Positions 1-64,000 of a stretch of 64,000 bases of DNA are shown piece by piece; position 1 is the stretch's first letter; each line of letters starts with the position of its first letter. Made by a program: the position numbers and the translations under genes. The stretch is from NCBI RefSeq assembly GCF_029227915.1, contig NC_079876.1, positions 26,573,828 through 26,637,827 of the forward strand, in the 5' to 3' direction. This stretch comes from Hydractinia symbiolongicarpus (taxonomy: Eukaryota > Cnidaria > Hydrozoa > Anthoathecata > Hydractiniidae). The notes beneath the pieces are model-generated. The model was not told the DNA's origin. It worked only from the letters and a program-made list of their open reading frames with translations, and made no database searches.

Positions 1-23
1 ACAATAACTATTGTTCTGAAGCT

Positions 24-269
24 ATGTGTAATGACATTGATAACATTGACTGGAGTCCGGTTTACAACAGCAGTGATGTAAACTCTGCATTATTACGGGA
101 GAGCGTGGCGTATCCCGTTTTAATTTCAACTGCGACTCCCCCTCCTCCTCCTAGGCGAAATTCGGCAGGCGGTCGGGCGAAAGAAAGGGCGTATGAATTT
201 TTGGTAAAGTTTTCGCCGGCTGACGAAGAATTGAGGCCTCAGAGTTTCTTCAATTTTTCACTGGAATAG
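24..269 (+). pseudogene. Short ORF, possible LINE linker fragment
   Basis: An 81-codon ATG-started frame. Its first residues (around DWSPVYNSSDVNSA) resemble the linker between endonuclease and reverse transcriptase in CR1/Rex-like LINEs, where a D-W is followed by a D-V-N motif. The rest is proline-rich and not recognised. It lies about 200 bp upstream of a clear LINE fragment on the same strand, so it may be part of the same decayed copy. A chance ORF is equally possible. Confidence 0.25.
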
Positions 270-480
270 AAGTCAAGATTGATAGCACCATTTACGGATA
301 TAATCGCCTGACTAAGAATTATTAGATTCGTGAAATTTTTTCTATCTTATGATTTAAATGAAATGATGCTATGCGTCTATTACTTGACAAAGACAGATTC
401 AGTATTCTATTCCAAAATATTTCTTTTAAGCATAACAACAATGCTCTCAAAGGCGTTGCTCTCCCGTCTCAAGCTGTTGA
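270..480. other. AT-rich spacer, no gene seen
   Basis: No recognisable coding or RNA signal. It probably belongs to the decayed LINE that becomes readable from about 490. Confidence 0.4.
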
Positions 481-483
481 GCT

Positions 484-1590
484 TCTAGTTTTTCTTCAAC
501 AACCTGGTCAAGGAGATTTTTGACAAACACGTTCCGCAGTTTACTAAAAATTGAGAGGAAAACATTGTCCTTGGATCATTCACGAGAATAAAAAAGTAAT
601 GAACCGTAGAAACCAGGTTCTCCGAAAATCTAGAAAGCACAACAATGTCGAGGATTTGAAATTGTATAAACTCTACGGAACAAATGCGATGACAACATTA
701 AACGTAGCCAAGAAGAATACAATAAGAACCTATTACAAGAGAACAACTTGAATCCAAGGAAATTTTGAAACATCATAAAAAATTTTTTCCAACGAAGAAT
801 AAAGAGAATTTCGCTACAACCACGTGCAGCAAGGCAGAAAATATTGCAAATGCAAATACGTTTTGTGATTACTTCTCGACAATAGTGAAGAAATTAAAAT
901 CTAGTGTATCTTTACTAAATTACATGTCTTGAAGACTCCGCATTACACCGCTTAAAGAACTGTTTAAACTTTCAGAATGGAATATGTATCTAAGCTTTAT
1001 ATTAAAAAAGAGATAAAAAAAGCCACTGTATGAGATGAGTTAACAATCAAGCTTCTTAAAGACTGTGCACATATCATCAGCAAACCACTATGCCACATCA
1101 TCAATATATCATTGAGAACTGGACAAGCACCATATATCTGGAAATCAGCTAAAATAACACCCGTCTATAAGTCAGGTGATATTAACAAACCAGACAGTTA
1201 CCGGCCGATTTCTGTTTTACCAGCCCTCTCAAAAGTACTCGAAAAGGCAGTCCATACCCAGCTAAGCGGATATCTCGAAGCCAACCAACTCTTACCGGAG
1301 TTTCAATTTGGATATCGATCAAATAGGTCAAACATCAGAAAGGAAATTGATAATGGAAAGTTAACGGGAGCTGTATTTATTGACTCAACTAAAGCGTTCG
1401 ACACTATAAGTCAAGCTGTTTTATTGCAAAAACTTCAAAGTTACGGTGTCAGAGAAGTGAAAAGAAAAGTTGATTGGAGGATAATTGGAGATAATCTAAA
1501 GAGGACACACATTTATAGTAGTACTTAGCTTACTGAACTGTAACTAATTTAAATTCTGTATAAAAATTCAATAATAATAATAATAAGAAT
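484..1590 (+). pseudogene. Decayed non-LTR retrotransposon (LINE) fragment
   Basis: Three patches of one polyprotein follow in order. Around 500-550 is the pre-RT linker (IFDKHVPQF). At 551-750 is a basic segment beginning HCPW. At 1112-1528 is the reverse transcriptase N-terminal half, with YRPISVLPALSKVLEKA, FQFGYRS and the motif A region AVFIDSTKAFDT. Each patch aligns by eye with the better preserved LINE at 20.5-23.0 kb (CPWLNNEI, YRPISILPVISKILERA, AVFMDLSKAFDT), so both belong to related families. Frames are broken by stops and shifts. The sequence downstream of motif A, including the catalytic DD, is deleted. It ends at an (ATA)n tract at 1569-1585, as expected of a LINE tail. Inactive. 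Confidence 0.8.
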
Positions 1591-2114
1591 AACTAGAATA
1601 TGACATGATGATAATAAAGAATTATAATATCCTCAGATCTGCAACCGGATAGATTTGCATCGTTTTAGGATAAATTTGCATCGCTATCGGATAGATTTTG
1701 CATCCTTATACGATAGAATTTTATCTCTTACAGCCGCCATACAATTTTTAAAAATTTAATAATATAAAGATGGCAACTTGAATCGGTGAGGCATTAGTGA
1801 GAAAATGACCCTTTTAAATAGAAAGGTAATTAATTTGATAGTTATAGTTTCTTAAGAAGAGATATTGTCTTTTTTGTAGTTACCTGTTTAGTTAGTTGTA
1901 TTCATTTAGTTCCTACCTAGCTAGTAGCTAAGCAGTGTAAGCATTAAGAACTGTAGCTAGCTAGGCTAAAATAACAAGTCTGTATGTTTTTACTTATCTC
2001 ATGGCTAGGTATCAATTGATTCATATTTTGTTTTGTAGCTAGCTATCATAAAAAAAGTATAAACTAAAGTGAAATTAAATTTAGTAGAGTGTTAAACGAT
2101 TTTAATTTAGACTT
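1591..2114. other. AT-rich spacer with TAGCTAGC-type simple motifs
   Basis: No coding signal. Short GCTAGCTA-type motifs recur around 1915-2045, and similar ones recur near 6030 and 30100, so they are probably a genome-wide simple repeat. Confidence 0.4.
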
Positions 2115-2845
2115 GTTTCCATTAGACGATTTACTATCTATACTTGTTAAATGGATTTACTATCTATACTTGTTAAAAAATGTGTTGTTTCGGCATAGAT
2201 TGACTATCGGATAGCTATCACTCTATGCCGATCGTGAAAGTGACACAACATGTATCGTATAGCTCTTAAGACGATATTTTTTAAAATGGAAACAGATGAA
2301 TAAACGTTTCGGCATACCTGAACATAATAAAAGTAATGAAAACTTGATCAGTTTTGTTTTTGCTCAAAATGGCGTTGAGTAAAATTGATTTGAGCAAATT
2401 GTTATACTTTAAAATGTTTGGATTTCAACATATAATATGTTCAGCTGGGTGATTTCATTTTTCAACTGAAAGACAGAAACGTTGGTTGCTGATTCAAATA
2501 AAAAAGAAAAAAGAAGAAAAAAGAACGAAAAACTCAAAGATACAGGGTAAGACCAATTAGAAGTAATACAAACTTCACAAAAAGATATGAAACAGAAGAA
2601 TCTTCAAATCATCGGGACTCTCCCACTGATTTACTTTTCACCTAGTACTCAAACACGTGTTTTTTGACAATAGTATCCATGGTGGAGAACATTAACAAAA
2701 CTTATCATAGTGCTCATACTAATGAGACGTATAATGGAAACAGCACTTACCGTATTAAACGAATTTATAGAAACTGTTTCCATTAAACAAAAATATGGTA
2801 TTAATTTTTGAGACGCAACGCTTCGCTAAATCGTCTAATGGAAAC
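2115..2845. mobile_element. Non-autonomous DNA transposon (MITE), 19-bp TIRs
   Basis: The sequence GTTTCCATTAGACGATTTA at 2115-2133 recurs as its exact reverse complement at 2827-2845, bounding 731 bp of non-coding AT-rich DNA. Degenerate forms of the GTTTCCATTA motif also occur inside (near 2283, 2727 and 2769), suggesting internal duplication or nesting of related ends. A 26-bp direct duplication lies just inside the left end. I could not settle the target duplication: short TTAG/CTT matches flank both ends. No transposase is encoded. Confidence 0.65.
2129..2180. repeat. 26-bp tandem duplication inside the MITE
   Basis: The unit beginning GATTTACTATCTATACTTG occurs twice, head to tail, immediately inside the left inverted repeat. 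The second copy differs only at its end. Confidence 0.7.
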
Positions 2846-4439
2846 TTAGTCATATTAAACTATTTAATTTATCGTTGATGCTACAAACGAGCAGGCATGC
2901 TTAGGCAAATATGTCAACGACAGTGGAAAGTTTTATGCAAATAGCACAGCCAGAGTAAAATACTTTGGAGGCAGTCTCTACCTTTGTCTTTTTGCAATTA
3001 AGAAAATAGAGATTGGTACAGAAATAACGTATTTATTTATTTGTATTTCTAATGAGCCACCTAAGACAACCGGTTTACATAAGGAGCTTAGCCCTTCATT
3101 TAGCTATATCTTTTTTTGCATACGTATCCAAAATTCAGGTATCAAATTAGGGAATTTTAAGGATTATTGTTCAGGCGCACAATTTTTTTTAGCATTTTAG
3201 ACGAAGTTCTAACATCAGTAATGTGTAAACTTGCTTTTATTTTTGCTTCAGCATTTGTTAGTACAACTAAAACACATGTTTGTGTCTTCACATAATACAA
3301 ACAACAATTAGGTCCACGAATTTTTCTTTGTGCAACATAATATCATTAAACTCATATAGAATCACAAACAAAATTTTAATTACAGATAAGAACAGTTGTG
3401 ATGCTTGAATGCAATCAGAAGTAAGCATTAAAACTTGGAAATACACCTCCTAGTTATCGCTCAGTGGTTTGCAATGGTCAATTCATTGACGTTGTAATGG
3501 ACCATTATGTCATAAATTATACTGTTTTGAGAAAGTGCGTAGTAAATGCCGAGGTAAATCAATAAACTAATAGAAATAAGGCGAAAGAAGTCGAAATAAT
3601 ATTTTGCTTTATTCAATATTATATATTAATTGCAGTAAATGACCAATTAAACGTAATGGATTTTTATTGAAACAACGATTAAATGTTACATATAAAAGGG
3701 AATAGATGTTACATATAAAGGGATTACTAGTTACGTTGCTTGAAACCTACTTTTAGCTTCATCTTTTTATGAATGTAAACCCTGGACTTTCTTCAAGAGA
3801 AAGCGGTTATTCATAATTATTGGTCAATTACGTATATTTATATGACCGAAAGAAAAATTAAAAATATTGTGGAATCTACAAATTGGGGAATAAGTTTGAA
3901 ATTAACTAATAGTCTTGGGCTTTTAAATACTATTACCATAGCAAATTCTTATTAGTTACTACCTTGAAAAATAATAACATCAGTTCACAAAAGCAGTTAT
4001 GCAATATAAAGACATGGCAAGAATATTTTGCGAAGTTTTGTCATGCTACAAAGTTAACTTGGTGTTTTAGTTTTCTAGACTTGTAGGTACTAAAAAATGT
4101 AAAACTAAAAATAAAGTTTAAAGGTAACAATTCACTGGACTCACAAAAAGTAATCCAAACGTTTTTATAAGTCTAAGCTAGCTCAGTTTCACTAAAAAAG
4201 CATTTAAGTAATTTCGCGGAAACAATTTCTGTGAAACTTAAATCTCACAAAAAGTGTAAACAAATGTTATGTTCGCAATGTTTCCCATTTCGAAGATTTC
4301 AGGAAACAAAGTTTCTTTTCGGATTTTGCCATGCAATCAGTGCGTAAAATATAGGAGCGCGTCTAATATATATTCAACAGTTAAATACTGTTCTTTCTCT
4401 CTTGCAATAAGTTGTTATCGTTAACTCGTGTAAATCAAC
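2846..4439. other. AT-rich stretch without recognised genes
   Basis: About 1.6 kb with no ORF worth calling and no RNA gene seen. It contains scattered A/T-rich tracts and short local duplications such as GATGTTACATATAAA near 3685-3720. Confidence 0.45.
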
Positions 4440-5014
4440 ATGAAAGATATTAAGAACAAGATTAAAAGCATTGTGGACAATGCCCTCTTAAAATACTAAG
4501 AACAAACGCTGACGCCGCTTCCAAAGTAGCTGAGAAGATTGCAAGCGATTTCTTGGCCAAGCAAAAGAAAGACAACGAAGCCCTCCACGATGACACCAAT
4601 ATGTTGACCGGTGCTGTGGACCTAAAAAGTAAAGGCAACATATCACAATTAGAGTTTTGTCGGCAACTCAATTCTACCCCAACTAAGATCGAGGAAGGTG
4701 TTACAACCAGGAATTTCGAATTAACTCAAAAAATCCTGGAGAAAGGTCAGAAGTTAATACGCAAACGTGTGAAACTGATTAGACTGACCGATAGAGAAAA
4801 TTGGGCTATAGTTTATGACTTAAGCGACGATATGGTCTCAGACTCTGACGACGAAAAAAGGAGAAACAGGGCAATAAGATCAGCCAACGCGACAATAGAA
4901 AAGAAAAAGAAATCCAGAAGTGAAAAGAGAGGCTATGATAAATCTAAGGTTACTCTGAGCAAAGTTGTTAGGGTTGTGGTAGGACTGGACATTTCTATTC
5001 GCTATTTCCATTAA
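4440..5014 (+). pseudogene. Charged hypothetical protein, one frameshift
   Basis: A frame opens with ATG at 4440 and stops after 19 codons. A one-base shift near 4490 leads into a frame that stays open to 5014. The protein would be about 190 residues: a lysine/alanine-rich, probably helical N-terminal part, a middle with a conserved-looking ENWAIVYDLSDD patch, an acidic SDSDDEKRR stretch, and a lysine/arginine-rich C-terminus. This layout resembles first-ORF (Gag-like or accessory) proteins of animal tyrosine-recombinase elements. That is inference from composition and memory, not a domain match. No partner ORF is seen downstream. Confidence 0.45.
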
Positions 5015-5644
5015 ACAGAAACCCGAACAATTCAAGTTCCTTCAGACATCTTGCTTTGGATTTCAGCAAGCGAGAAAGACCCATGTTCACCAAAAAGTGT
5101 TTGTTTTTTGTGTTTGCCAGGAAGATGTGAAAAGAAATAAATTTTCTTAAAACAGAATGTCTTGATCTATAAAAATAAAGTGTATATTACGCATACGTAA
5201 AATATGGATTCAATACCACATTTGCAGCGACCTTGAACGAACATATATTTACAGTAGAACTTTTGTATATACCAGATTGATATCAGTTTTTTTATATACT
5301 CATACGCTGTGAATTTCATATAAAAAAGTTAATAAATGAATAAATTAGTAGTTTTTGCATTGATTTATATAGTGGGGCATGCTTCCACCGCGCGTGTCAT
5401 ATTGCTCATTAAATAGTGCTAAACCAGAGCGATAAAAACCATGTATGTGAGATGGGCATATTCCGAGCCGAATCCAAGTCAGTCACCTGGTGAGGTCAAG
5501 TTAAGAGAAAAAATTACCTCAAAAAATAAAGTAGCTAGTCAATAACTACAATGGTTTCCTTATTTTTTGTTGCTCTTGTTTTTTAATGGTACAGTTCTGC
5601 CCAATCTTAGGACACCGATCGATCTTAAGACACAGAATTTCGCA
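5015..5644. other. Spacer left of the hAT element
   Basis: No gene seen. The last 60 bp before the hAT insertion (ATCTTAGGACACC, ATCTTAAGACACAG) resemble short ATCTTAAGA/AAGATTGG motifs right of the insertion (10710-10830, 10960-11000). The hAT therefore probably landed in an older repetitive sequence. Confidence 0.4.
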
Positions 5645-5689
5645 GTCTTCAGGGGCGGATCCAAACCCCGTCAATTGGGTCAAAGGACG

Positions 5690-7146
5690 GGGTTTAAAAA
5701 TAACAAGTATAGTTTATCTAATTTTCAAATATTTCAAGACGAAGATTTGCAGAAATTGATTGAAATATTTAATATTTATTCTGAGAAATGGATAAATTCA
5801 AATAAAAATGTGTTTTTAAACACAGAACAGCTTTATGCTGTACTTTCTTGTGGAGAAATTGGTGTGAATGAAGATGCTTTGAATTATCTTCCTGCATCAG
5901 TTTCTTCCAAGAATTGTGTTGCATTGAGGTAAGATTTTATTTTCTGTAATTTCCATTTCTGATTTTTGCTGACCATTTGTTACCATAGTAATTAAGTGTA
6001 CATCACTATGTCATCACCATGAACTACTTATGGCTAGCTAGCTAGCTACATGTATTCGTGGTTTTTGTTTTGATTATTACTCTTGGAGAGCTAGCAACCG
6101 TATCTATGGTAGATAGATAGATAGATAGATGTGCATATTTTACATGGCTAGCCTCACAAATATCGAGGGATATACCCTGTCTATTATTTCCAGGAGGGGC
6201 CATGGCGTAGATGGAGAGTCGAGTATTTAATGCTCATTTTGAGCTACGCAGACCCAATTAGAGCCCGCGCTCTACTAGACAACTCCCGGCAACATCCAAC
6301 GGCCCACACAGTGTGCCATCTTCCCAATTTCCCTCACATGGCTTGGGTTAACCCGGGGCTATGGTAACATTCACTCGCCCATGTTGAATCGCCGTCAAGA
6401 GGAATCGAACCCCGGTCTCCCGCACAGAGTACGAGAGCTATAACCACTAATCTACGGCGCCACATAATCACTAATCTACGGCGCCACATAACCACTAATC
6501 TACGGCGCCACAAGCTAGCTGGCATGTGTGTGTGTGGAATTAATAATGGCTTTGATTCTTCTCAAAATGTTAAAACTTAGTGTCTTTGCTCTGAGGAGTG
6601 AATTCTCTTTAATTTCTCTAAGAAATATTTATTTATTTTTCACTGTTTAGGTCCGAATCATCTGGAAATTGCTTGTTTAGCTCCATATCCTTATGTCTGG
6701 TAGGAGATAATAGTTTGACGCAACAGTTAAGGCTACTTGCTTGCATTGAACTTTTTGTCAATTCTGAGTATTATAGTTCTCACCCCAATTTATTTGTTGA
6801 CAAATATCCATCTTTAAGTCCATCAAATATTTTAGCAATGTCAGTATCTCATGCTGCTGTTGATACTAATTTTAAGGCTGCTGAACTTGTCAAAGCTGAG
6901 GCTACTTTTTGTTTGAAAAACATGAACCAGTGGTCTGGTTTTCTCTTTGTTTTGTCATTGTCTTCTATAATTCGCAGAAATATTATGTGTTATTATCCTG
7001 ATTGTGGTCCTCTCAAATACAAAGAAATATTCAATAAAAAGGTTTTTCCACGTGTGCCAAAGGTTGATGAAACTTGCTTCCATATTTTGTTTTGTTATGA
7101 AGGTCATCTCATTTCGGACCTTGCTTTTAAACACTTTAATTTATAA
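5690..7146 (+). CDS. OTU-like cysteine protease ORF, two exons, in hAT
   Basis: Exon 1 is open to 5928 and is followed by a clean donor (GAG|GTAAG). The acceptor TTTAG at 6646-6650 opens exon 2 in frame, joining codons across a 722-bp intron. Exon 2 begins with GNCLFSSISLCLVGD, then LRLLACIELFVNSEYY. This is the N-terminal OTU signature (D/S-G-N-C-L-F, with catalytic Cys and a following LR helix), as also seen in vertnin-like proteins. A Cys/His pair near the C-terminus (DETCFHILFC) may supply the rest of the site. Exon 1 has no ATG after the transposon end, so the true start is unresolved: lost, in an unseen exon, or outside. OTU enzymes remove ubiquitin; a role for the transposon is inference. 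Confidence 0.6.
6028..6131. repeat. GCTA and GATA simple repeats in the intron
   Basis: A GCTAGCTAGCTA tract near 6030-6050 and a (TAGA)n tract near 6108-6130 lie in the same intron as the SINE. Confidence 0.75.
6190..6515 (-). mobile_element. tRNA-derived SINE inside the OTU intron
   Basis: On the minus strand the element begins with a tRNA-like head. An A box (TAGATTAGTGG) near 6455 is followed by a B box (GGTTCGATTCC) near 6405, with an anticodon-arm-like segment between. The body continues to about 6190 and is not tRNA-like. The first part of the head, including the A box, is present three times in 24-bp steps (about 6448-6512). The 3' limit is approximate. Confidence 0.7.
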
Positions 7147-7181
7147 GCCTCTATTTAAGAAGAAATGTATGTCTACCATAA

Positions 7182-9685
7182 ATGTATGTCACCAAGAATA
7201 AGCTTATTTTACCAAAGGTATCTCTTCCTCAGCAATTGCCTACATCAAGTCAGGATCCCCAAGCAATAATAAAAGGTACTAATAATACACCTTCAAGCAA
7301 CATTTCAAATCCTTCTACTTCTTCTGTATCTAATGTTTTTAGTAATCTTTTACAAAATAGTACTAGCCATGAACCTAATTTTTTTCCAAACAATAATAAA
7401 TCAGTCATAACATCAAAAATAGTTGATTCCCTTCCACAAAATTTTGATGTAACTGATGTTGCATATTACAGACTTCGTGTTAAAGAAGGGATGACAGACA
7501 AACAAATTTTCGATCTAATAAATCAGACTTTTTCCCCTTCTGCAGATTATACCTACCCTAAAACTTTAAAACGTCAGTTCCGTTCAAAGTGGTTGAAAGA
7601 TTACCCTTGGCTTCGCTACTCACCAGCTTATTATGGGGCTTTTTGTTTACCCTGTGTTCTTTTTGGATCAAAGTTCCCTGACAAATGTGGTAAAATTCAA
7701 AACCTTTTTTTACAACCTTTTACAAAATGGAATGATGCAACTAGATCTTTTAATCAACATCAATCCACAAAGAATGGTTTACATGAATTTACTTCCACTG
7801 TTTTTAATAATTTCATTAGTCAGATGTTATCTAAATCCCAGCCCATCAATGTTTTAGTCAATGATCAGCTACAACAGAAAATAAACAAAAATAGAGAAGT
7901 TTTGAAATCTATTGTTGATACCATCATTTTATGTGGTCATACCAATTCAGCTTTGCGGGGGGACATAGGGATGATGGGAAATATCTCCCTGAGGCAGGAG
8001 GCTATGCTAATCAAGCCGGGGTTGGAAATTTTCATAAGTTTTTAAACTTTTCAATTCGCAGTGGCAATCAACTATTAAAAGATCAGTTAGAGTCCAGTGC
8101 TAAAAATGCCAGGTATATTTCTAAAACAGTGCAGAATGACTTAATTGGATGTTGTGGTCAAGAAATTACTAATGAAATCATTTCTGAGGTTAAATTAAAT
8201 AAGTTTTATTCCATAATTGCAGATGAAGCATGTGACTCATCAACTAAGGAGCAAATGGCTCTCATTTTAAGATATGTTGATAGCACTTGTGAAATAAAAG
8301 AGGACTTCATTCGTTTTTTACACTGCTCTGAAGGATTATCTGGTGCTGATCTCTTCAGTACAATTATGAAATGTTTAAAAGAAGATCTAGGGCTTGACAT
8401 AATGGATTGCAGAGGACAGGGCTATGATGGTGCTGGGTCAGTTTCTGGTCACATTAATGGTCTATCTTCTCATATTTTAAGACTTAATTCAAAAGCCATT
8501 TATACACATTGTCACTCTCATAAACTTAATTTAACAGTGTGTGATTCCCTAGACATACTGTTAGTGTCAGAAGTGTTTGATAAAGTGAAGGAATTGTCAT
8601 ACTTTTTCAATTTGTCTGAAACAAGACAAAAGGTTCTGCAAAAGTTTGTTGTTGAGTGTAAGCCTGATACCTCAAAATCTAAGTTGAAAGATATTTGTAG
8701 GACAAGGTGGGTTGAACGAATCGATGGTCTAGAAGACTTTTTGAAATTGTACACAACCATTGTGAAATGTCTTAAATATATGTCTTCTTCTGATTGTATG
8801 TGTAACAGAGATACAAAGTCTAAGGCTTCAAGTTTTGTCAACTTAATTTCCAGATTTGATTTTTTAATTTCTTTAGTGTGTACTACCAAAGTTCTGTTGG
8901 TGACTCTTCCTGTCACACGAAATTTACAATCTAAATCTATAGATATTCTTAAAGGTATCAATTTAATTTCTGCATTGAAAAAAGAGGTAATTGATACTAG
9001 AAATTCTGTAGATGCATTTCATAATAATGTATTTTCTGAGGCAGTTGCTATTGCAAATGAGCTGGATGTAACCATTAAAGCACCAAGAATTTGCAAAACA
9101 CAAATCCATAGGTCAAACACTCCTTTTGACTCAGTATCTGATTATTTTAAACGTTCAGTAACAATACCACTTCTAGATTTTCTTAATACTTCTATTAGTA
9201 AGCGCTTTCAACCTGAAACAGTTGCTGCTTACAAAGGATTGGCATTAATTCCATCTCATTTATTTTTCCTTAAAAGTCAGGGTAAAGACTGGAAAAACGA
9301 AGTTCAAGATTTTGTTACATTTTATACGTCTGATTTTCTTAGTGTTAATGCCCTTCAATCTGAACTGTCGCTCTGGGAAAAATATTGGGAAGAATATACT
9401 GATACTCTCCCTGATAGCATATCCTTGGCATTTAAAGCAGTTTCTTTCCCTGGTTTTGAAAATATAAAAATAGCCCTACGTATTCTTGGGACTCTTCCTG
9501 TTACTTCCTGTGAGAGTGAAAGGAGTTTCTCTGCATTAAGAAGGTTAAAAGAATACGCACGGAGTACCATGACCAATGATCGTTTAAATGGGTTAGCATT
9601 GTTATATATCCATCAAGAAATTATCCCTGACAAAGATAAAGTCATTGATAGATACGCTCTTTCAAATCGTAGGCTTGAATTTTAA
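7182..9685 (+). pseudogene. hAT transposase (DUF4371/TTF type), one frameshift
   Basis: ATG at 7182; the frame is open to 8045, and the correct continuation lies in another frame from about 7960 to 9685. The shift is at a run of six G (7957-7962), where five would keep frame. The product would be about 830 residues. A Ser/Asn-rich N-terminus comes first, then a TTF-type zinc-finger segment (YGAFCLPCVLFG) and a G-HRDDGKY patch. Next come the DUF4371/RNase H-fold core with acidic residues in IIADEACDSSTKEQ and CRGQGYDGAGS, and the C-terminal hAT dimerisation block (SCESERSFSALRRLK). Length and order fit ZMYM1/THAP0-like hAT transposases. The frame is otherwise clean, so inactivation is recent, or the shift is an assembly error. 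Confidence 0.9.
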
Positions 9686-9869
9686 TTGTTATGTATATTT
9701 GTTGCAAAGGTTGGTATTATATTATACTATTGGTATTCTTAAAAAATTAATTTAATAGAAAATATGTTTATCAAAATTATTAAAACACTTATATTAATAC
9801 TACTTTGTCACTTTGATTGTTAACATATTTCGTGTTCCATTTCCATTTTTTTAGTCCATAGTTCATTTT

Positions 9870-10166
9870 CATTTAATTGACAACTGTCAAGAAATAGTAG
9901 AACATAGTTGCAGGGACTATGGGGTTACTCAGTTGTCATTTTATCCTGCATTCATTTTTATTCATATCAAACCATTTCATTGCAATATTCATTATCATTT
10001 AATTGGCAACTGTCAAGAAATAGTAGAACATAGTTGCAGGGACTATGGGGTTACTCAGTTGTCATTTTATCCTGCATTTATTTTTATTCATATCAAACCA
10101 TTTCATTGCAATATTCATTATCATTTAATTGAAAACTGTCAAGAAATAGTAGAACATAGTTGCAGT
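9870..10166. repeat. 126-bp tandem repeat, about 2.4 copies, in hAT
   Basis: Units start at 9870, 9996 and 10122, beginning CATTTAATTG followed by ACTGTCAAGAAATAGTAG. The third is cut short after about 45 bp. The units are nearly identical. They lie between the transposase stop and the right transposon end, a place where hAT subterminal transposase-binding repeats occur. That role is inference. Confidence 0.85.
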
Positions 10167-10701
10167 TGTCAAGTTATCCTGTATTTTTTAAATATAAATA
10201 TGCCAATGACAACTAAATTTTTCTCTATTTTTTCCTCATCATTGTATCTTGTTATCTTAATTCTTTACTTCTTTTTTATTTGGCTGTCCATGTCTGGATG
10301 ACATTTTTTGTTATCCTAGGCATGCCGATGAGCTCTGATATTGAGCGAAACGGCCTATTAACATCTATAAATTATATGAGATAATCTTGTTTCTTTAGTT
10401 CATAGGCTTCATATATAACAATAGAAACTCAGCAAGAAAGAGAAGCAACCAAACAACATTGTTGAAAAGATGACACGGTAACAATTTTCGTTTTATGCTG
10501 TATGAATGACAAATAGCCTTTTTATTTTCAAAATAATTTACAATTTAGATGCGGGAATGTTGTTTTCAGACAATCTAGGATCCTCCAATGTTTAAAAATT
10601 TTCTTGACCCTCACGCCCACCCGGTGGGCCTTCGCGTGTCACTAATATAAGTACATTTTATGACGGGGTACATCAGAAATCCTAGATCCGCCCCTGGTCT
10701 T

Positions 10702-11820
10702 AGTAGTGGCTGGTATATCTTAAGAGCGTCATAAGATTGGACTAAGTCATTTTCGGACGCCTTATCAGATTGTGTTTTTAAGCGTAAAGCTAATTTGCCA
10801 GTCCTGTCTAAAGATTGGGAAGGCTGATCTTTGGACACAGTTAAAAAATAGCACATAAAGACCTTCACCCAGATCTCCTTGAATCAGCTAAATCACACAC
10901 TATCTGGTGCATAAAAGGATGGGGAATAAATGCAAGTGTTTCTTATGCCTAAAAAACCCAGCCCTGTCCTAAGATTGGTCAGGCCGATTTTCGGACACAG
11001 TAAAAAAAAAAAAAAAAGCACACAAAGATCTCGACCCAAATCTCCTTGGTTGACCAACTAACAATTATCTTAAGCAAAAAATTGATCGCGAATATATAAA
11101 AATCTTTAATCAACCTGCTGCCACCAGTTAGGCACAAACATAAAGCCCAGGTTCTAATAAAAATTGTGTAAAAAATTGAGAAGGGCAAGGATGTGATATG
11201 ACTAAACTTTCCAAACACTTGTTATTTAATGATAGATAAAGTTGTGCTTAGACCTCCTGCATATTTATTTACAATATAAAATGCAGTTAAAAACGCAACT
11301 TGAAACAAGAAACAAATAAATCCCAACTGAACTGCGATTAAACGCACATGATGTCTTAATTGAACAATGAAGTGAAATTTGAAAATTATGTAAAAAATAT
11401 CAACCAGCTGACGGTAAGCTGATTAAAAGTTCCATGTGTTTGGGGAAAAAATGTGGAAGTTTTAAAATCCGGTGGGGAGGGTGTTGATAGAAAGTTTAAA
11501 TTTCTTGTCAAGAAAAACAGGTTTTTAGATAATTCAATATGTCGCATGTAAGTTTTTGACTGTTAGCTTTCTTAATTTTTAAATTCTCCTATTAATTTTA
11601 AATTTTCTTATTTTATCTTCTTTACAGATTGGTTACAGATGGTGCGTCGAAAGTATACCCCATGGATTTGCTCGTGTGGCGCACGTTAAGAATTTTACAA
11701 GATTATAATGGAAATACATTGAAAAACATTAATAAAAACAAGTGTAGAGAAAACACAGACAAAGGTATGAATTCGTTTAATTAATTTTTTTTACCAAAAG
11801 CCTAAAATATTTGACACTTC
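10702..11820. other. Repetitive AT-rich spacer
   Basis: No gene recognised. A motif group (CTGTC..AAGATTGG..AGGC..GAT..TCGGACACAGT) occurs at about 10800-10845 and 10960-11005 as two diverged copies, each followed by A-rich sequence and CACA(A/T)AAGA. Exon-like sequence with a pyrimidine tract and acceptor near 11628 could be a further part of the integrase relic that follows. Confidence 0.4.
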
Positions 11821-11824
11821 TTTA

Positions 11825-13470
11825 GATATATTCTTTAAATTGGGGAATACCAAGATGCGTCGTCGAAGAATTTATTCGCTTATGTGCTACATGTGACTTT
11901 AACAACGTCAAATTAAAATCTCCTTCTTTACAACTAAAAATATCAAATGGTTTTATGAAGCGTTTACATGTATCAGGAATGTAGATAAACTCTGCACGAG
12001 TGTTTATAAGAAAAACTTTTTTGGTTTAGCCTGGATGTTTTTTAATTTTACAAAGCCTTGATGCTTTCAGGCTGATCGCATTGACATGATGCACTTTTCT
12101 GATGGTGATTACAGATATATCTTACATTCCATCGACCACTGAAGCAGACATAAAGAAGCAATTACCATTTATGTGGAATTGGAAAAGATTTTTTGCTACT
12201 TTGGTTCGCCCAGTATTTTCACTCGATAATGGACATGAGTTTGTCAACAAATGCCTACATGAAATGTTGGAGTCATGTCCATCAGAAGTTTAAAAAAACA
12301 CAAGGCAGATCAAATCACCCTCAAGGTCAGGGCAGGGTGGAACAAGCCCATATTAATGTGGAGACTAAAATAGCAGCCAAATTAAAAAAAGATGATAAGA
12401 TGTCCAGTTTTATCAAAAATACCAAATACAGGAAGACGAATTTATAAGAAATACGTCACCTTCATTTTCAGACTTGTCATTCGGCTTTTAGTAACTCAGT
12501 CAATTTAAAAATTGTCGAAGCCCATGTCATTATTGACTAACTAGTCAAAAAGTTTTGTTAAATAGTAGCTGTAACTAAACCTTAGTTGCGCATTTAACTA
12601 CACATTCTTCTGTAATTGTCGAACATCGTGATGTTTTGTTTTGAAGGATTTATTCTATACGGCCTTCGAATTCTGCATAGAGTGTTTCTGCTTTTGGACA
12701 AGACTGATTCGAATTTGTATCTTGGAGTGATAACAGAAGTAGTGAATTATATTATGAACACTAAACCGAATTTCGCAAGGTCGGTCGGCACTTAGACCTC
12801 GGGCAATATTTTGGGGTACAGCCCGGGGTAATTATTGTATTAATGTTATTTTTAGCATTTCGATATTGAAATATAAAAATGTTTTTGTATACTTTTATTT
12901 ATTATTTTTAGTCCATGGACGTGATGCAAATCTGGCTAACACAAAAACTAAAAACGCTGGACTTTCTGAAGCTGTGGAATTAAAAGAGAAAGATGTTAAC
13001 AAAGCTGCTATTGACAATGAAGAAAATGATTTTATTAGTAAGTTTGAAACAAATATTGCTTTGACTTTAATGATATTCAATTTTAATTTTACTAACTGAT
13101 GTTACTAATCTCAACTAAATATTTTATTCATGCTTTTAGCAACCATGAACCGTCATAAGCAAGTGTGTCAATCTGTATCGAAAAAACAAAAAGAGAAAAA
13201 TCTGGAAAAGCATACTTTGTTGTTGAAGATAATGTTTCTGTCCGCATTCCACCAAAAGACAGGACAAGCACAGACCTATTTCGTTTTCCAAGCGTTGTTA
13301 TTGAAGTAACAGGTGATAAGTTAAAATACTATAAATTGTTATCCGAGTTTAGGTGGCTGAATTGTACTTGGAGAGCCTGTGAAGTACAAAGCTCACTTTG
13401 ACATAAGTGTGGAAGAAGCAGGAAAAGAGTGTATTTCGCTGCGAAGTGCAAGCATTATGACAAACAGTAG
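11825..13470 (+). pseudogene. KRBA2/SCAN-like integrase relic
   Basis: Pieces of one integrase-type protein can be read in several frames. At about 11840-11905 is a zinc-binding-like patch (VVEEFIRLCATC). At 12070-12250 is the retroviral-type integrase core, with DRIDMMHFSDGDYRYI carrying the first Asp region and DNGHEFVN the second. At 12300-12390 is HPQGQGRVEQAH, carrying the Glu. At 12900-13040 is an acidic linker, and at 13190-13330 a C-terminal domain (VSVRIPPKDR, VVIEVTGDKLKYYKL). The order matches animal KRBA2-like proteins derived from Gypsy/Ginger integrases. Stops and frame changes run throughout, and some gaps look like introns (the sequence near 12905 and 13140 resembles acceptors). 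Not functional as it stands. Confidence 0.6.
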
Positions 13471-15880
13471 AAACACCACAAAGCCAGTCTGAAGGTAAAA
13501 AACCTTTATTACACAAACCACACCTTTTTTCTAGACATGTACCAATTTTTCTGATATTGACAGCGAAAGTGATGAACCAGATAATGCAATACTTTCTAAA
13601 TCTACCCGACTCTATTCGCGACTCAATCATAGCAATTTTCTTTAAAAAATCTGCAAAACCCGAATTTATTTCGCACAATTATAACTTAGTAGCACAAAAA
13701 CAGAGAAGTCAGCAAAAAAAATATTGGGGATGCATTGCAAGTGAAAACCGGTTAATATGGAGTTATTTTAGTTGCACAAAACTTAAAGAAAACGCCACAC
13801 AGCAACTTGGTTTGGCAAAAATGGAAGACGTGGGTAAGTCAACGTAACACATTTTGTAAAAATACTCAATTCATGCTTTGGTGGGTAAATTATATTATCA
13901 ATTACAGCTGATCTTGGATTGAATTAATGATTATCTCATAATATCTGAGATAATCTCAATGTGTGTATTACGTTGTCGCTAACCTAAAAACGGATGAACC
14001 GGAATTGGCTAAGCAATTAGAGAACTTCCACAGAAGCTCATACAGCTCAGAATGACATGAAGTGGGGCAAAAATGCGATTTCTAGCATTTTCTTACATTT
14101 ATGAGAAGCATTAAATTAAGCCATGAATTAGTCCCCAATTAGTATCTAAAAATCTTAGGTCAGCAAATCCAACTATGATTTAGAGCCGTATTCTTTGTGG
14201 GACTCACATCCTGCTGAACGCTCGTCGATTATCTTTCAGCAAGGTTACCATTTTTTCATGCACTTTTTCGCCTACTTCACTTTCAACCCGAGTCTGTGCA
14301 CGAGAATGGTGCATTGAGTTTGTAAAAACTTAAGGTTGTTTTTCGTTAAAGATACAGCACTTTGTCTGCCCCTAGCATATTTTTTAAATGTTTAAAATTT
14401 AGATCCTTCAAAGTTTATTTTTATTAGCTAAGTGCATGAATTCAGAAGGGAGGGTTAAAGAAAGTCTCCCATGTTGGATTTTATAATCGTTGTTCGATAA
14501 AAAAATGTAATTGAAAAAATTGTGTAAGTGGAAACTGCTTTAATTAATACTTTCTTAAGTTCTCACTTCTAAAAATTAAACGATTTAAGATCGCATTCAA
14601 TGAACTATTAACAAGTTTTATTTTATACTTTAGATTAAACGAAATCAAACCGGGTTCGCAGAATAGATTAGCGCAGGAACGGCTCGAAACACAACTGCGA
14701 GTTGGCGAGGTGTTTGTCACTTTGTCAGACCTGGAAAGTGAAAAAGATGATGATAGTGTACTTTTATATATTTGTTTTAAGTTTGAAATTTTCTTCAATA
14801 AAAAGGATTATTTGATGACGTTTGGTTCACTTTCCCCGGCATTTAGTTCATCAAAACTTATTGCCACTTCCTTATTATTTTTTGTTGTTGTTGAAAAAGG
14901 AGGTGGGAAGGAAGTCATTCGTAACTGGTCCACCGTAAAAAAGTGAGCATGCGCGATAAGAGCTAAAAACAAAAATAAAATGTCCATCGTGATCGCCAAT
15001 CACCATGTATGTGCTGATTGCACATACAGAAACTTTGTTTCGGTCTATTAATCCATCACTAGTGAGAAGAAAACTGGAAAATAAACTATAAAATCATACA
15101 AATGTGTTATACCATTACAGTGTCTAAATATGCTGAAAACGCATTTTCCGCCAATCTGAAATCCTGAAATCCGAAATTTCCCCTCCTGCAGCCATATAAA
15201 CTTTTCAGACAAATTACCATTTGGGAAAAAATATTGTAATACACTACTAGACATAGTTGTAAAACTTTTTTCATTGCTATAAAAAAAACTTGCGATCTTT
15301 TTGCGCTATGGCGAAAAATGTTAACCAGTCGTAACACGGTATTAAAGAAAAAAGCGTTCGTTTCGCAAATACGTATCGTAAAAACTAGCAATTGCGGATT
15401 GAGATTGCGTTTGCCTCCGCCATAAGAAAACTTTTTTATCAAACTTATTTTTATCCTATTTTGAAGTGATTACGTTGCTGCAGGTGCGATAGTTATTTAG
15501 AAAGAACAAGCTCTAGGGACTTTGCATCCACTATAACTTGGTACATGCTTTCATTGACTTGGCGCACTTCTTCCACAAGTGCTATTGAGCGGGAACCTAC
15601 TTTCCACTACTCCAATAAATATCATTACAAATAAGAATTAAACTTTAAGTTGTCTCCGTACCTGCCACTTGTGTTAGCAACCGACTGAGATGACAATCGG
15701 GGACAGAAATATTAAGACAAAGGTTAATACATTATGTAATAGGTAGATCATGGAACCCATTAGAGAGTTTACACCACAGCAAAATCGTCAACGCCAAAAC
15801 ACAAAAAAACAATACTAAATAATCCAAACTGATTTAATAAACACACAAAATAAGTTTGTCTTAAGTGCAGTAACCAAAAA
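13471..15880. other. Gene-poor stretch with short unrecognised ORFs
   Basis: Nothing identifiable. A 96-codon frame at 13557-13847 may be an extra exon of the preceding relic. A short open patch around 14640-14770 (LARQRLETQLRVGEVF) has no recognised family. Minus-strand frames at 15048-15442 look like chance. Confidence 0.35.
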
Positions 15881-15899
15881 CTTGACAAAGTAGATTTAT

Positions 15900-16110
15900 G
15901 ATCTGGAAGTTTTCTCCTCTAAGGAATATGCCCTAGTACTAGAACACAATTTTTCATTTTTTCAAGGACTGAGTGTACATATTATGAAAAAAACATTCCA
16001 CAAACAAGCACAGAATAGGACAGGAGTTTACTGGGTACAGAGATTTCGATGCATGTTCCTGAACAAGAGTACCCAAAATAATGATGAGGTGACAAAACAG
16101 CAAGACGTAA
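15900..16110 (-). repeat. Diverged copy of the RT-USP element 3' UTR
   Basis: Shares the blocks CTCCTCTAA.GAATATGC, ACACAATT.TTC.TTTTTCAAGGA and GGGTACAGAG.TTTCGA...CCTGAAC.A.GTACCCAAAAT, in the same order, with copies at 33.8, 38.8, 40.0 and 40.7 kb and, reversed, at 62 kb. It is the most diverged copy and no coding part is attached. Confidence 0.6.
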
Positions 16111-16164
16111 TAAAAAATTGTCATGAGGCGGTGGTTATGATTATGTGGAGGTTGGACCCTCAAA

Positions 16165-16375
16165 ACACTCCGCATTGATACAAAATCTTTTTTGTTACAA
16201 GGAATAGACAAAAATATGCTTTGACCTTTTAGATTAACATACGGAAAGGAGAACAAAGAAAGGACAATAAACAACAAAACCATCAAGCAATTTAAACTAA
16301 AATAAACAAGGATAAAATAAATCAATCTTTAATATACTTGAACAGATTGATTTTAACGAATGTCGTTATAAAATT
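16165..16375. repeat. Interspersed repeat, first of a pair
   Basis: This segment (CATT.ATACAAAATCTT..TTGT.ACAAGGAAT ... AAACAAGGATAAA ... TCTTTAAT.T.CTTGAACGGAT) matches 26575-26770 in order, with roughly 75% identity by eye. Non-coding; family unknown. Confidence 0.6.
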
Positions 16376-19300
16376 AAAATAGAAAACGATCTTTGTGCCA
16401 AACTTTTGACTTTGGCAGTAGCTTTACACGTTATAATGGCGCTTGCACTCAGCCTCACACAGATCATTGTGGCTACGGAACTACGCAACGACAGTGCTAG
16501 CCTATCATAGTTCAGGTTTTGAGCCACAATTTTGGACAAAAATATTGAGACAAAGGTAATTTTTCCTCTTTAATAAAATATGGACTTAAGTGTCAAACAG
16601 TCACTGGTCTTTTGCACACACGTAGGCCTGGCAGACAGCGCTCAAAAGTGGCCAGTCACATTCTCTAGCATACCCTCACACTCAAATAATCTCAGTGGCC
16701 CAAGAAGACCCTGAAAGACCGTCAAAAATTGCAATGCTAACGTCAGCAACAATTAAAAACCTTAGTCATAAGTCCACTTTAAACATTGACATGCGAACTT
16801 TAAGAAGTCCAAGATGCGTGAATGTTATATAAACATCACCTACTCAAAAGCAAACTTTTGAAATTAGCTGTCTTGTCTTCAGATTGTATAGCTGTCCTGT
16901 CTCAAGATTGTATAGCCGTCTTGTCTTCATATTGTAGACCAAGAGTAAAAAATCAAGAGAATTACACTTCGGGCTTCTGCAACTCAGGGCAGCAGGGTTT
17001 CAAAATATGGTTCTGATGAGTATAATTCAAATATGTCTAATTACAACTATTGTGTACATTGTAGTTATAGACAAGAATACCAAGAAAGATAAGAAACAAC
17101 AAGCAGGTAAATGTTATTATTATAATTATTATTTTAACAACTGGTTTTGTTAGCACAATCGATAATCAATTACTAACAAATAATTACTTACAATTTTAGG
17201 ATAATATTAATTCTGAAAATACAGCTAATTTATTTTTAGTAAATTTGTCCAGAAGAGTGTTGAGAGAACATCGGCAGGAACATCCTGGTCTCACATCAAA
17301 TAAAGCTTTTAAATTTTGGAAAGCTAATGGGGCCAGGATAGACCAGATCTTAAATGGCGCAAAAATGCAAAAAATCTTCAAGCAATAAAAACACCAAGAC
17401 CTCAACCAATTTTACCACAACCACCAACAATAACACTAATGCAAACATATTTGATAACTACTAAACAATTTAACAATTTTAGTGGAGGCACCTTGTCAGT
17501 GACTTTTAAGTAAATAGAAAATTTGAGCTTTAAAAAGTCATATCATATATAAAATAATTTAAATAGTTTATATATATCTTTTTACGCTTAGAAGTTGCTT
17601 AGAACTATTTGTTCCATTATTTTTCTATCTAACTGAATTTTTCCACGGCCTTTTTGACTGCAAGTGAACCCAATATCTTAAATCACGAGTTACTTATCCA
17701 ATTTAAAAAAGAGAAAGCATCTTGTGATGGAGTTGCCCGGAAAGCTTATTCAATATTTTTGGAGCCACTATTATTAAAAACATTTGAGGGAAAAAACACT
17801 TTTGTTCCTATTTTTCAACCTTAATTTTCAGAAGAAGATTAGGATGTAGTTGGAAGAACTGTCTTCCATTTTTGTATTTTCTGTTCACCTATGCCATGTT
17901 TCTAACAAATATGCTACTTATAATTTATACAACAAAGAGGAATTATTAGTATCATTCTTTTCGTTCGTTATGTCCTGATTACAAAGCCTTGTCCTGTTAT
18001 TGTATCAATATGTTCGAAATTGAAAAATCTCACCGTCTGGTTTACGAAGTGAGACTATTACTGTGATATATGGCTCTAAAGCTCCGATCACAGAGAAAGT
18101 GTAGGAATACATATCATTTCCTGAACTCGACATTAAGAAGAACAAACAGCTTCAACTTCATGAGAAGATACGTGGAAGAAGCATCAACATCACTTCTTTA
18201 GTTGTTGCTTCGTTACATCACTTGCTCAAATTTAAATTTGCCTGGTATAAAGACTCTTATATCAGCTCGACCAACGGCTAGGACATGCCTAAAACTGCTG
18301 ATTATTCTCCGTAATATAACTACATATCATTTAATTGAAACAAAAATGACTTACTTTTACAAGTAATCATCACCAATTTCTAGCTGGCATGGGTAGTATG
18401 GGGTGTATTAATAAGAGGAGTAACTACAACGCAATGCAGATATAACTAGCCTTCTAAGACAGAGATGTCAATGAAAAAAAGGAGGTTTCTCTCTAAAGAA
18501 TAAGAAGCAACTGGAAAACTTTTGTATTCTCCCCCTCACAGGGATGATCGAAACGCTAATGTATTTCGGCTGTACTGAAACAAACACCTATGAATGTGAA
18601 ATCATGAGGATTGGTGAAATTCACTTATGCTTGGGATCTGGTGCGAGCCCTTGAGTAAGCATCCCCTGCCTTCTGCAAGACACCAGCCACATTCATTGAC
18701 ACCATCTGCCAAAACCAATAACTTTTGGTAAACGTTGGAAAAAGAAGAGTCGACAACTACAAATAGTATCGTTGTTGCTTTTACCTACTGACACAGAGCA
18801 CGGGGCTAAGAAAGGTAGAATTGAAACCCAGCCCTTAGACAGACACCTGGAAACACAAAAGCTTTCCGACCTTAGACATGAACACGTTTAATTGGAAGAA
18901 AAAGAAAAAGGTGCGTCATTGAAAATAATTTCGTAGATGAAAATAATGAATTAAAAAATAAACAATGACAAGATTGGTTATTATGTAAACAGGTTGGAAA
19001 AGGCAATTAAACAGCGTCAAGTTAAACAATAAATCCTCGTCAAACTTGATGACTGAAACTGTGGATCTTCACGATTTACACCTACAGTGATGTGACAAGT
19101 ATAAAGCATTTGCACTCTAAAATATACTACCAATGGATCGAAAGTCTTCCTACAATCACCACAAAAAGTTGTCCCACCTGATTCCTGTTGCAGACGTAAA
19201 TGGAAAAATGTCCAAAATATTGAAAATGAATTTTGGAATTGTTGGAGCAAGGAATTTCATGTGCCACTATAGAACGAAGTCGTTGTTACAGGACAAAACA

Positions 19301-20175
19301 GACGCCCAATGGCAATAATTGCGGATAGTATAGCAATGCCAATGGTTTTGTTCGAAATGTCAGATTAAAATGGGCAGTACTAAAACGTCTGATAACAAAA
19401 ATTGTTTTGTTACTAGAAACAGGTGATCTCATTAGAAGCAATTTATTTCTGAGGAGCTAAGTCTTTTTATATTCACATTTAACATTATAAATATCTTGAT
19501 GTCGCGATGTACCTTATGCACATTTTTTTTGTACCATAGTTGTGTGTAATCTTGTCTACAGTTTAGTCACCATGTTGTTTTGTTTTGTCACTTGTAGGTG
19601 TGCCCTCTGTTATGGGGTCTCTTCCACAGTGGAATGCCCATAGACAGGCTCATTTAATGTACATGCATAATTAATGTATACCTGTGTGGTTAATTATATG
19701 GAATTAGTTTTATTACCCCGCCCCCTAAATACAACCATGTTGACGTTTTTATCTTTGTAGTAACATAGGCTAGAAATAAACAGAAACTTATTTATGAACT
19801 CTGACCGTCAAACCTTTTAATTGTAATTTAAAAAGCATTTTGGAATTTTTAAGATTAAATTCTAAATACAGCATGTTCTGTACGACGGTTCAGCATTATG
19901 TATGAAAAAAATTCAACTAACTGGGATCAGGATCAGTTGGAACTAGAAAGTCGGTAAGGAATGCCGCTGCTGCGTTCATTGTAACTAAAGATAGCTTGCA
20001 ACAGCGTTTAGAAAATGCATTGCAGGCATACCTACGGAAAAGATGCATAAGAATAAAACACTGGGACTTTACCGTAGTATTTTGCCTGACCAAGGTCAAA
20101 AATATCTTTCGGATTGTATAATTAAAAGGGTGAATTTTATGGGTGGTTAATATTGGAGATTAGGTAAGTTGCTTA
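16376..20175. other. Long AT-rich region, no gene recognised
   Basis: About 3.8 kb with only short ORFs. A block at 16420-16480 (GTAGCTTTACACG ... CACTCAGCCT.ACACAG) also occurs at 28417-28465, marking another interspersed repeat. A short plus-strand open patch at 17210-17395 (LSRRVLREHRQEHPGLTS) is rich in charged residues but unassigned. The tripled TGTCTTCAGATTGTATAGC-like motif at 16870-16935 is a small local repeat. Confidence 0.4.
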
Positions 20176-20180
20176 CCATT

Positions 20181-20226
20181 CTTAAGCCTCTATAGAATAA
20201 CGTGGTATTCTATAGAGGGTTAAGTA
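20181..20226. repeat. Hairpin, possible remnant of a viral terminal repeat
   Basis: CCTCTATAGAATA and its exact reverse complement face each other across a 6-base spacer (20188-20219). The complementarity extends outward through TTAAG with a one-base bulge. It sits about 35 bp upstream of a TATA box and the first ORF of the parvovirus-like element. Parvovirus genomes end in hairpin repeats, so this may be a remnant of one. It is small, and an unrelated palindrome is possible. Confidence 0.5.
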
Positions 20227-20254
20227 AACATATAATAAACAAGGAATATAAGAA

Positions 20255-20281
20255 TATATAAATAGGTAGACAGCAGTCAGT
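20255..20281 (+). promoter_or_regulatory. TATA box with CAGT initiator, viral NS promoter-like
   Basis: TATATAAATA at 20255-20264 is followed by two overlapping initiator-like motifs, CAGT at 20274-20277 and 20278-20281, with ATG at 20308. Spacing of about 20-25 bp from TATA to CAGT fits arthropod and densovirus promoters, where transcription often starts at CAGT. It lies between the hairpin and the first viral-type ORF. Confidence 0.5.
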
Positions 20282-20307
20282 TAGCATAGAGCTAAGGTAC
20301 GGACAGC

Positions 20308-20468
20308 ATGTCAAAGAAGATTCAAGAGTACGCAACAAAAGATAAAGAAGTATTAAAGGAGAACATTGGAGGACTTAATTTTATATTGAGTCACGTAGTA
20401 ATATCTGGAGGAAAATATCACGATGCAGAAGGAGAGTGCCACGACATTGAAGGATTCGAACGAGAGGT
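20308..20468 (+). pseudogene. Viral NS3-like ORF, 5' part (before LINE)
   Basis: ATG at 20308 opens a frame that runs without a stop to the LINE junction at 20468. It shares the A-rich codon style of the viral ORFs further right. Position directly after the TATA/CAGT promoter, and the fact that the frame continues beyond the LINE, argue that this is the N-terminal part of the first nonstructural protein. On its own it has no motif I recognise. Confidence 0.6.
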
Positions 20469-22981
20469 ATGGGTGGAAATTTATGGGTGGAAATTTTCCA
20501 AAAAAACGCAAAGAGTTTTTTAGTCGGTACTATGTATAGACCACAGGTAGGTTCTAAATATCTACCAAGGGAATTTAAAACTCATCTTAATGACTTGTTA
20601 CAGCTTGTTATGTCTGAATCAAAAGAAGTGAACCTTTTGGAGATCAGAATATTAATTTCTTAAAGAAATCAGATGATAAAGACATTAAAGAACTTTTACG
20701 TCTTTATGGATTGAAACAGCTTATTGAAAAACCGACTAGAATTACCGATAATACACAAACGCTAATTGATTGTATTCTGACTACTCGAAATGATACGACA
20801 TACCAAAATGACGTCATCCCCATCGGTATCAGCGATCACGATATGGTCGGTTTCGTCAGAAAATTAAGAAGAGATAAGTTACCACCAAAAATTATCAAGA
20901 CTAGGAATTATGCCAAGTACTCTAGTGAGCAAATGGTTGACGAAATTAGTAAACACGACTGGGGTGAACTTTATGGAATGAACGATGTGAACATCGCATG
21001 GTCATATTTCAAAACTACTCTCACCGCATTGTTCAACAAACATGCCCCTATCATCGGGAAGACAGTCAAAGGACAATTTTGTCCGTGGCTTAACAATGAG
21101 ATATATAAATTGATGAACGAAAGAGATAAGGCTTTACGAAAAGCGCGAAAATCGAAAAAGCCAAGCGACTGGAAGGCTTACTGCAAAGTTCGAAACTTAT
21201 GTACACGTAAAATACGAGAATCGAAGTCCCAATTTAGTAAAAACTTACTAGCACAGAATTGTCATAATCCAAAGAAATTTTGGGATACGATAAAGAAAAT
21301 AATGCCAACTAAACCACGAAACGTCGTAAGTGATGCTACAGCAACCAATTCGAAAGTTGAATCAGTATGTTTGTTTTTCTCTTCAATAGCAGCTCAAATC
21401 AAGGAGAAATCGATTCCCTTAAAAGATTTTGTATGGAAACAACCACAATGGTCGAAATTACGAACTACTTCCATATTTACCTTCAAATATGTATCGAAAA
21501 TATCGATCAAAAAAGAACTGAAAAAATTAAAGAGAAGTAAAGCCACAGGTGTAGACGATCTTCCACCTGGACTGCTCAAAGATTGTTCCAGTCAAATCGC
21601 TGCTCCACTTTGTCACATAATAAACTTATCGATACAAACGGCTATGATACCTGGAGAATGGAAGCATGCTGTAGTTAAGCCAATTTTTAAAAAAGGTTCG
21701 ACTGACGATAACAATAACTATAGACCTATATCTATATTGCCGGTCATCTCAAAAATTCTCGAAAGGGCAGTATATGACCAAGTTATCGAATATCTTGAGA
21801 AGAACAACTTACTATCTCAGTATCAATTTGGGTATCGTCGTCTCAGATCAACAGATTTGGCTGCTAATCTATTGTTAGATGACATTAGAAAGGAAGTTGA
21901 TAAGAAAAAATACGTTGCTGCAGTTTTCATGGACTTGTCAAAAGCCTTCGACACGGTTGGTCATAGTATTTTAATTGAGAAATTATCAGCTTATGGTATA
22001 CGTGGTAACGAACTAGAATGGTTTTCTGATTATTTGTTTGGGAGAAAGCAGGAAGTAGTGGTAAATAACATCAAATCTGACCCACAACCAGTAAATTGTG
22101 GTGTTCCGCAAGGGTCCATACTCGGGCCATTATTATTTTTAATTTTCTTTAATGACTTTGATAATGTCCTACTTAAAGCTAGCGTTATTAAATTTGCAGA
22201 TGACACTGTTATCTACTTCTCAAGTGAAAGCTTTCTCGTCCTTGAAAATGTATTAAATGAAGAACTTCTTGCTGTTGAGACATATCTACGAGAAAATGAT
22301 CTTGTTATTAATTTAAACAAAGGGAAAACAGAATGGATGATATTCGGGACGAGTAAAATGTTGAAAAGTGCTGAAGGAAAAATATCATTGTCATGTAATT
22401 TTGTGGAGATTAATGAGACGAAAAGCTACAAGTATTTGGGATCAATTATTGATCCTAAGTTGTCTCTAAATAACAACTTCGACTCTACATACAAAAAAGC
22501 ATCTGGAAGACTCCGTTTACTGACGAGACTACGATCCGAAGTTGACGATACAACTGCTAAAAAGATTTACGAAACAATGATAACTCCAATCATTACATTC
22601 AATAGTATCATCAATTTGAACCTGAATAACACCCAGTTGAACAAACTGCAGTCCTTGGATAGACGTGCCAGAGTAGTAACTAACAACAACAGTTTACAAC
22701 CCATTTACGACAAAATTCAACGAAATGCTTGTAATGTTGTCAGAAAATGTATTGATCGTAAAACATGCTCAAATTATTGGAACCACTTTCAGCTGCTAAA
22801 CCATCAAAGACTGACTCGAAACAATTCTTATTCGCTAAAGTTACCAGCAGTACGTTTGGATATGGCAAGAAATGGTTTTTACTATATGGGTGCCAGTATA
22901 TATAATTCTTTACCAATAGATATACGAAGGGAGCCTAGTTATATGAAATTTAAAAATAAATTGGATAACCATATTTTTTAA
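20469..22981 (+). pseudogene. LINE polyprotein: endonuclease C-part and reverse transcriptase
   Basis: The C-terminal endonuclease is readable in pieces. VGTMYRP lies near 20525 and GD-NINFLKK near 20640; the two are separated by frameshifts at about 20515 and 20640, the latter a one-base loss. ISDHDMV, near 20830, is inside the long frame. From 20711 that frame is open for 756 codons. It holds the linker (FCPWLNNEI), a basic region, and the RT motifs YRPISILPVISKI, FGYRRLRST, AVFMDLSKAFDT (motif A Asp), GVPQGSILGPLLFLIFFND and FADDTVIYF (catalytic DD), then the thumb region KSYKYLGSIID. It ends with the usual short C-terminal domain (RRSYSLKLP-like). RT residues look intact, but the truncated endonuclease makes the copy inactive. 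Confidence 0.9.
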
Positions 22982-23546
22982 TCGTTTGGCCTACTTACAC
23001 ACTTTATTTGGACTTTGGACCCTAACACAATATGAAGCTCTTAAACCTTGTCTAGTCTTCCTTATTTATATGTTTTCACCTCTGTTTCTCACCCTTTCTA
23101 CTCGATGTTTTTAGATACTGCAAGCTTATGACATACGCGGTTTTGAATTAAAATGTTTTTTGCCGATTATTCATTCGACATTTAGCAGAAGGAAGCATTT
23201 GTGATATGGCATGTTTCATCTTTCGTTTCTTAGTATAGCATTTTCAATATTTCATATATTATACTAGCTTTGTTGCCTCACCCATTTATACCAATTATCT
23301 CCCATTTGAGCGCTTAACTCATGGACACCTATAATCTTATCTTTAGTGTATTTTCACCATTTCATCTATGTGCTTAGCGTTTTTCTTTTTGTTTTGCCTA
23401 TTCCTTTTCATTTTATTGGATTTTAGAACATCGACGATTTTATATTAAATTGTATATAATGTAGAGTATTTGATTTTAATTTTAGCAGGACACATTTGAA
23501 AAGCAGAAATTTATTCTGAAATGTATATCCTGGGTAAATATTGATG
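22982..23546 (+). other. LINE 3' UTR
   Basis: AT-rich non-coding sequence between the RT stop codon and the (ATAA)n tail. Confidence 0.7.
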
Positions 23547-23662
<116 letters not shown>

Positions 23663-23665
23663 GGT

Positions 23666-24122
23666 GCGCGACTTGGTCAAAGCATATGGAAAGTCATCCG
23701 ACACACTATTCCACAGAGGGTGTAAGAGTAGCGAACGATATCACGCCCACGCAGTTATCTCGCGGAGAAGTGACGAATCGGGTAAGAGACTTATTGACCG
23801 AAGAGTTATCAATCGAGCCTTCTTCAACAAACTTGGAAGTATGTGCTGTCAAGGATGCAACCAAAACCGCAAGACTGGTAACACCAATAAGTGCAAAACA
23901 TGCGGCTGCAAAATCGACCAAGTCATGGTCAAGAATAGAGAACACCTCGACAACTTGCGAAAATATCTCAAACGAAGAGAAGCAGAAAAAGAAGAAAGAG
24001 ATTTCGTTAAAGAGGAAAATAATCTTCGATCCTGCACTAAAAGACACAGAAACGATGAAGAAGAAGAAAACTGCGACATCTGCTACAAAAAACGATGCAC
24101 AGAAGAACTCCTCGACATGTAA
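23666..24122 (+). pseudogene. Viral NS3-like ORF, 3' part (after LINE)
   Basis: The frame opens at the right LINE junction and stays open to the stop at 24120-24122. It contains a compact four-cysteine zinc-finger-like block (CCQGC followed by CKTCGC, near 23840-23910) and a basic, charged C-terminus with a second Cys pair (CDIC). Densovirus NS3 proteins carry such a zinc-binding motif; that is family knowledge from memory. Allowing for the 4-bp duplication, the frame of the upstream part (20308-20468) runs straight into this one. Confidence 0.6.
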
Positions 24123-24648
24123 GCAACTAACAGAAGAAGAATTACGAGAAGCATACGAAGAAGAGATGGAAGAAGATTTGCGAATTGAAGAAGAACTAAA
24201 CAGAGATCGAATGAAAGATATGATGCAAAAAATACGATACCACCAAACACGACATAGCGAATGGGAAAAGAGAGGCAACAAAGCATCATCATTGTGGAAA
24301 AGACTACGAACGAAGTACTACGACAAAGAATGGGCAGAAGAAAATGTCTACAAAGATTTAAATGGAACATTTAGATGCAAAAACTGTTATACCAGATGCG
24401 ACATGCAAGGAATACATTGGAATGGAAGAAATCAAAAATTCGATCAACAAGAATGCGCAGAAGATGAAGATTCAAGAGACGAACGAGAACGAACAGCACG
24501 ACAAACACTGACGGTAGAAGTTGAGAAGAAAAACGAACAAGATGATGGTGAGGAAATACACGATACTGATGATATTTTTGATTTTGATTATTCGCCTGAA
24601 CTTATATATATAATAAGAGGATTTGTACACTATATCTTAAAAGATTAA
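23686..24648 (+). CDS. Acidic ORF overlapping NS3-like, NS2-like
   Basis: A 320-codon frame, ATG at 23686, overlapping the NS3-like frame for its first 145 codons and then alone to 24648. The non-overlapping part is rich in Glu/Asp/Lys with a Cys cluster (FRCKNCYTRC) and an acidic tail (DDIFDFDYSPE). Overlapping nonstructural frames are normal in densoviruses, and NS2 is often acidic. No nickase HuH motif is visible in this or the other frames, so an NS1 N-terminus that should overlap this region is deleted or unrecognisable. In the overlapped part this frame may be open by chance. Confidence 0.45.
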   Translation: MESHPTHYSTEGVRVANDITPTQLSRGEVTNRVRDLLTEELSIEPSSTNLEVCAVKDATKTARLVTPISAKHAAAKSTKSWSRIENTSTTCENISNEEKQKKKKEISLKRKIIFDPALKDTETMKKKKTATSATKNDAQKNSSTCKQLTEEELREAYEEEMEEDLRIEEELNRDRMKDMMQKIRYHQTRHSEWEKRGNKASSLWKRLRTKYYDKEWAEENVYKDLNGTFRCKNCYTRCDMQGIHWNGRNQKFDQQECAEDEDSRDERERTARQTLTVEVEKKNEQDDGEEIHDTDDIFDFDYSPELIYIIRGFVHYILKD

Positions 24649-24663
24649 ATATATTTAGAATGG

Positions 24664-25683
24664 ATGAATAATGCTATATTTACTGCGCCAACAGACAGCA
24701 GCGGCGAGCCAAACAGCAACATAGCCTTCCAAAGCGTAAAACAACAATTCGTAACAATACTATCAGAAGAAAATGTAAGAAATGAAAAACACTTCCAAAC
24801 AGTATTAGCAACAAGCGACAGATTAGTCAACGCAATAACAAAAATGCAACCAGGAATAGTGGAATCACTAAAGAAACATATATATCAAATCAACCGACAG
24901 AAAGTGGAACAACTAACATATCATCAAGCAATCGGACGAATGGAACCGTTCACATGCAAATGCAAAAAGGTAAGATTATGCGACGATTGTATAACCGACG
25001 AAGAAATCATCATAGCAGCGGGATCGATGTGTCAGTTCCTGGAATCAGTAGCGAAAGAGAACGAAATGGATTTCATGGAACTAATGGAAATGATCTACAC
25101 AATATTAGATGGAAGAGGAGGAAAGAAAAATACATTGATATTCATTGGATCAAGCGATAGTGGAAAAACAACATTGATGGATCTACTACTAACACCGTAT
25201 GAACAACACGAAATCGGAAACTTCAAAACACCGTTAAAGAACGCAAACAACACATTCTAGCTGGAAAACTTACCGGGAACAGATATATACAGATGCGAAG
25301 AATGCCTGCTAGAAACCGAAGACGTGGTACAAATACTAAAAGCGTTATTCGAAGGAAATGCAAACTTGGAATCAGATGTGAAATATAAATCACCAATACC
25401 AGTACCAAAAAGACCGGTGGTAGTAACAATGAATGGACACAAACCAAAAGATGTAACAAAACATGTAAGCGCAGAGTACGACGCAATCAAAAACAGATCA
25501 ATTATTATAACAATGAATGAACCATTAAAAGATCGAATAACAGAGGGGAGTATTGTACTGATGAAGAAACACGGAAAACACATTGCAAAAGTATTGTATG
25601 AGAAGTACGGACACTTTAATTTACAGGAAAACGCAATAATAGCAACATCGTATTGTAGTAAGATTGTAAATTCTTTCCTTTAA
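24664..25683 (+). pseudogene. Parvovirus NS1-type SF3 helicase, one in-frame stop
   Basis: A helicase frame runs from about 24664 to 25680 and is broken by a TAG at 25258-25260. A Cys-rich patch (CKCKKVRLCDDC) lies near 24955-24990. The Walker A motif GSSDSGKTT is near 25150. The Walker B region lies about 40 codons later, at the stop. The Walker C/sensor stretch KRPVVVTMNGH is near 25410. This is the superfamily 3 layout of parvovirus NS1, an ATPase-helicase for rolling-hairpin replication. The N-terminal nickase domain is missing, and the remaining length (about 340 codons) is much less than a full NS1. Non-functional. Confidence 0.85.
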
Positions 25684-25705
25684 GTATAATATATACAAAA
25701 AATAA

Positions 25706-26511
25706 AATGTTTATTCACTTTCTTTATCCAACTCACCAACAATAACATCGGTAGTACTGTAAACAAACGGATTGTATATAGGCATACTGTGAAATTGAAG
25801 ATTTTGACGACGATCAAAACCACCTTGATTAAGAACAAGCTAATCACCAGAAGTATAATAAATAGGAACTTCGCCAAACATAATAGGTGTATTGTTAACC
25901 TGACCAGTTTGGTTAGGCCACCAATTATCAGAATGATTCGAATGAAACATAGCGTTCTTAATAATCTCAATCTTGTGAGTAATCTGAATCTCACCATAAA
26001 CACGATAGGGTTGAACATTATCACCCTTCATAAAACGGCTGAATGTAAACAAAATAGGCTTCATAGGATGAGGATCATAAACAGGAACAGGTTTCATACC
26101 AGTAGCGACTTGACAAAAATTACCCCAAGCATGTTGAATATTAGCAACAGTTTCGTAACTAGTAATATTACCGGCTTGACCAAACTTACCATGATCTTGA
26201 GACAATAAGGTCTTCAAAGTACCAGTAATAGGATTCTTATTATAAACACATAACGGGGTCTCATATTGATTACCATCATAACCAGTACCATGAGAAGGAG
26301 GATCTAATAAACCTCCTAAATAATCACAACGAATAGTGTTAGTAAATGTTTGATAACTAGGAGTACCAGCACCAACACGTTTACGAGCACAACGACCAAA
26401 TTCCAATAAGTCAGTACGATGACGCCAATAATGAAGAGTAGGCTCATAATGAAAATCAAATTGATCATCATTCCTTTTCAGTAAATATTGCTTGACATTA
26501 AAATTATTTGT
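25706..26511 (-). pseudogene. Densovirus-like capsid protein, C-terminal fragment
   Basis: On the minus strand a frame is open from about 26511 to 25840. It has one stop there and resumes in the same frame to about 25706. Its aromatic, Asn/Gly-rich sequence (DFHYEPTLHYWR, GLLDPPSHGTGYDG, NHSDNWWPN) is typical of parvovirus capsid proteins. The gene points toward the NS genes with almost no gap, the ambidensovirus arrangement. Only about 270 codons remain, so most of the capsid N-terminus, including any phospholipase region, is absent. Confidence 0.7.
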
Positions 26512-26569
26512 GGGTTATACAGCAAGCTGTAATAATAAAAGTTATCTTAAGATGGTAGTTATACTAGGT

Positions 26570-26775
26570 TTGACATATTAAAGACTTTGCATTCATACCA
26601 AATCTTCCTTGTCACAAGGAATGAACAAAACATTAACAATCCATCCAAAAAGCGATAAGCAACAGATGCGGTAAAAAAAAAACCAGCAATTCAAACTGAA
26701 TTAAACAAGGATAAATGAAAAAAATAAAGCCATAATCTTTAATGTGCTTGAACGGATGGATTTTAAAAAACAATC
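26570..26775. repeat. Interspersed repeat, second of a pair
   Basis: Matches 16165-16375 in order, ending in TCTTTAATGTGCTTGAACGGAT. It stands just beyond the right edge of the viral element, so the integration or a later deletion ended in or beside a repeat. Confidence 0.6.
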
Positions 26776-27050
26776 ATAGGAGAGTTGGATGAAATATTAA
26801 TAATAAAAAAAATGTTTTGACTACGTTTCGGATGTTTGCACATCCATTTTCAAGTCTAGTAACAATTTGTCTTAAATTTATGTAAAAAATACAATGTTTT
26901 AAACAAACTAATAATTAACTATTCAGTTAAATAGATACCATGCCGCTAATGTGATATTGTTGTTAAGCAAGGAACCTCGTAGTATGAATAAACGTCTTAA
27001 TTTCAAGAGAGAAGCGATTACTGTCATGAGCGAGTATGCCAAAATTCTCA
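26776..27050. other. AT-rich spacer, no gene seen
   Basis: Nothing recognisable. A small motif (GGATGTTTGCACATCC) at about 26829-26844 is palindromic. Confidence 0.4.
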
Positions 27051-27189
27051 AAAGATGCTACGTGATCACATATCTGTAGATTTGAGCTTGATAGTTTTTT
27101 TTCCTTCTTCTAAGTTTAGTTTCTTTCTTGAGGCAAACTGTTTAATGATTTTATTATTTTTGTTTATCTTGTTAGGTGTGCATAATCTT

Positions 27190-27790
27190 AGTGCAGGAAA
27201 TACGAATTCCCAGAACAGAAGTCCACACAAAGTTTTGTGCCAATCAATATCAACATTGGAAGCAATGGAAAAGCAAAGAGCCACAAAAAATTGTAGCTAT
27301 GATAACAATCATAGCATTAAACAGAAAAAGCAAGTAACCAATTTAGTAAGAAGTCGATGTTTGATTAATTGCGTGTTAAGTCATCAGCCTACAATAGTCC
27401 TGTAAGATTCTGGTGCACAAATCTCACTGGTTAGTAATCACTATTGGAGAAACAATTTTAAAATGCTACATGTAAACCGTTATCGTCCATACTGGATGAA
27501 CACGATTCTTTACGTGTCCAATAGGGAAACAGCAACGATATTCTCTTTGACGGCTATGTATCATGAAAATGAGTAGTGTTTTGGTGAAGTACAATTTCTT
27601 GTCACATCAGAAAAGATCCAATACCCAATAGTTGGGTTTAACGCACTAAAAGTTTTGTTAAAATGTAACTCTAGCAACAACATTTTCGAAGTTGTTTCGG
27701 AAGCTCTATGCAATTTCAACTCTACAAATTCTGCATTTGTCAATCTACTTCAAAACTAGATGAGGATACAACTCCAAAATTTAAAGTGAG
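27190..27790 (+). pseudogene. Ty3/gypsy-type retropepsin relic
   Basis: Near 27408 the sequence reads DSGAQISLVS, the aspartic protease active-site motif of retroelements. It is followed about 60 codons later by VTSEKIQYPIVGFNALKVLL, matching the second half of gypsy-type retropepsins (I-x-G-x-N-x-L). The upstream ORF 27055-27405 leads into it with a one-base shift. Frames are broken by several stops, and no RT or LTRs are seen nearby. Confidence 0.5.
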
Positions 27791-28119
27791 AAAAGACATT
27801 GCCATTCAAGCTGGCCAAAAGAAAAACATTTGCTGTATAGCAAATGTCGGTAACATCTAGAAAAGTTTGTCCATGAAATTCCAGCATTTTTCTTTCCTTC
27901 ACCGGTGAAGAATTTACAGTTTTCCGTTAAAATAAGATACAAATCTTAAAGCATGGTTCACACGAGTGATAAAGTTATTTTAATCATATTGCGTATGATA
28001 AATTTTCATAAATTTGTTTCTGTGGAACGTCAACAGTACTGGATAAACTTATGAAAAGTCGTCTTAGAACAGTGTTACAAAATTTTTTAGAAACAAAAAC
28101 TTTTGAATTTAATGATTAT

Positions 28120-28240
28120 GAGATAACAAAACAGCAAGCTGTAGTGATTCGACTAGTCTAATGACTCTTATTTTCAGTGGTAGAGGTTAAACCCTCTAAA
28201 GATCTCTATGCAAAGCAAGATCTCCCTTTTACATGGGTGG
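28120..28240 (-). repeat. Direct repeat copy 1 with RT-USP 3' UTR fragment
   Basis: GAGATAACAAAACAGCAAGC through AGTGGTAGAGGTTAA recurs almost exactly at 29459-29524. It is followed by CCTCTAAAGATCTC...CAAGATCTCCCTTTTAC, similar to the 5'-most block of the RT-USP 3' UTR copies (CCTCTAGAGAAAATGCCTC...CACAATTCTCCCTTTT). Confidence 0.55.
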
Positions 28241-29457
28241 TCTGTACAACCAAGTTAATTGAAAAAGCAACCCTCTGGACAATACAAATATTGCAACAAA
28301 ACAAAAAAACAACAACAACATATATTGACATAAAACGTATATATATACAGATAAATAAAAACTATAAAAAAGGGGGCAAACAACTACCAATGCGCCAGGA
28401 CTTGTGAACCTGACTGTAGCTTTACACGTGTTACGGGATCCCGACACTCAGCCTTACACAGGTTGCTTAGGACCAGCCTTGGTCAGGACCAGCCTGAAGT
28501 TACTGGGGTGATATGCGTGGGCGTAAAACCACGAAGATATGAAAGAGAAATTTCACACACCCTTGCAGAGATTCTTACAAGAATAACTATGGGTACAGCA
28601 GGATCGTTAACCCTGTAGACCAAGTGAGCAAACTTATTTTATTCTAGAATACCTTTCATAAACAATGTGCGGATTTGTAAATTTTATAAAGGATTTTTTA
28701 AAAGATGAGTTAGTTGACTTTTAAAATGCAGACGAAAATAAAGAGAAAAGTTCTGGAAGTAAAAATCTCTTCCCAATACAATAGGAAAGGTTAGCTGGGC
28801 AAGTAAGATTGTACCCGGTAATATACGACAAATTCGACCCATTTCACAAGTAACGAGATGTTATACAAAACACTTGGGAAGCCGTCGCCGAGAACCTAGA
28901 ATTAATGATGTTAATTTGTATACTGTATCTGGATCTGAAGAAGAAACGTTTCCAAATGAAACTCTCTTGTTTATATCTCTTTTAGGTCTCAGCCTAGGCA
29001 ATTATTTGAAGATCTTAAAAAGAAATACAACAAAAAAAGACTTAAAATTACCGAAAAAATCTGGGACGTCATTGTACTAAGTCAAAAAAACCGAAAATGC
29101 TCTAGAATCATATAAATATCTATGCTGGTTGGACAATTTCATGGCGCGCAGGGAAGGCAAATCAATTTTGACACGTAACAGTGAAACTCTGACACTGATT
29201 GACAGTGAATGAGAGATGTGACAACAAATTCACTCCAGAAGGCAGTGGAAATCATAAAACAGTTGAGGATGATGAAGGGTTAATTTCTCAAAAAAGAAAA
29301 ATTGATAACGGCAGAATTTCTGATACAAAACTGCCACCAAAAAAAGAAAGCTAAGTGCAACAAACAAACAAGATGATGAACATGGTAGATCTTCTTTGAA
29401 AATCTCTAGGTGCAGACATCAGAGTTACCTAAGTTTGATCAGTTAAAAGCTATGATT

Positions 29458-29556
29458 TTGAGATAACAAAACAGCAAGCTGTAGTGATTCGACTAGTCTA
29501 ATGACTCTTATTTTAAGTGGTAGAGGTTAAGCAAAGCAAGATCTCCCTTTTACAAG
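29458..29556 (-). repeat. Direct repeat copy 2
   Basis: Second copy of the 28120-28240 sequence, lacking about 20 bp of the 3' UTR-like block. The high identity of the two copies suggests a recent local duplication. Confidence 0.6.
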
Positions 29557-30240
29557 AATGTAATATCCGCGAAGCAGTCTTCAGATACAGTATTGGCCAT
29601 TACGATACGTCAAACGTGCAACCTTTGACGAGCTCACCAATAAGGAATTCTCCCCCATTAACACCTATAAGTGGCCAACAGCAATACTCCTATTCATGAA
29701 AAAAGACTACGCATGGAATTGAGGCCAGGGCTGCTAAAAAACTCTTTCTTTCAAGCCGGGCACAACAAAGTTGAATGAAATTATCAGGTATACACTATAA
29801 TAGAGAATATCTATTTTGCCGTATAATTTAATGATATCTCCATAATATTGCATGTGTTTATAACAAACCCCATAATAAAACGAAGACATGACAACTAAAA
29901 TAGCTCAAATTGCCGATTGTTAGTTGTTCAACTAGAGAAGAGAAATATGTTCTGCCTGATCAGTTTCAAGTTTGCCAGTTATACTTAAACGTTTTAAAAT
30001 TTTACTTTTGGCTTTTAGTGGTATTAATACTACTAGCTATGGAACAAGAATTAGTAGTAGAAGAGTTTTTTGAATACTTGTGGGTAAGTTTGTTTGGCTA
30101 GCTAGCAACTTGTTTTTTTTTTTGCTATAGTCTTGTCTTTTTTGGTTGTGTAAATAGATTTATTTTAGGACATAATAACAATTTGTTTGTGTGTAACTTG
30201 ATAAATGCTAGCTAGCTAAAATTCTGAAACTTTAGATACC

Positions 30241-30395
30241 GATTCAGTACTGTTGGAAGAGGACGATATTGATGATGAATGTGTGCATGTTGATATAGAA
30301 AATATAAGTCGTTACACTCAATCACATTTAAAAAAGTGGCTTTTATACCGTGGGGATAGTTTAAGGAAAATTGATACATTAAAAGATGCACAAGT
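30241..30395 (+). pseudogene. SAP-like exon of the YqaJ gene of transposon B
   Basis: An open stretch between an acceptor (CTTTAG at 30230-30235) and a donor (GTGAG|GTATG) encodes an acidic lead (LLEEDDIDDECVHVD) and then a SAP-like helix pair (YTQSHLKKWLLYRGDSL). This is the form found at the N-terminus of YqaJ/SWIM proteins of ISL2EU elements. A preceding short ATG exon at 30040-30084 with donor TGG|GTAAG is possible, but its phase does not fit simply. Confidence 0.5.
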
Positions 30396-30892
30396 GAGGT
30401 ATGCATAAATTTTTAGGTTTGGAGTATATTTATAATGTGCGTATAAATATTTATAAAAAGCTAAAACAAAGAAAAATTTCTCACACAAAAAAATTTTCTC
30501 TTAGAGTGCTGAAGTACTTTAAGTTAAAGACACACAACCTTGTAAACCTAACTGAAGATAAGAAGTGGGTTAAAAAAAGGCTGAAAAAATGAACATACTT
30601 TTGAGACCAATGGCTATGTCGAAACCTGAAATTGAATGTCCAACTATCTTAAAATACAAAATATGCAATGCAACAAATTCAGCTGGACGGTCAAAGTCAT
30701 AGTCAAAATACACCATATCAACATATAGCCCGTCATTATGAAATTGCGTTAGAGAAGGGGCCTGGGCACCATAAAGGGGGAACGGTAATTGAGCTCCCTT
30801 ACGGATTCTGCCACTTAACTTGAGAAAAAGAAGTATAGACATCACATTTTTACACTCTTTAAAAACAAAATAAAATAAAAATTAATTTATGT

Positions 30893-32390
30893 ATGCCTAA
30901 CGTAAATTGCGCTGTTGTAAGTTGCTTTAACAACCCTAAGAAAATCAAGAAATCGAAGGAGCAGTTATGTGAGGTAAATGAAAATGTTAAACACGAACAA
31001 TGTGGTTGTGACCGACCTTTTAAAATGTACTGTTTCCCAAGTATTCGATACAAGGAGCAAAGGGATAAATGGTCTAATGCAATGAAACGAGAAAAAAGTG
31101 ACAAATCAAAATGGGAACCAAAATCAAGTGATCGTGTGTGCTCTATACACTTCGTTGATGGTGTCCCAACAGCTGCAAATCCATATCCTACACTTAAATT
31201 GGGTTATGAAACTCCAATTAGAAAACCAAGAAGAGAATTATATCAAAAACCTTTACCTCTAAAAGAATTAAAACTGTGTTCATCAGATATGGAAAATCAG
31301 TGTAACTTTTCCACATCTGATATTGATGGTGATGCTGATGGCTTATTTACTCCACCATTCGAAAACAGCTATTTTAAAACTCCTACTTCTATAAGCTGTA
31401 GTGGGTGCACTGGTACACAAGAGCTAATTCTTTAGTATCCAAAGTAAACTCCCTTACACTACGAAACCAAACATTATCTGGAGAAAAGATGTTAAAAGCG
31501 TAAAAAGTTCGACATTCACATGGCGAAAAATAAAGTGGCAAGAAGATGAATTTTTACACAGGGTTCACCACCATTGCTTTATTTAATGCAATCTTTATTT
31601 TTCTCAAGCCATATTTATCAAATTTGAGGTACTGGAGAGGTCCAAAGGAAGAACTAATTAACAAATACAAACATACAAAGCCAAACAAAACTGCATTAAA
31701 AAAATTGACACACCGTGACGAATTGTTATTGATATTAATGGGCCTTCGATTAGGTCTTCCTAATGAAGATGTTGCAGACCGTTTTGATATTTCCACAGGA
31801 TTGGCATCCAGTGTTTTTACAACATGGATCAAAGTAATTAGTTTGGTTTTAGGCAGAGCTTTGGTCGTTTGGTTACCAAGTGAAAGTATCCGTGGTCAAG
31901 GCTGGCTATTCAAAATGTCGTGTGATATTGGATTGTGCAGAGGTTTTTATTGAACGACCGCATGTACTTGGTCTGATTATAAGCATCATAACACCCTAAA
32001 GTTCTTGATTGGTATATCACCTACTGGCTTTATTTCATTTTTGAAAACTGCTATGGTGGTCGTTCAAGTGATAAATTTATAACAAAGGACAGTAGTTTTT
32101 ATGAACTTTTGGAGAGAGACGATGAAGTTATGGCAGATACGGTCTTTAAAATACAGGAGGAATTATTATTGAGCTAGTTGGTCTTCCTGGTGCACGATTA
32201 AAGAGCCAAATGACCAGTGCAGAATGTCGTGAAACAAAAGAAGTTGCAAACCTTAGAATTCAATAAACAATAAACCGAATTAAATTTTACAGGATTCTAA
32301 AAAGAACATTACCAATAACTATGTTGCGGCACGCTGATGATATTTTTTTATCGTGTGCTGCATTGTGTAATTTAAAGCCTGTTCTTAATA
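30893..32390 (+). pseudogene. ISL2EU transposase A: THAP, HTH and DDE (broken)
   Basis: The first frame (ATG 30893 to 31435) is a THAP zinc finger: CAVVSCFNNPKK, YCFPSIRY, a Trp, then RVCSIHFVDG and a PTLKLGY end, i.e. C-x4-C ... C-x2-H with the AVPTIF-like tail. From 31546 a second frame holds the HTH_Tnp_4 region (LTHRDELLLILMGLRLGL, DVADRFDISTGLASSVF). The DDE_Tnp_4 core continues in shifted frames: CAEVFIERP near 31940, [24 protein letters not shown] near 32065-32135, and a C-terminal HADDIFLSCAALCNLKPVL near 32330. At least three frameshifts. Family and order are clear; the gene is dead. Confidence 0.8.
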
Positions 32391-32429
32391 AAAAGAAAAC
32401 ACAATCCTGGTTTTTTTTTATATATATAG

Positions 32430-33760
32430 TACTCTATCAGCTTTTCTCTCCAATCACTCCATAAATTCTCATCAAAAACAATTTTGTCAACAACTTTTCC
32501 ATGTGGTGTCCATACAACAAAGTAAGAAAATTATAGTCCAGTTAAAGACATTTGTATCTGACAGTGCGTAAAGTATTTGTGTGTTTTTTTAAGTGAAACA
32601 CTACATTTTCATCTTTACTCAAATATGGTAAATTTGCATCCAGGGCAGTTGGCGATATGTGATTAATTGAATAAGGGTACTTGATTTCTAAGCATGCTTG
32701 TTGGCAGCAAGAACAACTTACGTGTTATTTTCTCAATTTCTTTTGACTGACTCCTTTTAACCATGTTTTTCATATGTTCAATAAATTCTGATTTATTTGA
32801 TGACATAAGAATTATGTCATCTATGCCGATTAAATCTTGTGGTTTCGTTTGCTCATTCTCTGTCTCAATTGATTCATGAAAGAAGTCAACTTCGGGTTTA
32901 GGAACTGCAGTAAATAAAATACTCTCTGGTACAAAATCTTCAATAGCGGCAGCAATATTATTTAAAGTTAATTGCTTTATATGGGTTAAGGCAGGGGGTT
33001 ATACTTTTCTTTAGTTCAGTGCACCAGTGGCCTTTTTTGCTTACCCCGTTGTTCAAAGTTTTCACGTGAAAAGTCCAAGTTTCTTATGTTTGTTGGAGCG
33101 ACGTCTTGACGACTTGGTAACCATTCATTTGCTTTACTCGTACACGATGGTTTTGTCAATCCTAAACGTACAGCCGCCTTAATTCTACACAATGCAGCTG
33201 CAACATGGTTGCAGCTTTGACCCATTCCTGCCATACATGGGCAGTGACAGGCTCTGATTTTGACATTTTTTTCTCAATCACCAACCACAATGCATGATAA
33301 GGATCATGGATTGACTGAGATTTTCTCTTTGAATAAACAAAACTTGCTTCCTGATAGCTCATGGTATAGTGAAGGTTTTAGCCAATCACTTTTGTAATAG
33401 CTGTATACTTTGGAATTTTTATAATCATTCAAATCTTTGCTTCCTAATTCTGCTGGGTAAAACATAAGATAATTAAAAATGTTTGGGTACATAAGCATTG
33501 GCCAAAATGACATCCCTTCATCTTCATTAAACCACCCATGTGGGATTTTATAGGGATCAGGAATAGCTAAACCATCAATTTTTAATTTCCTCTTGTATTC
33601 AATACTAAGCTGATGCTCTACTTCTGCTGCAGTTTTTATAGGCTGTATGTTGTTCTCCATAGCCGAATCACTAGTGCTACAAGTTCCTTTTTCCTTCCAT
33701 TTAATAACATTCTCGAACTCTTAAGTAATCCTTAAGTTCTTCTACTTTTGAAGACTGAAA
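32430..33760 (-). pseudogene. YqaJ/SWIM protein of transposon A (broken)
   Basis: Read on the minus strand from about 33760. A segment GLAIPDPYKIPHGWFNEDEG, MLMYPNIFNYLMFYP comes first. Then a SWIM zinc finger of form C-x-C-xn-C-x-H, ending GQSCNHVAAALCRI, near 33240-33180, and the linker NEWLPSRQDV. A shifted C-terminal YqaJ part follows, with HISPTALDANLPYLS and VVWTPHGKVVDKIVFDENLWSDW near 32560-32450. The YqaJ domain is a lambda-exonuclease-like nuclease. The gene faces the transposase of the same element. Much of the nuclease core is deleted or frame-broken. Confidence 0.75.
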
Positions 33761-33762
33761 AT

Positions 33763-34030
33763 TACAAAGTGCACGCAGAATGATAAACTCGACCAGTTAA
33801 GTCTTAAAATTTAAATTCTACAGGTTTTGCTCCTCTAAAGAATATGCTTATATATAGGAACACAATTCTTCCTTTTTCCAAGGAGATAATTGGCACAAAA
33901 ATTGAACAAACAAACAGACAGAGAGAGTAGGACAGGTCTTCTTTAAAGGGTACAATGGTTTTGACTCATATTCCTGAACCAAGGTACCCAAAATGTCTAG
34001 CTGAGTCACCTCAAAAGAGTCTGCGAACTT
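33763..34030 (-). repeat. RT-USP 3' UTR copy
   Basis: The segment from ATTACAAAGTGCACGCA.AATGATAAACTCGACCAG to CCTCAAAAGAGTCTGCG is the reverse complement of 61975-62260, the 3' UTR that follows a USP coding region. No coding part is attached. It sits at the junction of transposon A with the resumed transposon B. Confidence 0.8.
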
Positions 34031-34145
34031 ATTTTTTAATTAAGTCATAATCAATTTTAATTACTTTCTAATTGTTGAATATCTGATTTTTATACTTCGT
34101 TGTCTCAAGTTAAATTGCGGGCCTCATTCATTTTGACCCCCACTT

Positions 34146-34528
34146 ATGGAGTCCAGGCCACATATCGAACCATATCACAATAAAATTAATAAATACATCG
34201 TTGATAATGCAGTTTCTATTAAAAAACCATTTATTCGAGTTAACCAATTTCTTGCTGAAAATTATGTGGATAAATTATCGGTACACACAAAAGAAAATGA
34301 AAACAGATTTTGTGTTAAAGGTTTGTGTGCGGCAAGTTTGAAAAAAAAGATCATAGCTTCAGTTATGCACATTGTCGGTGTCCTGGAGGAAAAGTGGGTA
34401 CATGCTCACATACATATGCAATGATGAAGCTTCTTGCTAAATGGGCATACGACAAATCTGTGGTTGTTCCTGAACCTAAGCCGTGTAACTCCAACTCATG
34501 TTTGTGGTCTATTCTAGAGACAGGCTAG
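34146..34528 (+). pseudogene. SWIM finger segment of transposon B YqaJ gene
   Basis: Two overlapping frames joined by a one-base shift near 34330. IEPYHNKINKYIVDNAVS is followed by HCRCPGGKVGTCSHTYAMMK, a SWIM-type C-x-C-xn-C-x-H finger, and AKWAYDKSVVVPEP. SWIM fingers bind DNA or protein and sit between the SAP-like and YqaJ domains in these transposon proteins, matching the order here. Confidence 0.65.
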
Positions 34529-34859
34529 AAAAAATACAAATTGCTGATATCAATATTGTTTCGCATACTATTAAATGGAAAGACGCCAAGAAAAAAGGGA
34601 ATAAAGTCTTCTCTATTTGAAGCTTGGACACAAAAAAACCCCAAATGAATAATATGGACCAATTAGTGTCAACAAACAAAAACTTTTCAAAAATAAAAAA
34701 AACAATAATCCTAATAAATATGTAATGAATCTACATACATAATCTATGTATGGATATGCCCTGGTTGGTTCCTGTATAAGCTATCAATGCTCTTTAATGC
34801 CCCCATACTTTAAGGTCTACGAAGAAAATCCTCAAATAAAAAACTATCCTAATTTCCTA

Positions 34860-35621
34860 ATTTTCAACCAAATGATTGTATTCTCGATGATTACATCAAT
34901 AAGATTTCCTGTGAAAAAACATTAAAACTTTTGAATATCCTTATAGAACAAGGATTGGAAAGCAAAAACATTGAAAAAAGTACTCGTGAGCAAGCCGATA
35001 ACCCTGATTGGTTTCACTACAGGAAATACAGATTTACTGCTTCACTTTTTAACAAAATAGGTGACCTAAGTAAAAAACTGAAAAGGCCTTGCCTCATTAA
35101 CACAAGGGATCGCTAAAATGAAAATGGCTTATGGGAAGTTCTACCAGCCAATTGCAATCCAGATGTATGAACGGTATTTTAGAACGACAGAAGCAACAAT
35201 CAATGTGGAGGACTGTGGATTAATAATCGATTCTGCTAATTACATTTTTGGTGCAACACTAGATGAGAAAATTAATCATGGAAATAAATTTTGTATACTG
35301 GAAGTCAAGTGTAGTTAGCATTACAAAGATCTTGATCCAAAAGATATTTGTTTTGTAGCCAAAAACCCATGCATTGTTTACGACAAAGAAAATGATGCTA
35401 TAAAAATTAACAAAACACACACACACTATAATCAAATTCAAATGCAATTGGCTCTATCAACACAAACATGGTGCGATTTTGTTTTATACACCTTTAAAGG
35501 TCTTGTGATTGACCGTGTCTATTTCCATCCAGAATTTTGGAAAAATATTCAATCTGAAGGAGCAAAGTTTTATTTTACAAAAATGTTACCTGAGTTGGTT
35601 GAAAAGTATATGAAGGATTAA
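34860..35621 (+). pseudogene. YqaJ-type nuclease of transposon B, broken
   Basis: From 34931 the frame gives STREQADNPDWFHYRKYRFT (the E..R..S/T region), then, after a stop, a frame from 35118 to 35318 with DEKINHGNKFCILEVKCS. EVKC is the catalytic E-x-K. After a TAG the same frame continues with HYNQIQMQLALSTQTWCDF, the conserved Q-x-Q-x-x-L/C-D-F end of YqaJ, and closes near 35620. Three stops or shifts. The protein is a lambda-exonuclease-like nuclease accompanying the transposase. Confidence 0.8.
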
Positions 35622-35680
35622 ATATTTTACTTCACTGCAAGCACGTATATATAGATATATATAATTGTATGTACATATTT

Positions 35681-37105
35681 TCACGTTATATTTTTTAAAA
35701 TAGGATTCTGAAAATTTGGCATCAATCGACAAACAGTAATAATTTGATTTATGGATCCAATCATGCTGACCGGTGCTACTTGATCAAATATATGGTAACT
35801 TTTTAAACGCTGAATCATTCGTTCCACATGTATTCGCTCTCTTGCAATTTGTTGACTTTTTACAATCTTCTTTGTGGTGAATTGTCCACGTCCTTTTAAA
35901 AAAACTGGTATTATTAAATTTACATTCAATGGATTTAAATATTCTTCAATCGTGAAACCTGTCTGCCATTACACTGTCCCCTTTCTCCCCATAAACCGGG
36001 ATGTAAAAATACACTTTTAATCACAATACTTTTATCTGAAATACTTCCAGGATACGCTGAAGAAATAAAAGTGAAACCACCTCCAGGAGCTATTCCAACC
36101 AAAACTTTCACTGTGGTGTGGCTCTTATAATCTGAATACAACATTCTGATGATGAAAAAGGGTTACTATACAGCAAGCTGCACTGAAGTATCTTGTCTAC
36201 AGAGAGGTGGTTGTAAAAACTGGGATACGGCTCCCATAAGAAAGTGCTGAACACAATTTCTTGCTTCTTACAAGCATTAAAGGAATGACGGAACTTCAAC
36301 TTTAAATTCCACACAATCAATTTTCCTTCATTGAACTAGGCATTAGCATTTGTATTTTTTTTTTCTGTCTGGCCAGATGCACATTGATCCCAACTTTAGA
36401 TATATAAAATCAACCCATGTTATGACTGTGTTGCTTATTGTCTCTTCAGAAGAATCGAAAAGGTATAACAGATGCTTAACAGGAAAATTTCTTCATCACT
36501 GTGATCAGGTAACTTTCTAGTGGTGAAAAAATATGTTTACGCCAACGATTTGAATCCCTTTTACTTCTGGGTTGTTAAAGAGAATTACGTTTTCCCCAAT
36601 CTCTCCTGCATCCAGAATTATCAAGACTGACCGAAATAAGGCCAAAGTAGAAAATCCTGTATAGTAGTTGCAGATACTATCACTGCTTAAGCAATGTGCA
36701 ACAAAGTTACATTTAACTGATGATACATGTTTTATTTCCTGATGTAAACTATTAACTGTTTGTTCAAGTTGTTCACACTTAGCTTGTACACTTATTTTTT
36801 ATTTTTTTAAAGAAACCAGTCTTTTACGTGTCCCTCTTGATGGTTTATAAGTCACACTAATGTCAAAGCGCTTCTAGCATAAGCGAGTGCTGTTTGTAAT
36901 GTTAAAACCATCTAGGCCATCCTGTCGTTTAAGAAAAAAGCACCACGATCTCTTTGAAAAAGTATCACGGGGAAAATTGAAAAAACTAACATTATTTCTG
37001 TCTTTCTTCATTTAACACAGAATACTCGTGAGTTGAGCAGCCATAAGCAGCACATTCACGACCTACAGATTTGTTTGCCTTTTTCTTTAGGTTCTCGTCC
37101 GCCAT
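35681..37105 (-). pseudogene. ISL2EU transposase B: THAP and DDE (broken)
   Basis: ATG at 37105 begins a THAP finger (GRECAAYGCSTH, then FFNFPRD). The transposase core is read in shifted frames: YSDYKSHTTVKVLVGIAPGG and SAYPGSISDKSIV at 36144-36000 carry the central DDE_Tnp_4 residues. ARERIHVERMIQRLKSYHIF at 35840-35790 carries the last acidic residue and the basic C-terminal helix. It is the convergent partner of the YqaJ gene 34146-35621. It is diverged from transposase A, so the two elements are different subfamilies or ages. Confidence 0.8.
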
Positions 37106-38780
37106 CTTATTTGTTTATGCAGCCTTAGCCTCGATTTCACGCGGAACAGTTATTGCGCAATCGAATTTATGAATATGAAGTATTCGGTCCATATCTGAGC
37201 AAGCTGTATAAATATCGTATGTCAAAGGAGCCTTGTAAGTAATAATAAGAATACGAGATATAACTATGGAAGGTTAAAAAAGTTACATCACTGACTGTAT
37301 TAGCTACTTTTGTTGAATAAAAATATAAGTAAAACATTAGTTTAGTTTTTTTATACGATGAATGTAAATTATTAGTCATGGCAAACTGCCAAGGCTGGAG
37401 TTTACATAATTCTTTAAATTATCACCCATGTAATGCCATCCTCTGATTTTTTTAACCAGTCAATGAATCCTTGTGGCGAGTAAAAAGCATTGTTCGTTTA
37501 TCAGGATATAATGCTGATGCAAAAATAATCAATAGATCATCGAGGTATGATTTTTATTCATAATGAATTAAATGCATGGTGTTATTTATAATAAATGCTT
37601 TGATAGCATATGCTATATCAACTGCATGGTGTGTCATTTATAATAAACGCTTTGATGGCACATATTATTTGTGTAAAAAGAAAAAAAAAATTCAAAAAGA
37701 TCTCAGGTGATGAAGCAAAAAAGTCTTGATGGCAGTGCAAAATTGGTAGTCAGCTGATTCACGCAAATTCAATATGACTATACGTCGACTTTCGGCAGAA
37801 CCTCCAAAACCATCAGTGTTTAGGCTACTTTTTCATTGAAGTGTAGCCGGTCAGCGAGATGAAGAAGTAACACTGCTACCAACACATCACGCAATGGCGT
37901 TCTTTCACCGCACTTGTGAGGAAAAAATAGTGATATCATACAAATTATTCTGTAATGAGGTGGAACCATATATTATAATACAAAAACCACAATGTGATTT
38001 AAGTTTTACGTGCCAGAACAATAAAGATTTGATTATTAAGAGGAGTATTAATGACAAAGCTATAATAAAAATCCGTTTTTTCAGCAGCAGCACCATCTGA
38101 CCGATGCAAGGGAACAGAGAAGCAACTACAGGATAAAATATTTTACGCAGAAATCGGTAAGAGGACTGCAAATAGTCAAAACATTCTATGTTCCTATTCA
38201 TTCTACTTTGCTAATCGGTGCTACATAGAGCTACATTTTCTAAAGTCCCCCGTAAATGTCATATTTTCGGTGTAAATTTATGAGGCTGTAAACAACCAGG
38301 TTACAAATATCATCAACGAAATAGTTGACTGTTGAAAAGATTCAAATGCCATAAACAATGGAAAACTTTAGCGACCAAATAAAAATAACATTGGTAAACG
38401 CAAATTTTGTTGGATAGCGATTACAAATTTGCATGACAAAATTGATTCCCATTTTATGCGCTTTGGTAAAATCAAACAGAATTTTGAAAAGCCGTTTGTT
38501 TCATATGTTTTTGATGTCGCCAGTGTGGTTATAACAAATTATCTGAGTGATGTATATTTGCGCCAGTTTGCTTGTGCAATGGAGATCAGCTTTGTAATTT
38601 TAAAACCAGGTGTCTGTATGAAAGTTTTCCATCTATTTCCACCGAAAGAATTACCTAAAGAGAGAAACAACTTGCCGCCAAGACACAGAGGATGTAGTTG
38701 TACCGTAAATTAAATTCTATATTAGCATATTGTTTCCGCAAAAATTCTTTAGCTCATTCTTCGATTAATACTTGGCATTT
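37106..38780. other. AT-rich spacer with short unassigned ORFs
   Basis: A direct repeat (TGCATGGTGT.ATTTATAATAAA.GCTTTGAT) occurs at about 37573-37603 and 37623-37654. The ORF at 38429-38713 (94 codons) and that at 37894-38100 match nothing I know and may be chance. Confidence 0.35.
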
Positions 38781-38782
38781 AA

Positions 38783-39235
38783 TAAGAAAATAATTTACAA
38801 AGAGGTGGCAAGCCACCACAATGATGAACTCAACCTGTTAGGTCTTTGGAAATAAGCTAGAGGTTGTACTCCTCTAGAGAAAATGCCTCTAAAAGCACAA
38901 TTCTCCCTTTTACAAGTATTTAATTAAAAAATAAAAAAAAATAAAAAGGACACAACACATTTGAAAAGATGAACAGAACTTTAACCAAGGGCAGGTAGGT
39001 TTCGACCCATATTTCTGAACCTAAGTACCCTGGATGTCTAGCTGGGTCACCTGGAAGAGGTCCACGGACGGTCATCAGCAGAAACTAGACATCCTATCTT
39101 CCTAAAGTAAACTTTGACCACTTTCTGTTCAACTGTGCTATTCTTTTTTTTAACTCGGGTAATAAGTGGAGTCGTTACTCTCCAAAGACAAGATCATGTG
39201 TGATCAAACCCCCCTGCTAATATTTTTTTCTTTTT
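38783..39235 (-). repeat. RT-USP 3' UTR copy, GGTGGCAAGCCACC subtype
   Basis: Nearly identical in its first 200 bp to 40645-40850. It ends at GGTAATAAGTGGAGTCGTTAC...CAAACCCCCCTGCT, which in other copies directly borders the USP stop codon. The GGTGGCAAGCCACC palindrome near the 3' end marks this subtype. Confidence 0.8.
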
Positions 39236-39542
39236 TCCCAAGCTCCAAATTTAAAAGATCCTAAAATTAGTGCAATTAAAGTAATATTCTTTCTGACGCG
39301 CCTAATTAGGCACAAATACAAAACTTCAGCACTTTTAGCCTGTTAGTATACTAAGAGAATAGGAGTAACTACATCGAAATGCAGATATAACTAGCCATTT
39401 AGACAGCTGATAATGTCTACAATTTTATATCCAGACTGTCGTTGCGCCAGTTATAACTTAATCATAAGTTGAAATTAAATATAGCTTACCATACAATTGT
39501 TATATAAAGCCTGCAAATTTTTTAAACCATTTTGGAAACGAA

Positions 39543-40019
39543 ATGGATAACCGTGTTGCATTTTTTGATTCAGAAAACGAGAAACAAAAACCAAGGCAAG
39601 GGTCTTGTAAGTTGGAATTAGAAGTTGACTATCCTGTTGAAGGTTGTAAAAAATTAATGTCATGGGGCAAACACAGCCGTTTAAAAAAATACAACTTCTT
39701 AAAATCCATAAAAATGAAAAAGCAGCTAAAGGTCTGTAACTGACTTATATGTTATTCAAGTAATAATCAAAAATTAAATAAATTTCTTAAAGCTGAATAA
39801 ATGGTTTTTAAAGAATTTTTCTTTTCTAGTCCTTTTCATTTGAAACCTCTTTTGGTAAATAAAACGTTGTTGTGTCCTTTTTCAGATCATGACAATGTAA
39901 ACAGAGAAAACAAATCAGTTAGGTGTAAAGATTTGGCAGGCTGGTCTTCTTACAAAAGTTATACTAATGGGGTAAGAATGAAAGTTACAAAGTGCACGCA
40001 CAATGATAAACTCGACTAG
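39543..40019 (+). other. Two short exon-like ORFs, unassigned
   Basis: ORFs 39543-39743 and 39801-40019 are on one strand and about 60 bp apart. The second contains NRENKSVRCKDLAGWSSYKS. No family recognised. They could be host exons or relics. Confidence 0.25.
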
Positions 40020-40160
40020 TTAGTCTCCAAATTTAAATTTAAGAGGTTTTCCTCCTGCTCATATAAAAAGCACACAATTCTTCCTTTTTTCAAGGAGATA
40101 ATTAGGGTAATAAGTGGTTTCGTTACACCCAAAGACAAGCTGAAAGCAAACCCTTGCTAG
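39972..40160 (-). repeat. RT-USP 3' UTR copy, internally deleted
   Basis: Shows the GTGCACGCACAATGATAAACTCGAC end and the ACACAATTCTTCC...TTTCAAGGAGATAATT block, joined directly to GGGTAATAAGTGG..TCGTTAC. The middle of the UTR is missing. Confidence 0.7.
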
Positions 40161-40644
40161 GCTTCTTTTAAGTTACCAGAGAAGAGTGAGCTGAACTCTT
40201 TACCCTCTGGGTATTAATGGTAAACTGGTTCGAATGAACTAGCTGGGGTAATACAAAACCGCCCAGATTTACGTTTTCCTCCGCAATGACCCTGGAAGTA
40301 CATGTTTTATAAACGTAATGATAAATGCAAAGAAAGAAAGAAAAAGCGGATCAACAGCGAACGTAACAAAGAATATAACATGAATTGTTGGTGAGGATAG
40401 GTGGAGAGCATTTGCAAACTGTTCTATTGTTGCAGTGGTACCGAGAATTTGTGGCAGGATCCTCAACATAAGCCCAATAATGACCAGCGGTCAACGTAGA
40501 GTCGTGACCCTTCAAAGATAGTCAAACCTGGTAATCAAACCCTCTTGCTGGAGTTATTTTTATTTGATTTTTTTTATTTTTGGCTGGGGTAATAAGTGGA
40601 GATGTCACTCTCCAAAGAAAAGACTGAGTGTAGTCAAGAGAAAA

Positions 40645-41150
40645 AGGAAAATAATTTACAAAGAGGTGGCAAGCCACCGCAATGATGAACTCAACCTGTT
40701 AGGTCTTTGGAAATAAGCTAGAGGTTGTACTCCTCTAGAGAAAATGCCTCTAAAAGCACAATTCTCCATTTTTACAAGGAATTAATTAAAAAAAATATAA
40801 AAAAAATAAAAAGGACACAACACATTCGAAAAGATGATCAGAACTTTAACCAAGGGCAGGTAGGTTTCGACCCATATTTCTGAACCTACGAAGAGGTCTG
40901 CGGACGGTCATCAGCAGAAACTAAACATCCCTATCTTCCTAAAATTAACTTTTTTATTTTTTTATTTTTAATTTTTTTTTAACTGGGGTAATAAGTGAAG
41001 TCGTCACTGTCCAAAGACAAGTCCTAGTATGATCAAACCCCCTTGCTAACTTAATTTTTATTTGATTTTGTTTTATTTTTGACTGGGGTAATAAGTGGAG
41101 TCGTCACTCTCCAAAGACAAGACTGAGTGTAGTCAAGCCCCCTTGCTGAA
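40645..41150 (-). repeat. RT-USP 3' UTR attached to a USP ORF
   Basis: Runs from ATAATTTACAAAGAGGTGGC to CCCCCTTGCTG at 41150, directly abutting the end of the minus-strand USP ORF (stop at 41160). It includes two tandem units of the CTGGGGTAATAAGTG.AGTCGTCACT block; a third lies at 40573-40645. Because it follows USP in sense, it identifies the scattered repeat as the 3' UTR of the USP-bearing element. Confidence 0.8.
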
Positions 41151-42066
41151 TCATTCTGGTTAAAATATTCTTATCTCAGCTCTTCTAAAAAAAAAAACAT
41201 ATGACTCGTGACTGTTAATAAGGCGGTCATCACAGAAAATTACTGCTCTATCGTTGCAATGTATCCACCTGTGTACCATTTGGTCGAAGGCTATGGTTGT
41301 GTAGTGACCATTATTTAAGTTGCCGCAATGGTTGATAATAGCCCTTAATTGAAAATTTTTACGAAATTTCACTTTTCCATCTACGGTTAAAGGTATGGAA
41401 AGGGTACCAGGGTAAGCAGTAATACATGAGGCAATTTTTGACACAAGGCCGTTGGCGCTGGCACAACGTTTTAGCTGTAAAATGAGATGGGAACCGCACA
41501 ACACTACTTCTTTTTCAACTAGAGCAGTTTGATGAGCGTTGCAAACATGGCAGAAGTAGGCATTGGTGTCTGACAACTCCTCGCTTTCGAAGAAATTATC
41601 TAAGGAAGATTGTAACATAGGGTGCAGAGAAAGTTAGATGCATGGTGCTATAACTTCTGAGGAGCTGGTAATATGACATGAATTGCAAGTGGTTGATGTC
41701 TTGATGCCAATACTAAAAAGACTTCCAAGAAATGGAAAGTGTAATGACAGACCAGGTAGGAGATATTCAAGAACCTGGGGGACGTCGTGCTGAGCAAAGA
41801 TAGCTGAGATATGATGTTTCATAGCACGCAAAAAATGGGAGGGATCAACTGGACTTCTAGAAACAGCCAAACTTTGAAGAACACCTACAAATGCTTCGCT
41901 TAACTTTGAGGTTGTTTTGCTGACAGAAATGGCTTCTTTAACTTTTGGAAGGTTATAAAAACATTGTAAGATGGAGTTTGCATAACATGTGTTTCCCAAG
42001 TTTTTTAGACCGCTATTCCTAAAATCAGGGTTAGATGGCACTTGCTGACTCATTCTGGTTAAAATA
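41141..42066. repeat. 26-bp direct repeats flanking the USP ORF
   Basis: CTTGCTGA.TCATTCTGGTTAAAATAT occurs at about 41143-41167 and again at 42042-42066 with one difference. One copy covers the USP start codon (reverse strand), the other follows its stop. This may be a target duplication, a repeat left by recombination between tandem copies, or a template jump. Confidence 0.65.
41160..42053 (-). pseudogene. Ubiquitin-specific protease (C19), one stop codon
   Basis: Starts at 42053 (ATG; MSQQVPSNP). The Cys box is LKNLGNTCYANSILQCF (catalytic Cys about residue 23). A QQDVPQ-like helix (AQHDVPQVLEYLLPGL) follows, then the zinc-binding pairs CNSC and CHVC, the LQLKRCA strand, and the His box NNGHYTTIA with HCNDRAV (catalytic His, downstream Asp). 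The only damage seen is one TAA at 41634-41636 where CAA would fit. At about 297 residues it is a minimal USP catalytic core, fused to nothing here because the copy is cut at its 5' end. USP enzymes remove ubiquitin from proteins. Two other copies in the window place this domain downstream of reverse transcriptase and endonuclease parts, so this is part of a retrotransposon rather than a host gene. Confidence 0.9.
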
Positions 42067-42080
42067 TACTAACTAATATA

Positions 42081-42600
42081 CTATACTTGATAATGGCAAC
42101 ATCTTTGGTCCTGGAAGATTAAGCTGGTTTCTTTCCAAAGCACTCTAAAATGCGCTACATCTGTATACACCACCATCACTGATGCGACCTTGGCAACCAA
42201 CATCAACGAATATGAATTTGTAATCATAAACTGCAAGTGCCAATAAGTGCCTATAGAAAAAAAACCTTTGTAGTTAAAAAAAATCTGATCCACTGTCAGC
42301 TGGATGAATAATAGCAACATGCTTGCTGTCAGCTGCGCCAAAGCAATTTGGAAACTGCCAGCGTCGCCTTGTTTCATGTTCGTACTCTTCCCACTGTTCT
42401 CCTGTACTTGGAACTTTAACGTAGATTTCTCTCAACGTGTTATATATCTCTGCACAAACAACAGGTATAAACTGTGAAATAGTAGTTTTATGAATCCGAA
42501 ATTGATATATTAGGCTTTCACGCGACTCGCCAGTGGCCAAGAAACAAAGAGCAATAGCTATTATTTCTTCAGGGGAAATTGGCGTTCACATCATTGTTGC
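42081..42600 (-). pseudogene. PIF/Harbinger transposase, N-terminal half
   Basis: From about 42600 leftward. LATGESRESLIYQFRIHKTTIS is the HTH region of Harbinger transposases, followed by FPNCFGAADSKHVAI (first catalytic Asp, usually GAIDGKH) and GSDFFNYKG (the S-x-F-Y-N-Y-K-G motif). After a shift near 42290 only a blurred continuation to 42081 remains. The DDE second half is absent here. It is directly followed by the USP ORF on the same strand. Confidence 0.8.
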
Positions 42601-43512
42601 TTGCTTGACCAACTTGGCCCAACCAATTCCACAAGTTTCTAGAAGAGGGTGGAAATGTCTGCTAGTTATAGCATAGATAGAATTATAGCATAGCGATTTT
42701 ATCTCATTTTACCTCCCTGCAGGGAACATTTTTTCCTCCCCTTGAAACACACAATGTAACTTCGTTCCCAGGGTCCTCCAAGAGCCACACATCCCTGGGC
42801 TCTAGGTTGCCCAACTACACGCATACCCATAATAGAACAGAGGAACATGGATTTGAGGTTCAAAAAAGAAGTACTATGCATCTGAAAGCTGTAGTATTCA
42901 TTGTGCGCTTTTAACGAGGCTTTTTTGTTTTACTATTTTTTATAACGCTATTACAAGTAGCAATGATAGTAATAATGAGAAAAGCCGCTTCTTCCTCAAA
43001 GTTATCCATAGTTGCACTCTGACTGTAATAATCGCCCTTGTATATGTTTGAGAAATAACGAAAGAATATGAAATTAGTAGGCAGGTTTTACAATATTCTT
43101 TTAATATTTTTACGTGTATTTACCAAAAAAGTACCAGAAGAATATTGAAACAATATTTAAAAGTGAATATTCCTTGTGAATTTTCTTCTGTGTATATCGG
43201 TCTTATGGTCTCTAGTGCATTATTTATTCGGGGTTATGTTTAACAAAATCGTGTAGCAAACTTGTCGTTCATTAGCCAGGAGAGGTTGCGAAACATTTCG
43301 TAACTTGTAAGCAAATTTCAAACAGCTCTGTTACAGCCAAACACCAAGGAGCAGGGTCGGATCCAGGTTTTTTATGTAACTAAGCAAAAAAATTTTTTGG
43401 GAGATTACCGCCCAGAATGGGCGTTAAAATACGCCGAATGGGCGGACCTAATAGTAACAAAATTTATCACCTTGTTAAGGCTTTTTCCAGCGTTAAAATA
43501 TACAATAAGTAA
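42601..43512. other. Spacer with short repeats between Harbinger and RT-USP element
   Basis: No gene. The reverse complement of 42725-42815 (GCCCAGGGATGTGTGGCTC, CCTGGGAACGAAGTTACA) looks like a SINE or MITE edge. CAGGGTCGGATCCAGG at 43353-43368 resembles the hAT end at 5650, but no matching second end was found. GGGAGATTACCGCCCAGAATGGGCG near 43410 is a small palindrome. Confidence 0.4.
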
Positions 43513-43746
43513 CAATTAGGTAATCTGGATGGGTTATCATCCACTCCACCTCTTTTGAAATCGTTTCCAGTTTCTCTCTTTAAATATGAAGATTTTATGA
43601 AAGTTCTTGTCACTCCGCGAAATGACTCTTCCCCAGGTATCAATGGGATACCTTATAAAGTTTATAAAAAATGTAATAAAGTAAATACTGTTTTGTTTAA
43701 TGTTTTTAAGTCTTGTTTCAAAAATTGTGTTGTCCCTATTCAATGG
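43513..43746 (+). pseudogene. RT-REL-USP polyprotein, segment 1 (RT N-terminus)
   Basis: The frame is open from 43513. SLFKYEDFMKVLVTPRNDSS is followed by PGINGIPYKVYKKC, the conserved A-P-G-x-N-G-I-P-Y-K-V-Y start of the RT fingers in R2-like elements, and NCVVPIQW. It ends at the AATGG duplication where gypsy A entered; the next codon lies at 48955. Confidence 0.85.
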
Positions 43747-43854
43747 TGTATATTCGTTGATAACTGAATGTTATTCTCTGACCTAACATACTAAGATAAA
43801 ATACAAATCGGATCGGGTTAACTATTGGATAAATATAAACGGGATACATATACA
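43747..43854 (-). repeat. Gypsy A 3' LTR
   Basis: Starts TGTATATTCG and ends TACATATACA. Paired with 48842-48949. Confidence 0.93.
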
Positions 43855-43869
43855 CGTCCCTTCCTACTG

Positions 43870-43898
43870 TTTTTTTTTTTTTTTTTTTTTTTTTTTTT
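43870..43898. repeat. Poly(T) run inside gypsy A
   Basis: About 29 consecutive T, i.e. poly(A) on the element's coding strand, just upstream of its polypurine tract and 3' LTR. Confidence 0.9.
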
Positions 43899-44149
43899 GT
43901 CCTAGGAAAAATAAAAGAAACAAGTGAAGGAAAATATATAAATCCTTCATTCCTATTTCATAATAAAATCGTTGTATCGAGACGGTAACCGTCTCTCGTG
44001 TTGAGCGTCTTGGTAAGGGAGCAGGTGGAGGAGTTGATCCCTGCTCAGTTGAATGTTCATTGCTTTCATCGTTATTTGTGTCTGTTGTGTTCATTATTTC
44101 TTCCTGCTGTTCTTGTATATGTGGGGGAACAATCGTGTGTTCACCATTT

Positions 44150-45283
44150 TTAGTTTCTTTGACATTCAAAATCGGGAATAAGAACATCTTTGGTGCATTC
44201 TTGTGGAATTTTGCGAAGGAACCGGCGGTTTCTTAATGTTAACCTCCGGCTTCCATCCATAATAACCCTGTATTGTTTGTGAGGTAATGCTTCAGCAATG
44301 CAGCCAGTCTTGTCCCATTTATTGGGATGGTTGCTGTGTTGGTTTTGGATCGCGACCGAATCACCGACCTGTAGGGGTTGTAGCGAGTGTCGATCCCCCT
44401 TGTTTGACAGTTCAAATCGACGAGCGTGTGTCATTTCACGTGCGTCAGCAAGGTCAGACCACTCCCTTCTGAAAGTGATTGGTTGTGGTAGATGGTCAGG
44501 GAGGTTTCTTCCAAACAGTAACTCGGCTGGAGAAATTCCCATGTCTGGTGCAGGCGTGTTCCGGTGAAGTAGGAGTGCTTTGGTGACTGCTTCGGTATTG
44601 AGAGAACCAGTTGGACTGACGTTCGATGTGAGGATGCGTTTCATGGTTTTTACAGCTACCTCGGCTCTTCCGTTACTTTCCGGTAGGTATGCTGACGATA
44701 ATCTGTGACGTATTCCCCAGTTGTTGAGGAACGCGTTGAACTCGTTTGATTCGTATGGCGGACCTCCATCAGATGCAATTTCTTCTGGAATACCAAAGGT
44801 GCTGAAGTATCGACGCAGAATGTTTTTGACGGTTGCTGCATTCGATGAGGCTCGTAGACAGGCGACTTCGGTCCAACCAGAGAAGCGGTCAGTGTAAATC
44901 AGGTATCTTTGCCCTACCATATTAAAGATGTCCGTGACGGCTAGCTGAAACGGGTAGGACGGTTGAGGTGGCTGTTCGGCTGGTTCTTTCGATTGTGATG
45001 GGGCGGTCTCGTTGCATCTTCGGCAGTTGAGACGTTTGTTTTGAATGTCCGAGTTCATACCTGACCAAAAGAAACGTTGTCTAGCGTTGCTTTTCATTGA
45101 GGAAACTCCTTGGTGACCGACATGGAGCTCATCGAGAAGACGTTGTCGAAGAGATTTCGGTACGAGTGGTATCCCCTTGGAGAAGATTAAATCATTACTG
45201 GTATACAGGCGTTCACGTAGAGACCAGAACTCGCGTAGGTTTGGTGGAACTGATTCTTTATTCGTTGGGAATCCCTCTGGCAA
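44150..45283 (-). CDS. Gypsy A integrase
   Basis: 377 codons. The HHCC zinc domain is seen as HVGHQGVSS...CRRC near residues 54-90. The catalytic core holds VTDIF (first Asp), then IASDGGPPY (second Asp), then LPESNGRAEVAVKTMKR (Glu), the D-D-35-E layout. A C-terminal region with NKWDKTGCIAEALPHKQYRV and RRLTLRNRRFLRK resembles the GPY/F-type tail. It is separated from the RT frame by a shift at about 45290-45430. A further frame at 44187-43864 carries a Pro/Thr-rich tail (PPPAPLPRRSTRE) usual at the end of gypsy pol. Confidence 0.88.
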   Translation of the reverse strand: MPEGFPTNKESVPPNLREFWSLRERLYTSNDLIFSKGIPLVPKSLRQRLLDELHVGHQGVSSMKSNARQRFFWSGMNSDIQNKRLNCRRCNETAPSQSKEPAEQPPQPSYPFQLAVTDIFNMVGQRYLIYTDRFSGWTEVACLRASSNAATVKNILRRYFSTFGIPEEIASDGGPPYESNEFNAFLNNWGIRHRLSSAYLPESNGRAEVAVKTMKRILTSNVSPTGSLNTEAVTKALLLHRNTPAPDMGISPAELLFGRNLPDHLPQPITFRREWSDLADAREMTHARRFELSNKGDRHSLQPLQVGDSVAIQNQHSNHPNKWDKTGCIAEALPHKQYRVIMDGSRRLTLRNRRFLRKIPQECTKDVLIPDFECQRN

Positions 45284-45437
45284 TTTTTGTCCGTTTGTGC
45301 GTGTTTACGGATAGTTTCAAGACGAATAGTGTCAGTGGGTCGTTCGAGGGTAATTTCCTCTTCAATGTAGGCGATATGATTGTTGAGGTCAACAGATGCG
45401 ATGGGTTTCATTCGTGACGTTGCGTCAGACGCAGGAT

Positions 45438-47306
45438 TTAGTTCTCCAGGTATGGGATAACTTTGAAATTGTACATAAGCGTTTTTTCACGGAACTTAAA
45501 CACTCTAGGATTTTCGATTTTCTCTAGAGCGCGACTGTTGAAAATAGGAGCGAGGGGTTTATGGTCGACTGTTACGATTAATGAAGGGCAGCCTAGGACG
45601 AACATTCTGCAGCTGTGAAGTCCGAACATAAGGGCTAATGCTTCACCCTCGATAGGGGCGTATCGGCTTTCCGAGTCTCTCGTGAATTGGGAACCAGCGT
45701 AAATTGTTTTCCAATGATCGGGGCCACAGAAGACGTCTTCTTTATTTGGGCAGTGGCAATGTTTTTGAAACAGGGTGAAACCTATACCGGTTTTTGACCA
45801 ATCTGTTGATAACCAGGTCTGGCGGTTGAGCTGAAAAGATTTAACCCCGTCTTTGATAGCGTCAATGATTGCTACCTTCAATCGTTGGAATACAGTTTCT
45901 AGGGTATCGTCCCAATAAAATTTCTTACCCTTCTCCAATAATTCTCGAAAGGGTGCCATTACTGGGGCTTGGGCAAAGGCGTATGTAGTTTGGTTGATTA
46001 AGCCGAACCAGGAACGTATATCTTTAATGTTTTTCGGTGTTGGGAATTCTTGGATGGCTTGTAATATTCGAGCTGGTGGTCGGTAACCATCCTCAGTTAT
46101 ATCAAAACCCGCAAACTCTACAACGTCCCCAGCAAAGTGAAATTTTTCTGGATTAAAGATGATACCGTTTGTGGCACACAGGTTGATGTATCTAACGCAA
46201 TGCCAAAACGATTTGGTAATGTCATTATCCCAAAGGATGGAATCGTCAATACATCGAGCTACTCTAGGAAAGTCTTTGGTGATATCATCAAAGCGCTTGG
46301 TGTATCCGTCCCCGGAAGCATGGAAACCTTGAGGTGCGCGAAGGTATCTATAGCGTCCCCACTCGGTGATGAACGTTGTTGCATCACGGGCTTCTTCGGA
46401 CAAGGCGACACTGTGATATCCGTTCCAAGCGTCTAGGACGGTTTTCTTGACTCTTGGGGGTATGGCGCTGACAATATTGAACGGCGTTTGGGTGTGGTGC
46501 GTCTCTCGACGAGTAGCTTTATTCAGCTCCTGGAGGTCGACGGTTCGCCTGGGTGTTCCGTCCTTTTTGGGGACAACGACCATACGAGAACACCATGTTG
46601 TTGGGTGACCAGGAGGAATGGGTTCAATGATCCCAAGCGCCACGTCGGAATCGAGTTGGGATTTCACGGTGTATTTCCAATGATGTGGAATCGGGATTGG
46701 GGTGTGTATGGCCTTGGGTGGATGGTCTGGTAGGAACGATATGCGAAGAGGTTCACCAGCCATTACTTGGAGCTTCTGGTGTTTACATACATTAAACGCG
46801 CTACTGGCGTAATAGTCTTTAATCCATTTCTCAACATCCATTCGGTGGTCATTTGTTGGCGGAAATGGTAGTTTGTCAGGTAATGGCGGGCATTCTGTTC
46901 TAATCTTACAACCACACGGTGCGATGGAGGTGTCTGGTGTGCTGGGTTTAGTTATAGCGGCGTTAACGGAAGGATCGTTGGGAAACGAATCACGTAAAAT
47001 GTCTAAGCGTTTCAGGGCGGTTTGTGAGAGGTAGGTGGTGCTAACCCCCTCACATATGTATAATAGTTCTGTAGTTTCGCCGTTGGCTGTGATAATAACG
47101 ACGAGGAGGGTTCCGATAATTGTTAGTTTGTTATTACCCACTCCCCTCAGGCGATTTTTTGTAGGTAGAAGCCATCGCTTGGCTTGCGTAATGTTCTTGA
47201 GTATATGTTGTCTGGTAGTGCATATCTGTGCACCGGTGTCAGCAACAGCTTTCTCGTTGACTAGATGTGGGATTTCAGGCCAGTGTTCATTAGGCCGTAG
47301 GTTCAT
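45438..47306 (-). CDS. Gypsy A protease, reverse transcriptase and RNase H
   Basis: 622 codons. Protease motif ADTGAQICTTRQH is near residues 18-30. RT follows with WCSRMVVVPKKDGTPRRTVD, the motif A region VLDAWNGYHSVAL, and RCIDDSILWD, a C-I-D-D in place of the usual Y-x-D-D. The thumb/connection is FPTPKNIKDIRSWFGLINQ. RNase H has WLSTDWSKTGIGFTLF (Asp), a GEALALMFGL Glu helix and VTVDHKPL (Asp). The frame ends early at 45438, and the integrase continues after a shift. DWSKTGIG and GFHASGDGYTKRFDD are typical of this gypsy lineage in marine invertebrates. Confidence 0.92.
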   Translation of the reverse strand: MNLRPNEHWPEIPHLVNEKAVADTGAQICTTRQHILKNITQAKRWLLPTKNRLRGVGNNKLTIIGTLLVVIITANGETTELLYICEGVSTTYLSQTALKRLDILRDSFPNDPSVNAAITKPSTPDTSIAPCGCKIRTECPPLPDKLPFPPTNDHRMDVEKWIKDYYASSAFNVCKHQKLQVMAGEPLRISFLPDHPPKAIHTPIPIPHHWKYTVKSQLDSDVALGIIEPIPPGHPTTWCSRMVVVPKKDGTPRRTVDLQELNKATRRETHHTQTPFNIVSAIPPRVKKTVLDAWNGYHSVALSEEARDATTFITEWGRYRYLRAPQGFHASGDGYTKRFDDITKDFPRVARCIDDSILWDNDITKSFWHCVRYINLCATNGIIFNPEKFHFAGDVVEFAGFDITEDGYRPPARILQAIQEFPTPKNIKDIRSWFGLINQTTYAFAQAPVMAPFRELLEKGKKFYWDDTLETVFQRLKVAIIDAIKDGVKSFQLNRQTWLSTDWSKTGIGFTLFQKHCHCPNKEDVFCGPDHWKTIYAGSQFTRDSESRYAPIEGEALALMFGLHSCRMFVLGCPSLIVTVDHKPLAPIFNSRALEKIENPRVFKFREKTLMYNFKVIPYLEN

Positions 47307-47414
47307 ATAAGCTTTCTTGTTTATCTTAATTTCAATATCTAACGTAGGTGATTTTTCTGGTGTGCTTGGGATAAAACGATTATCGACTAGATCACCATGT
47401 GGGAGTCCATCTAG

Positions 47415-48447
47415 TCACAATGGGGATGCGGTATCTACTGCTGACAATAGGAATTCGGCAGATTCATCGGGTGGGACTTCAATCGCCGAGGTCTTGGGGC
47501 TACGGCAGACGTTAGCGAAGTGGTTCAACTTATTACAGTTTCTACAAGTCCTACCGAGGCAGGGCAAGTTGAACGACCCTTTGGGTGGAAGGGCTTTCCG
47601 CATCCGATGCAAGTTTTGTTGTTGTTGTTGGTGGTGGGTGGACGGGATGATGGCTTTGATTTCAAGGCAGATACGTCAGATGTCGACTGGTGTGGTGATT
47701 GAAATTCGGATGAAGCGCGTTCAGTTGATTCCAATGTCAAAAGACGGGTTGTAAGCTGGCTCAATGTTGTTAATATTTCCATTTCAGAAAGTACTTCGAT
47801 TGATGGGACGAATTTCGGAGACCGGCAATCAGCTGAGATCGAATCATTTCGTCAGCGTATGAAGGGTTGCATCCGTTGTCTCCACAGGTTCCAGAGCAAC
47901 TAAATCTACAAAGCATAGCTTGGGCTTTCAAACGGGAAATAAATGAGGTAACTGTTTCACCATCACTTTGTTTTAATTTGTAAAAGTGTTGGCGATAAAC
48001 TTCGGGGTGTACGGCTTTTACGGATACTGACTTGATGAATCCAAGCAAGTCATTCTCAGACGCAGTAAGCAGAGTGTCAGGGCCGATAAAATTAAACAAC
48101 ATCTCGTTTACCTTTAGAGAGCATGCAGCTCTGAGTTCGTTTCTGATGTCCTGCCCACTCGACAAGCCGGCCATCTCCTTATAGCGGCTCCATTCGTCCT
48201 TGAAGATGATCCAACGGTTATCGGTGGAATCGGCGTCAATGATGGGTCTCGTAAGCTTTGCACGTGATCTTCCTCCGACAGATGGGTTGGCGGCGGGTAG
48301 CAGGGACGGGAGTTGGGCGAACAGGGTGGTCATTTTTTTTTGCATCTCGAGGTGTTGCTGCTGCATTTGAATGATCATCTCGGCTTGACTAGGGGACGGA
48401 GCGGCGGGCAACGGGGCGGTGGGCGGTATGCTGTTATCTTGTGACAT
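47415..48447 (-). pseudogene. Gypsy A Gag with zinc knuckles, two frameshifts
   Basis: ATG at 48447 opens a frame to 47770: a Pro/Ala-rich start, a Gln/Met coiled-coil-like patch (QMQQQHLEMQKKM) and a capsid-like helical region (WIIFKDEWSRYKEMAGL). The next frame (47782-47525) has CIGCGKPFHPKGRSTC, and a third (47612-47415) has CRNCNKLNHFANVC, a standard C-x2-C-x4-H-x4-C knuckle. Two one-base shifts separate the pieces. Confidence 0.8.
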
Positions 48448-48841
48448 GGTCAAAACAAAATGGCGGTGTGACCACGGATGAAAATCGGATGAAAACGATT
48501 TAGAATGTTTTGTAACCCCTTTGCAACAATTATGAGCAAAAAAGATATGAAAAGTATGCTGAAGTGAGTTTGAGTGTTTTATACAATATACAAAGTTTCA
48601 ATAATTAATGGAATATTCAAGGTGCGTTCGATGTGACGCGAAGAGACTTCGTTTAGAAGATATAGAATGTTTGTTATGTTTTTGTTGTTGAACGTGTAAA
48701 CGAATGTGTTGAATGTCTGTTTCTGATGTGTTCAGTTTCTACTTACGATGTTTTTTTGTTGATAAGAGAGTGCTTGCTTGCGTGCAATCTCACCAATTGA
48801 TGGAAAAATATCCAGGAGTCGAAGGCTCACTTCTGACACCA

Positions 48842-48949
48842 TGTATATTCGTTGATAACTGAATGTTATTCTCTGACCTAACATACTAAGATAAAATACA
48901 AATCGGATCGGGTTAACTATCAGATAAATATAAACGAGATACATATACA
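48842..48949 (-). repeat. Gypsy A 5' LTR
   Basis: Paired with 43747-43854. The primer-binding site starts immediately inside (48841 leftward). Confidence 0.93.
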
Positions 48950-48954
48950 AATGG

Positions 48955-49245
48955 CGTTGTGCTCGTGAAGTTTATATTCCCAAATCAAAAACTCCTATGG
49001 AGTCTAATATTAAAGACTTTCGACCTATCGCATTATTAAATGTCGAAGGCAAGCTTTTATTTAGCCTTGTATCAAGGCGATTAGAAGCTCACATTATACA
49101 TAATAACAAATTCATTAACACTTCGGTTCAGAAGGGTTGTATGGAGAAAGTCCCAGGATGCTGGGAACACATGTCAATGGTTTGGTCTGCACTTAAAGAG
49201 GCCCGGGCCAAAAAATCACACCTTGCAAATATATGGCTGGATATT
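48955..49245 (+). pseudogene. RT-REL-USP polyprotein, segment 2 (RT fingers)
   Basis: Continues in frame from segment 1. REVYIPKSKTPMESNIKDF, RPIALLNVEGKLLFSLVSRRL (fingers, K-x-x-x-x-x-I/L-x-x-R region) and VQKGCMEKVPGCWEH (the Q-K-G-C motif of R2-like RT) lead to LANIWLDI, the first residues of RT motif A. It ends at 49245, where gypsy B entered. Confidence 0.88.
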
Positions 49246-49395
49246 TGTGATGATTCAAAACATATGTTTACTTTTCAGGTCCATCTTACGATCTCCTAAA
49301 CAATGACCTACAGATCCGTAACAAAATATAAAAGCAAAGGCGATGTCGGAAGGCATGTAAGCTCCGCGTGCGCGAGAGGCAAAACAGATATCACA
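49246..49395 (-). repeat. Gypsy B 3' LTR
   Basis: Pairs with 53842-53991. Confidence 0.95.
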
Positions 49396-49567
49396 TCTCT
49401 CCCAACTTAACAAAATGGTTCCTAGTAGAATTAAATATCAACATAAGACTATGTGCACCAGCAAAGCACAACAACTGGCTAGTTGAGGCATAGCGACGCT
49501 GCCCAACTACACCAAGCTACAAACATAAAAGTCTTGCAGTTCCAAAATAAAGTTCATGTGTTCGTAG

Positions 49568-52340
49568 TTACGCAGTAACGAAATCTTTGAAACGAGGTGG
49601 TGGTTTAACGTTTCGAGTACGTGTGTTTCTATTTGGAACGAAGAGTTCTTCATCATTCACCTCTTCCTCGCCATACGCAATGGTCTCGTCACTGGATGGG
49701 CTTTCTGTGACAACGGTATCACCAGATGACGTCAAGTCGGTTTCGTTCCCAGGGTCGTTTACAGTTGGTGGCAGGTCAAAATCGTCATCAGAGCTTTCTG
49801 TTGCAGAATCGGTTGTCACTGTCGGTTGTTGAAGATGTCGTTTATTTGACCGCTGGTTATTTCGCATGAAGTAGGGTTTGACGTGAGAGGAAGTGCGCAT
49901 CATAGTTTTTGTACCGTCTTCAATGAAAATTGCATTTCCTTTTACAGCAGTAACAGTACAAGGTTCATCGCGCCATCTAGGGGTAAATTTGTTGCGATGT
50001 GTTGACTGATTGGCCACGAGAACCTTTTGCCCAGGTTGGATGACATGACTGCGAGCATTGTTGCGTTTGTCTGCATATTTCGCGATTCTCTCTTTTTGGA
50101 TGCGGTTTTAACGACAGACATGGTGTTTTTGGAACTTGTGGTTGAGGCTGGTAGCTTGTCTTTAACCGGTCTGTTAAACAGAAGCTCTGCAGGAGTGGCA
50201 CCAGTGGTTGCGTGCGGTGTGGTACGGTATGCTAATAGGTAATTCTGGAGGGCAGTTCGCCAGTTCTGATTTTCAGCAATTGCAGCTTGGATGGTTTTCT
50301 TCAGATTTCTGTTGATCCTTTCAACCTCACCATTTGCCTCGGGTTGGTATGGGGTAACTTTGCGGTGCTCCACCCCAAATTCTTTCATCAAAGTAGCGAA
50401 ATCTGTATTGCTCCGGAATTGTGGTCCATTGTCGGTCACTATTATCTCTAGCGCACCATAACGACAAAACATTTTACGAAGTTTGTCAACGATATTAGCA
50501 GCATTGTAATAATCAATGCATACTAGCAGGTGTTCACCAGTAGGGAACGGACCGCAAAGGTCACAACCCAACATCAACCAAGCTGAATCAGGTATTTCTG
50601 TCATTACTACTGGAGTTTTGATTTGTGCACCAGCGGTGACTTGACATCCATGACATGACTTAATGTGGGCTTCAACCGAGGAGCCCATGCGTGGCCACCA
50701 TACTTTTTTCCGCAGACGTTGTTTTGTGCGTACTTGTCCCTGATGTCCTTCATGTACAATGGAGATGATGCTTTCTCGCAGGGTTGGCGGGATGACAATT
50801 TTGTTGGCAAACATGAGAATGTCATTGACAATGGATAGTTGCAAACGTGAGGGATAATACTCTTTAATAACATCCAATTTTGGAATGGTTCCAGATGCAA
50901 GGTGTTTCTTAATGAGGGCAATGGCAGGATCATCATTCTGTGCATCACGAATGTCTTTCTTTGGTATGGCAACTGGTAGTTGTTTACTTTGAATAAAGTT
51001 GACAAATTCCTCAGTCATTCGGTGCGATGGTGTATTGTCTTGCATCGGGTTTGACCGTGACAGGTAATCTGCTCCATTGGTTCTGCGTGGGTGATACTCA
51101 ACCTTGAATGCGTATGGCATGAGTCTCATAACCCAGCGTTCAATGCGTGGTGGAAGCTGTTTCCTACGAGGGGAGAGCATTGTCACTAGCGGCTTGTGGT
51201 CGGTTTTAACAACAAATTCTATACCATAAAGATAGATTCGAAACCGCTCTATTGCAAATAGGATAGCCAAGCACTCCTTTTCAATCTGGCTATATCTTGT
51301 TTCTGCATTTAGTAGTGAGCGACTGGCATATCCAATTGGTTTTAAGATACCATCTGGCTGACGTTGCATTATAACTGCGCCAAGCCCAACAGGGGATGCA
51401 TCAGTAAAGATTTCGGTGTATGCGTCAGGTTGATAGTAAGCAAGTGTCGCACTGGATAACAGCATGATCTTAAGATCATTGAACGCTTGTCGTTGCGCAT
51501 CACCCCAGCTCCATTTGGTGTCTTTGCTGAGTAGTTGACGCAATGGTGCAGTCACAGTTGAGAAGTGTGGTGAGAATTTGGAGCAGTATGTCACCATGCC
51601 GAGAAAGGATTGCAATTCTTTCACATTAGTTGGTGGTTTGAGGTCAGCTATAGCTTGTACTTTCCTCTCATCCGGTACAATTCCATCTTTTGACAACTTG
51701 TAACCCATGTAGATAAGCTCAGTCTTCAGAAACTCGCATTTCTTTAGGTTTACTGTGAGATTTTTCTCTCGGAGACGCTCAAATACGCATTGCATGCGAT
51801 CCAGTAGATCTTGATTACTAGTGCCACCAATAATGATATCATCTGAGATGTTACGTACTTTAGATAGTCCTGATAGTGCAAGTTCCAATTCTCGTTGATA
51901 CTGTTCAGCGGCAGAGGCGATTCCATATATCAGCCTTGTGAATCTGAATATACCACGGTGTGTTGCAAAGGCCGTAAGGTCTCTGCTAGCCTCGTCTAGA
52001 GCAATTTGGTGGTATCCCTTGTTCAGGTCCAGCTTTGTGAACACTGTGCACCCGTTGAACTCATGCAGCACTTCTTCCAGAGTTGGTATCTGATACGGTT
52101 CTCTTATGACTGCGGTGTTTGCAACACGCATGTCAACACACGTATGCCATCAGGTGTTTTCTTAGGTACGATTACAAGGGGATTAACCCATGATGGTGGT
52201 GATTCTATGGGCTCGATGACACCGAGTTCTAAGAGTTTTTCTAATTCCATGTCCAGTTGTTGCTGCATTAGGATCGGTAGACGTCTGGCTTTCTGTGCGA
52301 CTAGAGTTACCGTGGGATCTATTTGGATTTTGAGGTTGAC
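49568..52340 (-). CDS. Gypsy B RT, RNase H and integrase
   Basis: Main frame 52131-49942 (729 codons), with the RT N-terminal part upstream (52350-52140) in another frame after a shift near 52138. RT: FTKLDLNKGYHQI (motif A Asp), YGIASAAEQYQ and RNISDDIIIGG (DD). RNase H: EIFTDASPVGLGAV and VKTDHKPLVTM. Integrase: HEGHQGQVRTKQRLR...CHGC (HHCC), GCDLCGPFP (first Asp), VTDNGPQF (second Asp), PEANGEVERINRN (Glu). About 15 residues usually found after the first Asp (DYY to NAAN) are missing, an apparent in-frame deletion. The tail continues after a shift near 50000 in the frame ending at 49568, with a basic then acidic C-terminus. Confidence 0.92.
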
Positions 52341-52352
52341 ATCTTTCAGTTT

Positions 52353-53681
52353 TCAAAGGCCCTCAAACCTGTCACCATAATTGCAAAGCAGTTGTTTTAA
52401 TACACCGTCCTCGGAGGTAGAGATGTGGTTCACCTTGTCGTTCATGGTTCCACCTGGGCCAACTCGGAGTAGGTCCAATTTGCAAGCAGTTTCCACACCC
52501 AATATGGTGACAGAAGATTGTGGTACAACAACAAATCTGGTAGACACGACTTTCTCTCCAGCACCAACGACAACCCATATGCAGCCATTAACTTTGAGCG
52601 GTGACGACGCACCAAAAGCAAAAACTTTCTTGTGGTATGGAAGGATAGGTGACTTTAATTTTAGTGCACTAAGGGTGCTTTTGCTGATTACATTGATGGT
52701 ACTTCCACTGTCCAAGAGCACATTGACACGTTGTCCATCTACATCTACTGGGTACATGGAATTTTTATGGTTGGGACAGTTAGGGTCATTGTCGATGGCT
52801 AACACAAAATCATCATCCGAGGAGGAGGTATCAGCAGTGACATAGCGAACAGTTGCCTTAGTTGATCGACATACATTGCTAAAATGTCCCTGTATTCCGC
52901 ATTTGTGACAAGACTTTCCTTTTGTAACAATGCATTTGTCTGCACGATGATCTTTTTTACCACACCGGTAACAGTACGGTTGATTATTCTGCGACGGTCC
53001 TGTGTGAATTGTAGGTGGTGTTTTAGCAATTCCACTTTTTCTTAGACCGGTGCGTTTTATCTTTCTTGAGATAAAATTTACATCATCTTGCTCAGAATCT
53101 TCATCTTCTTGGTTGCGACTAAGGGTCGATTTGGTATACTGTGCCACTTGGTGATCAGCAGCTTCCATTATTGTTGAAATGTCGCATAGTTTTACCAAAG
53201 TTAACTCACTCTCCTTTAAAAGGCGTTTTCGGAGTTTACGTGATGTACATTTTTCAATAACTTGATCAACTATCTCGTCATCTATGTCTCTGAACTCACA
53301 TGTTTTCGCCAGTGTTCGCAAACGTGTGACATATTGTGAGATAGATTCTGACTCCTTTTGGGCACATGTACGAAATACATGACGTTCGTAGCGTTTGTTT
53401 TTCTTCGGAAGAAAATATGTATCTAATGCAGTACATGCTTTAACATAATCATTTTGGCCATCTGCGGCCTCTGGCTCAGGTAACGTGTCAAAAAGTTCAC
53501 GTAAATCTTCACCCGCACAGTGTAACAGAAGAGCTTTCTTCTGGGTGTTATCGGTAATACCTGCAGCTACTAAATACAGGTCGAACCCATTTCTCCACCT
53601 CTTCCAGCGGGTGCCTAGACTAGTAACGTCGCCATTTGTATCAAAGTGTGGAGGACAACTGATGTCCACTGCCCTAGCCAT
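52353..53681 (-). CDS. Gypsy B Gag and protease
   Basis: 442 codons from ATG at 53681. The Gag helical capsid region (RWKRWRNGFDLYLVAAGI, KNKRYERHVFRTCAQKESES) leads to two knuckles, CYRCGKKDHRADKC and CHKCGIQGHFSNVC, then a retropepsin with VNVLLDSGSTINVIS and VTILGVETACKL. The frame stops at a TGA (52353-52355) where Gly would be expected, just before the RT N-terminus. The stop is therefore probably a mutation rather than a designed gag/pol boundary, but programmed readthrough cannot be excluded. Confidence 0.9.
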   Translation of the reverse strand: MARAVDISCPPHFDTNGDVTSLGTRWKRWRNGFDLYLVAAGITDNTQKKALLLHCAGEDLRELFDTLPEPEAADGQNDYVKACTALDTYFLPKKNKRYERHVFRTCAQKESESISQYVTRLRTLAKTCEFRDIDDEIVDQVIEKCTSRKLRKRLLKESELTLVKLCDISTIMEAADHQVAQYTKSTLSRNQEDEDSEQDDVNFISRKIKRTGLRKSGIAKTPPTIHTGPSQNNQPYCYRCGKKDHRADKCIVTKGKSCHKCGIQGHFSNVCRSTKATVRYVTADTSSSDDDFVLAIDNDPNCPNHKNSMYPVDVDGQRVNVLLDSGSTINVISKSTLSALKLKSPILPYHKKVFAFGASSPLKVNGCIWVVVGAGEKVVSTRFVVVPQSSVTILGVETACKLDLLRVGPGGTMNDKVNHISTSEDGVLKQLLCNYGDRFEGL

Positions 53682-53841
53682 AATGTAAACACAACACGTC
53701 TCTGTGGCTAGCTCTCGAAGTGGGTAAGCAGAAATAATTGAATAATATCGTTCTAGATATCACAAAGGAAGTAGAAAAGTAAAATTGTCCTGTATGTAGG
53801 GAGATTCGTCAGGATTAACAAAGATAAACTCGCAGCGCCAG

Positions 53842-53991
53842 TGTGATGATTCAAAACATATGTTTACTTTCTAGGTCCATCTTACGATCTCCTAAACAAT
53901 GACCTACAGATCCGTAACAAAATATAAAAGCAAAGGCGATGTCGGAAGGCATGTAAGCTCCGCGTGCGCGAGAGGCAACACAGATATCACA
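53842..53991 (-). repeat. Gypsy B 5' LTR
   Basis: Pairs with 49246-49395. Confidence 0.95.
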
Positions 53992-53996
53992 ATATT

Positions 53997-55740
53997 GCAA
54001 ATGCGTATCCTTCAATTCCACACAAGCTTATATTTTTTGCACTGGAAAGGTATGGAGTCCCTCAGAGTTGGTATCATTCATTAAGTCATACTGCGTTGGT
54101 TTATATACCAAATCGTTTTCTTTGTCTGCACCAAGCAACTGGCACAAGCATATGCGAGGTATTTTTGCAGGTTGCACTCTTTCCATCATTTTGTTTCTTG
54201 CTGGTATAAACATTATTCTTGAATACACTATTGTGGCACCGGCCCCAAATTATATTACTTCTAAAAACGTGCCCCTTCCTTTAGTCAGAGCTTTTATGGA
54301 TGATATCAACCTAATGTCATCCTCTGCCTGTGGAGCTCAAAGTCTCCTTTCCAGGTGCGTCACTGCTTTAAAATGGGCTGGCATGAGTTTTTGCCCTCGT
54401 AAGTCAAGGAGCATAATCCTTATAAAAGGTAGATCTGTAAACTCCACACCTTTTTCTGTGTCTCACATCTCGTCACAAACCGACTTCTATTCATTCATCC
54501 CGTCAATCCATTCATCGCCAGTTCGTTTCCTCGGTCGCATTATTGATGGTACGATTTCAGATGCTAAAGCAATCGACGAGCTAGATAATAAGCTAATAAC
54601 CGGTCTTACAATCATAAACGGTTCGTGTTTCAAAGGGACCCAAAAACTATGGATTTTGCAAAACGTTCTAATTCGTCGAATCCAATGGCCAATTCTTATT
54701 TATGAAGTTCCAATATCTCGGGTTACAAGGCTGGAGCAGAAGATATCAACTTTCATTAGAAAATGGCTATCTCTGCACAATTCCACGTCAAATATTTGCC
54801 TATATAGCTCCTGCTCGCCTTGTCCAATGCCAATTAAGAGCTTGACGTCATTGCTTACATGCTCTAAAATAAGTGGTCATTTACTTTTACGCGATTCCAA
54901 AGATCCTCTTGTGTCTAACAGTGCACCTACTTTGAAAGTTGGCATGTGGAAAGTGGGCAACGCAGTAAGAACAGCAGAGGCAGAGGTGAAAATAAAGTCA
55001 GTCGTGTGAACTCCCCAGTATGGCAAAGCAGGCCTAGGGATCAACAAATCTTTCAAAATTCCGATTACAAAACAGTGCTATGCGTATCGTAAATTAATAT
55101 CGAACACAGCTAAAGATATTGATGAGGAAGGCAACATGGGTAGAGCATTGCAGTTGCAAGTGCAGGGTCAGTGGACGAGATGGGAAAATTACACAAAAAA
55201 CGATCTATCTTGGAAGTCCATTTTTGCCATGTCCCCACACTTGCTTTCCTTCTGTCTTGCTTCTACTTACGATGTTCTTCCCTCACCTAGCAATTTAAAG
55301 CGCTGGAACGTTTGTACTGAATCTGCTTGTTCCTTATGTTCCAAACAAGTATGTACAACAGCGCATGTTTTAGGCGCTTGCAAGGTTGCTCTATCACAAG
55401 GAAGGTTCACTTTCCGACACGATGCTGTGCTTCGCGGGCTCCTGTTAAGTCTAGAGCGTTTTTCATCTGAAGTTGTCCCGGAAACGAAAAAGCACCTTAA
55501 AGTGTCATTTGTAAAAGCAGGTAGCTATTCGTCCGCTAAAAGATCAAAACCAACTGGTCTATTCCACCATGCTAGTGACTGGGTGATGTTAGCAGATCTG
55601 AATGAAGGATTTGTGTTTCCTGGCCATATTGCAATCACATCCCTCAGGCCAGACATTGTAATATACTCAAATTGTTCTAAGCGCATCATCATTATTGAAC
55701 TTACTTGTCCTTGTGAGGAAAACATGGGATCCTGGCATTC
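53997..55740 (+). pseudogene. RT-REL-USP polyprotein, segment 3a: RT, CCHC, endonuclease
   Basis: Resumes motif A (ANAYPSIPHKLIFFALERYG), shifts frame near 54065, and is then open to 55786 except for one TGA at 55007-55009. RT: GIFAGCTLSIILFLAGINI (motif B region) and RAFMDDINLMSS (catalytic DD), then the thumb. A C-x2-C-x7-H-x4-C finger (CSLC...AHVLGAC) at about 55340-55385 precedes FRHDAVLRGL. The restriction-like endonuclease shows RPDIVIYSN and IIIIELTCPCEEN (P-D ... E-x-T) at 55649-55725. Its tail, after a one-base shift near 55760, is FAVEVGARGY. Same layout as R2/NeSL-type elements. Confidence 0.88.
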
Positions 55741-56790
55741 CACCAAGCTTTCCAAAATACTTCCCTTTGGTCGAGGTAATACGTAGCAACGGGTGGTTTC
55801 CGCATCTTTTTGCAGTAGAAGTGGGTGCTAGGGGCTACTCTTCAAGGTCTCTAACTTGCTGTCTAAAAAGCCTCGGTTTCGCTAGCAAATCTGCGTTTTT
55901 AACCGCCCACAAGCTTGGCGATATAAGCATGAAAGCATCCTTTTGCATTTGGATTGCACGAGACTCACCACATTGGTCACAAGATCTTACCCACTGCAGT
56001 TCGCCAACATTGCTACGACCAAAGGATAGTATACCTCATGAAAAATCCTCGTCTGTTACCAAATCCATTAAAAGTCCATCTTCAGCCATCTCTTACATGC
56101 CAAAACCCACGGAACACCATAACCTTAGCCAGGAACTTAAACAAAAGGTAAGCATCGTTCACGCTGGTTTGATAAACAAGGGGAACACATGCTACACAAA
56201 CTCCATCTTGCAAGCATTAACGGTTCTTCCAAGACTTTGGTCTCAATTACCATCAGAGTCCTCTTTGTCATCTCCTCTAGTAAAGTCTATAGTCCTAAAT
56301 ATGTCACTACTGAATCGTTCTCGTTCACCAATTGATCCTTCCAATTTCTTACGAGCACTGCAAAACAGAATGCATGCTCTTAACAATAACGCGTTTTATC
56401 ACAATCACCAACAAGATGTGCCCGAGATCCTTCAAGTTGTTTTTGACGAAATTATTGGATCTTCCCCTTTGGTTGACAATCTACTGTCTGTAACTGTGAC
56501 CACAACAACGTCATGCAACTCCTGTTGTTTCTCCACTTCCAGCGAACAAAAGAATTCAATTTTAATTTTACCAACGTGTAAGTCAATAACTCTTTTAACA
56601 AATTTTTACAACCTCAAGAACTTCTAGGTGACAACAAGTGGTTCTGCCCCCAGTGTTCATCGCATCAAGAGGCCACAATTGAAACTCAGATTTCCAATTG
56701 CGGCGACTTCCTTGTTGTACAATTGTTAAGATACCATCAGTAAATGGGTCTTCTTTTAAAGACAACAAGTTAGTCAATTGCGATGCATTT
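55695..56790 (+). pseudogene. Segment 3b: endonuclease tail fused to USP
   Basis: A single open frame (to 56625) starts in the endonuclease tail (NGWFPHLFAVEVGARGY). It passes through a Ser/Lys-rich linker of roughly 90 residues and enters the USP Cys box GLINKGNTCYTNSILQALTV at about 56170. The USP helix NHQQDVPEILQVVFDEIIG and the first zinc pair CNSC follow. After a one-base shift near 56590 the second zinc pair is readable (WFCPQC), then CGDFLVVQLLRY. It stops being USP-like at about 56790, where the 3' UTR tail begins, so the His box is deleted. Cys box and endonuclease tail in one uninterrupted ORF is the key evidence for a true fusion. Confidence 0.88.
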
Positions 56791-56890
56791 TCTCTAGAGG
56801 AGTACAACCTCTAGCTTATTTCCAAAGACCTAACAGGTTGAGTTCATCATTGTGGTGGCTTGCCACCTCTTTGTAAATTATTTTCTTATT
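56790..56890 (+). repeat. RT-USP 3' UTR tail, GGTGGCTTGCCACC subtype
   Basis: TCTCTAGAGGAGTACAACCTC to GGTGGCTTGCCACCTCTTTG and AAATTATTTTC, in the same orientation as the USP coding sequence. It is the reverse complement of the start of the 38.8 and 40.65 kb copies. It marks the 3' end of this element. Confidence 0.8.
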
Positions 56891-56905
56891 TTCTTCATAG
56901 GGTCC

Positions 56906-57200
56906 TTAACCATCTGCATTACTATGGGTTCGCTGTGGTGTGAATGCATCATTCAGAAAAGAAAGGCTTTCGAAAAACTTCAATTGACTAACGTGAACAT
57001 CATCCGTACCACAGCCACTTGCTTTGGAACTTTCACACATTCTCCTTTGAGCACCATAGTAATTCTTCAGATCAGTTAACTTCTTACTAATTTGCTTTGT
57101 AGTAGACGTGATGCTTTGATCATTGAGAGCTTTTTCGATTGCTTCCAAGCTTTTCTGTCGCTCATCTCTGTTGGGGTAACACAAAACCGCTTGGGAAGAT
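56906..57200 (-). pseudogene. MADF-like (Myb/SANT) DNA-binding fragment
   Basis: About 95 codons: CYPNRDERQKSLEAIEKAL, then ISKKLTDLKNYYGAQRRMCE and VHVSQLKFFESLSFL. This matches the MADF pattern (helices ending L-x-x-Y-x-x-E, Trp/Tyr, and W/F-x-x-L-x-F-L). MADF proteins accompany Harbinger and other DNA transposons. No start or end is resolved, so it is probably a fragment. Confidence 0.6.
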
Positions 57201-57224
57201 AACCCTTATCCTTTTATGTGAATG

Positions 57225-57782
57225 TTAGTCAGACGATTTTTACATTTTCACAAAAAACAACACATACACAGAAGATTTATTTAAATCAGATATTGCAACT
57301 CTAACAACTGCTTTTTCGTCACATCTTAACCATGAGCCACAGCTGCGATCTTTAATGAATGCCCAATAGTGACCTGCTCCTAGGGTGCCCGAATGATTAA
57401 TAGTGGCAGCAACGAATATTTGTTGTGAAATGATATGTCATCCGTTGGCTGAGAGCGAACTCTAAAAATGTCGTAATTTGAAGCAAGGAAGGTAACAAAT
57501 TTGTTATATTTTAGGGTTCTTCCATCAAGAAACGTAAACCTCTTCAGTGGGATAATTAGAATGTCTCCACACTGGGTGAAAACTGTTTCGCTTGTACTGT
57601 CTTGATAAGAAGACTACTGCGGGCAAAGCCACCTGTCATTTCCAGACAAATTTTTGGGCTGCAAAAAACAATTAATTGAACCTGTATTGCTGTTTGAGAT
57701 AGGGAGTGGCACAATAGGCATACTTTTCTCCCTGCTAGTTGATAAGAAGCATGCATTACATGACGTCATAGTGGTTATATTG
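57225..57782 (-). pseudogene. USP C-terminal fragment, inverted
   Basis: Read on the minus strand. TTMTSCNACFLSTS (first zinc pair), a WLCPQ second pair followed by a stop where Cys is expected, then CGDILIIPLKRFTFLDGR. After a shift near 57415 comes the His box HSGTLGAGHYWAFIKD with LRCDEKAVV (catalytic His and following Asp), ending near 57230. It supplies the part that the 56.1-kb copy lacks, but in the opposite orientation, and its Cys-box half is missing. It is diverged from the other copies. Confidence 0.8.
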
Positions 57783-58097
57783 TTGGTGATGAGTGCTTTT
57801 GGAAGACTGAAAGGACGATGGGGAATTTTAACAACAACAAAAAAAAAAATAGACCTTGATTTGAACATTGTACCACTGATTGTTATGACATGTTTCACTT
57901 TACATAATTTCTGTTAAATAAATACAACAGTTATAGATGAAGAGCTAGTCAAAGCTAACATTGAAAAACATAAGAATGATGAAAGCTTAACCAAAAACAT
58001 TCCAGACCCAATATACTCAAGCAATACTTCTGAAGGACACGAGATAAGGTTATTATTGACTGAATATATCAATGAAAACCTGCCGGTCTCATACTAA
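57780..58097 (+). pseudogene. PIF/Harbinger transposase, C-terminal end
   Basis: MSAFGRLKGRWGIL is the N/S-x-F-G-R-L-K-G-R-W/F motif carrying the basic helix after the last catalytic acid. It is followed by LDLNIVPLIVMTCFTLHNFC, the standard C-terminal helix, then DEELVKANIEKHKND and a stop near 58096. One in-frame stop (TAA after HNFC). The upstream half is replaced by the inverted USP fragment. Confidence 0.75.
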
Positions 58098-58486
58098 GTG
58101 ATAGTGACTTGTTGCTGAACTATATAATTGATATATCTATATTAGGAAATTTTTGTTATTTAAAGTTTGTGTTTATGCATGTTTTAAGTTTTTTAAAAAG
58201 TTGCAATTTCAAATAAACACTAAAACTGAAGTTTCCTGTGGTTGTATAGAAAAACAAACTCGAAAAGGAAATTCCAGTATGCAGTAATATCTTACAAGTC
58301 AAAGAAAACTCTATTCGTAAAACAAAACACATTTAACAAAATTTGGGACTTTAACTATATAATATATATTAGTAGTTCACTACTTTAACTTAACTAATGT
58401 GGTGCTTTAATGATGTAAAAACAAAACAAAAACTTTATGTTAATAAATATACATGGCAAAACATTAAAAAGTTAAGTTTGTAATGT
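58098..58486. other. Intergenic spacer of the Harbinger element
   Basis: AT-rich and non-coding, lying between the convergent transposase and Myb-like genes. Confidence 0.5.
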
Positions 58487-59387
58487 CTAGGAATTTAAAA
58501 AATCCAAGTATGTGGTACTGGATTGTGTGCTTTGGCTATTTGTCTTATTGGGGGCATTGTTATTACTATTAGATTGACTTAAAAAAGTGAGGTGCGGGTA
58601 AACCATATTATGTGAAGTTTCTCTTCTTGGAGAGTTTGATAAAGCCTCAACTGATCTTCTTATACTTTCGGTTACTTCAATGAAAGAGGTACTCATTGCA
58701 CGTATTGCTCCTGCAAACATTTCATTAGATTGCTTGATCGAATCACAAAACTCTTTACGGAACATTGCATCTTCCCTACTTTCTTTTAATAACTGATCCC
58801 GCTGTTTGGCCGACAAACTTTTTTCCAGATGTTGCCTTTTGTCGTCAATTAGTTGGAAAGGGTCCTTTGCATGAGGTCTCTTTTGCTTTCCTTTATTCAA
58901 AACTGTTTACAAATTGTTTCACATTTACAAATTGACAACCAAAGCGTAATGGCTGTGTGGAAGCTGAACCACCATAAATACTAACAAGTTCATAGTAATA
59001 CTCCACCATTAATTTTCCAGACCCACTTCTAGAACCACTTAATACAGCACTTGAAAATGCTTGCCTAATTTTTTTAATCTTCTCCATAACACGATTGTAT
59101 CCCTTTTTAATTCGTCCTTTTTCGATTTTTATGGCAGCTATAATGTTGCTCCTGTCCTGTTTGCACATATCGTTTGTTATCATTGTAGTTTTTTCTGGGC
59201 CAAAAAGATTAACGTCCTCTATATTCTTTCGAGCCATCATTGCGCGAATTTCCTCATACTGCTTATGTTTATCAGCATCACTATTATTAAATGTCATAGT
59301 GACTTTGTATTCCTTTAGGGAAATTATTAGCTGCTCTACAAGTTCTGAAGTCCATTTAAACTTCTTGTCTGCTGCTTCGCTCGCCAT
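58487..59387 (-). CDS. Harbinger Myb/SANT-like DNA-binding protein
   Basis: ATG at 59387 (MASEAADKKFKW). The first frame, to 58893, has a Myb/SANT-like domain (FKWTSELVEQLIISLKEYKV), a basic middle, and YYELVSIYGGSASTQPLRFG. A second frame, 58900-58487, overlaps its end by a few bases and gives AKDPFQLIDDKRQHLEKSLS, a helical region and a Ser/Asn-rich tail. The two are one protein split by a one-base shift near 58900. Harbinger elements carry such a Myb-like gene beside the transposase; it helps the transposase enter the nucleus and bind DNA (family knowledge). Convergent with the transposase end at 57780-58097. Confidence 0.7.
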
Positions 59388-59434
59388 TATTGTTTTCTTC
59401 TGTTTTGGATGGCAATGCGCATGCTTGTCTTTTC

Positions 59435-59604
59435 CAACCCGGCCCTGGCTCGGCAATGTGATATATGAACCGAGTCAACTCACCTTGTCTCGGGTTGGAA
59501 AAACCAGCGAACTCGCCTAGGCGGGTTGACTTACCTCATATAATTATGCCGAGTTGTTTAATTTTATCATGCTGAGCATGTGGCGAGCCAACCCGCCTCA
59601 TATA
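59435..59604. repeat. Palindrome-rich Harbinger terminal region
   Basis: Several inverted copies of CAACCCG(C/G)C and CGGGTTGG, plus CGCCTAGGCGGGTTGAC. TCAACCCGCC/GGCGGGTTGA type motifs face each other on either side of 59520. This is probably the terminal inverted repeat of the Harbinger element or of a related MITE; the exact ends and the 3-bp duplication were not resolved. Confidence 0.45.
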
Positions 59605-59797
59605 ATCAGGCTCTTTTACAACAGCCAACAAGATATCCCTGAAATTTTACAAGTTGTTATTGATAAGCCGATCGGATCTTTGTTGGATGACATTCTCTCG
59701 GTAACATTGACTACAACAACGTCCTGTATTTTTTGCTTTTATTCATGTTCAAGAACCCAAAAGGAGCCCATTTTAACTGTACCAACGCTTATGTCAA
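59605..59797 (+). pseudogene. USP middle fragment (chimeric junction)
   Basis: FYNSQQDIPEILQVVIDKPIG, LLDDILSVTLTTTTSC and EPILTVPT match the USP region at 56400-56570. At about 59797 it is joined in an open frame to the RT C-terminal region of a second copy. This is the reverse of the normal order. Confidence 0.75.
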
Positions 59798-60496
59798 TAT
59801 CGGACTCCTTACTGTCTCTGCCGCAAAGTTTATCTTCGTTTTGCATCGGCGCAACCTATGACACGCTTCCTTCTCCTACAAATCTTGTCAGGTGGGGAAT
59901 TCAAAATAACAAAAGTTGCACCCTATGTAAAAAACCCTCTTGTAACGTGTCCCACCTTTTAGGCGCTTGTAAATTAGGCCTTTCACAAGGTAGATTTACG
60001 TACCGCCACGATACTGTTCTACGTGTGTTAGTGACAGCCATTAAGAAGTTCTTATCTGATTATGAGCCAGCAAAACCATCTAGACGTCATAAAATATGCT
60101 TTTTTCCAGCTGGTACACGTCTTCCCACCAAAAAGCGTTCAAAAATTCAGGGAATCCTTCACCTGGCCTCTGATTGGAGATTATTGTCAGACTTAGATTC
60201 GACCTTAATAGTACCACCTTATGTTGCTGTAACTTCGTCCGGACATACTTTTAACTTCTGCCATGACCAAAACTGTAATTATCCTTGAATTAACTTGCCC
60301 ATGCGAAGAAAACTTGGAGACTTGGCATGGAGTTAAGGTTGATAAATACTCGTCACTTTATTCCGTCATGAGATTAAACAATTGGTCTGTGCATTTCTTT
60401 GCTGTTGAAGTAGGAGTAGGGGATTTTGTTCCGAAACAGTTAGAATCTGCCTCCGTCGCCTCGGCTTTTCTAACATGTCTGTGCGTTCCACTCTGA
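59798..60496 (+). pseudogene. Second RT-REL-USP copy: CCHC and endonuclease
   Basis: SFCIGATYDTLPSPTNLVRW, then the CCHC finger CTLC...SHLLGAC, FTYRHDTVLRVL and, after a frame change near 60260, KTVIILELTCPCEEN of the endonuclease and FFAVEVGVGDF. Each motif has a counterpart in the first copy (55220-55860) with clear divergence, so the two copies are separate insertions. Between 60497 and 60700 a decayed linker (SFYIWLSRDS near 60535) matches the linker of copy 1. Confidence 0.85.
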
Positions 60497-60702
60497 AATC
60501 TCTTACTGAGTCATCTATGCGATAGTCGTTTTACATCTGGCTATCTCGAGATTCTTTGTCTTAGATTCATCCTGGTAGGGATCCACAGCATACCACTCAA
60601 TTGATACCAACTGTTTCAAAGAATTTATCCAAGTCATAAGCAACTCTGACCACTAGCTTTAAGGACACGAATCCGCAGGGCATAACAAAGAGCTCCACTA
60701 CC

Positions 60703-61615
60703 TTGCCTGCACAGGAATCACTAGGCAGCAACAGCGGCTTGTTAAATTTAGGCAACACATGTTACATCAATTCCATCTTGCAATGTTTGTATGTGTTACC
60801 CGCAGTCGCCACAGCCATCTCTGCAAATGATTCCAATATGGCGATAGGCAAAAGTTTTGTGAGTATTCTACGCAAACTATCCTCCTCCTAGGTTCCAGTA
60901 AACAGTTCTTCATTTCTAAATGCATTAAAAGGCCACGTTTCTTATGCAAGGGGTGCTGCTTTTAATCCGTTTTCTCAGCAAGATGCCCTAGAGATTCTTG
61001 AGTATCTCATACCAGAGTTATCCTTAGTCTTTCCTTGCTTTGGTAGATTATTCCACACTCGTGTGAAAATCTACACTACTTGCAGCGCTTGCAATAATAT
61101 TAGCACCTCTGAGCAAGTAAGTCCATTTCTTCAACTTCCCTTGACATCGACTGTACAATCTTCAATAGATAACTTTTTGGAGAGCGAAGAATTGTCAGGT
61201 GTCCACTCGTACTTCTGTCACTACTGCAACAGTTGAAAAGAGGTCGCAGAGTGCAGTTCAATTTTGGTTCTGCAATTAAAGCGCTTTGCCTATAACTAAG
61301 GTCTTGTGTCTAAGGTTTGTTCTCCTGTCACATCTTACCCGGGCACTGTTTCCATACCTATCACTGTAGACAGTGAAGTCTCTGGTCGCAAGCACTACAA
61401 CTAAGGGCTATAATTAACCACTCTAGAAATTTGAACAATGGCCATTACACTACTGTTACTTATAACCAAGTGGATGGTAAGTGGTTCCATTGCAACGACA
61501 GAGCAGTGGTCCCTTGCAAACAAAGCTTGCTCAATGGTGTACAACCTTACATGCTTTTCCTTGAAGAGCTTAGGTAGATTGCAGTCAGCGCCACAACTTC
61601 CGGCTTATGTCAGCA
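60703..61615 (+). pseudogene. USP of the second copy
   Basis: SGLLNLGNTCYINSILQCLYVLP (Cys box) starts near 60730. A stop at 60889-60891 is followed by a readable continuation: SQQDALEILEYLIPEL, the zinc pairs CSAC and CHYC, VLQLKRFAY, and a His-box region near 61430-61500 (NNGHYTTV-like, then HCNDRAVV) in a shifted frame. Several stops and shifts. The C-terminal residues run directly into the 3' UTR at 61611. It follows the endonuclease of the same copy on the same strand, repeating the order of the 43.5-56.9 kb element. Confidence 0.85.
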
Positions 61616-62262
61616 AGGGGGTTTGACTATTCTTATTTTTTTATTTTATTTTTTTATATATTTTTTTTTGTAGTTTTGTCTTTGGAGAGGGACGACTCCA
61701 CTTATTACCCCAGTCAAAATAAAAGCGAAAAACAAAAAATTACGCCAGCAAGTGGGTTTGACTGTACCAGGTCCTATCTTTGGAGAGTGACGACTCCACT
61801 TATTACCCCAGTCAAAAATAAAAAAACAAAAAAACAAAATAAAAATTATGTCAGCAAGGGGGTTTGACTACACTGGTTTTATCTTTGGATAGTGACGACT
61901 TCACTTCTTACCCCAGTCAGAGTAGGACATGTAAAGTTATGGATGAAAGAAAGGTCTAGTTCCTGCTGAAGACTGTTCGCAGACCTCTTTTGAGGTGACT
62001 CAGCTAGACATTTTGGGTACCTTGGTTCAGGAATGAGTCGAAACACTTGTACCCTTTACAGAAGTCCTGTCCTACTCTCTCTCTCTCTCTCTCTGTGTTT
62101 GTTCAATTTTTGTGCCAATTATCTCCTTGGAAAACGGAAGAATTGTGTTCCTTTATATGAGCATATTCTTTAGATGAGCAAAACCTTTAGAATTTAAATT
62201 TTAAGACTTAACTGGTCGAGTTTATCATTGTGCGTGCACTTTGTAATTTTCATTCTTTACTG
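61611..62262 (+). repeat. RT-USP 3' UTR, longest copy, with tandem units
   Basis: Three tandem blocks, each starting CAGCAAG.GGGTTTGACT and containing GGAGAGTGACGACTCCACTT and ATTACCCCAGTCA, begin at 61611, 61746 and 61852. After them come the GTACC...GGTTCAGGAATGAGTCG block, a CT-microsatellite, the CCTTGGAAAACGGAAGAATT block and the terminal GTGCGTGCACTTTGTAATTTTCAT. No ORF. It is the reference copy for the scattered repeats at 15.9, 33.8, 38.8, 40.0 and 40.7 kb. Confidence 0.85.
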
Positions 62263-62568
62263 GTGACTTTTGTGTTCTCCTCGGGTGTTTTGTTCTGTTT
62301 TATGCTCTAACACCTGTATTCTGTAACACCCATAACTATCCACTGCCCTTTCAAGCTCCTTCACAGTGGCTAATGATCCTGTCTGTGATGCATTGTCCAA
62401 ACAAAAGCTCATGAGGATGAAATCTCTCACGTTTTTAAATTGCCATAGTGCTGGCTGATTTTCTTGGCAATGGAAACATTTCAGGGCTGATTTACAGTAT
62501 GATATTAGCTCTGAATTATTATATTGTTTAATTTCTAATGATTTAAACAATGGCATGAGTTGCACCAT
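62257..62568 (-). pseudogene. Possible tyrosine-recombinase (Crypton-like) fragment
   Basis: About 100 codons: LKCFHCQENQPALWQFKNVRDF and ILMSFCLDNASQTGSL, then CYRIQVLEHKT. It resembles the segment of animal Crypton-type tyrosine recombinases around N-x-x-R-x-G and the catalytic Lys (H-K-T). The Arg position appears to be Gln here. Assigned from memory of the pattern only. No flanking recombinase parts are seen. Confidence 0.3.
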
Positions 62569-64000
62569 ATTTCTTTCCCATCAGCATTTTTTAACTTTTT
62601 TACGATAACCGGAGATCCAGTTAGTTGTAGTAATTAAGTGGTAAAATATTCGCAGAGCTGATGCAACTCTTAACAGTAACCGATTTATATTTTGTTTCAA
62701 AACTGATCAGCCCATGAACACGAATCTTTTTTCTGTCAAAATGTGAAACTAACTCATATGTATCGTTACCACTGTCTCTTAGAATGATGGTTACTTGGTG
62801 TTCATGCTGTCAAGCTTGGAGCGAGTTGCCCTTGCATTCGGACTAGTCGACCAATGTAAAAATTGATCAAAAAGTGGGAAACTGTTCCAAGGTGTTACGA
62901 CTAATGCTAATGACTCGTCATCCTCTACTTAATTATACTTAAAATATTTGAACTTAATATAAACAAAAACTGTTCACGGTAAGGTGCCGTAACGGTAAGG
63001 TACCGCAAAAAATTTCTTTGTTTCAGATAGGGAAAATAATCTAAAACACTAGTTCAAAAAAGTATCAATTAGTAAAAAATAAGACGATCGGACAAAAAAA
63101 GGCTGTCTCATTTTGAAACAGGTTTCAGTTTTTAAAAGTCCTCCCTATAAAAACATTAAGGCTTACTAAACACATTTGTATATTTAAGATGGTACACCGT
63201 AGTGACTCTGCGCTGCCTGGGATGTGATAGCAAAGGTTTAGTTGCATTCGAGGAGAAACGTATCGCAATTGGTTTAAGTTTTTAAAAGATCCTGGTCTTA
63301 GAATAGTGTGGTTTAATCTTATACAAAGAGTGAATAAAAAACAAATTATAATGATACGAAAAACATTTTCAAAAATGTGATAAAAGTCGTCCAATTGGTA
63401 GCACAGTAAGAAGATTAAAAAAGGAGCGAAAAGTATAATGTTTGAAGCCACGTAGTAAAGGAAACCTCCTGTCAACAGACACTCTCCCTGCAAAAAAATT
63501 AAAAACTCTGTGTCAGATTATAAACCTCCGACAGAGCCATTTATGATAAATATGCCAGATGTTGTGATATGTCAAACAAAACAGAAGAAGGCTTTTCTGA
63601 CACACAAAGCAAAATCGAAGCGTTGCGGAAGGAAAATGAACAACCTAAAAATGTCTACAAAATGTAAATTTGTTGAACATGAGCTTTTGTCAGAACGGCG
63701 CATGTAACCACTCCATTGGTTTACCAAATGCTAGAGTTTTCAAAGGCATACTAAGATTTTTTGAATACTGGTGACAATGGAGAAAATGGGGCATTATACA
63801 ACAACCACAAGGTAAAAGGTGATTAACTGAGAGGGAGGCCCCAAAGGCTATCCCCTTTAGTAAGTTTTTTGTTGACCCTGTTAGGCATTAAAAGAAACTT
63901 CAATATTTTTGTTTTTGGTGACTGAAGAGTATGTGTTCTTCATTGGTTTGGATGAGTTTTCAATGGCAATCTCGGGACGATTGATAACACCTTCCAAAGA
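62569..64000. other. Unrecognised DNA at right edge
   Basis: Short ORFs only (63125-63493 minus, 63510-63707 plus), with no family recognised. A small tandem duplication (CGGTAAGGT.CCG) lies at 62979-63006. The sequence near 63830-63860 (GAGGGAGGCCCCAAAGGC) is GC-richer than its surroundings. Confidence 0.35.

Follow-up and report, generated by a model that had tools for sequence, protein, structure and literature searches.

Within a stretch of 64,000 nucleotides of Hydractinia symbiolongicarpus contig NC_079876.1, positions 26573828-26637827 (hereafter the window), a forward-strand open frame at 55662-56627 leads from the tail of a restriction-like endonuclease (REL) through a linker into the Cys box of a ubiquitin-specific protease (USP). 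The question is whether this protease is part of the retrotransposon whose endonuclease precedes it or lies there by coincidence, and, if it is part of the element, what it could do for it. A sequence-only reading of the window had interpreted the frame as the end of a non-LTR retrotransposon polyprotein closed by a USP (C19) domain. The Pfam profile UCH (PF00443) matches the frame with E = 3.5e-12 (46.9 bits, cut-off 23.9), and the proposed single-frame passage from REL tail to Cys box is confirmed. The zinc pairs were placed correctly in part: this frame has the first of them, whereas a different one, 56582-56743, has the second (FCPQC).

The window copy (copy 1) has the RT-REL-USP architecture that had been proposed for it, but it is itself frame-shifted, with an incomplete USP and an interrupted RT. 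Its CCHC motif and PD..E core sit in the preceding frame, 55010-55786, which indicates a frame shift inside the endonuclease. The RT is split by two LTR elements. The USP ends at 56781, where it abuts the 3' end of another subfamily's type (F3), and its His box is missing. F1 to F5 are subfamily names coined in the present analysis; copy 1 belongs to F2, and three of its blocks (43516-43749, 48950-49245 and 53992-56781) are 98-99% identical to the F2 locus L020.

The window holds further pieces of such elements (Table 1). A diverged second copy keeps the order REL then USP, as had been noted from the sequence, with its frames broken. A CCHC stretch resembling CxLCxKxxCxxxHxLGAC lies between RT and endonuclease in both window copies and in the frames of L009 and L018. 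Two 3'UTR-only copies (34028-33751 and 39235-38781) are as expected of 5' truncation. For the USP of copy 4 the predicted structure has a mean pLDDT of 45, and its USP fold is a putative one, assigned by sequence homology to solved USPs. A repeat of ~30 bp flanking this USP was considered as a target-site duplication and rejected, since the F3 3'UTR begins with matching sequence; an internal rearrangement is therefore more likely at copy 4.

Table 1. Pieces of RT-REL-USP elements and of the elements nested in them, in window coordinates
Feature	Position	Strand	Evidence
Copy 1 coding sequence, start of RT region, first block	43516..43749	+	97.9% to L020 1735-1968
LTR retroelement within copy 1, outside the fusion	43747..48949	-	RT/RNaseH Pfam matches; terminal direct repeats 43747-43854 and 48842-48949, 97%
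Copy 1 RT, second block	48950..49245	+	99.0% to L020 1961-2256
Second LTR retroelement within copy 1, outside the fusion	49246..53991	-	RT, RNaseH and integrase Pfam matches; direct repeats 49246-49395 and 53842-53991, 98%
Copy 1 RT, palm to thumb, FMDD motif	53992..55009	+	RVT_1 E=2.3e-5 (below curated cut-off); R2 structures 9nl3, 9dou E=0.002-0.003; 98.2% to L020 over 53992-56781
Copy 1 CCHC zinc motif and restriction-like endonuclease core (RPD..ELT..K)	55010..55786	+	zf-RVT E=1.1e-4, under its cut-off; two pieces with 45% and 58% aa identity to copy 2
Copy 1 endonuclease tail, linker, USP N-terminal half	55662..56627	+	UCH PF00443 E=3.5e-12
Copy 1 USP middle, second zinc pair, shifted frame, USP end	56582..56781	+	Sequence comparison, including L020
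F3-type 3' terminal sequence abutting the broken copy 1 USP	56782..56891	+	99% / 96% to 38781-38889 / 40641-40750; 97% to 3' ends of F3 loci L026, L027
Copy 2 (F4) CCHC and restriction-like endonuclease	59839..60493	+	Pfam / sequence comparison
Copy 2 (F4) USP, Cys box to His box, broken frame	60640..61574	+	UCH E=2.8e-8 (Cys box), 0.039 (middle, below cut-off), 2.7e-10 (His box)
Copy 2 3'UTR, ~100-bp repeats, shared 3' end	61577..62257	+	Repeats; end common to other places
Isolated USP fragment, QQD to zinc region	59560..59799	+	58% aa identity to copy 1 over 65 residues; 51% to L020
Copy 3, F5/F2-like USP C-terminal half	57246..57814	-	Sequence comparison
Copy 4 (F3) USP, single frame with one internal TAA, without REL in front	41169..42059	-	UCH E=8.7e-30 (stop read as X); 88% to L026
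Copy 4 F3-type 3'UTR and 3' end	40641..41160	-	Repeats and ends shared with F3 loci
Copy 5, F1-like USP C-terminus	40354..40521	-	80% aa identity to L009 residues 1371-1426
3'UTR-only (5'-truncated) copy	33751..34028	-	91.6% to 61975-62257
3'UTR-only (5'-truncated) copy	38781..39235	-	82.7% to 40647-41059; 3' end 99% to 56782-56890
F2-like 3'UTR fragment	28376..28634	-	76-77% to L018 and L020

Intact copies are found elsewhere in the genome. A PF00443 search of the assembly (480.9 Mb, 76 contigs) gave at least 150 matches, with 149 of 1015 candidates scored. Six of the 20 stretches that were fetched (L009, L010, L011, L013, L014 and L016) carry an uninterrupted frame of 1426 codons, with the first Met at codon 6, that encodes RT, CCHC/REL and a complete USP. 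The reading as a fusion is borne out by these six copies, each with three domains in one frame. The other five differ from L009 at 7-9 of 4278 bases and by 1-6 residues; this near-identity suggests recent movement of the element, and F1 is evidently a very young subfamily with intact copies. The F2 loci L018 and L020 have near-full frames (1422 and 1379 codons, start codons provisional). In F1 and F2, the subfamilies in which the RT was looked at, intact full frames were found in F1 only and near-full ones in F2.

In L009, Pfam identifies RVT_1 at residues 339-609 (E = 8.2e-16), zf-RVT at 828-892 (E = 5.3e-5, below the cut-off) and UCH at 1137-1423 (E = 5e-32, 111.9 bits, profile positions 1-254 of 254, above the curated cut-off). 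The same frame aligns to R2 RT structures (9nl2, E = 2.2e-19; 9dou, 8.4e-19) and to USP structures (USP8 8xpn, E = 5e-22; USP36 over 1137-1425, E = 2.5e-16); the USP, of ~290 aa, comes after the REL. A putative PD-(D/E)XK-like endonuclease motif, PD..ELT..K, is present in the F1, F2, F3 and F5 rows, with the K changed in L027. A REL profile matched no PDB chain up to E = 10, and the REL call therefore rests on motif, position and the weak zf-RVT match. Before residue 339, L009 has no Pfam match at E up to 0.1, hence no N-terminal zinc-finger or Myb match, and neither L009 nor L018 has an N-terminal Ulp1-like Pfam match; their protease is the C-terminal UCH domain. An APG12 Pfam match might have marked a ubiquitin-like substrate within the polyprotein, but was rejected because it is below the cut-off and overlaps the region aligned to R2 structures. 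From its domains we identify the element as an RLE-type (R2-type) non-LTR retrotransposon with a predicted polyprotein of RT, CCHC/REL, a variable linker and a complete C-terminal USP (C19). No fewer than five subfamilies of the element in this genome have a USP behind the REL.

How regularly the USP follows the endonuclease can be counted. A genome search with the copy 1 endonuclease gave at least 152 matches (147 of 800 candidates scored), of which 150 were used; 35 of them end short of query residue 240 and were left out of the count, and 115 reach the C-terminal end of the domain. A same-strand USP no more than 800 bp downstream accompanies 85 of these 115, the USPs being those in five genome match lists, including PF00443, together with the copy 1 USP entered by hand. 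At the same distance, the controls gave 1 of 115 upstream on the same strand, and 0 of 115 both downstream and upstream on the opposite strand. The PF00443 list alone places a USP within 2.5 kb of 56 of the 115 endonuclease matches. With all lists there are 86 that have a USP within 2.5 kb; their median gap is 367 bp, and in one the USP is 2.4 kb away. Of the 35 matches left out, fourteen are likewise followed by a listed USP at up to 800 bp (99 of all 150, less 85 of the 115).

For the remaining 29 matches, 1.46 kb was fetched each, and tblastn identified a same-strand USP in 23, four of these matches (L044, L045, L054 and L062) being 15-24 residues long; of the six without one, one has a USP on the other strand. 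In total, among the matches listed, 108 of the 115 scored endonuclease matches have a same-strand USP downstream within ~1.4 kb, a figure obtained with a query from a USP-bearing subfamily and with the best candidates scored, in which some places are mutual duplicates and which distant USP-less relatives could escape. Viewed in reverse, 61 of 150 PF00443 matches have an endonuclease within 2.5 kb upstream (among the endonuclease matches listed); the 150 include many 5'-truncated copies and some host USP genes.

The protease also lies inside the boundaries of the element. At F1 and F2 loci the USP stop codon is followed by the 3'UTR and then by the element end, beyond which the flanks of different loci diverge; in the intact F1 loci the USP thus precedes the element's own 3'UTR. 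There are no LTRs, and the 3' end is shared with 5'-truncated copies, as in RLE-type non-LTR elements. On visual inspection each of the five subfamilies has a short hairpin near its 3' end, with a sequence that differs between them (in F5 from one locus). The printed flanks differ among the F1 loci compared and have no common target by eye; the R2 clade proper, in contrast, inserts at one rDNA site.

Comparison of the subfamilies indicates how the USP has evolved. Its identity between subfamilies is 0.32-0.56 (all pairs computed except F1-F4 and F3-F5). The F1-F5 rows compared have the Cys, the His and the Asn/Asp of the motif as well as both CxxC pairs, the roles of these residues being those we presume from general USP motifs; single copies have changes in or beside the motifs (GNIC and ADHY in L020, QQH in L025). 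Between subfamilies, USP pN is 0.27-0.50 and pS 0.755-0.882 (saturated), and linker pN is 0.38-0.60, the linker being less conserved than the USP in every pair compared. Within subfamilies, dN/dS of the USP is mixed, at 0.32 (F3), 0.39 (F4) and 0.95 (two F2 copies), with few changes in each. Differences at codon positions 1, 2 and 3, taken as raw fractions of codons, are 0.46/0.32/0.66, 0.38/0.25/0.58 and 0.39/0.13/0.63 in three USP pieces of window copies 2 and 4. For copies 1 and 2 they are 0.46/0.30/0.65 in the main REL piece, but 0.61/0.49/0.61, without the expected excess at position 3, in the USP middle; the His-box piece of copies 3 and 4 gives 0.46/0.48/0.63.

Trees of REL and of USP both separate F3 and F4 from F1, F2 and F5. 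Two forks in the USP tree have support of 94 and 89, with the order within F1/F2/F5 unsettled, and the single host USP included forms a very long branch. The donor gene was not found among eight host-like USP stretches, to which element USPs reach at most ~39% identity over at least 40 residues. The simplest reading of these patterns would be a single capture of the USP before the subfamilies split, followed by joint inheritance, and the fusion is apparently old and maintained.

Could the two domains nevertheless be neighbours by chance, a host USP gene or retrogene next to retrotransposon remnants in a repeat-rich stretch? The window, full of nested elements and with its own copies broken, would allow this, but the genome makes it vanishingly improbable. 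The scored endonuclease copies do not consistently end before the USP: the adjacency in 108 of 115 matches against controls of 1, 0 and 0, the short median gap, the UCH E-values and the six uninterrupted frames, all six of which would have to be assembly errors, uphold the earlier dismissal of a chance insertion, and the low identity to the host-like USPs also argues against a host gene. Another possibility is a passenger USP, taken up a single time and inherited since with no benefit to the element. Its lower conservation relative to the other domains (F1-F2 identity 0.45, against 0.70 for RT and 0.61 for REL) and the dN/dS near 1 between two F2 copies would fit such a history. It is very improbable all the same, as the motif residues are kept across five subfamilies despite saturated synonymous divergence, the linker is less conserved than the USP, and the frame is open in young copies. 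For the identity of the RT-REL-USP fusion and for its maintenance, with no single mechanism included, our confidence is accordingly high.

Integration of RLE elements proceeds by target-primed reverse transcription, and the USP family consists of deubiquitinases. From its place at the C-terminus, next to the nuclease, the USP could act in cis and strip ubiquitin off the polyprotein or RNP to which it belongs, which would prolong the life of that polyprotein or RNP between translation and integration. Of the roles that we infer, this protection against ubiquitin-dependent loss is the likeliest, at somewhat less than even confidence. A part in polyprotein processing, to which the position at the polyprotein end might point, is highly improbable: USPs cut after ubiquitin C-termini, and the sole ubiquitin-like Pfam match is the rejected APG12 hit. 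The USP may instead work at the integration site, taking ubiquitin off histones, chromatin or repair factors around the REL nick. This is possible if rather doubtful; the USP adjoins the endonuclease, and a role in repair is suggested for the Ulp1/OTU domains of transposases in the accessible part of PMC2836005, although position alone fits RNP protection equally. Action in trans, on a host ubiquitin-dependent restriction pathway and not on the element, would have an analogy in the viral and Helitron deubiquitinases discussed in PMC9741609, as far as its text is available; we consider it unlikely, given that the USP is covalently part of the RT-REL polyprotein, which favours action in cis. A fuller account, in which an RLE lineage took up a complete USP before the five subfamilies diverged, the active site has since been under selection and retrotransposition depends on deubiquitination, has in our judgement an even chance of being right.

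If retrotransposition does depend on the USP, ubiquitin-based control of a LINE-type RNP would be strong enough to select for a built-in antidote. Proteases of the ubiquitin family recur in unrelated mobile elements for reasons that are unsettled. H. symbiolongicarpus is a laboratory model (PMC10411563, in the part available), and its young intact RT-REL-USP frame makes the question testable by one catalytic-site change in one protein.

Like R2 (domain layout in the accessible portions of PMC3636483 and PMC7650587), the wider R2 superclade, HERO and other RLE elements, the Hydractinia element has an RT that aligns to R2 structures, CCHC and REL C-terminal to the RT, a single ORF and 5'-truncated copies; unlike them it has a USP of ~290 aa after the REL. 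It differs from the R2 clade proper in that L009 lacks an N-terminal zinc-finger or Myb Pfam match and F1 flanks have no common target by eye. Many HERO elements insert non-specifically, according to the available text of PMC4640811, and the F1 flanks fit this behaviour. According to the same portion, NeSL elements of nematodes and Utopia-1_TSP carry a Ulp1-like protease at the N-terminus. These are likewise RLE-type non-LTR elements with an acquired cysteine protease of the ubiquitin/SUMO world, but theirs is Ulp1-like, N-terminal and from nematodes, whereas that of the hydrozoan is a USP and C-terminal.

Deubiquitinase-type domains also occur in Helitrons and Helentrons, with VTD deubiquitinases, for which activity is reported, and OTU domains (PMC9741609, accessible text); these are rolling-circle DNA elements with other protease families. 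Ginger1 transposons carry OTU and Ulp1, as a C-terminal protease domain like that of the Hydractinia element, and a Peptidase C19 domain accompanies a Trichomonas transposase (PMC2836005, accessible part); in contrast to the element described here, these are DNA transposons. There is no mention of UCH, USP or PF00443 in the available portion of PMC12062965, nor of ubiquitin, HERO or protease in that of PMC12220107. Among the papers listed as best matches in the literature searched, in such parts as were accessible and with most subscription journals and Repbase outside its scope, there is no report of a USP in a non-LTR retrotransposon. The earlier impression that such a module is undescribed holds for these papers, which have Ulp1, OTU and VTD proteases in mobile elements and one C19 domain with a DNA transposase; for non-LTR elements they describe neither a protease of the USP family nor one placed behind the endonuclease. 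No relatives were confirmed in the viral contigs and prokaryote genomes searched.

The 5' ends of F1 have a feature of their own. In seven F1 loci complete at the 5' end (L009, L010, L011, L013, L014, L016 and L019), this end is preceded by F1 3' sequence, 112 to 2450 bp in length. HeT-A telomeric elements carry 5' tags, which the F1 5' pieces recall; the pieces might also stem from tandem transcripts inserted with 5' truncation. The genome search has three pairs of USP matches ~5.37 kb apart, a spacing like that of the tandem copies in L011 and L013.

F1 is one of our five subfamilies of the RT-REL-USP element. Where an F1 copy extends to the 5′ end, a piece of its own 3′ sequence, 112-2450 bp long, lies upstream of it (loci L009, L010, L011, L013, L014, L016 and L019). 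Tandem F1 copies are present in L011 and L013. Together, these upstream pieces and tandems suggest that the 3′ UTR holds a promoter or that tandem transcripts are made.

By inspection, the 3′ ends of all five subfamilies show a short hairpin that differs in sequence and is similar in location (L009, the intact F1 reference; L020, F2; L026, F3; and two further loci, L024 and L028). In the window, the broken F2 element (copy 1) adjoins an F3-type 3′ terminus that is 97% identical to F3 loci, so the ends of different subfamilies have been exchanged or lie side by side.

Other putative mobile sequences also occur in the window. An OTU-like cysteine protease frame, with a Pfam match slightly under the cut-off, adjoins a hAT-type transposase; the pair is possibly a second mobile element with a deubiquitinase-like domain. 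An additional LINE-type RT frame matched neither UCH nor zf-RVT in Pfam. A parvovirus NS1-like helicase piece (above the cut-off) and, on the opposite strand, a capsid-like frame seen by eye only and without a Pfam match probably represent an endogenous densovirus-like element.

Further features of the window
Feature	Position	Pfam match
OTU-like protease	6622-7146	PF02338, E=4.8e-4
hAT-type transposase	7919-9685	DUF4371, Dimer_Tnp_hAT
LINE-type RT	20618-22981	RVT_1, E=3e-37
Probable densovirus-like element	24649-26514	Parvo_NS1, E=5e-5
F3-type 3′ terminus	56782-56891
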